Shown here: piece after piece, positions 1 through 34,171 of the stretch
How the letters are laid out: the number at the start of each line of letters is the position of its first letter
Position numbering within the stretch: position 1 is the stretch's first letter
Notes under the pieces: model-generated
Databases searched by the model: none
Told to the model about the DNA's origin: nothing
What the model saw: only the letters and a program-made list of their open reading frames with translations
NCBI GenBank assembly: GCA_016196285.1
Contig: JACPXY010000069.1
Span: 1 to 34,171, forward strand
Direction of reading: 5' to 3'
Source: Candidatus Pacearchaeota archaeon
GTDB taxonomy: Archaea > Nanobdellota > Nanobdellia > Pacearchaeales > GW2011-AR1
Length of the DNA stretch: 34,171 nucleotides
Position numbers and translations under genes: made by a program

Positions 1-20
1 ATTACTGTTCTTGAAAGATG

Positions 21-50
21 CTGATGTTAAAAGTCTTGCCTACATAACTG
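21..50 (-). repeat. CAAGA-loop hairpin element, divergent copy (minus strand)
   Basis: Read on the minus strand this has the dispersed-element layout: arms GTTA...AG and CT...TAAC around a GCAAGA loop, followed by ATCAG. The outer stem pairs differ from the other copies (GTTA/TAAC instead of CCC/GGG) but still pair, which fits selection for structure. It is the only minus-strand copy seen and one of the more divergent ones. Confidence 0.45.
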
Positions 51-51
51 A

Positions 52-82
52 TTAATAAATCTGCCACGGGCAGATTTATTAA
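52..82. promoter_or_regulatory. Perfect 14-bp inverted repeat with triloop ACG, overlapping a TATA box
   Basis: Positions 52-65 and 69-82 are perfect reverse complements separated by ACG. The right arm contains TTTATTAA (75-82), centred about 26 nt before the ATG at 104, the spacing used by the other genes here, so the palindrome overlaps the likely TBP site. Because it is symmetric, the left arm offers the same TATA-like sequence to the minus strand. It could be an operator, a two-way promoter, or a terminator hairpin of a gene to the left. The sequence alone does not decide. Confidence 0.6.
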
Positions 83-103
83 GCACTGATTCTTTTCTTT
101 GAG

Positions 104-1138
104 ATGGGTGAGAAAGAGGGATTGTTTATACGCTGGTTCTCTGAGATAACACTTGAAGATATTTCTCTCGTCGGGCAAAAGGCTGCTAAGCTGGCAACCT
201 TGTATAGACAAAAAATGCCGGTGCCTCCTGGTTTTGTAATAACTACTGAAGCATTCCGTTATTTCGTGCAGGAAAATGAGCTGCTGCCTAGCATGAAAGC
301 TGTCCTGTTTAATATCAAGGCTGCTTCTGGAGCGCAGCGCATAGAAGCTTCACGGAAAGTGCATGCATTAGTGCTGGGTTCGCCGATGCCTAAAGAGTTA
401 TCAGAACAAATAGATGAAGCATATGATATTCTGCATCCAGGAACCACGAAGAGCGCCCTGGGAGTGCTGGAGAAATTTGGAGAGATGAATGTTGCTGTCC
501 GAGGTTCTCCGGTGCGTGAGGGCATTACAGGCACGGCAAAATTAGATATACGGGGCAAAGATGCCTTGCTTACTGCAGTAAAGGGATGTTTTGCTGCTCT
601 CTTCTCCTCTTCTGCTCTTGAGACCTGGGATGCCGGACAATTGGAAGCAGGTATTGCTGTTTTTGTGCAGCCTATGATTCTTGTTGAGAAAGAAGGTGTC
701 GTTGCTTCTGGTGCATCTGAGGCTCTGCAACCAGGAATCTCGTCACCTGAGATGAAACGCGCAGCATTGTATGCTGATGAACTTGCGCATGTTCTAGGAC
801 CTGCACAGGTTTCCTTTGGGTATGGAAAAGGCGCATTCTCAATTCTTGATGTGCATCCTGCATCTCCTCAAGTTCCGATGAGTGCTGAACCTGCTAAAGT
901 TCTTGTGAAGATGAATGCTGAGATGCCGAATAAAGCATCAGCAGCGAACGATGAGCATGATTCCTTAATGGTACTGCATTCGGCAGTTATCCGAGAAGCA
1001 CTGCGTAAAAGAGTGAGATATAGATTCTCAGAGCAACCAGCTACACTGCTTGCATTGGAGGAAGCAGGACCTAATATTGAGGACCTTGAAGCACAGGTGC
1101 TTAAAGTATTAGATTCTGCAAAACTCTCTGGAGAATGA
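104..1138 (+). CDS. Stand-alone PEP synthase/PPDK N-terminal ATP-binding-like domain, probably degenerate
   Basis: The 344-residue protein opens with IRWFSEI and then VGQKAAKLATL and MPVPPGFVITTEAFRYF (residues 9-54), the hallmark start of the phosphoenolpyruvate synthase / pyruvate phosphate dikinase nucleotide-binding domain. The region that is normally VAVRSSATAEDL reads VAVRGSPVREG (about 130-140): the Arg is kept (R133) but the acidic pair and following Gly-rich segment are changed. Later segments (VFVQPMILVEKEGVVASG; FGYGKGAFSILDVHP) match the remainder of the fold. The swivelling phospho-His domain and the C-terminal PEP-binding barrel are absent; full enzymes exceed 750 residues. It therefore cannot be a complete PEP synthase. 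It may be a binding or regulatory relic. TTTATTAA at 75-82 supports the ATG at 104. A TTG at 122, preceded by GGTGA, is the alternative. Confidence 0.65.
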   Translation: MGEKEGLFIRWFSEITLEDISLVGQKAAKLATLYRQKMPVPPGFVITTEAFRYFVQENELLPSMKAVLFNIKAASGAQRIEASRKVHALVLGSPMPKELSEQIDEAYDILHPGTTKSALGVLEKFGEMNVAVRGSPVREGITGTAKLDIRGKDALLTAVKGCFAALFSSSALETWDAGQLEAGIAVFVQPMILVEKEGVVASGASEALQPGISSPEMKRAALYADELAHVLGPAQVSFGYGKGAFSILDVHPASPQVPMSAEPAKVLVKMNAEMPNKASAANDEHDSLMVLHSAVIREALRKRVRYRFSEQPATLLALEEAGPNIEDLEAQVLKVLDSAKLSGE

Positions 1139-1158
1139 CTGCTTTTAACTACTTGAGA

Positions 1159-1665
1159 TTAGTCATAACTGTAATCTTTCAAAGAATCATGACCTACCCA
1201 GATAGATAATTCTGAATCTATAATATCTGCAGGTCTGCCCTCGATGAGTTTTATCATTCGATGCAATTCCTTATCCGCTTTTCTGAATAGTTCAGGGTAC
1301 TCATCCCGTTTATTAGAGATGATGACATACTTGTTTCTCTTCTCGAAGAAGAGTGCTGAATCAAATAGTTTTACTTTGGAGAGAGATAGATTAAGATTGT
1401 AACCAGATTCTTCTTGGCTATCAGTAACTAAAATCCTATCAACTCTTCCATCCCCATCTTCATCTAGTATACTATCAGGACTTACCCCATATGTGCTGCC
1501 TGTGAGACTGACTGAACGGAGTGGAAATACATGCACTGACATATGGCCATCAGTGGATATTACAATTCTATGGCCTGCAGGAATTGTGTCTGGCCTGGAC
1601 AGATAGAGCGCGGCTGCGACTCCCACTCCTGCTATGCCTAGCGCCACTTTATGCTTAAGGTTCAT
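1159..1665 (-). CDS. Small exported/anchored hypothetical protein with a Ca-binding-like loop
   Basis: This 168-residue protein has a short Lys start and a hydrophobic segment (about 6-22), so it is probably secreted or anchored by its N terminus. Residues 68-76 read DEDGDGRVD, matching the DxDxDGxxD loop of EF-hand or dockerin-like calcium sites. The rest is mixed alpha/beta with no family I recognise. TATATAAA (1686-1693) lies about 25 nt before the ATG, so the mRNA is likely leaderless. It is divergent from the 1765 gene and convergent with the PEP-synthase-like gene 20 bp away. Confidence 0.6.
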   Translation of the reverse strand: MNLKHKVALGIAGVGVAAALYLSRPDTIPAGHRIVISTDGHMSVHVFPLRSVSLTGSTYGVSPDSILDEDGDGRVDRILVTDSQEESGYNLNLSLSKVKLFDSALFFEKRNKYVIISNKRDEYPELFRKADKELHRMIKLIEGRPADIIDSELSIWVGHDSLKDYSYD

Positions 1666-1685
1666 AAAGTCCCATATTCCCTGCC

Positions 1686-1743
1686 TATATAAATCTTATT
1701 AATGTTACTCCTAGATAGATACAACAGTAGAAAGATTTAAATA
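1686..1743. promoter_or_regulatory. Divergent promoter pair
   Basis: TATATAAA at 1686-1693 serves the minus-strand gene starting at 1665. TTTAAATA at 1736-1743 serves the plus-strand gene starting at 1765. Each centre is about 25 nt from its ATG, consistent with two leaderless transcripts from a 99-bp spacer. Confidence 0.65.
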
Positions 1744-1764
1744 CCCTTCTTGCATTGAAAAAGT

Positions 1765-2574
1765 ATGACTGATACAAAGGCATTCAAAGAGTTTGCAGAT
1801 CATTACAAGCGTTTTGCAGAAGCGCAGCAGCAGGCGCAGATGGCAGCGAAAGCTGAAGATGCTGAGGCACGTGAAGCAGTACGCGAGTATGCGCTTGCAC
1901 ATGCGTACAACACTATTCCTGAGATAAAAGAATCTCTTGACAATCCCTTAACAGGCCAGCAAACTCGTGAGGAATTTAAGAATAATCAAAGTACTCTTGA
2001 CCGTATACTGCTCCATGCACAAATGCACCATCGCCAGCTTGCAGAAACAGCCTTTGATGAGCATAAACAAGAACTGTATGCCGGCGCACCACGAAAAGGG
2101 CTTGCGAAACTTGCTCTTGAAGGAATCCCTCCTATCGAACAATCTGGGAATAATACTCGAACAGAGAAGCACAACAAAAGCGTTGAAATCCAGAAGAAAT
2201 ACCTTGGTCTTGCGAAAATTCTCAGCCAACAGGACGATAAGAAACCTACTCATGAACAGCTCTATGCGCTTGTAAGGGAGTATGTTGCTGAGCGCATAGA
2301 AAAGCGCATTCAAGGAAGTGAATTATTCAAGAATAAAGATTACTTGAATTTAACATTTGATTTGGCTCTTGCACCGTACCGTCTTTCTGAGGCAGCTGCA
2401 CGAGCGTATCTTGCGAATCGCATGGCTGAACATAAGAAAGAATTTGATGCGCTGAATCCAACTGAGGAAGAGAAGGCAAAATATGCTCTTACCAACATTG
2501 ACGCAGTTGCAGAGAAAAAAAAGGAATTTGCGATGCAGCTGCTCTTCCTTGCTGATAATGCCAGCAAGAAGTAA
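1765..2574 (+). CDS. Hypothetical helical cytosolic protein
   Basis: 269 residues, rich in Ala, Glu, Lys and Gln, with no signal peptide or membrane segment. It looks almost entirely helical (for example AEAQQQAQMAAKAEDAEARE and long charged stretches near the C terminus). I do not recognise a family. The start is supported by TTTAAATA 25 nt upstream. It is followed by the structured non-coding stretch at 2575-2881. Confidence 0.6.
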   Translation: MTDTKAFKEFADHYKRFAEAQQQAQMAAKAEDAEAREAVREYALAHAYNTIPEIKESLDNPLTGQQTREEFKNNQSTLDRILLHAQMHHRQLAETAFDEHKQELYAGAPRKGLAKLALEGIPPIEQSGNNTRTEKHNKSVEIQKKYLGLAKILSQQDDKKPTHEQLYALVREYVAERIEKRIQGSELFKNKDYLNLTFDLALAPYRLSEAAARAYLANRMAEHKKEFDALNPTEEEKAKYALTNIDAVAEKKKEFAMQLLFLADNASKK

Positions 2575-2587
2575 ATCTAGAACTAAT

Positions 2588-2659
2588 CATTACATTTTGA
2601 GTTGAATATTCCATAGCTTGCTGCGGCTCAAAATAATGAAATCTCCCCACAGCAAGCTA
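2588..2659 (+). repeat. Two interlocked inverted repeats (pseudoknot-like or mutually exclusive stems)
   Basis: Stem 1 pairs 2588-2601 (CATTACATTTTGAG) with 2627-2638 (CTCAAAATAATG): 12 bp with a 2-nt bulge. Stem 2 pairs 2614-2623 (TAGCTTGCTG) with 2650-2659 (CAGCAAGCTA): 10 bp, perfect. The 5' arm of stem 2 lies in the loop of stem 1, so an RNA would form an H-type pseudoknot or switch between stems. It begins 14 nt after the stop of the upstream gene. Confidence 0.55.
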
Positions 2660-2675
2660 AGGGTATCAGTAAAAA

Positions 2676-2755
2676 ATGAGATGAACAACCCCATGGCAAG
2701 ACCACTGGGCATCAAGAGAAGAATATTATTAACTCCTACAACAATATCATCTCAT
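2676..2755. repeat. 9-bp inverted repeat enclosing a CAAGA-loop element
   Basis: ATGAGATGA (2676-2684) and TCATCTCAT (2747-2755) are perfect reverse complements 62 nt apart. The hairpin element at 2689-2730 sits between them, giving a possible two-level fold. Confidence 0.45.
2689..2730 (+). repeat. CAAGA-loop hairpin element, copy A
   Basis: CCCCATGG, loop CAAGA, then CCACTGGG: TGG/CCA, A-T and CCC/GGG pair with one bulged C. The tail CATCAAGAGAAGAATATTATT matches the AG-rich tail of the family. Confidence 0.6.
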
Positions 2756-2796
2756 CGAACATTAGATAATTATTTTATTTAAGAAATCTATATTTA

Positions 2797-2845
2797 TTCC
2801 TGCCTAACTTTATCCCTAAGGCAAGACCTTAGGGTATTGAGAAAC
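2797..2845 (+). repeat. CAAGA-loop hairpin element, copy B
   Basis: The best stem of the family: CCCTAAGG (2814-2821), CAAGA, CCTTAGGG (2827-2834), 8 perfect pairs. The upstream TTCCTGCCT...TTTATCCC is shared with copy E at 21713, so homology extends past the hairpin. Tail TATTGAGAAACAATAA. Confidence 0.7.
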
Positions 2846-2881
2846 AATAAACGAGGAGATGTAAGAGTTTAGGAATCTGCT

Positions 2882-3709
2882 TTATTTCTTCTTATTCGCC
2901 TCAATGACCTTGTCGATGATGCGCGTCATCTCTCCGAGAAACGCATCTGCAAGCTGCTGCCAGCGATCAATATCCTGGCCTTTGACCTCATGAATCCTGC
3001 CATGCGTGATTCCTTTATGCAAGTCATAGATATCCTTCATTGCGCGGGCATAGCTCTCCTTGAGCATATTGCGCTGGACGAATTCTTCATGCAGCATCTG
3101 CGGAATATGCTCGGGGCTTGGAGGTATCTTACCGATGGTAATTAAAGCTGCCTGCGCTGAATCAATGAATGTCCAGTAGATGCCTTCCACAGCACCAATC
3201 TTTGCTGCCTTGCTGCGGAGCAAGTGAGTAGGAGCACGCTGAAGTGCTGCATATATCGCTTCATGTGTTGAGCGAATCTTTCCTTGATATAATAATGCCT
3301 TGAGTGGATTGAAAAAACCTCCTGTGTCGAGCAATACTTCTCCGTATCGCAGAATGTTGATAACAACTGGATCCCCGTAGAGCAAGTCCTGCCACCATGT
3401 CGTTAACTTGACTGTATTGACATGCAGCTCTCTGCCGTAGTCAAGGCTTGCAATCAACTTTCCCAACTCCTCTCTATACCATGCAATCAGCTCGAGGTCC
3501 CATGAGACTGATGAATCGTCAATAATAAGAATAATGTCTATATCTGAGCTGGGAGTGGCGGTATTCTTTGCCTGCGAGCCGAAAAGCACTGATGCCTTCA
3601 CAAGCCGATCAAATTGCTCATGAACGCGCGTGGCGAAATCCAGTGCAATGTCGCGTTCGTTCTGAAATGCCTTTGGTTTCTCCTCTTTTTTCACGCTCTT
3701 TTTATCCAT
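2882..3709 (-). CDS. Nucleotidyltransferase (Pol beta superfamily, MNT type) with helical C-terminal domain
   Basis: 275 residues. VLFGSQAKNTATPSSDIDIIL (42-61) carries the GS...DxD signature of minimal nucleotidyltransferases, with G44, S45, D56 and D58; the two Asp residues bind the metals in this superfamily. The third acidic position, expected on the strand LHVNTVKL, is not acidic, which is common in this archaeal subgroup. Residues about 130-275 form a helical bundle that could be HEPN-like, but the usual RxxxxH motif is not clear. The substrate is unknown; these proteins transfer nucleotides to protein or RNA partners, often in toxin-antitoxin pairs, but no partner gene is adjacent. TTATTTAAAT near 3731-3739 gives leaderless spacing to the ATG. 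Confidence 0.75.
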   Translation of the reverse strand: MDKKSVKKEEKPKAFQNERDIALDFATRVHEQFDRLVKASVLFGSQAKNTATPSSDIDIILIIDDSSVSWDLELIAWYREELGKLIASLDYGRELHVNTVKLTTWWQDLLYGDPVVINILRYGEVLLDTGGFFNPLKALLYQGKIRSTHEAIYAALQRAPTHLLRSKAAKIGAVEGIYWTFIDSAQAALITIGKIPPSPEHIPQMLHEEFVQRNMLKESYARAMKDIYDLHKGITHGRIHEVKGQDIDRWQQLADAFLGEMTRIIDKVIEANKKK

Positions 3710-3745
3710 TATTGAATAAACTCGAGCCGTTATTTAAATGTTTCA

Positions 3746-5635
3746 TTACTCGATGGGTGCACCAGACATCCTGCTTCTACCAGCTATCTGGCCTCCCAGC
3801 TCGACGGGCAAGGTCGAGAAACCTGATCCATAGAGCGAGTGATGGATGTCTGGATTCATACCGTAACCGGAGAAGTAACCGCCGCCTAGAAAATCCTTTG
3901 CTTGATTCCAGGCAGGAGTCATGCTTGAAGAATAAATTGGAGAACCGAATGCAGCGAGCGTCTCTGCATAGGGGCTTACCTGGAAATGCTGGTACCAATT
4001 CCCTGTCTCGATAATCTGCTTTATCTTTTTTAGCTTCTCTCCATGCGCTTCTTTCAGCGCAGCTAAATGACCCTGCATCGGAACATTGCCCATACCCATA
4101 GGCAGTTCAGTGTGCTCAATGCCGAAGTTATCTGAAAGATGGATGTTCTTGACATATGGAGCAATGGTTTCTGTTTCTTTTATCAGCTCTTTGTTGCCGA
4201 AGCCATACTTCCGTATCATGTTGATATGACCGACATCCCATGTAGCACCTATCAACTTTCTTGCCTGGTCTTCTGCCTCGGATTTACTTGCTCCCTGCTC
4301 AACCATCTTATCGACGAATCTGTTCCTTGATTCATCTATGAGCAATTTCATATCATCTGCCCTGCTTATTCCTGAACCTGCCGGCGGGTTCTCTATGCTG
4401 ATTACTGGTGAGGTGGCTCCGAATTCATTATATGCCTGCACTGCCAGATTTGAGAAAGTTTCTGCTGCTCTATCGATGGCGAATTCCTTCAGAGGGCGGT
4501 AAACCTGTGGCGGCGTCTTCTCAAAGAATGCATTCAGCTTCTCAACACCTTCTGTGATAGTGTCAGCAAAATTGCGCAGATGTGTATAATCGGCGATATA
4601 TTCTTTTTCCTTATCAACTTCTTTCCTGATTCTGTCTCCGAGCTGCTGCAGCTGCGGGATAATCTCCTCCTTATTTGGCAGCTTATTAGCTGCCTCGTAC
4701 GCCTGACCGTACAATTCCTTAAACCGATTGAAGGCGTCACGCACCCAAATGTCTGCCTGACCAATTGCTTCTGTCTCAGCGCGCTGCAATTTCAAGACAT
4801 GGTCAGAACCGCCGCTTTCTGCAGCTACCTTGCCTAGTTCCTGATAAACTTCTGGCTTGCTCTTATAGAGATTGTACCTTTCGTAGGCTTTCTTCTCCTG
4901 CTCAATCATTTTTCCCTCTTCTCCTTCCTTGAATGCGCCTCGATTCAATTGTGCAATCTCGCTGAATGCCTCCTTGGCTCTGCGCAGGTCAATGGTTATC
5001 TGCGTTAATTCGCTGAGCCATCGCTCGCGGTTGATTCTATCAAGCTCCTTATGCGCACTCTTTTCTTTTCCTGGAGAAATAAGATAATCTTCACGTGGCA
5101 CCGGCAATTGTGCAATCTCGCCTGTGCGGTCGTTAATAACCGAGAGCTTGATGACTTTGTCTTCTTTCTTGCCCTCATCCCATATGCGCGTTTCAGGTTC
5201 TGGCAAACCATTTGAGGTGTGGAAGGTGACTACTACATTTCCCTCTGGATTGACTTTGTGCGCTCTCTGTAATGAAGACCAGAGCTGGCGTTCTGCATGC
5301 TCTCTGCGAGTCTCATCCCATCTGCCTTCACCAACTCCTGTTGGGTCAACCAGCACACCATGCACTGTCAAGTCTGCACCGACTAATTTCCTGAGGCGAT
5401 TAATCTCCTCAAGATGCGTGTCAGGAATCGACTCAGCTACCTGCGGGAAGGTAAGCTGGACTTCAATTGCTTTTGAGCCAGAGCTTAATTTTGCAGAGGT
5501 CTCCTTGAGTTGGTTTGCGGTTCGCGCATCTAATGCTAGAGAAATCTGGCTCGAAGAAACATATGGGCCAATGGGATTTCCGTACGTAGGCTCGAATCCA
5601 TATTTTGATTGGTGCTCAGTATGATACCCTCCCAT
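3746..5635 (-). CDS. Large xylose-isomerase-like TIM-barrel protein with helical insertion
   Basis: 629 residues from the chosen start. The N-terminal part (roughly 1-185) has barrel-type strands such as DLTVHGVLVDPTG and NVVVTFHTS. The C-terminal part resumes with VISIENPPAG, GATWDVGHINM and VKNIHLSD, which resemble the metal-ligand strands (Glu, Asp-x-x-His, His-x-x-Asp) of the sugar phosphate isomerase / AP endonuclease 2 family. Between them lies about 230 residues of charged helices, so the protein is twice the family length. Reaction unknown; isomerase, epimerase or nuclease are all open. The open frame extends to 5710, but ATTTAAAT (5657-5664) is 26 nt before the ATG at 5635 and inside the longer frame, so 5635 is preferred. 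The C-terminal 70 residues are Gly/Ser/Tyr-rich and probably disordered. Confidence 0.6.
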   Translation of the reverse strand: MGGYHTEHQSKYGFEPTYGNPIGPYVSSSQISLALDARTANQLKETSAKLSSGSKAIEVQLTFPQVAESIPDTHLEEINRLRKLVGADLTVHGVLVDPTGVGEGRWDETRREHAERQLWSSLQRAHKVNPEGNVVVTFHTSNGLPEPETRIWDEGKKEDKVIKLSVINDRTGEIAQLPVPREDYLISPGKEKSAHKELDRINRERWLSELTQITIDLRRAKEAFSEIAQLNRGAFKEGEEGKMIEQEKKAYERYNLYKSKPEVYQELGKVAAESGGSDHVLKLQRAETEAIGQADIWVRDAFNRFKELYGQAYEAANKLPNKEEIIPQLQQLGDRIRKEVDKEKEYIADYTHLRNFADTITEGVEKLNAFFEKTPPQVYRPLKEFAIDRAAETFSNLAVQAYNEFGATSPVISIENPPAGSGISRADDMKLLIDESRNRFVDKMVEQGASKSEAEDQARKLIGATWDVGHINMIRKYGFGNKELIKETETIAPYVKNIHLSDNFGIEHTELPMGMGNVPMQGHLAALKEAHGEKLKKIKQIIETGNWYQHFQVSPYAETLAAFGSPIYSSSMTPAWNQAKDFLGGGYFSGYGMNPDIHHSLYGSGFSTLPVELGGQIAGRSRMSGAPIE

Positions 5636-5748
5636 CTCCTTAGAGCGAGTGAATTTATTTAAATGTATCTTTGGGGTACATTTAAAGAGCATACTCTGGA
5701 CTGGATGCAAGAGGAAAAGGTTAAATAGTGACTTACGAGCGGTAGCTC

Positions 5749-7044
5749 ATGAAGAGAAAATCATTATTGAGAATACAAGCAGCAGTCAGACGATTAGAAA
5801 CTAAAGGCAGGCCATTCACGCAAGGAGATATTGTACGGGCATCTGGAATAAGTATCTCTTTGGTACGCGAGGCTATCACTCTTAATTTAGTGCCTTTCAA
5901 ACCTGTTGGAGAGCAGAAACTTGAGTTAATGCAATCTGAATTGATGAAAGGCACTCCCCTGTATGAATTACCCAGGAAAATGGATGTTGGATTATCTGGA
6001 ATGTATCGTGCTTACCTATACCCTTCGGAACTTGATTTGTATGCTCTTCAAATACCTGCTGACCTGCCAAAAGAAAATCAGTATACTATCATTACTACCT
6101 TGATGCGTGATGAGAATAAGGAGATAAGCGACTTAACGAGATATGTTGTCAGGGGCTTGACCTTGAAGGAGATTGGAGAGAATTTTGGAGTAACAAAAGA
6201 AAGCGCCCGGCAAAGGATTGTTGCACTTGGCTTGCATTCTATCTGGGAAAAGCGGAGAGAGAGAAAGCCGCTCATCAGCAGTTTTCTTCAGGAAGAGAGA
6301 ACTGTATTTCTTGGCCTGCTTGAGCAGAGAATACAACAGATACTAGATTCTCTCCCTTTAGCAGAGAGAAGAGCATATAAGTATAATTTGAACTCGTCAT
6401 TAGGCCTCTCTGCTAGTGCAATTCCTCATAAAAGATTGGTTAAGTTCTTCTCACTGTATGGAGAAGCAGAGAAGACAGGAGATAAAAGGTCTTTACTATC
6501 TTTGGCTGAAGAATCTGGCTTCGCACGAGGCGCGACAGAAGCAGGGAGAATCTTAGCACGGATGCAGTTACCCTCATTTCATGAATATAGGACTGAAGTG
6601 TCTCCTGAGAAGATTCAAGCAGTGAGGAGAGCCTCTGATTTGGGGTATCTGAATAAATCTGACCTAGAGTACTTTTCAGGATTGAGTCAACAGACTTTCT
6701 CAAACAGGAATATATCTGTGTCTTCCAGAGAAAACAGAACAGAGATTCCAGTACATTTTACAGGAAAATCTGAAAGATGGCGATTAACGCATGCAAAAGC
6801 CAGCCGGATTTACCAGGCTGTTGACCTTGGCTTCTCTGAAAAAGAGACAGCATTTGTCTGCGATACTGCTCCTGAAGTTATTGCTTATGCGATTCAGCAC
6901 AGGAATACTATTGCTCCTCTAATAATCAAAGCACTTCAGACAATCTTTCCTGATGTAGAGATAAGAAAACCTTATAATGACTTTGATTCTTCAAGACATA
7001 GATATGTTGTTCTCCGAGAGCAAAGTACGGTTAAAAAGTCTTAA
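5749..7044 (+). CDS. Multi-helix-turn-helix DNA-binding protein
   Basis: 431 residues without membrane segments. At least three HTH-like segments can be seen: FTQGDIVRASGISISLVREAI (23-43), PLYELPRKMDVGLSGMYRAYL (70-90) and LTLKEIGENFGVTKESARQRI (137-157). The last closely resembles sigma-factor region 4 and similar recognition helices. A further one is likely around SDLEYFSGLSQQTFSNR. The array of HTHs suggests a DNA-binding regulator or chromosome-associated protein; no enzymatic motif is seen. GTTAAATAG near 5720-5728 gives leaderless spacing. It is divergent from the TIM-barrel gene and lies just upstream of the giant surface protein gene, so it could regulate either; that is inference. 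Confidence 0.6.
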   Translation: MKRKSLLRIQAAVRRLETKGRPFTQGDIVRASGISISLVREAITLNLVPFKPVGEQKLELMQSELMKGTPLYELPRKMDVGLSGMYRAYLYPSELDLYALQIPADLPKENQYTIITTLMRDENKEISDLTRYVVRGLTLKEIGENFGVTKESARQRIVALGLHSIWEKRRERKPLISSFLQEERTVFLGLLEQRIQQILDSLPLAERRAYKYNLNSSLGLSASAIPHKRLVKFFSLYGEAEKTGDKRSLLSLAEESGFARGATEAGRILARMQLPSFHEYRTEVSPEKIQAVRRASDLGYLNKSDLEYFSGLSQQTFSNRNISVSSRENRTEIPVHFTGKSERWRLTHAKASRIYQAVDLGFSEKETAFVCDTAPEVIAYAIQHRNTIAPLIIKALQTIFPDVEIRKPYNDFDSSRHRYVVLREQSTVKKS

Positions 7045-7068
7045 ATACCTCTCAGTACTGATTCTGCG

Positions 7069-10000
7069 ATGTGGGAAAAGGGGAGGATAGCACAGTTTCT
7101 TGTGCTTGTGCTTGCGCTAATTACTGTCTCGCTCTTGCTACCTGACGTTATAGAACAACGATTTATCAGTGCATCTGAGAGAAGCATTCCTTCTGTGAGT
7201 GGGCACGTTATCTTTCCTTCTGAAGCAGAGGCATCGGGAGTCTATTATGTTTCTCCTGAAGGTGATGATACTTCTCCTGGTACTGCAGAACAACCGTGGA
7301 GAACAATTGAACGCGCATTTAATGCATCGATGCCTGTGCACGTAAGCGGGGGCAGCATCCTCTACTTACATGAGGGCATCCATCGACTGAATCTGCCTGC
7401 CTTCCATGAAGCGAGCAAAGACCTTGTGCTTGACGGCACTCCTGCACAACCAACACTCATCAGCAGTGCTCCTGGAGAGCGAGCGCGCATTTATCTTTCT
7501 GAGAATGTGGGAGGGTGGCAGCCCTATACTGGACGAGCAGACGCGAGCATCTACGTTGCTGATTGGAGAAGCTACTTGCAAACAAATCAGCCATGGTACT
7601 ATCAGGATGATTGGCGCTCAAAGCCGCAAGGAGTGTATCTTGATGATGCATCACCAGTTATCCTGCAGCAGGTGAATGACGAGAAGACTGGTATTGAATT
7701 CAAGCCGGGCCTTGAGCGGCCTGCATCACTCAGGACGAGTCAGAATGATATGATTGCAGGAGATTTCTACTATGAAACAGATTCTGCCAGTGTTAACTTC
7801 GGAAAGCTGTTCATCTGGCTGCCTGGGAATGCAAACCCTAATGAAAAAAATGTCGAAGTATCTTTAGATTATGTATTCGGCTTCTCCACGAACTATACTA
7901 TCTTCCACAACCTAACTATAAGGTATGGGGCAGACATTGGGTGGGCAGGGCTTGCGGTGAGCGGAAAATATAATTTTCTTGACGGCATCGACAGCTCCTA
8001 TAACTCTTTCTCTGGATTGGGAGGCAGATGCTTCAACTGCACGGTCAGAAACAGTATATTCAGCTTCAACGGCAACTCAGGCGCTGACTTGGTAGGCAGC
8101 TATACTCGTTATGAGAACAATACTTTTGATTCAAACAACAGAAGACGATTCTCGCCTGCATGGCACTGCGGAGGCATCGTGCTTAGCGATACTGATGAAG
8201 GCATCTGGAAAATCTCGAATATGACTGTGCGCGGCAATGTATTCAACAATACCATTGCCTGCGCAGGGGCATGGCTGGAATGGATTGGCTCTGGAAATGT
8301 GATTGAATATAACTTGTTCCTGAATAACAGCGCCACTTCCCTGAAGATTGAGACAACAAACGGGACGCGGAGGAATCCGAATATCGTGAGAGATAATCTC
8401 TTCATCGAGAGCATTGATCCTGACCGCGGAAGCAATGAATGGAGTCCGAGTGCTCTTGATATAGAATCATCACATTTCACGCAAGTCTACAACAATGTCT
8501 TTGTGAATGCAGCAGCAGGAATACTCATGCATTCTTCCAGCTCTGAACCTCAACGCGAGTTCCTCCAGCATAACCGCGCGGTAGGGAATATCTTTGTAAA
8601 GGTCACGAATCCGCATCTTATTAGTGCTGATTCTGGCGACGGCAAACGAGTGAACAATACTGCAGATTACAGCGTGTTCTGGCAGACAAGCTATCCTATG
8701 CATATAACTCCTGAGGAGTTGAATGATGACAAGGTGTTATTCTGCCGCGAGCTATTTGAGGAGTGCACTGATGACTTGGCTGAGTGGCGAGCTATCTCAG
8801 GGAATGATGAGCATTCAGTTATTGCTGATCCTCGGTTTATCAGCATAGCTGGATTCAACTTCACGCTGAAATCAAACTCGCCTGCACTGCCTCTTGGAAT
8901 AAACACTATTGACACAACTAATATACCTGGCTTCCCAGTCAGCATGTATCAAGAGCCACTGGCGCAGATTCCACAGAACAATAATGTGCTCTGCATTTAT
9001 AATCAGAACAGCCAGGTCTCACAGGAAATCTGCGAGTATTACATATTGAAACGCCCTGGCGCGAGCATACTTAGCCTGGATATTCCTGAATCTATCTTTA
9101 CTGATGCACAGAAAGAGAACTCTAATGTGGAGAACTTTAGAAGATATGTGAATGCACCTGTTCTTGCCTATGTTGATGCGCATCCTGAGCTGTACATCAC
9201 GCACCTCGCTGTCGCGAAAGACATCCCGATGCATCTTACGCAAACGCTAGGTGGAACGAACTGGGATGTTTCTGCATCGCTCTTCCTTATGTATCCTTGG
9301 AATTTCCTGAGTGAGGGTGAATTCAATTCATACAAAGGCTCTGGACTTAATAGATACGTCCACCAAATTCACTTCAACCCTGAGCAGTATGCAAACCATA
9401 CTATCCTTTTGCAGGATGCAACGCGAAATCCTGCACAGAATTATACAATCAGGTTTATGGCATCCTACTTATCAGGATATACTCTGGATGATATTAAAGA
9501 GATGATTGATAGAGCACAGGAACCTGCGCCTGATCTCTCACGTGTAAAGTGGATGATTGATAGGGATACTGACGGCTTCTCTGTCTCAGATGCGGTCTTG
9601 ACTACAACACAGACAAACCTGATTAGCAAAGGCATTGCAAGTGATAATATTATTCTTGAGCAGACTGATGAACGGCCGATTACCTTAAGCGATGCACTTG
9701 TTGCGTATGGCGGACCTGGCGAGCATCATGCTAATTACGGCGGACAGTGGATTGCGCAAAATCCTGCTATTCTTGCGCCTGTGGCAAGCAGGGCAATCTC
9801 GACGAGTTATGAGAGCTACAATGCTCGGACATTCTCCGGCTCAGCTAACCATGAGGGACAGGGAATTATCGCTGATGCATTTACTTCAGGGACTTTTGGT
9901 GGCAGCGAATACAGCAGGAGCTTTGCAGGAGCAGCAGGCACTGTAAGAGAACCTAGCTCTTCAGGAGTAAATGCGATTGATACGCTATTCCCTGCATACG

Positions 10001-13000
10001 CCTCTGGATTGACGTTTGCAGAAGCATTCTATCTCTCCTCACAGAGTTATGCAAATATTGCTTTAGGCGATCCATTGATGCGCATCACAGATATGCAACG
10101 AGTTGGCAACGGAGATATATGCGAGAGCAATGAAGAATGCATCTCAGGCATCTGCAGTGCAGATGTGTCTGGAGTGAATCGATGCCACGCACAGGCAAGT
10201 GCATGTGTGCTGGATGCCTACGGCAGTGAGATTGGAGATGGGAATAATACCTGTCTTGGCACTGGAAAAATCATTCAATGCGCGAATGGAGTCTGGCAGG
10301 AGGCAACGAGTTGTGATGCACAAGCATTGTGCAAAGATGTATTAAATCCAAGCTTCACGAGCAAAATTAATGCTTACTGCGGGCTCCTTCCTGGTGCAAT
10401 CTGCAGCAATGATGCCCAATGCTATAATCTGAATTGCGACTCTGATATCTCTGGAATTAATAGATGCCATTCAAACCCGACAACCTGTGTCCTAGATGCC
10501 TTCGGCAGCCAGACATATAATAACAGCTATGCATGCGTCGATGCTGCGAATAAACGACTGTGCACCAACAATCAATGGACTGAAACAGTGAGCTGTGCAG
10601 AGGGATGCTCAAATGGCTTGTGCGAGAGCGAGCAGCCTTTCACCCTGCCTGCAACACTTATGTTCAAAGCAGGAACGTATTATTATATCACTATTCCATT
10701 TAACACCACTACAAAGAAAGTCAGCGAGCTCTTTGCTGATGCTCCAGACCTCACCAGCGTTTATCTTTATAGAAATGGAGGATGGAGGTATGTCATTAAA
10801 GTATCCTCAGTATTCTGGCTTGGCGACTTAGAAGTAAAGGCTGGAGAAAGTATTCTTGTGCAGCCATCACAGAGCGAGTACTCTATCTCAGTCGCTGGAG
10901 ACGAATATGATACGCCAGTGCCTCTCACGCTTCTGGGAGAATATACTTTGATTGGTGTGCCTTATTGCAGAGATTATAAAGCATCTGAATTACTTGCACA
11001 AACTGCTTCCTCTGGAATCAACTGTACTGTACTCATGCAGGGTGATGCTGGCAGAGGACCTGTTGAATGGTGGTCAGAGAATGCTTCCTATGTACAGGCA
11101 GGTTTGAAGAAGGACTTCACTCTGCGGAACTATGAAGCGTACTTCCTGCGCTGTGCGCAAGAGACGAGTGCAAACTTTACTCCAATCTGTCTTGGACCAG
11201 ACAATCCGCCTGCTATATCTATTAATCTTAATGCGCTGAACCAGACACATACGCACCTGCCCATTGAATTGAATGTCAGCTTGAATGAGCCAGGCAATGT
11301 GACCTACACTCTTGATGGGGGAATTACGAATGTAAGTTTGACTGCCAACGCATCAAGCACAGGATTCGCTGGAATCATTGATAATATCACTGACGGGACG
11401 CACATCATCATTTTCTACGCAAACGACTCTACCGGCAAGGTGAACAGTACTAATGCACTCTTCAGTGTTGCTATCGCGCCAGTATTTACCCAGTTACCAG
11501 AGGCATCTATTATCAGCGTCTATGGTGAAGAGATTACTGCACAATTCAACGCAGTAGACAATGATGCATTAACTTATTCAGTCAACACAAGCATCGTCAG
11601 CATTAATGCATCAGGATTCCTGCGCAATGCCAGTGTGCTCGCTGTCGGAGAGCATACTATCAATGTTACGATCACTGACAGTGCAGGCAATAGCAATTCC
11701 ACACTTTACACCTTTATTATCGAGCGTGCTCCTTCGATTGTCCAGACTTTCCTCAATCATACCCGCGCAAATATCTCTATCTTTAATGAAAGTGTGCTTG
11801 CACTTAACGGCACGCTTCTTGCAGGAGAGAGTGAGATTACAGCACTGCTGGATGGAGAGATTATCGGCACTGGTGCATCAGTTTCTGTGGTCAGAAGCTT
11901 TGCTGATCTTGGCATTCATGCCTTCAGCGTCAGACATCCTGAAACGCAGAACTATACTGCCAGCAATGAAACATGGTATGTTAATGTCAGTATGATGCCT
12001 GATTACATTCCTCCATCAGTGACCTTTATAGTAGAACATCCTGCTCAACCTGTCTTCTATACACCTAATGCACTCTATGAATTCAATGCTACTATTACTG
12101 AAAGTGGATTACTTGGGACAGTTCTGCTGATGTTCAACGGAACAAACTATACTGCAAGCAGGAATGGAGATGTGTATAATGTATCACTTAGAAATCTGAA
12201 TGCATCGACCTATGAATACAGATGGTTTGCAAATGACACGAGCGGAAATGTGAATGAGAGCGAAGGAAGTATTTATACTATCGAGAAAGCTGAGCAGAGC
12301 ATCAACTTCGGAACAATACGGAATCTTTTGTTCGGAGAAGAATTTACGCTTGATGCTGTTTCAACTTCTGGATTGCCTGTGAGTTTTAATATCTTAGAAG
12401 GTTCTGTACGCATTACAGATTCTCTGCTTAGAGCTATAGGTATTGGAGCAGTCAGTATCGAAGCATACAATGCAGGCAATGAAAATTACAATCCTGCACT
12501 GAATGTTACACGCATCTTTAGTGTCGGAAAGGCAACTGCTTCTGTTTCCTTGTCTGGATTAAGTGCTGTCTATGATGGGAACCAGAAAACAGTTAGTTTT
12601 GCTACCATTCCTGAAACCTTGGATGTGACAATTACTTATAATAATTCTCTTGCTCCTCCTATTAATGCAGGAAGCTATCCTATCTTAGCTGTTGTAAACA
12701 ATGAGAGCTATGAAGGGAGTGCAGAAGGTATATTGGTGATAAGCAAGGCAGAGCAGACACTGACTTTTGTACCGCTTGAAAACAAGTTTATTGGTGAACA
12801 GATTGATTTATCTGCAAGCGCTACCTCTGGTTTGCCGATAAGCTTCAGAGTTTTGAGCGGGCCTGGGGTTATTCTAGGAGCTAAGCTAACTGTTAGCGGT
12901 CCTGGAGCAATTGTAGTTGAGGCATCGCAGGCAGGGGATATTAATTATCATCCTGCAGAAAGCATCGAGCGGACGATGAATGGCGAGTGCGGTCCCGATG

Positions 13001-16000
13001 CTGAACAAGTTGGCGACTCATGCGTTTTGCGCTGCACTGATTTCACGTATACTGAATGGGGTGTGTGCAGTATCAACAGTGTACAGACTAGAAGTGTTAT
13101 CTCATCTTCTCCTGCTGGCTGTACCGCAGGAGTTCCTGACACGAGCAGAAGCTGTGCACGCATCTGTACGCCTGATGCAACTCTTGAGTGTGATGCAGTA
13201 ACCAATGGAATTGTATCTGGATATAAGAACAAGTGTAATGCATTGGGCACAGATTGGCTGAATGAAGATACATGCCAATTAACTGGCTGTAACGCTGGAT
13301 TTGTGCAGAATGGCAGTGAGTGCATTCCTGAATGTACTGAAAGCAACTGGCAGTCTTCTCTGAATCCGTTGGTTTGTCCTGTATCAGGAGAGCAGACCAA
13401 GACATGGACAAAGATTGGCACGTGTGAATCCGGCATTCAACATCCTGCAAGCGAACAGGTATCTTGTGATTTTATTGCTCCGACGTGCACTGATTTCACG
13501 TATACTGAATGGAGCATCTGTAGTGTAGAAGGAGTTCAGAATAGAAGTGTCATTACCCAAAGTCCTGAACAGTGTGTTGATGGCACTCCTATCTTGAGTC
13601 AGACTTGCATCCCTATAATCTGCAGTGCTAATGAAGAGGTTGCCTGTGATGCAGTTGTTAATGGAATTGTGGAAGGATACAAGAGGAAGTGCAATGCAGA
13701 AGGGACTGAATGGATGAATACTAATACCTGCACCTTGACTGCGTGCACTACTGGATTCACTAAAGTAGGAGATGTATGTATTGACATCACTCCGCCGAAT
13801 GTAAGCATTCTTTCTCCTCTAAATGGCAACTATACTGCTGTCCAGACTTTACTCTCCTCTTCTGTCTCGACTGATGCACAGATGTGTTGGTACTCTCTTG
13901 ATGGAGGACTAGTGAATGTGAGCACGATATGCGGGCAGACTATCTCTGGCCTGCTCAGCATGGAAGGATTAAATAACTGGCTGATTGGTGTGAATGACAG
14001 TAATGGCAAGGTGAATACTTCTGCAGTGCTCTTCTTTGTTGATAGCATACCTCCTGTGATTGCCTTTGCTGAGAATCCTTTCTTGGTAGAAGATACTCTC
14101 TTCATGAATGTGAGTGCCTTTGATGTTAACCTGGCTAATATCACTCTGATAGTTAGGAATGCAAGCGGCATCATTGCCTCATTTAACTCCACTAATGACT
14201 CGCTTGCTGTAAATCTAACAGGGCTTACTGATGGGCTTTATTCGATTGATGCAACTGCTTATGATGCTATTGGGAATAAGAATAGCACTGATACACATTT
14301 GGTTACAGTATCTCTAGACATAACTCCTCCAGTTATTATACTGCATGAGCCAGCACTTTCTTCGATACTTATCTACAACACCTCAAGCATACTCATTAAT
14401 GCAACTCTTAATGAGCCAGGTAATGTTAACTACACGCTTGATTCTGGAATTACCAATGTTAGCATGCTTGCAAATGCTTCTCTTACTGGATTTATCCATA
14501 TGAATAATAGTCTTGCTGAAGGAACGTATGTGCTCCAAATTTATGCCTTTGATAGCAAAGGCAATGTTAATGCATCTGCATCGCAGACATTCTCATTGGA
14601 TTTAACTGCTCCATCTGTTAGCTATGAACCTGGAACTCCTCTATCAGATGCGCAGCTTGTATCAGGAATATTGATTAATCTAAGTATTGAGGGAGGTATA
14701 CAGAGTATGATTACCTTGTTCAATGCTTCTGGAATCGTGAATGAGAGCACTTCTGTACTGCCACTCCATAGTATCTTATTCGAGCATCTTGCGCCTGGAG
14801 TGTATTCATTCAATGCAAGTGCGCGTGACGCGGCTGGAAATGTGAACAGAACTGGCACTAGAACTGTAAGTGTGCTTGCGCCTCCTGAAATTCCAGGATT
14901 TATCCTGTATGGTCTAGGTACAAATGCAGAGGGCATCTCAGTTAATGCGCAGAATGTGTATGTTAATATAAGTGCGCAACTTGCTTCTGAAACTAATATC
15001 ACCTTCTCCCTGTTCAATGCTTCTGGAATCGTGAATGAGAGCGTGCATGCAACTCCTCTGCGTGTCATTAATTGGACAGGTCTTGCTCTTGGAAGCTATC
15101 AATACAACGTGACAATCAGCAATGCTAGCACAAGCATTTCAACAATCACTCGAAGCATCACACTTACTTCGCCTGCAGTTGCAGAGTCTCCTGTTATCAA
15201 TGTTTATTCTCCTGAGAACATAACGTATACTACTTCTGCTGTTCTCATTAATATCAGCGTGAGCGCGCCTGCTGGAGTGAGCAGTATATTGTTTGCCAAT
15301 GATTCGGGAATTCTTGTTTATTCTTCTCCTGTACTGCAGAATGTTTCTTCTGGAAGCCATACTTGGCAGTTCTCAGTCAATGACTCGCTCGGCAGAGTTG
15401 CCAGTACGATTGTGACTTTCAGCGTGAATGTGAGTGGCAGCCAGCTCTGCACACCTGATGAGATTGTGCCGTGCACTCCTTTGCCGCACGGGGTTGTCTC
15501 AGGTTACACTAATAAGTGCAACAACCTTGGAACTGCCTGGCTTGGACAGTCTTCCTGTACTATCTCCTGTGATGCAGGGTATACCTCTGACGGCAACAAC
15601 TGTGTTGCACTGGCAAGCGGCTATAAAACTATTTTGTACCGCGCTGACCTTGATGTAGTGCGGAATCAGACACATACCCATCTTTATGAAGAGAATACCA
15701 CTTCTCTCTTAGTCTTGCTTGAGGGGAATGTTTCTGAACAGACAATTGCTCCCGTGGTCATTATACGCAATAATCTCACTGAGACGAGAGGATTCTTGCT
15801 GGTTAGAAACCTGACACTTGCTTCTGGACAGTCAAAAACAATCATCTTCGGCAAGCGAAATGTTAGCACGAATGGCATCTGTCTTCGTGATGAGGATAAC
15901 GTTGGAACACTCCAGAGCTTGACCACTGACTGCATCAGAATTGCCTGTCCAGGAACGCGCGGAAGATACAGCTGCACAAACTATGCAGATGCATTTATTG

Positions 16001-16464
16001 TTACTGGATTAAGCAACTCAGGTGTTACTGAAGAAAAACTGTACTGCGGTGATAACTACTGCAGCAGTGCAGAAAGCTGTTCTTCCTGCAGTACTGACTG
16101 CGGCAGCTGTCCAATTAGCGGAAGCGGAAGCAATAATCCGATTATCACTCCGAATGCAAGTACAAGCAGTACGCCTGCTCAACAGCCTACAACCGCTACA
16201 CCTCCGCTCGGCGGGAGAATCTTCCCTGAAGAGAAGACGGATGAAGAATCATCACATCCAGGAGATGAAGATCAGCAGATTACTGAAGATGATAATCCTT
16301 TGACGAATGCTGTGCTTAAAATAGTCAAGAACAGGAAAGCACTATTGTATCTTTTTGAAGGAGTGCTCTTGCTCATGCTTCTCACTATAATTATTATCTT
16401 CTTTATTTATTATGTAAGGTTCAAGCAAAATGCGCGAGGACGCATTGGAATAGGCAGTGTCTAA
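7069..16464 (+). CDS. Giant membrane-anchored surface protein (beta-helix, TIGR03790-like, Cys-rich, TSP1-like and Ig-like domains)
   Basis: 3131 residues. N-terminal signal segment (about 8-26). Residues 57-608: right-handed beta-helix/pectate-lyase-like fold, opening with YYVSPEGDD and GTAEQPWRTIERAF. Residues 639-1008 resemble the TIGR03790 family and end in LTFAEAFYLSSQSYANIALGD. Residues 1013-1180: two Cys-rich modules. Residues 1190-1385: a domain shared with the pilin-like protein at 24584. Then Ig/cadherin-like beta-sandwiches, two thrombospondin-1-like repeats (C1989 and C2140 onward, CTDFTYTEW), further Cys-rich modules, a Cys-rich CGDNYCSSAESC region, a Pro/Ser/Thr linker and a C-terminal membrane helix (about 3091-3116) with a short basic cytoplasmic tail. 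It has many N-x-S/T sequons. Expected outside the cell as an adhesin, sheath or host-contact protein; ligand unknown. CTTAAATA (7040-7047) gives a leaderless start. Confidence 0.85.
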   Translation: MWEKGRIAQFLVLVLALITVSLLLPDVIEQRFISASERSIPSVSGHVIFPSEAEASGVYYVSPEGDDTSPGTAEQPWRTIERAFNASMPVHVSGGSILYLHEGIHRLNLPAFHEASKDLVLDGTPAQPTLISSAPGERARIYLSENVGGWQPYTGRADASIYVADWRSYLQTNQPWYYQDDWRSKPQGVYLDDASPVILQQVNDEKTGIEFKPGLERPASLRTSQNDMIAGDFYYETDSASVNFGKLFIWLPGNANPNEKNVEVSLDYVFGFSTNYTIFHNLTIRYGADIGWAGLAVSGKYNFLDGIDSSYNSFSGLGGRCFNCTVRNSIFSFNGNSGADLVGSYTRYENNTFDSNNRRRFSPAWHCGGIVLSDTDEGIWKISNMTVRGNVFNNTIACAGAWLEWIGSGNVIEYNLFLNNSATSLKIETTNGTRRNPNIVRDNLFIESIDPDRGSNEWSPSALDIESSHFTQVYNNVFVNAAAGILMHSSSSEPQREFLQHNRAVGNIFVKVTNPHLISADSGDGKRVNNTADYSVFWQTSYPMHITPEELNDDKVLFCRELFEECTDDLAEWRAISGNDEHSVIADPRFISIAGFNFTLKSNSPALPLGINTIDTTNIPGFPVSMYQEPLAQIPQNNNVLCIYNQNSQVSQEICEYYILKRPGASILSLDIPESIFTDAQKENSNVENFRRYVNAPVLAYVDAHPELYITHLAVAKDIPMHLTQTLGGTNWDVSASLFLMYPWNFLSEGEFNSYKGSGLNRYVHQIHFNPEQYANHTILLQDATRNPAQNYTIRFMASYLSGYTLDDIKEMIDRAQEPAPDLSRVKWMIDRDTDGFSVSDAVLTTTQTNLISKGIASDNIILEQTDERPITLSDALVAYGGPGEHHANYGGQWIAQNPAILAPVASRAISTSYESYNARTFSGSANHEGQGIIADAFTSGTFGGSEYSRSFAGAAGTVREPSSSGVNAIDTLFPAYASGLTFAEAFYLSSQSYANIALGDPLMRITDMQRVGNGDICESNEECISGICSADVSGVNRCHAQASACVLDAYGSEIGDGNNTCLGTGKIIQCANGVWQEATSCDAQALCKDVLNPSFTSKINAYCGLLPGAICSNDAQCYNLNCDSDISGINRCHSNPTTCVLDAFGSQTYNNSYACVDAANKRLCTNNQWTETVSCAEGCSNGLCESEQPFTLPATLMFKAGTYYYITIPFNTTTKKVSELFADAPDLTSVYLYRNGGWRYVIKVSSVFWLGDLEVKAGESILVQPSQSEYSISVAGDEYDTPVPLTLLGEYTLIGVPYCRDYKASELLAQTASSGINCTVLMQGDAGRGPVEWWSENASYVQAGLKKDFTLRNYEAYFLRCAQETSANFTPICLGPDNPPAISINLNALNQTHTHLPIELNVSLNEPGNVTYTLDGGITNVSLTANASSTGFAGIIDNITDGTHIIIFYANDSTGKVNSTNALFSVAIAPVFTQLPEASIISVYGEEITAQFNAVDNDALTYSVNTSIVSINASGFLRNASVLAVGEHTINVTITDSAGNSNSTLYTFIIERAPSIVQTFLNHTRANISIFNESVLALNGTLLAGESEITALLDGEIIGTGASVSVVRSFADLGIHAFSVRHPETQNYTASNETWYVNVSMMPDYIPPSVTFIVEHPAQPVFYTPNALYEFNATITESGLLGTVLLMFNGTNYTASRNGDVYNVSLRNLNASTYEYRWFANDTSGNVNESEGSIYTIEKAEQSINFGTIRNLLFGEEFTLDAVSTSGLPVSFNILEGSVRITDSLLRAIGIGAVSIEAYNAGNENYNPALNVTRIFSVGKATASVSLSGLSAVYDGNQKTVSFATIPETLDVTITYNNSLAPPINAGSYPILAVVNNESYEGSAEGILVISKAEQTLTFVPLENKFIGEQIDLSASATSGLPISFRVLSGPGVILGAKLTVSGPGAIVVEASQAGDINYHPAESIERTMNGECGPDAEQVGDSCVLRCTDFTYTEWGVCSINSVQTRSVISSSPAGCTAGVPDTSRSCARICTPDATLECDAVTNGIVSGYKNKCNALGTDWLNEDTCQLTGCNAGFVQNGSECIPECTESNWQSSLNPLVCPVSGEQTKTWTKIGTCESGIQHPASEQVSCDFIAPTCTDFTYTEWSICSVEGVQNRSVITQSPEQCVDGTPILSQTCIPIICSANEEVACDAVVNGIVEGYKRKCNAEGTEWMNTNTCTLTACTTGFTKVGDVCIDITPPNVSILSPLNGNYTAVQTLLSSSVSTDAQMCWYSLDGGLVNVSTICGQTISGLLSMEGLNNWLIGVNDSNGKVNTSAVLFFVDSIPPVIAFAENPFLVEDTLFMNVSAFDVNLANITLIVRNASGIIASFNSTNDSLAVNLTGLTDGLYSIDATAYDAIGNKNSTDTHLVTVSLDITPPVIILHEPALSSILIYNTSSILINATLNEPGNVNYTLDSGITNVSMLANASLTGFIHMNNSLAEGTYVLQIYAFDSKGNVNASASQTFSLDLTAPSVSYEPGTPLSDAQLVSGILINLSIEGGIQSMITLFNASGIVNESTSVLPLHSILFEHLAPGVYSFNASARDAAGNVNRTGTRTVSVLAPPEIPGFILYGLGTNAEGISVNAQNVYVNISAQLASETNITFSLFNASGIVNESVHATPLRVINWTGLALGSYQYNVTISNASTSISTITRSITLTSPAVAESPVINVYSPENITYTTSAVLINISVSAPAGVSSILFANDSGILVYSSPVLQNVSSGSHTWQFSVNDSLGRVASTIVTFSVNVSGSQLCTPDEIVPCTPLPHGVVSGYTNKCNNLGTAWLGQSSCTISCDAGYTSDGNNCVALASGYKTILYRADLDVVRNQTHTHLYEENTTSLLVLLEGNVSEQTIAPVVIIRNNLTETRGFLLVRNLTLASGQSKTIIFGKRNVSTNGICLRDEDNVGTLQSLTTDCIRIACPGTRGRYSCTNYADAFIVTGLSNSGVTEEKLYCGDNYCSSAESCSSCSTDCGSCPISGSGSNNPIITPNASTSSTPAQQPTTATPPLGGRIFPEEKTDEESSHPGDEDQQITEDDNPLTNAVLKIVKNRKALLYLFEGVLLLMLLTIIIIFFIYYVRFKQNARGRIGIGSV
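13033..13512 (+). repeat. Pair of identical 27-bp direct repeats encoding the TSP1-like motif
   Basis: 13033-13059 and 13486-13512 are identical and both encode CTDFTYTEW, the start of each thrombospondin-like module. Perfect DNA identity inside otherwise diverged modules suggests recent duplication or conversion, or constrained codon choice. Confidence 0.7.
14717..15042 (+). repeat. 32-bp direct repeat within Ig-like modules
   Basis: 14717-14748 and 15011-15042 are identical and encode FNASGIVNES in two neighbouring Ig-like domains of the giant protein. The repeat could mediate loss or gain of a roughly 98-residue module, since the offset of 294 bp is a multiple of three. Confidence 0.7.
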
Positions 16465-16530
16465 GTGAAGAACCATATGGCAAGACATAGGGCATCAGAA
16501 GAAGAGAAGAATATCGTTATCCATCAAAAG
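16464..16530 (+). repeat. CAAGA-loop hairpin element, copy C
   Basis: Starts at the stop codon of the giant gene. AGTGAAGAACC, then ATATGG, loop CAAGA, CATAGGG and the tail CATCAGAAGAAGAGAAG. It aligns with copy D at 21590 over almost the whole 65 bp with few changes, making these two the closest pair of the family. Confidence 0.7.
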
Positions 16531-16585
16531 CACGATGTGCTTTGGATGCCGAGAGAACTTTCAGTTCTCGGCTCAAGGAGCTTGA
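16527..16585. terminator. Three tandem triloop hairpins between convergent genes
   Basis: AAAGCAC-GAT-GTGCTTT (16527-16543); GAGAACT-TTC-AGTTCTC (16553-16569), extended by GCC/GGC across a 2-nt bulge; TCAAG-GAG-CTTGA (16573-16585). All have 3-nt loops. They sit between the ends of the giant gene and the 16608 gene, so they could stop transcription from both sides. They may instead be part of an untranslated RNA. Confidence 0.5.
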
Positions 16586-16607
16586 CATAATACAGCAAAC
16601 ACCCACT

Positions 16608-17150
16608 TTAGAACTCGCGGCGGCGCTTGCGCTCAGCATCTTCTTCCAAAGAGTAGCTCCTATTCGGTCCTTCATACTGCTCGCGCGCATTTAATCTTTG
16701 ATCTTGCTCTGGAGTGAGGCGTTCCGAGCGAAGAGAACGGTCATCCTGAATAGGGCGCGGTCTCTGCGCTAATTCAACTGCGCTTGAAGGCGGAGGATTA
16801 TAGACTGCAGTATATGTTGAAGTGTTTCCGCTCCCGTTTGTGTTTCCATTTGATGCTTGGACTCCTGCTCTTTCATAAACCCTCTTTCCTCCAGGTGCAT
16901 CATAGCTGATTTGCTCATTTGTTGATGTTGACAACGGCTGTTCTTCTGAAACTTCTTCCAATGAAACTGGTCTGGCCGGCATATCCCCGGCTTCTAGACC
17001 TGGTGCAGCTACTTTTCTCTGTTTTGGAAGAATAACTCTCCGCATAATGTGCTCCGGCTTGATGCTGGAAGGGATGCGCTGCTCCTGCTTCACTTCTCTG
17101 ACGATAATCTTCTTCTTAATCTCTCGAACTTTTCTTCTCTTGCTAGCCAT
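16608..17150 (-). CDS. Basic, largely disordered hypothetical protein
   Basis: 180 residues, no signal peptide. The N-terminal 50 residues are strongly basic with a beta/helix pattern (KRRKVREIKKKIIVREVKQ), followed by a Gly/Ser/Asn/Pro-rich middle and a charged Arg/Glu-rich C terminus ending in KRRRREF-like residues. No family recognised. The basic N terminus could bind nucleic acid. TATATAAAA (17172-17180) is about 26 nt upstream of the ATG. Confidence 0.55.
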   Translation of the reverse strand: MASKRRKVREIKKKIIVREVKQEQRIPSSIKPEHIMRRVILPKQRKVAAPGLEAGDMPARPVSLEEVSEEQPLSTSTNEQISYDAPGGKRVYERAGVQASNGNTNGSGNTSTYTAVYNPPPSSAVELAQRPRPIQDDRSLRSERLTPEQDQRLNAREQYEGPNRSYSLEEDAERKRRREF

Positions 17151-17182
17151 TTAGAGAATAGGCATTAGAGGTATATAAAACG

Positions 17183-17230
17183 TAGCTGTTTGCAAGATAG
17201 ACGGTGTACTTTGCATCAAAGAGAGAACTT
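17183..17230 (+). repeat. CAAGA-loop hairpin element, divergent copy G
   Basis: CTGTTTG, loop CAAGA, TAGACGG: every position pairs, counting G-U wobbles, although the stem sequence differs from the other copies. Outer GTA/TAC also pairs. The tail GCATCAAAGAGAGAA matches the family tail. It lies between two minus-strand genes. Confidence 0.45.
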
Positions 17231-17311
17231 GACCTATAAGCTGAAGAGTGCAGAAATCAATTAGTGAAGCTCCTTAGCACAAGTTCCTTGACACAATAAC
17301 TTCCTAGCCTA

Positions 17312-18835
17312 TTACGAATATCCTGGAAGACTTGGCATCTTGTGCGTTTTCTTGTACAAGTCATATACTCTGTAGCACTTCTTCCTAGCTTCAATCAGCG
17401 CCTGCGACCTGATAATTTCCTCAACATAGCTGTCACCCGATATATCCTTCTCTTCTTCCTTCTCTTCCTTTTTCTCATCCTTGAAAAAGGAAAAGAGGGC
17501 TGTGAATGGATTTCCTTCTAAAGACGATTCTTCTTTCTTCTCCTCTTCTTTATCCTCTAAGAACTCGTCTATGTCGAGCTTCAGCTGTTCGAGACTTTCT
17601 GTTGTGATGCCTTCAATGAGCTTGACTGCATCATTCAAGTCATCATCTTCTAATTCTTTCCGCAAAACCTTTAATTCCTCATTATTCAGCGCGTAGCTAG
17701 TGAATACAACATCAGTTCTTCCGCGGAAGCCGTAGCCTCCCTGCTGCGTCCGCTCAGGGGCTGACCTAAATTTTACCTCGACAATCATAATTGGAGAATA
17801 CTTTCTAGCTTTCACGTTCTTGAACATCTTAGGCAAATCTCCTCTTCCTATATCATCATCGGGCTTGTAGTCTGTCTCGCCCAGCAGCACAATCTCGAAT
17901 AGTGATGTATTGAATGCGTTTACCAATGCAGCTGTTGGTGATGCATTTTGCTCAAGCTGTTTCGCTGCCTTCAAGTATGGTTTAATCCATCGCGCATAGA
18001 GTTTGACGCTGTTCACCTGGCTTTTCAGATAAATCTTCTCTATTTCATACCTCTTGCGCAGCTCCCTCTCTGATTCCTTCACCCATATATAGAACTCGCT
18101 GACACGCTGTTTTAATACTCTCTTTACTCGTTCATTGAGGTCTATTTCCTCGCCTCTATACTCCAGGGCTTCATTTTCTGCAGCCATGAATGCATCAATC
18201 AACGTCACGAAACCGCCTTGCTGTGTTAAGGCGAGTGCTTTGATTGAAGACTGCCCTCGCTTGATATCTACGGTGTCCATCCAAATCTGTTTCAGAGATA
18301 GAATCGCTGCTTCTTTTTCCGCTTTGTCCGCTGACTTATTTTTGTCATAGATTGAGAGGCGCATCTTGAATTCCTTCAAGTCGTAAATAATATTCAGTAT
18401 TGACTTAAGCACGGTGTTTGCAGAGCCCAGCATCTTCATCGCCTCCTCCTGCATCCTAGTTTGTTTTTGGCCTAGCTCTGAGAACTGCGCAGAGCCGACT
18501 GATGAGATAAAATTATCAACAATCTTGTCAACTTTCTTATATTCATCATTCATCTTATCAAGTATCCAGAAATATATCGGCTCGAGACTCTCGCCGAATG
18601 AATCGTAAATTAATGTATGCCGTTCAATGGGAACTTTCAGGCCAGGCGTTGAAGCAGCATTCTTGTACTGGATATCAATAAGGTCAAGATATTCGTAATC
18701 TCGGATTTTCGCTTTTTCTGAAGCAGCAATATATCCTTTATCCTTGACAATCTTCTTGACCTCGCTCTTGACCTCTGGGTGGCAGAAGACATCAGGATTG
18801 ATTGCTGCAATAAGATTGTGTATATTAACTGCCAT
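17312..18835 (-). CDS. Hypothetical 507-residue protein
   Basis: No signal peptide and no clear membrane helix. The N-terminal 270 residues are helical and probably coiled-coil (MNDEYKKVDKIVDNFISSVG and similar). Residues about 290-380 look alpha/beta, including SPIMIVEVKFRSAPERTQQGG and GRTDVVFTSYAL. A Lys/Glu-rich flexible stretch (about 415-475) precedes a short C-terminal helical part. I do not recognise the family. The ATG at 18835 has GGAGGGG five bases upstream and an in-frame stop further upstream, so this is the only sensible start. Unlike other genes here it is about 80 nt from its TATA box, leaving a leader of about 50 nt that holds a small upstream ORF (18825-18884). Confidence 0.65.
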   Translation of the reverse strand: MAVNIHNLIAAINPDVFCHPEVKSEVKKIVKDKGYIAASEKAKIRDYEYLDLIDIQYKNAASTPGLKVPIERHTLIYDSFGESLEPIYFWILDKMNDEYKKVDKIVDNFISSVGSAQFSELGQKQTRMQEEAMKMLGSANTVLKSILNIIYDLKEFKMRLSIYDKNKSADKAEKEAAILSLKQIWMDTVDIKRGQSSIKALALTQQGGFVTLIDAFMAAENEALEYRGEEIDLNERVKRVLKQRVSEFYIWVKESERELRKRYEIEKIYLKSQVNSVKLYARWIKPYLKAAKQLEQNASPTAALVNAFNTSLFEIVLLGETDYKPDDDIGRGDLPKMFKNVKARKYSPIMIVEVKFRSAPERTQQGGYGFRGRTDVVFTSYALNNEELKVLRKELEDDDLNDAVKLIEGITTESLEQLKLDIDEFLEDKEEEKKEESSLEGNPFTALFSFFKDEKKEEKEEEKDISGDSYVEEIIRSQALIEARKKCYRVYDLYKKTHKMPSLPGYS

Positions 18836-18884
18836 CTTCCCCTCCAGAACTACCTTTCATGAGCCTGCCTCCTTCTTTCACCAT
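18825..18884 (-). CDS. Upstream ORF (19 codons) overlapping the 18835 gene start
   Basis: Starts with an ATG about 31 nt from the centre of the shared TATA box, so it would lie near the 5' end of the transcript, where leaderless initiation is the rule in this window. It encodes MVKEGGRLMKGSSGGEDGS and ends 11 nt inside the 507-residue gene in a different frame. It could be a translated leader that lowers or couples initiation at the Shine-Dalgarno-preceded main start. It may also be chance. Confidence 0.35.
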   Translation of the reverse strand: MVKEGGRLMKGSSGGEDGS

Positions 18885-18909
18885 GTTTGCTGTACTAAGG
18901 AAAGCAGTT

Positions 18910-18919
18910 TATTTAAATA
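18910..18919. promoter_or_regulatory. Palindromic TATA box serving two divergent genes
   Basis: TATTTAAATA is its own reverse complement. Its centre is 26 nt from the ATG of the ABC exporter on the plus strand and about 31 nt from the upstream-ORF ATG on the minus strand. No second TATA box is visible in the 105-bp spacer, so one TBP site may drive both directions. Confidence 0.6.
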
Positions 18920-18940
18920 TAGGGGTTCCGTCCTCGAGAG

Positions 18941-20761
18941 ATGGAACCAAAACCCTCTCCTGTGCCTCTGAAGGAACGGCTTGCTGCAGTGAGACTTGCG
19001 CTCAAATGGACATACAATGCATCTAAGCCCTTGACTATCCTCATCTTTGCCATTGCTCTTCTCAGCGGTGTATTGACGTTAGTTGAGCCGTACATCTTCA
19101 AGCTAATTATTGACGAGGTAACGGGAAGCATCTCACTCTCACTTGGACAGCGAATCGGCTTAAGCCTTATCGGGATTCTTATTATTTATGGGATTGCGCG
19201 GGTCGCGCAGGGGCTCTTCTGGGATATCCAGACAGCACTTAAGTCATTGCATTCTCAGAAGATGGACAAGTACATCACTGGTCTGCTCATGCAGAAGATA
19301 TCATCGCTTGATGCAGCATATTTTGAGAATCCTCAGTACTATAACACTATAACTAAAGCGAATCAGAGTGTCTGGCGAATTAATGATTTCTCCTGGCAAT
19401 TCACTTTCATTATGGGAGAAGCAATCAGCGTACTCGTCATTATCGGGGCATTGTTTACTTTTAATTGGCTCGTGGTTGCGCTGGTTATTCTTGCTGCCCT
19501 GCCGAGTATCCTTCTTGCATTCAAGTCTAGTCAGATAGAATGGGGTATTTTCGACGCGTATTCACCTGTATCTAGACATGCTCATTACTATCGTGGATTG
19601 ATGACTGATAGACCTGATGCTATCAAGGAGATTAAGCTCTTTGGATTGCAGCGTTACTTTCTTGACAAATTCGAGTCGCTCTTCGGGGATTTTGTACAGA
19701 AGCAGGAACGCGTCGCACGTAAGCGGATGCTCCTCTTCTCACTGATTACTATTCTTGAAGGCGTGTTCTCGGTCATCGCAGCATGGCTAGTGGTGAATGC
19801 ATTCGTCAAGGGAAGCATTACGATTGGTGAGCTGACTTTCTTCTGGGCACTGCTCTTCCAGTTTGCAGGCCATGCGCGCTGGATTGTTAGATTGAGCAGC
19901 ACGTTGAATGAACATGCGCTCTTCATCTCGCCATTTGTGAAGATACTTGCCTTTGCTCCATTGGTCAAGCAATCAGAGCATGCATTGATTTTCCCTAAGA
20001 AACTGCAGAAAGGTATTGAGTTCAGAAATGTGAGCTTTACGTATCCGCATGCAAAGAAGCCTGTATTGAAGAACGTCAGCTTTACAATTAAGCCTGGAGA
20101 GAGCATTGCACTTGTCGGAGAGAATGGCTCAGGCAAGACCACTCTCATCAAACTCTTGACACGATTATATGATGTCAGTTCTGGAGAGATATTAATTGAC
20201 GGCGTCAACATTAAAGAGTACTCTAAGGAAAGCTTGTATGAGAACATTGGTATCATCTTCCAGGACTTCATGAAGTATGAATCTCTTGTAAAGGAAAACA
20301 TCGGCTTCGGTAATGTTGCAGAGATGCATAGAAAAGCTGAGGTGCATGGAGCATCAGTCAAGTCTGGCTCTTGGGATTTCATCAAAGCATTGGATAAGCA
20401 GTATGAAACACATGTTGGAAAGACCCTGAAAGATGATGGCACAGAACTATCGGTAGGGCAATGGCAGAAGATGGCGTTAGCACGGGCATTCTTCAAGAAT
20501 GCACAGATACTTTGTCTAGATGAGCCGACTGCTGCAGTTGATGCAAGAGCAGAGTATGAATTATTCAGAAAGTTCGAGAAGCTTACCAAAGATACTGCAA
20601 CAATCCTCATATCTCATCGCTTCTCAACAGTCAGGATGGCGCACAAGATACTTGTTATGGAGCACGGCAAGATTGCCGAGCATGGCACGCACCGAGAGCT
20701 GATGAACCGAAGAGGAATCTATGCTAAGATGTTCAGGATGCAGGCAGAAGGGTATCGTTAA
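18941..20761 (+). CDS. ABC exporter half-transporter (fused membrane and ATPase domains)
   Basis: 606 residues. About six membrane helices lie in residues 30-320, then a nucleotide-binding domain. Walker A GENGSGKTT (393-401), Q-loop FQDF (about 439), signature LSVGQWQ (about 503-509; LSVGQ instead of LSGGQ), Walker B ILCLDEPTAAVD and switch His in ISHR. The order and length match lipid/multidrug/peptide exporters that work as homodimers at the cytoplasmic membrane. Substrate unknown; a lipid, glycan precursor or peptide are options. Divergent from the 507-residue gene through a shared TATA box. The stop codon overlaps that of the converging 20758 gene by two bases. Confidence 0.85.
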   Translation: MEPKPSPVPLKERLAAVRLALKWTYNASKPLTILIFAIALLSGVLTLVEPYIFKLIIDEVTGSISLSLGQRIGLSLIGILIIYGIARVAQGLFWDIQTALKSLHSQKMDKYITGLLMQKISSLDAAYFENPQYYNTITKANQSVWRINDFSWQFTFIMGEAISVLVIIGALFTFNWLVVALVILAALPSILLAFKSSQIEWGIFDAYSPVSRHAHYYRGLMTDRPDAIKEIKLFGLQRYFLDKFESLFGDFVQKQERVARKRMLLFSLITILEGVFSVIAAWLVVNAFVKGSITIGELTFFWALLFQFAGHARWIVRLSSTLNEHALFISPFVKILAFAPLVKQSEHALIFPKKLQKGIEFRNVSFTYPHAKKPVLKNVSFTIKPGESIALVGENGSGKTTLIKLLTRLYDVSSGEILIDGVNIKEYSKESLYENIGIIFQDFMKYESLVKENIGFGNVAEMHRKAEVHGASVKSGSWDFIKALDKQYETHVGKTLKDDGTELSVGQWQKMALARAFFKNAQILCLDEPTAAVDARAEYELFRKFEKLTKDTATILISHRFSTVRMAHKILVMEHGKIAEHGTHRELMNRRGIYAKMFRMQAEGYR

Positions 20762-21534
20762 GATGAATCATCCTGACTCGTGAGCAATGATTCGAGCTCT
20801 TTGCTTGCTCTAAGATCTCCTGAAAGATGATTATATACTGCAGATGATGCTCTATAGGTTACATCGAGCACTTTCTTTCCTATGATAAATCCTGCAAAGG
20901 TCAGAGGCACGGCCAAACCTAAGTTAAGATACGGTTCTGAAGAGGCGAATCCTGTGTACTCTACTGCTTTTGCAACAGCACCGGCTGTATCAAAGAGTGC
21001 CTTCCTTCCGAATAGAGCAAAATCTCCAATGATTCCTCCGCAGTGCGCTGCAAGCATGCCTATGCCTCCGAGAGAGAAGGCCAGGTTTCTCTTCTTCTTG
21101 CCGGCCCGAACAAGTGCAATGCCTGCAACAGTCATCACATAAGGAGCGAGAATAGTAGCATACCCAAAACTCGTTCCTGACTCAGGAGATACATAACCTC
21201 CTATAAATGGAAGCAGTGTTTCTGAGGTAATTCCTGGGATAATACGTTCAAAAAGTCCTCCACCATAAAGAGTGTTAATCACAATCTCTTTATTCACTCC
21301 TCCGGTGAGTTTATTCACTCCTGCATGAATAAGCTCATGAGGCACCGAGGATAAACCGAATGAAAGCAATCCTGTAGATATACTAAATGCGAGGCGTTTT
21401 CTTCCTTGCATCTTGAGTAAATCTCCATAAGTCATATCCTCACTAATTTCACTGTCTGCGCACGCAAGCGGATGCTTCAGCACTTCTCCAAGTCCGTACG
21501 GTTTTATCTTTGTATCTGAAGATCTCTCTTCCAT
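20758..21534 (-). CDS. Integral membrane protein with HExxH motif (putative membrane metalloprotease)
   Basis: 258 residues with about four or five hydrophobic segments. VPHELIHAG in the first of them gives H66-E67-x-x-H70, a zinc-binding motif at a membrane interface as in site-2-protease or DUF3267-type peptidases. A later hydrophobic helix holds GGIIGDFALFG (D171), which could supply the third ligand as the Asp of the second site-2-protease motif does. Function in this cell unknown; regulated cleavage of membrane proteins is the family role. TATAAAAA (21556-21563) gives a leaderless start; a 7-bp inverted repeat (21551-21557 with 21577-21583) flanks this promoter. Confidence 0.6.
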   Translation of the reverse strand: MEERSSDTKIKPYGLGEVLKHPLACADSEISEDMTYGDLLKMQGRKRLAFSISTGLLSFGLSSVPHELIHAGVNKLTGGVNKEIVINTLYGGGLFERIIPGITSETLLPFIGGYVSPESGTSFGYATILAPYVMTVAGIALVRAGKKKRNLAFSLGGIGMLAAHCGGIIGDFALFGRKALFDTAGAVAKAVEYTGFASSEPYLNLGLAVPLTFAGFIIGKKVLDVTYRASSAVYNHLSGDLRASKELESLLTSQDDSS

Positions 21535-21589
21535 ATTCTTTCCGCTTGTAGAGAGTATAAAAATCTTCTGGTATAGACTCTCTGAATGT

Positions 21590-21657
21590 AGTGAAGAGCC
21601 TTATGGCAAGATCATAGGGCATTAGAAGAAGAAAAGAATAATATCCTTATCCATAAA
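21590..21657 (+). repeat. CAAGA-loop hairpin element, copy D
   Basis: CCTTATGG, loop CAAGA, TCATAGGG pair over 8 positions with G-U wobbles. The tail CATTAGAAGAAGAAAAG continues to CTTATCCATAAA, matching copy C. It lies between two divergent genes, so it is not simply a terminator of the gene before it. Confidence 0.7.
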
Positions 21658-21712
21658 CGATAATATTTGCAGACATCAGCTAACAATGTTTATAATCTAA
21701 CTCTAAAGTCTC

Positions 21713-21765
21713 TTTCCTGCCTTCTTTTATCCCAGGCAAGACTTGTGGGTTATTAGAAGACATAA
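21713..21765 (+). repeat. CAAGA-loop hairpin element, copy E
   Basis: TTCCTGCCT...TTTATCCC upstream as in copy B, then CCCAGG, CAAGA, CTTGTGGG (stem with one bulge and one wobble) and the tail TTATTAGAAGACATAATC. Second copy in the same 277-bp spacer. Confidence 0.6.
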
Positions 21766-21811
21766 TCTGACGCATAGTCAGGTTTAAATAAAACCCCTCC
21801 CTAAGAGGAGG

Positions 21812-22162
21812 ATGGGTATGTTCAGCAAACGGGGTGATGAATTCATAGATTATACCCTGCTGCAGAAACGTGGCTTGCTGAAGCAGAAAGAGCAGGCATT
21901 GCAGAATCAAGTAGGGAATGACGGAATGCTTGACTTGACTGCTTCTTCTCCTACTGCCTCTTCGGGAAATCCGTTTGACATGCTCAGCACACTTGCTTCC
22001 TCTTCGCCTTCTTCAACACCGTCTGCACTTCCTACAGGCTCTCCTGACCTTGAAGTGCAGGGGCTCAAGAACAAGCTAGAGGATGTTGAGTATAAGCTCG
22101 AGCGGTTGATGGAGCGGCTCATGCGCATTGACAGCAGATTGGATGAGCTCGGTTCTCGATAA
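21812..22162 (+). CDS. Small hypothetical protein with C-terminal coiled coil
   Basis: 116 residues. The N-terminal segment FIDYTLLQKRGLLKQKEQ looks like a conserved short motif of small proteins seen in related archaea. The middle is Ser/Pro/Thr-rich and disordered. The C terminus (about 83-113, LKNKLEDVEYKLERLMERLM) is a coiled coil, probably for oligomerisation. TTTAAATA at 21783-21790 is 25 nt before the ATG at 21812, favouring that start. GAGGAGG just before it would instead suit the second ATG at 21818, two codons later. It lies 30 bp before GluRS, which has its own TATA box. Confidence 0.55.
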   Translation: MGMFSKRGDEFIDYTLLQKRGLLKQKEQALQNQVGNDGMLDLTASSPTASSGNPFDMLSTLASSSPSSTPSALPTGSPDLEVQGLKNKLEDVEYKLERLMERLMRIDSRLDELGSR

Positions 22163-22192
22163 CCTTAAATAAGTATTTCCCTTGTGCTGAAC

Positions 22193-23851
22193 ATGAAGGA
22201 TTTTTCCAAGGAGATTATGGCATATGCGCTGAAAAATGCGCTTGAATTTGGGAAAGCAGATGCAGGAAAAATACTCCCTAAACTATTTCAGCACGGGCTT
22301 GAGAAGAAAGATATCCAGAACATTATGCCTTCTGTGCAGAAGATTGTGAAGGAAGTTAATTCTCTGAAGAACAAGGAGAAAGAATTTGAGAAATACAGGC
22401 AATATGTTAAGGAACATGCAGAAGAGTTAAAAGGGTTGCCTGAATTGCCGAACGCAGGAGAAGGAATGGTATTCCGGCTTGCACCCTATCCTTCGGGGGC
22501 ATTGCATATCGGGAATGCAAAGACGTATCTGCTTAATGCATTATATGCTGAGAGATATTCTGCAAAGACCTTGCTCATTATGGACGACACAATCGGCAGT
22601 GAGGAGAAGCAGATAGCGCCTGAAGCATATGAGTTAATTGAGAGCGGATTTAAATGGCTCAATGTGAAGTACTCTAAGGTCTACTATAAATCGGATCGTC
22701 TTGACCTCTATTACTCCTATGGTGAGAAACTCTTGCAGCTGAATAAGGGATACATCTGCACTTGTGCTCAAGAAGTATTGCGCAAGAATCGCGAATCTGG
22801 AAAGGAATGTTCGTGTAGGATTCTGAAAGCAACAGAGCAGAATAAGCGATGGAAGGAGATGTTCAGTGGAGAACCTGGCTCGGCAGTGATGCGCTTGAAG
22901 ACCAGTATGCAGCATCCGAATCCTGCCTTCCGAGATAGAGTATTGTTCAAGATTTCAGACAGGAAGCATCCTCGAGTCGGAACGAAGTATCGCGTTTGGC
23001 CTACATTGGAGATGAGCTGGGCTGTTGATGACCATGAATTTGATATTACTCACATCCTGCGCGGCAATGATTTGATGATTGAGACTGATATGGAAAAGTT
23101 TATCTGGGATATTTTCAGCTGGAAGCATCCTGTTGTTATCCATACAGGTTTGGTCAAACTGGAGCTCGAGGGTGCGAAATTGTCAAAATCAAAGGCACAG
23201 CAGGAAGTCAAGTCGGGCGAGTTCTCGGGATGGGATGACCCAAGAACCTGGAGCATTCAGAGTCTTGAACGCAGAGGCATTAAACCAGAGGCAGTCAGGG
23301 AATTTATTGAGGAGATAGGGCTCAATAAACAGGATATCACTGTACCTATTGAAGCATTGTATTCACACAATAGAAAATTAATTGATGCTGAAGCACTAAG
23401 ACATTCATTTGTTGCTGAACCGGTCGGCATTAGAGTCAAGAAAGCACCTGTAATAAAGAAGATTACTATTCCAGTGCACCCTGATAAGAAAGAGATGCGA
23501 GAGATGTCTATTGGCACAGAGCTGTATATCGGTAAAAGTGATTTTGAGGCATATAAAGGACAGGAGATACGGTTATTGCACTTGTACAACATCAAGCTCT
23601 CCGCATCTGGCGCAGTGTTCACATCTGAAGAAAATAAACCGATTCAGAAGATTAATTGGGTGACGAATCCTGTCAAGGCAAGAATCCTAATGCCGAACGG
23701 CATCTGGAAGGATGGATATGCTGATTCAGGCATTGCAGAACTCTCAGTCAACGATGTCATTCAATTTGAGCGATATGGATTCTGCAGGCTCGATGCCATT
23801 AAGAAGAACGGCAAAAGCTTAATGTACGAGTTTTGGTTTGGGCATAAGTGA
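22193..23851 (+). CDS. gltX: Glutamyl-tRNA synthetase, archaeal type
   Basis: 552 residues from ATG 22193. A helical N-terminal extension (about 1-85) typical of archaeal GluRS is followed by the class I catalytic core with HIGN (105-108) in ALHIGNAKTYLLNALYAERY and KLSKS (about 329-333) as the KMSKS loop. A CTC...CSC pattern near 190-210 is a likely zinc site. The C terminus is the beta-barrel anticodon domain of the archaeal/eukaryotic branch. It charges tRNA-Glu; in most archaea it also misacylates tRNA-Gln for GatDE, which cannot be judged here. CTTAAATA near 22164-22171 lies 26 nt before the ATG, so the GTG at 22184 is not used. Confidence 0.9.
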   Translation: MKDFSKEIMAYALKNALEFGKADAGKILPKLFQHGLEKKDIQNIMPSVQKIVKEVNSLKNKEKEFEKYRQYVKEHAEELKGLPELPNAGEGMVFRLAPYPSGALHIGNAKTYLLNALYAERYSAKTLLIMDDTIGSEEKQIAPEAYELIESGFKWLNVKYSKVYYKSDRLDLYYSYGEKLLQLNKGYICTCAQEVLRKNRESGKECSCRILKATEQNKRWKEMFSGEPGSAVMRLKTSMQHPNPAFRDRVLFKISDRKHPRVGTKYRVWPTLEMSWAVDDHEFDITHILRGNDLMIETDMEKFIWDIFSWKHPVVIHTGLVKLELEGAKLSKSKAQQEVKSGEFSGWDDPRTWSIQSLERRGIKPEAVREFIEEIGLNKQDITVPIEALYSHNRKLIDAEALRHSFVAEPVGIRVKKAPVIKKITIPVHPDKKEMREMSIGTELYIGKSDFEAYKGQEIRLLHLYNIKLSASGAVFTSEENKPIQKINWVTNPVKARILMPNGIWKDGYADSGIAELSVNDVIQFERYGFCRLDAIKKNGKSLMYEFWFGHK

Positions 23852-24010
23852 GTATTCACAATGGCTGAAGATTATCTATCGTATTGTCAAGTTAAATTGC
23901 TCCACCCTTAACATCTATTCTACATATTTTATTATCTGCAATCTGGAAGTCCTAAGATCTAACGGAACCACGATAAGAAAGATTTATAAAGAGATTTCGT
24001 GTTTAATAGA

Positions 24011-24130
24011 TATGCATTCAAAGAGAGGGTTGAGCGATGTTGTCACTACTGTCTTGATTATTCTCCTAGTTGTTGCCGCTGTTGCTTCCATCTGGGTTTT
24101 CATTCAGCCGACGCTCAAGTCAGCCGGCTC
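24011..24130 (+). repeat. 120-bp perfect direct repeat, first copy
   Basis: Identical to 24583-24702. It begins one base before the ATG of the first pilin-like gene and covers its signal peptide and N-terminal helix (residues 1-39). The flanking promoters are not identical. Confidence 0.95.
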
Positions 24131-24482
24131 CGGAATTCAGCGAGGGCAGGTGTGCTTGACAAGCAGTGTTGAGCCGTTGTCTTGCAAGCTTTCCAATGCT
24201 ACGACTAGCACGTATAATGTTGCTTATCGCAGAACCACTGATAATGCCCTTGTTAAGAATGTAAGCAGCATGAAAATTACGCTAGAGTTATCTGACGGAA
24301 CAGTTATTACCAAAGATGGCGATATTAATCTTGCGAATGGAGCTTCTAACTCGACAGCCTTTGGTGCGGGGAACAAGAGTGTCAAGCAAGTCTCGATTGT
24401 AACTGAGTACTTATTGAATGACGGTCCGAAACAGACGTGCACAAGCCCGCCTTTGACTTGTGATAATACGGCGAGCTCATAG
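24012..24482 (+). CDS. Pilin/archaellin-like protein 1 with class III signal peptide
   Basis: 156 residues. MHSKRG precedes LSDVVTTVLIILLVVAAVASIW, the charged start plus hydrophobic helix processed by archaeal prepilin peptidases, and the usual start of archaeal type IV pilins or archaellins. The rest is a Ser/Thr-rich beta domain with Cys residues and a TCTSPPLTC motif near the end. It is probably assembled into a filament or held in the membrane by its helix. TTTATAAA (23983-23990) is 26 nt before this ATG; the longer open frame to 23838 overlaps GluRS and is not used. Confidence 0.75.
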   Translation: MHSKRGLSDVVTTVLIILLVVAAVASIWVFIQPTLKSAGSGIQRGQVCLTSSVEPLSCKLSNATTSTYNVAYRRTTDNALVKNVSSMKITLELSDGTVITKDGDINLANGASNSTAFGAGNKSVKQVSIVTEYLLNDGPKQTCTSPPLTCDNTASS

Positions 24483-24510
24483 TTGTTAATTATAAATCTA
24501 TATATTAATC

Positions 24511-24536
24511 GATGTTCATACTTAAAAGATGAACGC
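24511..24536 (+). terminator. Weak inverted repeat between the two pilin-like genes
   Basis: GTTCAT (24514-24519) and ATGAAC (24529-24534) form a 6-bp stem with a 9-nt loop, 30 nt after the first pilin stop and before the next promoter (ATTTATATAG at 24555). It may separate the two transcripts. Confidence 0.3.
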
Positions 24537-24582
24537 ATTAGTTCTTGGAACAACATTTATATAGATTCTTGAAATCTAAGGG

Positions 24583-24702
24583 TATGCATTCAAAGAGAGG
24601 GTTGAGCGATGTTGTCACTACTGTCTTGATTATTCTCCTAGTTGTTGCCGCTGTTGCTTCCATCTGGGTTTTCATTCAGCCGACGCTCAAGTCAGCCGGC
24701 TC
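24583..24702 (+). repeat. 120-bp perfect direct repeat, second copy
   Basis: Identical to 24011-24130, including all third codon positions; it encodes the same N-terminal 39 residues of the second pilin-like protein. Identity stops sharply at both ends. Confidence 0.95.
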
Positions 24703-25561
24703 TAGATTGACGAATGGAGCCTCGAACTCGACGCGCTTTCCTATTTCAGGAACTGCTCGGCAAGCATCACTAAGTGCTGCTTTTAATCTTGAGGATGGGA
24801 GCGAACAAGTCTGCACAAGCCCGCCAGTGCCATGCAGTATCGGAGGAATGGCTTCACAGTCAGATACTATCGGTGGAGATTCGATTCCTAATCCTTCTGC
24901 CTCACCTGGAACAACCGGCACTAGTACAAGTACTTCTGCCTCATCTCCTTCTTCCCTATATCAAACCTCGACAGGAGCAAGCGTTGCGAGATATAATCAG
25001 AGCACAAGTGTTCTCAGTTTATCAGAAGGAGTGCACTATCTAGTATTGCCTAAAGACCCCTCTGACCGAAGCTTGAATTCCCTGTTCCCTTCTGTGCCTA
25101 CCCAGACTGCCTTCTCGATTTTGCGCGCAGATGTTTGGCAGACCCGCACCTCAACAGGGCAGGGTTTCACTAATAATCCTAGCCCTGGATTGCAGGCTGG
25201 AGAAGGGTTTATGTTTGAAGTTAAAAGAGAGTATTCGTTTGTTGTGCAAGGACCTGCACTCGACGCGCCTGTTTCTGTGCAGCTGAATGCAGGACAAAAT
25301 CTCTTTGGCGTGCCTTATTGTCCTGGCAGTTTTAGTTATTCTGCTTCTGATGTGCTTAAAGAACTCTCTTCTCTAAACAAGCCATGCACAATTATCGCAA
25401 AGCCGGCTGTTATCTCATCAGCAGAAGAATGGTATTCAACTGATGCATTGTATCAAGCACCAGGGATTGAGAATGATTTTATGCTGAACAGAATTGGGTC
25501 ATACCGTCTTACCTGCGGTTCAAGCATGTCTGCCTTTGCCTGGACACCTCAGTGTGAGTGA
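24584..25561 (+). CDS. Pilin-like protein 2 with added domain shared with the giant surface protein
   Basis: 325 residues. The first 39 residues are identical to pilin 1. It then rejoins the pilin 1 sequence at TNGASNST with 65 codons (195 bp) missing in frame, and retains the CTSPP...C motif. After a Ser/Thr/Pro linker (about 105-140) comes a domain (about 141-325) matching residues 1190-1385 of the giant surface protein: compare LFGVPYC with LIGVPYC, LQAGEGFMF with VKAGESILV, and YRLTC with YFLRC. It probably presents this domain on a filament or at the membrane. ATTTATATAG (24555-24564) is 25 nt before this ATG, so the longer frame to 24545 is not used. Confidence 0.75.
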   Translation: MHSKRGLSDVVTTVLIILLVVAAVASIWVFIQPTLKSAGSRLTNGASNSTRFPISGTARQASLSAAFNLEDGSEQVCTSPPVPCSIGGMASQSDTIGGDSIPNPSASPGTTGTSTSTSASSPSSLYQTSTGASVARYNQSTSVLSLSEGVHYLVLPKDPSDRSLNSLFPSVPTQTAFSILRADVWQTRTSTGQGFTNNPSPGLQAGEGFMFEVKREYSFVVQGPALDAPVSVQLNAGQNLFGVPYCPGSFSYSASDVLKELSSLNKPCTIIAKPAVISSAEEWYSTDALYQAPGIENDFMLNRIGSYRLTCGSSMSAFAWTPQCE

Positions 25562-25588
25562 TAATCCTCTACCCTTTATAGAACTGGT

Positions 25589-26260
25589 TTACTTCTTCTC
25601 TTTCTTCTTTTCCTGCTCAAGCAATGCTTTCTTCTCTTTTGCAATTGCCGCCTCAAGAGCCTCAAGTTTCTTCAGTTTCTCCTTAGTTGAATCCTGCTCC
25701 TTTGCTTCAGGTGCTCCGGGAGCTTCAGGCTGAGGAGCTTGCTGGGACATCTTCTGCATGTCCTGCGGTGAGATGCGCTTAATATAATCGAGAATTGACG
25801 CTTTTTCCATCTTGAGAACAGTGCGCGACTCGTCATCTACATGCGCACGCAGAATCCCCATGCCGGAGAGAACGCAGTTCAGATTCCAGAGCGTCTTGCC
25901 CTCAATTTTCTGTATGACTGCAATAATCTTCTTAATCTCTTCAGTAATGCTCCTGTTTTTCATCTCATCTTCCAAGATACCCTTCAGTGCATCTAGGTCC
26001 ACTTTTGTAATAAGGTCGAGCTTTTCCGGAATTTTTGAGTTTATTAGAGAGAGCTTCTGCATCGTTATGCCATGATCAATTGTAAATGCGGCTACTTTCT
26101 TCTCAGCAGGAATATAATAATCAATCTGGTGGATATTTTTTCCTGCTTCCAAGTCAAGAACGAAGAATCCGGCAGCCATGTACGCATCCTTGTATTGCTG
26201 CTGAAATTCCTTATATTCGGAAGAATTATGCAATTTATCTACAAATGGCTTGAGTTTCAT
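25589..26260 (-). CDS. Conserved-looking hypothetical protein with coiled-coil tail
   Basis: 223 residues, soluble. Residues 1-155 look like a compact alpha/beta domain, with YIPAEKKVAAFTIDHG and LWNLNCVLSGMGILRAHVDD as the most distinctive parts. Then a Pro/Ala/Glu linker (PQPEAPGAPEAKEQD) and a Lys/Glu coiled coil to the end. I recognise no function. TTATAAACC (minus strand, near 26292-26299) is about 35 nt from the ATG, giving a leader of about 10 nt. It lies downstream of vapC in the same orientation but with its own promoter. Confidence 0.6.
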   Translation of the reverse strand: MKLKPFVDKLHNSSEYKEFQQQYKDAYMAAGFFVLDLEAGKNIHQIDYYIPAEKKVAAFTIDHGITMQKLSLINSKIPEKLDLITKVDLDALKGILEDEMKNRSITEEIKKIIAVIQKIEGKTLWNLNCVLSGMGILRAHVDDESRTVLKMEKASILDYIKRISPQDMQKMSQQAPQPEAPGAPEAKEQDSTKEKLKKLEALEAAIAKEKKALLEQEKKKEKK

Positions 26261-26294
26261 GCTCTGTTATCTGCAAAGAAGTAGTGCGAGGTTT

Positions 26295-26321
26295 ATAAGG
26301 TTTTAGCTTCTAAAACCTTAT
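26295..26321. terminator. 12-bp perfect hairpin with triloop CTT at the end of vapC
   Basis: ATAAGGTTTTAG (26295-26306) pairs perfectly with CTAAAACCTTAT (26310-26321). The hairpin includes the vapC stop codon and overlaps the TATA box of the next gene, so ending the vapBC transcript and starting the 26260 gene use the same DNA. Confidence 0.55.
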
Positions 26322-26692
26322 TCAATCACCTCTACCCCTTCCAATCCCTTGAAGTGGTGGTCTAAGGTAACAACGGTAAATCCATATTCCTGAGCAGTAA
26401 GGTATATGCATGAATCCATAATGCCCCAATTATGCATTTCCTTTTTCCTTTCTACTGTAAAGACTCCTGCGTTTATTAGAGTCTCTTCTTTTATATGCAG
26501 GACCTTCACCATTCCTCTGATACGTGCGATAATATCGCTCAGAGGAAGATTACTTTTTGTACACCAAGCAGCAACCTCTCCCAATGAGATTGAGGAGACA
26601 TAGCACTGCTCTTCACTCAGATAGTTTTTAACTTTATCTCCTTGAAGAGTTCCTTCGAGATAAGAGATAATTGCAGAAGTGTCAAGCAGCAT
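26318..26692 (-). CDS. vapC: VapC-type PIN-domain ribonuclease toxin
   Basis: 124 residues, normal for VapC. The four acidic residues of the PIN active site are visible: D4 (LLDTSAI), E39 (LGEVAAW), D93 (IMDSCIYLTA) and D111 (VTLDHHF). The family cleaves RNA, often tRNA or rRNA, using Mg2+, and is held inactive by its antitoxin. Its ATG follows the vapB stop by one base, so the two are co-transcribed and probably translationally coupled. Confidence 0.85.
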   Translation of the reverse strand: MLLDTSAIISYLEGTLQGDKVKNYLSEEQCYVSSISLGEVAAWCTKSNLPLSDIIARIRGMVKVLHIKEETLINAGVFTVERKKEMHNWGIMDSCIYLTAQEYGFTVVTLDHHFKGLEGVEVIE

Positions 26693-26693
26693 A

Positions 26694-26927
26694 TTACTTC
26701 TTTAGGCGCGCTAGACGATCTGTTCGGTCCCTCACAAATGGTTTAGCCCCTCTGGCCATGCCGAAAGACTTCTCTATTAGCTTAAGGTCTTTCCTCACGA
26801 GGATAGTAAGTTCTATCTCCTGTCCTTCTTTGAGACCTTTTTCTTCAATTACTTCTCTTGGAAGTATCACGCCAAAAGACGTACCGATATTTCTCAGCTT
26901 TGTTTTTACAATTTCAGACATCTGCAT
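26694..26927 (-). CDS. vapB: VapB-type AbrB/MazE-fold antitoxin
   Basis: 77 residues. RNIGTSFGVILPREVIEEKG followed by KEGQEIEL is the swapped-hairpin AbrB DNA-binding fold; the basic C terminus (RDRTDRLARLKK) would wrap the toxin. Such antitoxins repress their own operon. A perfect 18-bp palindrome overlaps the start codon (26926-26943). The ATG at 26927 or the second at 26921 could be used; TATAAATA at 26945-26952 fits either. Confidence 0.85.
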   Translation of the reverse strand: MQMSEIVKTKLRNIGTSFGVILPREVIEEKGLKEGQEIELTILVRKDLKLIEKSFGMARGAKPFVRDRTDRLARLKK

Positions 26928-26943
26928 TATAATATATTATAAT
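26926..26943. promoter_or_regulatory. Palindromic operator candidate of vapBC
   Basis: ATTATAATATATTATAAT is a perfect palindrome between the TATA box and the vapB start, overlapping the start codon. The position suits autorepression by VapB or the VapBC complex. It is all A/T, so chance is a real alternative. Confidence 0.45.
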
Positions 26944-26955
26944 ATATAAATATTT

Positions 26956-28665
26956 CTACTCTCTCAGCTCTATCTTTCTCTGCAGCTCTTTAATGAACTC
27001 TGTTGGCTTGATGCCGAACTCCGGCTTCTTGCCTCTTGAGCGGACTGCAAGCGTGCCTTTCTCCTCTTCCTTGTCGCCTATGACTATGATGTACGGTACT
27101 TTTTGCACTTCGGCATCACGCACCTTATCACTGACAGTCGTGTTCCTGAAGTCGGTATCAATCCGCGTTTTGGGAAGTTCTTTCCTAAGATGTTCTGCCA
27201 CCTTCTCGGCTGCCTTTACATTCCTGTCTGTGAAATTAATAATCCTGACCTGCACTGGAGAGAGCCAGACTGGCAGAACGCCTGAAGTCTGCTCAAGCAG
27301 ATATGCTACAAAGCGCTCAAAACTACCCAGAATCGCCCGATGAATGATAATCGGATACTGCTTCTCTCCTTTCTCATCGATATAATGCATCTCCAACCTC
27401 TTCGGGATTACGATATCTACTTGTGAGGTGGCAATGGTTTCCTCTTTTCCTTGCGAATTCTTGATTTGCACGTCAATCTTAGGCCCATAAAATGCAGCTT
27501 CTCCAACTTCTTCTGTAAACTTCTTTCCTGATGCGCTCATTGCTTTCCTAATCTCATCGCATGCATGCATCCATTCCTTCGGGTCGCCGGTGAACTTATC
27601 AGGCTTGCCTGCAAAGTCAGGCAATGAAAGCCTGAACCAGTAATCTTTAATACCTACTTTTTTGTATACTTCTTCAAATAGATTAATTACTTTTAAGAAT
27701 TCCTCTTTCAGCTGGACAGGGGTGCAATAGATGTGTGAATCATTCTGGGTAAATGCTCTGACACGAATCAGTCCATAGGTTACTCCTGAAAGTTCTTGCC
27801 GGTACGTCATGCCTGGTTCTGCAAGCCTCAAGGGAAGATCACGATAACTCTTGACAATCTTATTGAAAATCATATGATGGTGCGGGCAGTTCATAGGCTT
27901 CAGATAGTAGTTAACTCCTTCAATCTGGATAGGAGGATACATGCTCTCTGCGTAATATGGCAAGTGACCTGTTTTCTCGTAGATTGTGCCCTTAGTAATA
28001 TGCGGTGTGGATACATATTTGTAGCCATGTTTTTCCTCTACCTCGCGCATGAACTCAATTAACTCATGCCTGATAGTCTCCCCATTCGGCAGCCACAACG
28101 GCAAACCTGGGCCAATCTCATCGCTGAGATAGAAGATACCCAAATCCTCTCCAAGAATTCTATGGTCATTTGGCTTCAGATTTCTCCTGTCAAGAATAAT
28201 CTTCTTCTCTTTGCCTGGCTTCATTGCGGGTTTTGCATTCGGAGTTGCTTCAGCGACCCTGAACTCCTTGCTTAATTCAGAAAGGGGATGACCTTTGCAC
28301 TTCAATTCAAACTCTTTGTAATAGCCGAATGGTGCGCGGGTGACTTCGTATCCTTCCTTCTGAAGCGTGTGCTGCGCAGAGACCATCCACTCCAACGCAG
28401 TATCAGGCGGGGCGAGCATGCTGGAGAGGTGCGCATACGGATACAATACAATCTTTCTTGCTTTCACTTCTTCTGCGGTTTTCTTGACTGCTGCAAGGTA
28501 TTGCTTCAAAATAGAGTCATTATCTCCCTGTTCTACTGCAGTCAAGACTACCAAACAGTCCTTGACCTCTTTCTGCTCTTTATCCTTCAAATCCTCTGCT
28601 TTTGCCAGCGCTTTCTTGAGCGGCTTGAACTTGATGTAATCGCAATGCAGTGTAATCAGTCGCAT
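26956..28665 (-). CDS. thrS: Threonyl-tRNA synthetase, archaeal type
   Basis: 569 residues. Residues 1-140 match the archaeal D-aminoacyl-tRNA-deacylase-like editing domain (MRLITLHCDYIKF; IVLYPYAHLSS), which removes mischarged serine, rather than the bacterial TGS/N2 domains. The class II core follows: zinc ligands C260 (PMNCPHHH), H311 (NDSHIYC) and H442, motif 2 around R289 (YRQELSG) and motif 3 GSFERFVAYLLEQ (447-459). Residues from about 465 form the anticodon-binding domain. The TATA-like ATTTAAAG, centre about 28691, is 26 nt before the ATG. Slightly shorter than most archaeal ThrRS, with no key motif missing. Confidence 0.93.
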   Translation of the reverse strand: MRLITLHCDYIKFKPLKKALAKAEDLKDKEQKEVKDCLVVLTAVEQGDNDSILKQYLAAVKKTAEEVKARKIVLYPYAHLSSMLAPPDTALEWMVSAQHTLQKEGYEVTRAPFGYYKEFELKCKGHPLSELSKEFRVAEATPNAKPAMKPGKEKKIILDRRNLKPNDHRILGEDLGIFYLSDEIGPGLPLWLPNGETIRHELIEFMREVEEKHGYKYVSTPHITKGTIYEKTGHLPYYAESMYPPIQIEGVNYYLKPMNCPHHHMIFNKIVKSYRDLPLRLAEPGMTYRQELSGVTYGLIRVRAFTQNDSHIYCTPVQLKEEFLKVINLFEEVYKKVGIKDYWFRLSLPDFAGKPDKFTGDPKEWMHACDEIRKAMSASGKKFTEEVGEAAFYGPKIDVQIKNSQGKEETIATSQVDIVIPKRLEMHYIDEKGEKQYPIIIHRAILGSFERFVAYLLEQTSGVLPVWLSPVQVRIINFTDRNVKAAEKVAEHLRKELPKTRIDTDFRNTTVSDKVRDAEVQKVPYIIVIGDKEEEKGTLAVRSRGKKPEFGIKPTEFIKELQRKIELRE

Positions 28666-28702
28666 GATGCAGTTACAGAATGGGATTATTTAAAGATGTT
28701 GT

Positions 28703-29719
28703 CTACTTCTTATCGGCAGAGAGCAGTGTTGAAGCAGCATTTTCCTGAGAGATATGTACTTGCTCTAGCGTATTCTCTATCATCTTTGCAATTGCCTCTT
28801 GGGGAGATACGTTTCCCTGGAGCACTTTTTTGTATATTCCAGGACCATGTCTATACTGGAGAAGCTGGAAGAATGTGCTTCCTTTGACATAATCTTCCAT
28901 CTCAGTCTCATTCATTGAATATGGGCTCTTGGGTAATACGCGAGGAGTGCATACTTCTCCTCTCTCTGCAAGCTTCTCTCTCATCCACTCTGCTGTTACT
29001 GCCAATGCAGCCATTCTCTCTAATTCAACACTGCATTTTAATTGCAGAGCACCTTCCTCGTCTGACCATTGAGAGGCAAGATGATGCTCAACACCCTTTG
29101 CATGGCCTTCGCACATCATGCTGAATCTATGACCTTGAGGCAGCCCCCGCGTATGTTGCACGTGATGCGTGTACTCATGAAGCGCTCCTGAGAGTACTTT
29201 TTCCCGCGTCTTTCCTGGCAGGGAGACCTCTGCAAAACGTGGAAAATAACTGGCGTTACTTCCATCCCTTAGGTAGAAGAATCCTGCAAGCATTGCCTGC
29301 ATCATCCCTGCTCCCATAAGCCCTCCCCCCATAACTTCATTGTAAGGAGTAATCAACGATCCAGCTGAAAGCAAAGAGGCTGCTATAAGTGAGGGTAATC
29401 TCACTCCTGGAGTAAGCCGATAAAATGATAATGTTGGAAGAGAAACATCGCTGCTTTCCAGCAGAGTATTGACTTTCTCCCGCGCTTTTGTCAAGAGAGC
29501 CTGTTTTTCTTCTTGCGAGACTCTCTCCCCTTTTTCTTCAGAGAGCAGAGCAAAAATCGAATCCAAGCTCTCGCCGTGCTCTTCACACTCCGCAATCATA
29601 TTTAATCCGCGTGCATAGATTAGCGCTTCGGTAAACTGCACGAGCTCTTTTTGCAGCAGAATCTCTTCAAGAACATCGTTATGCCATTCTTCAGAGAGTT
29701 TTTGTTTTGATGCGTTCAT
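28703..29719 (-). CDS. HExxH metallopeptidase-like protein (gluzincin-like)
   Basis: 338 residues from ATG 29719. LHEYTHHVQ gives H181-E182-x-x-H185, and MCEGHAKGVEHH follows about 20 residues later, where E204 (or E211) could be the third zinc ligand as in gluzincins. A hydrophobic, Gly/Met-rich segment (about 107-150) precedes the motif and may be membrane-associated. No signal peptide at the N terminus, which is helical and charged. Substrate unknown. The frame extends to 29740, but TTATAAAC (29742-29749) lies 27 nt from 29719 and only 6 nt from 29740, so the shorter start is used. Divergent from the lysozyme gene. Confidence 0.6.
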   Translation of the reverse strand: MNASKQKLSEEWHNDVLEEILLQKELVQFTEALIYARGLNMIAECEEHGESLDSIFALLSEEKGERVSQEEKQALLTKAREKVNTLLESSDVSLPTLSFYRLTPGVRLPSLIAASLLSAGSLITPYNEVMGGGLMGAGMMQAMLAGFFYLRDGSNASYFPRFAEVSLPGKTREKVLSGALHEYTHHVQHTRGLPQGHRFSMMCEGHAKGVEHHLASQWSDEEGALQLKCSVELERMAALAVTAEWMREKLAERGEVCTPRVLPKSPYSMNETEMEDYVKGSTFFQLLQYRHGPGIYKKVLQGNVSPQEAIAKMIENTLEQVHISQENAASTLLSADKK

Positions 29720-29821
29720 TCTCTTTAGGCGAATTATCATCTTATAAACTTTTCTATTGTCGTATCTACCAAGGAGTTACAAAAAGCAAAGGTTTAAAAG
29801 AACAGGAGAATCCTGAAATCT

Positions 29822-30415
29822 ATGAAGCAAAGAGGGCTAACTGTCTTGCTTGCAAGCGCGTACCTTTTGGGAGCGCCTTTGGCGAGCGAGAGCGCTGCTG
29901 CAGAGACAAGAGATTCGCTTGACAAACGGATGATTCAGCACGAAGGATATAGAACGAAAGTATACAAGGACAGTGAAGGCATTCCTACCATCGGCATCGG
30001 CTTCAACCTCTCGAGAAAAGACGCTCCATTTTACATGCAAAAAATCGGCGCTGATCACCAGCGGATTATGGAAGGCAAGCAGGAACTGACCGAGCGACAG
30101 GTTACTGACCTGTATCTCATGGAAAAATCGAATGTTCATACTTCTGCGAAGAGAATGTTCCCTGATTTTGACACGCACCCTGTTGTCGTGCAGGAAGTCG
30201 TGTTTGAGATGATCTATAATCTGGGTGCGCGTGGCTTCGGCAAATTTGAGAAGACGGTCGCTGCCATTAAGAGACGGGATTATGAGACTGCTGCCCAAGA
30301 GATGCAAAACTCCAAATGGTATGCGCAAGTAGGCAATCGCAGCAAGACACTCGTGCAGCAGATGAAGTCTGCTGCAGTGAAGCAGAAAAGCAAACAGAAT
30401 AAGAACCATGAATAA
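29822..30415 (+). CDS. Secreted T4-type lysozyme (GH24 muramidase)
   Basis: 197 residues. A signal peptide (1 to about 27: KQRGLTVLLASAYLLGAPLA, then an SESAAA|ET-like cleavage site) is followed by a complete GH24 domain. The catalytic triad is E41 (IQHEGYR), D50 (VYKDSEG) and T56 (PTIGIGF), with the same 9- and 6-residue spacings as E11/D20/T26 of phage T4 lysozyme. Downstream NLGARGFGKF and KWYAQVGNRSKTL match the C-terminal lobe. The enzyme cleaves the MurNAc-GlcNAc bonds of bacterial peptidoglycan, which archaea lack, so the target is probably bacterial. TTTAAAAG (about 29792-29799) gives leaderless spacing, so the gene carries a native-style archaeal promoter. The Lys-rich tail is extra. 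Confidence 0.9.
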   Translation: MKQRGLTVLLASAYLLGAPLASESAAAETRDSLDKRMIQHEGYRTKVYKDSEGIPTIGIGFNLSRKDAPFYMQKIGADHQRIMEGKQELTERQVTDLYLMEKSNVHTSAKRMFPDFDTHPVVVQEVVFEMIYNLGARGFGKFEKTVAAIKRRDYETAAQEMQNSKWYAQVGNRSKTLVQQMKSAAVKQKSKQNKNHE

Positions 30416-30506
30416 GCTGATTGAAGCACAGAATCATATCCTCTATTGGAGCGAGCGCAGCATCTGTATCATGCGACGCCTATCTGTTCTCTAAATAGTC
30501 TCTCTT

Positions 30507-31616
30507 TCACGTCTTTATGAACTTCTTCAAATCTTTCTTCGCCTTCTCGCGGTTTGCCGCGTGCGTCTTGACGAAAGACTGCATTTTATCTATGAGATAC
30601 GCCTTTAACTCTCCTGAAAGGAGTTTCCCAGAACGATAGTCTGTTTCAAGTTTCTGCAGCTTCTTGTCATCCGGCTCGAAGATGTACTTGAGATACTGGA
30701 ATGAGACATCAATGTCTGGATTGCCGCCGTGCTTCCGATGCTCTTCTAACGTATCTTTTCCTCCTGAAAACGCATACTTGTTTATTTTCTTCTTTATCTC
30801 TTCCGGAGAATCGGTCAGTGCGATGAATGAAGTAGAATCTGAGGAAGACATCTTTCCCCCATTCAAACCTGGAATAAAGATATGATAAGTCGAGCTGAGC
30901 TGAGTAAAGGCAAATTCCTTGGCGCGCTGCGCAATGTCGCGAGCGAGCCGAAGATGCGGATCCTGGTCAATGCCTACTGGAACAATGACTGGCACTGGAC
31001 CTTCGAACTCTGCTAATTGAGGATGCAGCATGTCAGATGCCTGAAGCAGTGCTGAAAGCATCTTGCCTGGCGTGATGTCTCCGTAGACTGCCTTGAACTC
31101 ATTGAATGTTGCATACCGGGCGAGCTGGTTTTGCAGACGATAGAACGCATTTGCTTTCTCGGCATCGGTGCTCCTATCACTCTGGAAATAAATCTCGCAA
31201 TTCTCCGGCTTCAGGCCAAGTGAGATATAATTTGTGATGTATTCCTCGATGGCAATCTTCCGGCTCTCCTCCAGTGATTGACCGCGAGCATTGTATGCCT
31301 CCAGATCAGCAACCGCGATGTAGAGCTTTGCGCCGTGCTGCTGATAGAATATCATCTGCTGGGCAACCAGCATATGACCGATATGGAACTTGCCAGTTGG
31401 CATCAGACCGGTCATCATCACATATGGTTTCTTGCTCTTCATGGCTTCAAGAATGCGCTGGATATCTCGATGGGCAAAAACCACCTTTCTTCTGAACAGT
31501 ACATTTTTCGTAAAGATATCCGGCAGCTCCTTAAGAGGTGAGATGCCGAACTCCTTGACCAGCTTGTCGTAGTCAATATCTCCTTTTACCTCCCATGGAT
31601 TCATGACCTGTGACAT
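30507..31616 (-). CDS. trpS: Tryptophanyl-tRNA synthetase, archaeal/eukaryotic type
   Basis: 369 residues. N-terminal NPWEVKGDIDYDKLVKEFG is the characteristic opening of archaeal and eukaryotic TrpRS. HIGH (78-81, GKFHIGHML) and KMSSS (255-259, NGGKMSSSD) are the class I signature motifs. ADLEAYNAR and VGIDQDPHLRLARDIA line the active site. It charges tRNA-Trp. TTTATAAA (31638-31645) is 25 nt before the ATG at 31616. Divergent from the pseudo-cyclase gene. Confidence 0.93.
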   Translation of the reverse strand: MSQVMNPWEVKGDIDYDKLVKEFGISPLKELPDIFTKNVLFRRKVVFAHRDIQRILEAMKSKKPYVMMTGLMPTGKFHIGHMLVAQQMIFYQQHGAKLYIAVADLEAYNARGQSLEESRKIAIEEYITNYISLGLKPENCEIYFQSDRSTDAEKANAFYRLQNQLARYATFNEFKAVYGDITPGKMLSALLQASDMLHPQLAEFEGPVPVIVPVGIDQDPHLRLARDIAQRAKEFAFTQLSSTYHIFIPGLNGGKMSSSDSTSFIALTDSPEEIKKKINKYAFSGGKDTLEEHRKHGGNPDIDVSFQYLKYIFEPDDKKLQKLETDYRSGKLLSGELKAYLIDKMQSFVKTHAANREKAKKDLKKFIKT

Positions 31617-31637
31617 CTGACTCCGAGGCAGCGGATG

Positions 31638-31678
31638 TTTATAAAGCTTACAGACGGGAATGCAATAAGGTTTATATA
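31638..31678. promoter_or_regulatory. Divergent promoter pair (TrpRS and pseudo-cyclase gene)
   Basis: TTTATAAA at 31638-31645 serves TrpRS (start 31616). TTTATATA at 31671-31678 serves the plus-strand gene (start 31700). Both are centred 25-26 nt from the start codon. Their cores lie 25 bp apart, so the two initiation complexes could interfere. Confidence 0.6.
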
Positions 31679-31699
31679 GAAACTCTCATTAAAAAACAG

Positions 31700-33619
31700 A
31701 TGAAAAAAGGGTTGTTCTTTGTACTCATTGTCCTCCTGCTTCCTGCTGTTTCTGCTGAGCTATTCCTGACGCAGCCTTCTGGATTGTACAATCTGGGAGA
31801 TGAGCTGAACATGACGATAAGCATCACTAGGCCTGCACAAACGAATGATTTTGCAACTGTTGCATTAACGTGCAATGGCAGTGAGCTTGAATTGTATAAA
31901 AGTCCGGTAAGCGTGAAAGCAGGCGAGCAGAAGCAGCTCTCGTTTACCAGTGCTCTGGACAATTTTGTGCTTGGAGGATTAAGAGGAGACTGTGTACTGC
32001 AGGCAGCATATGCAGACGAGTCGGTGGAAAGCAGACGATTTGAAATTAGTGACGAGGTTATCGTAACTATTACTCTGCCAGCAAGCATTGTTGATCCTGG
32101 AAGCATTCTTCAGATTAGCGGAAATGCTGTCAAAAAGAATGGACAGCCTCTTACTGGAAGTGTTGAGATGGGTATTGCGCAGCTCGGCAGCTCTGCATTG
32201 ACTGCTGTGCAAAATGGAGCCTTTGTATTTAATGTAAGTATTCCTGCACAGGCGCGTTCAGGGCTGTATCCTATAAAAGTAAGTGCATATGACACTGACT
32301 TTTCTTCACAGACTGCTAATCACGGCAGTGCTGAAACAACAGTACGGATTCGCCAGGTCTTGACACGGCTTGATATCGCTTTGAGCAGCCTTTCGCTCTT
32401 TCCTGGAAACAATCTCAGCTATACTGTTCTTGCCTACGACCAGGCAGATGATGAGATGGCCGCGGATACCCATGTGCAGATCTTTACACCTCTCGGAGCA
32501 GTACGGACAGACAAGCTTGCACAGACAGGAGCTACCCAAACTCTCAGCTCTAATTCTAATGATACCTCTGGCTCGTGGAGCATCAGTGCGCAAGCTGATT
32601 CATTACAGACTGCCAAATCCTTTCTTGTTGAGGAGCATATGAATGCCACCTTTGTACTGGAGAATGACGTATTAGTAATAAGGAATACAGGCAATGTACA
32701 GTATACTAAGCCAGTACACATCTCTATTGGAGAAAATGGACAGATCAAAGATGTCTCTCTGGATGTCGGCATGGAGAAGCGGTATCGGCTGGATGCTCCT
32801 GACGGCGAGTATGCTATTGAAGTAGATGACGGCAACCTAACCTCTGAACTCGGAAGCGTTTTCTTATCAGGCAATGCTGTTTCTGTTAGAGACACTGATG
32901 AGAATTTTATCTCGACTATGCCCTGGTTCTGGGTTATCATCATCCTTGTTGTGGGATGCATTGGCTTCTTCTATTATCTGAAGACAGCCAAGCGCGATTA
33001 TTGGAGTGAAGCTTCAGCTCCTGCGCCTACCAGTCCGCGCATTGCGGTACTAAAACCTCATGCTGGAAAGGAGACTAAGATTAATCAAGGAGAGAAACAG
33101 AAAGCAACCTTTGTTGCACTCAAGCTCAAGCATGAACCTGCCTCGGGACCTGCGCATGAGACTATTAAGAAAGTGATTGCAGAAGCCAAGGCAGCGCAGG
33201 CTCACGGTTCAAAAACACCAGGAAGCATGATGTTTGTCCTTACTTCGGCAACGACAAAGCGCCAGGAAAACACGCTCGAAGGCGTACAGCTTGCACAGAC
33301 CTTAAGTGCCTTGTTAAGTGAACATAACCAGAAATACAGCCAAAAGATTGAGTATGGCATTGGAGTTCATGATGGAGAACTGATTGCCGAGCTTACCAAA
33401 GGCTCGTTTGCATACCATGCTCTGGGCAATGCAGTAATTGCTGCAAAGAAGCTTGCTGCAAGCGTTGAGAATGGGGTAAGCATCTCTGATCCTGTGCATA
33501 GCATAACTAGAGCACGGGTGAAGGTTGAGCGCGGACGCGAAGGATGGAATGTCAAGAGCATTAATGACAACTCTAAGTACAGCGATTTCATCGACAGCTT
33601 CATGCATAGAAATGGCTAG
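31700..33619 (+). CDS. Single-pass surface protein with degenerate class III cyclase-like cytoplasmic domain
   Basis: 639 residues from ATG 31700. Signal peptide KKGLFFVLIVLLLPAVSA, then about 385 extracellular residues of Ig-like/CARDB-like beta-sandwiches with N-glycosylation sequons, a membrane helix (about 409-427, WFWVIIILVVGCIGFFYYL) and a cytoplasmic part. Residues 468-600 follow the order of class III nucleotidyl cyclases: KATFVALKL (468-476), a helix ending before GSMMFVLTSA (508-517), IEYGIGVHDGE (550-560, compare RIGIGIHTGE) and LGNAVIAAKKLA (575-586, compare IGDAVNLAARLE). The metal-binding Asp positions and the transition-state Asn and Arg are replaced (V/L, I, K), so catalysis is unlikely. 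TTTATATA 26 nt upstream fixes the start; the frame to 31610 overlaps TrpRS. Confidence 0.65.
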   Translation: MKKGLFFVLIVLLLPAVSAELFLTQPSGLYNLGDELNMTISITRPAQTNDFATVALTCNGSELELYKSPVSVKAGEQKQLSFTSALDNFVLGGLRGDCVLQAAYADESVESRRFEISDEVIVTITLPASIVDPGSILQISGNAVKKNGQPLTGSVEMGIAQLGSSALTAVQNGAFVFNVSIPAQARSGLYPIKVSAYDTDFSSQTANHGSAETTVRIRQVLTRLDIALSSLSLFPGNNLSYTVLAYDQADDEMAADTHVQIFTPLGAVRTDKLAQTGATQTLSSNSNDTSGSWSISAQADSLQTAKSFLVEEHMNATFVLENDVLVIRNTGNVQYTKPVHISIGENGQIKDVSLDVGMEKRYRLDAPDGEYAIEVDDGNLTSELGSVFLSGNAVSVRDTDENFISTMPWFWVIIILVVGCIGFFYYLKTAKRDYWSEASAPAPTSPRIAVLKPHAGKETKINQGEKQKATFVALKLKHEPASGPAHETIKKVIAEAKAAQAHGSKTPGSMMFVLTSATTKRQENTLEGVQLAQTLSALLSEHNQKYSQKIEYGIGVHDGELIAELTKGSFAYHALGNAVIAAKKLAASVENGVSISDPVHSITRARVKVERGREGWNVKSINDNSKYSDFIDSFMHRNG

Positions 33620-33795
33620 AGATTAATGTTTTATTATCGTGAATTCTGACGATTATAGCACATATTTGTTCAGAATTCCCGTGATAGATACATCAAGAAT
33701 CTATGATTCTTGAGTGCACCCAAGAACTCTGTTCTTGGTGATTCCAAAACGAGTGCTACAATCAAGGGAATTATCTATATATTCACTTCTCTCTT
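33620..33795. other. Structured spacer with three inverted repeats
   Basis: GAATTCTGA (33641-33649) pairs with TCAGAATTC (33670-33678) across a 20-nt loop. Then two adjacent triloop hairpins: TCAAGAATC-TAT-GATTCTTGA (33693-33713) and CCAAGAAC-TCT-GTTCTTGG (33720-33738). The spacer lies between convergent genes, so two-way termination is the simplest reading. The tandem triloop layout recalls 16527-16585. Confidence 0.5.
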
Positions 33796-34078
33796 CTAAA
33801 GCTTAATCAGCTTTTCCTGATCAAGATAGTAGCCATCATGCCCGATGTCTCCTCTGAAGAACTTTGTGATAACTCCTGAGGCCTCTCTGTTCAGACCAAT
33901 GCTCGATGCATGCTTAACTGCATGCGCTTTGACACATGCAGGGCAGCAGTGATGCAGCCCTGTGAGATTATGAACCTTCTCAATAACTGCATTCCGCACA
34001 CAGTATGCTTCCATCTCTGCGATGAAATCATCTGGAATTAAAATTCCTTTCTTTAGCGCCCGATTCTTCTTCTTGAAC
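33796..34078 (-). pseudogene. Truncated hypothetical protein with CxxC and His-rich motif, 5' end lost
   Basis: About 94 credible C-terminal residues from KKKNRALKKG to the stop. The middle holds HHCCPACVKAHAVKH, a CxxC with nearby His that could bind zinc or a metal cluster. Function not recognised. The frame stays open beyond 34078 and an ATG occurs at 34164, but that part is 67% GC and makes sense in the opposite strand (SBBP repeat), so the real 5' end is missing. The break is at about 34070-34082, probably an assembly junction rather than a mutation in the cell. Confidence 0.5.
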
Positions 34079-34171
34079 ACCGCCTCGACCGATTTTCCCA
34101 CCACCCCAGGGGCCGTCCAGCCGACCCTGGGCGGCGACTGGGACGTTTTTGTGAGCACGCTCAATGCGACC
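34079..34171 (+). other. Foreign GC-rich fragment encoding an SBBP beta-propeller repeat
   Basis: Read on the plus strand from 34079 all 31 codons are open and contain TASTDFPTTPGAVQPTLGGD followed by WDVFVSTLNAT. That is the core of the SBBP repeat (beta-propeller repeats of bacterial secreted proteins, typically TSSTDFPTTPGA...GGG..DAFVTKLN). GC is 67% over 34081-34171, with about 80% G/C at third codon positions, unlike the rest of the window. It is most likely sequence from another genome joined at the contig end. Confidence 0.65.

Follow-up and report, generated by a model that had tools for sequence, protein, structure and literature searches.

The known hosts of cultured DPANN archaea are themselves archaea, and the locus described here bears on the question of whether bacteria, too, can serve DPANN archaea as hosts or prey. 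An archaeal antibacterial GH25 was reportedly described by Metcalf et al. in 2014. Archaeal peptidoglycan hydrolases (PGHs) that kill bacteria have been established (Strock et al. 2025, PMC12352652). Going by its main text, the underlying survey was restricted to modular enzymes that carry a binding domain; no mention of GH24 or of a fixed locus was found there. Action on bacterial walls has been proposed for the giant transglycosylase-domain proteins of Pacearchaeota and Woesearchaeota (PMC8204110; PMC9723730). Related features are also found in the GH24 (T4-type) phage endolysins (PF00959) and in polymorphic effector or bacteriocin loci.

Here, we analyzed a lysozyme gene of a Candidatus Pacearchaeota archaeon in a window, i.e., the whole stretch of DNA under analysis, of 34,171 nucleotides. 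The window is an entire 34-kb contig of an 864-kb genome that is 81% complete. Like the archaeal antibacterial PGHs covered in the main text of PMC12352652, the window lysozyme is archaeon-encoded, horizontally acquired, and patchily distributed, and it is a candidate for export; unlike them, it is a single-domain protein, has no binding domain of the kind by which those enzymes were selected, and is part of a swappable slot. It extends the known archaeal PGHs to single-domain types, which that survey, going by its main text, left out by design. The lysozyme shares fold, E/D/T residues, and domain length with the GH24 phage endolysins, and its ancestry with tailed-phage endolysins of the GFNL-motif group, whereas its gene lies on an archaeal chromosome with a predicted signal peptide and an archaeal promoter and without a lysis cassette. 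The giant murein-transglycosylase-domain proteins (fam00969, PMC8204110) have in common with the slot genes the DPANN setting, a peptidoglycan-cutting domain, and a proposed contact with bacteria; they are large (up to 3,000 amino acids [aa]) surface proteins encoded elsewhere, while the slot genes encode small, predicted secreted enzymes. Polymorphic effector and bacteriocin loci likewise exchange unrelated catalytic modules between close relatives at a fixed site, but the slot has neither a conserved delivery module nor an immunity gene, and its producer seems to have no murein to protect.

A T4-type lysozyme gene on an archaeal contig

The lysozyme gene and its surroundings comprise the following features (window coordinates).

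26956-28665, minus strand: thrS, for an archaeal ThrRS that carries the archaeal editing domain; left boundary of the slot, conserved
28666-30506, no strand: thrS-trpS interval, variable wall-hydrolase slot; intervals of relatives hold GH24, SLT, SleB-like, NlpC-like, DUF5675, amidase, M15, or nothing
28703-29740, minus strand: 345-aa orphan with an HEYTHH metallopeptidase-like motif and a hydrophobic stretch, inside the slot
29793-29800, plus strand: TATA box TTTAAAAG, beginning 29 nt before the lysozyme ATG
29822-30415, plus strand: GH24 (T4-type) lysozyme gene, predicted exported product, 197 aa, ATG start
29822-29902, plus strand: predicted Sec signal peptide, residues 1-27 (MKQRGLTVLLASAYLLGAPLASESAAA), from hydropathy and charge pattern; low pLDDT there
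29936-30358, plus strand: GH24 catalytic domain with E41, D50, and T56, from Pfam (residues 39-179) and conservation
30507-31616, minus strand: trpS, archaeal TrpRS; conserved right slot boundary, convergent with the lysozyme gene
31610-33619, plus strand: 669-aa exported or membrane surface protein, conserved beyond trpS

The window protein matches PF00959 (Phage_lysozyme) over residues 39 to 179 with 39.9 bits (curated cut-off, 22.3), and its PHROG matches are tail, virion, and endolysin lysozymes. T4 lysozyme was the top solved-structure match by sequence (E = 6e-13; about 25% identity) and also ranked first (TM of 0.77 by target length) in a Foldseek search with an AlphaFold model based on an alignment of the window protein and nine viral relatives. 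The mean pLDDT of this model was 88.6, with low confidence over approximately the first 30 residues. E41, D50, and T56 correspond in the alignment to the catalytic residues of T4 lysozyme and keep the T4 spacing. D50 is invariant among 13 aligned homologues and E41 and T56 are nearly so, and all three are invariant in a 10-row set of the window and viral sequences. Alignments, PF00959 match, and predicted fold uphold the initial annotation, which had described an intact GH24 triad with phage-like spacing, and the gene product should be a T4-type muramidase cutting bacterial peptidoglycan. A Pfam scan revealed a single domain and no separate wall-binding module; the homologue in genome G074 bears LysM.

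At the N terminus, K2 and R4 are followed by strongly hydrophobic residues 6 to 17 (mean hydropathy of 1.97 over this 12-residue stretch) and then by SESAAA/E, an AAA/E-type cleavage site. This clear n/h/c-region pattern, read from the sequence, is Sec-like and in keeping with the signal peptide that had been proposed. N-terminal hydrophobic segments occur in 46 of 58 slot PGHs versus 127 of 275 background open reading frames (ORFs) (p = 5e-6), and some slot PGHs have Tat motifs.

Promoter statistics were drawn from the window and the slot loci. The best TATA box lies at exactly 29 nt in 11 of the 18 other window genes examined and at 28 nt in a twelfth. The lysozyme box, which agrees with the consensus at 6 of 8 bases and is somewhat weaker than the majority of native ones, does stand at the distance seen in most native genes, as had been claimed. 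Promoter adaptation is real (box at -29) and recurs in many slot hydrolase genes: a TATA-like box (at least 6/8) was present within 23 to 36 nt in 41 of 58 slot PGHs, a figure without a shuffled control. The lysozyme would be transcribed as a single gene from this archaeal promoter and exported via the Sec route.

The small-subunit (SSU) rRNA of the genome covered all 1478 positions of the archaeal model with 1321.6 bits; this model also matches bacteria, so score and coverage are what count. In the window, the thrS product has an archaea-specific editing domain, and gltX exceeds the archaeal equivalog cut-off. No Mur ligase (Mur_ligase_M) was matched in the same genome or in the other family genomes searched, all of which are to be read as incomplete. 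The closest sequences of the lysozyme are tailed-phage genes (44 to 49% identity), and phage-like GH24 contigs are present in three other bins (G059, G195, and G157), as would be expected if the gene had come from a bacterium or phage through contig contamination or as part of a provirus. For this locus, the idea is refuted by synteny, and we assign it a negligible probability. The lysozyme lies between archaeal thrS and trpS, an arrangement of housekeeping flanks conserved across many related genomes, and in another genus, this interval on a 575-kb contig houses a homologue of 42% identity; these findings exclude the contaminant contig that would have undone the initial annotation. The four other window proteins scanned had no PHROG matches, the neighbors of the lysozyme are tRNA synthetases, and neither holin, spanin, nor phage structural genes of a prophage lysis cassette were found beside it; with no viral neighbors and an archaeal TATA box at -29, a provirus was ruled out.

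Origin of the archaeal GH24 genes

The window protein was matched in 16 of 200 genomes of the same order, all belonging to one family, and five further genomes of the order harbor a lambda-like PF00959 protein. Among 378 genomes of the class, all PF00959 matches above cut-off belong to that one family. Phage relatives in IMG/VR show 33 to 49% identity to the window lysozyme, the best exceeding the best archaeal relative (42%), while a search for close cellular relatives across genome contigs yielded one weak bacterial match.

In a 71-row tree, the archaeal T4-type sequences emerge at several places within a GFNL-motif group of phages, and starred branches indicate at least three origins. A single ancient archaeal GH24 was ruled out, since the tree demands these separate origins. 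The window lysozyme pairs with a viral sequence (99/85), whose long branch leaves the nearest neighbor unsure. Phage or bacterial origin had been expected; the GH24 phylogeny backs phage ancestry and supports descent of the window lysozyme from tailed phages. A DPANN-like archaeon would have captured the gene; the DPANN-like assignment is drawn from genome size, relatives, and synteny.

Three phage-like contigs (G059:C42, G195:C157, and G157:C40; loci L032, L039, and L040) had been binned into archaeal genomes. Their GH24 sequences group with named phages, and they were treated as binning errors and left out; automated surveys of archaeal lysozymes call for caution on this point.

The thrS-trpS interval as a hydrolase slot

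Most GH24 homologues sit between thrS and trpS, and the region upstream of thrS was hence fetched in 120 more genomes of the order, regardless of lysozyme presence. One arrangement is widely conserved: thrS, then the interval, trpS, and the surface protein. Altogether, 84 loci have a closed slot, of which the unbiased fetch contributed 74; the median interval is 1.0 kb. Class HMMs and clustering assigned a PGH-type gene to 42 of the 84 and other genes to 24, and 18 were empty; a hydrolase in the slot is thus not obligatory. Ten of the 42 PGH-type slots stem from loci fetched because of their GH24, and the unbiased share is 32 of 74. By Pfam, opposite-strand interval genes encode SLT (15), Phage_lysozyme (9), Hydrolase_2 (8), DUF5675 (3), and Amidase_2 (3) domains and, once each, Amidase_3, M15, and NlpC/P60, while no PGH domain was detected in 30 same-strand interval genes. 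Slots with exchangeable hydrolases were counted in about 37 genus codes, and the interval is a hydrolase slot across the DPANN-like family. The initial annotation had considered the lysozyme alone: the GH24 is real, yet a lone lysozyme is too narrow a description, since unrelated PGHs occupy the same interval in relatives. No linked immunity, holin, or secretion partner was found. In the main texts of the open-access papers searched, we found no report of the slot.

In the thrS-fetched closed loci, SLT, SleB-like, and NlpC-like matches numbered 28 inside the slot versus 1 outside (P = 3e-21; the slot makes up 16.5% of the bases, which is the share expected by length), a ratio that is partly circular because the class HMM seeds were taken from slot proteins. 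In genome-wide Pfam counts, which are independent of these seeds, the coordinates of about 15 of the roughly 80 small SLT ORFs fall inside the slot, as do those of 8 of the 22 PF07486 matches; for an interval of about 1.2 kb on average, chance would put no more than about 0.1 of either kind there. The NlpC-like profile matched in 18 genomes, and in about 10 the match lies in the slot. PGH genes on the strand opposite to thrS outnumbered those on the same strand 43:0, compared with 47:32 for other slot genes (p = 6e-8).

Slot content changes rapidly. On a TrpRS tree of 72 genomes, about 41 changes of slot type are required, where shuffling gives 44.5 on average, which ties content to ancestry only weakly; the count is approximate, as TrpRS itself could be transferred with the slot. 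Sister genomes carry unlike slots (SleB-like in G149 and DUF5675 in G153; GH24 in G199 and SleB-like in G200), and within the window's own genus, by genus code, GH24 is found in the window, NlpC-like in G002, and neither in G001. Two close pairs of slot genes other than the window lysozyme, which is without a close relative, gave dN/dS values of about 0.27 and 0.37, indicating that slot genes are maintained.

The 24 slots with other genes, the 18 empty ones, and the arrival of GH24 from phages on at least three occasions would also fit a neutral hotspot, that is, an interval merely tolerant of insertions in which phage-derived lysins are frequent cargo. We regard this as improbable, given that wall hydrolases are strongly enriched over other cargo, that their orientation is fixed (43:0), that archaeal promoters and predicted signal peptides recur, and that two gene pairs are under purifying selection.

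Several slot residents were noted besides the annotated hydrolases. A predicted secreted Cys-His family with invariant C, W, and H (alignment A6) and at best a weak NlpC/P60 match and none in PDB (L048:594-1127, L053:1431-2012, L125:6823-7482, L142:534-1187, L160:530-1090, and others) is possibly a new group of peptidoglycan peptidases or amidases. The NlpC-like group had no significant match in a PDB profile search, and a plasmid search with a small slot protein gave no match. Predicted exported DUF5675 proteins (L150:6059-6652, L153:5583-6287, and L155:5448-6143) include one with a weak Tlde1 match, which hints at a peptidoglycan (LD-transpeptidase-like) enzyme; for both the NlpC-like and the DUF5675 slot members, we only infer that they act on peptidoglycan. 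Small ParB-like genes with a DGHH motif recur in three genera, sometimes adjoining a hydrolase gene (L123:6234, L153:7140, L154:7129, and L162:3159), and the slots of genus code g84 repeatedly contain a KaiC/RecA-like ATPase gene (L151, L152, L156, L163, L164, and others). The HEYTHH orphan beside the lysozyme had no homologue among 180 genomes of the order and was rejected as a conserved HExxH partner.

Candidate roles of the slot enzymes and further surface proteins

The placement of unrelated PGHs in the same interval by relatives strengthens the proposed role of the lysozyme against bacteria. Unrelated enzymes that share only peptidoglycan as known substrate, carry predicted export signals, come from producers seemingly without murein, and occupy one place in a single orientation point to bacterial walls as their target, be it in killing, host entry, or feeding. 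We consider it probable that the window gene encodes an exported antibacterial or host-wall muramidase and is one allele, the current one, of a rapidly exchanged wall-hydrolase locus. The enzyme would cleave the glycan strands of bacterial peptidoglycan outside its producer, and members of the family would install varying exported wall hydrolases, i.e., glycosidases, lytic transglycosylases, amidases, and SleB-type and Cys-His peptidase-like enzymes. Most likely, they would be used to breach or lyse bacterial walls, whether those of hosts, prey, or competitors, and swapping would adapt the locus as its targets change.

The slot enzymes might instead digest dead bacteria or debris of peptidoglycan for sugars and amino acids, with living cells not attacked. 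The reduced genomes and the hypotheses of peptidoglycan as an amino acid source for Pacearchaeota (PMC11537232) favor such scavenging, and predicted export signals are equally compatible with it. It appears unlikely to us, though the strongest of the alternatives, since a single enzyme per genome, of ever-changing bond specificity, would be ill suited to degradation, turnover that carries little phylogenetic signal more closely resembles an arms race or a switching of targets, and no linked uptake genes were seen. That the hosts of cultured DPANN are archaea could suggest a non-bacterial target glycan, e.g., in the producer's own surface coat or in that of an archaeal host. We deem this very improbable: the slot families are unrelated in fold, cut glycan, amide, or peptide bonds, and have only peptidoglycan as common known substrate, which fits murein rather than one archaeal glycan.

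If the slot enzymes are indeed directed at bacterial walls, different bacterial hosts or prey may select different hydrolases. The further notion that the whole DPANN-like family lives on bacteria, with the slot as a wall-breaching, target-matching locus whose content predicts the bacterial partner, is tentative, and we lean against it at present. The slot supplies a defined set of enzymes that can be assayed for specificity and compared with the bacteria that co-occur, and may help to name the partners of the lineage.

SLT-domain giants of 1,300 to 3,200 aa were found in G139 (L038, 6168-13205, minus strand) and in about 30 other genomes and are probably the fam00969 proteins of PMC8204110. 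The G139 protein carries both GH24-like and SLT domains; no mention of the added GH24 domain was found in PMC8204110. In the window, a 3131-aa surface protein (7069-16464, plus strand) has Ig-like and MBG domains by Pfam and a C-terminal hydrophobic stretch that is probably membrane-anchoring. One class III (pilin-type) signal segment, MHSKRGLSDVVTTVLIILLVVAAVASIWVF, is identical in two tandem genes (23838-24482 and 24545-25561, plus strand), and genes similar to this pair recur adjoining the slot in relatives.
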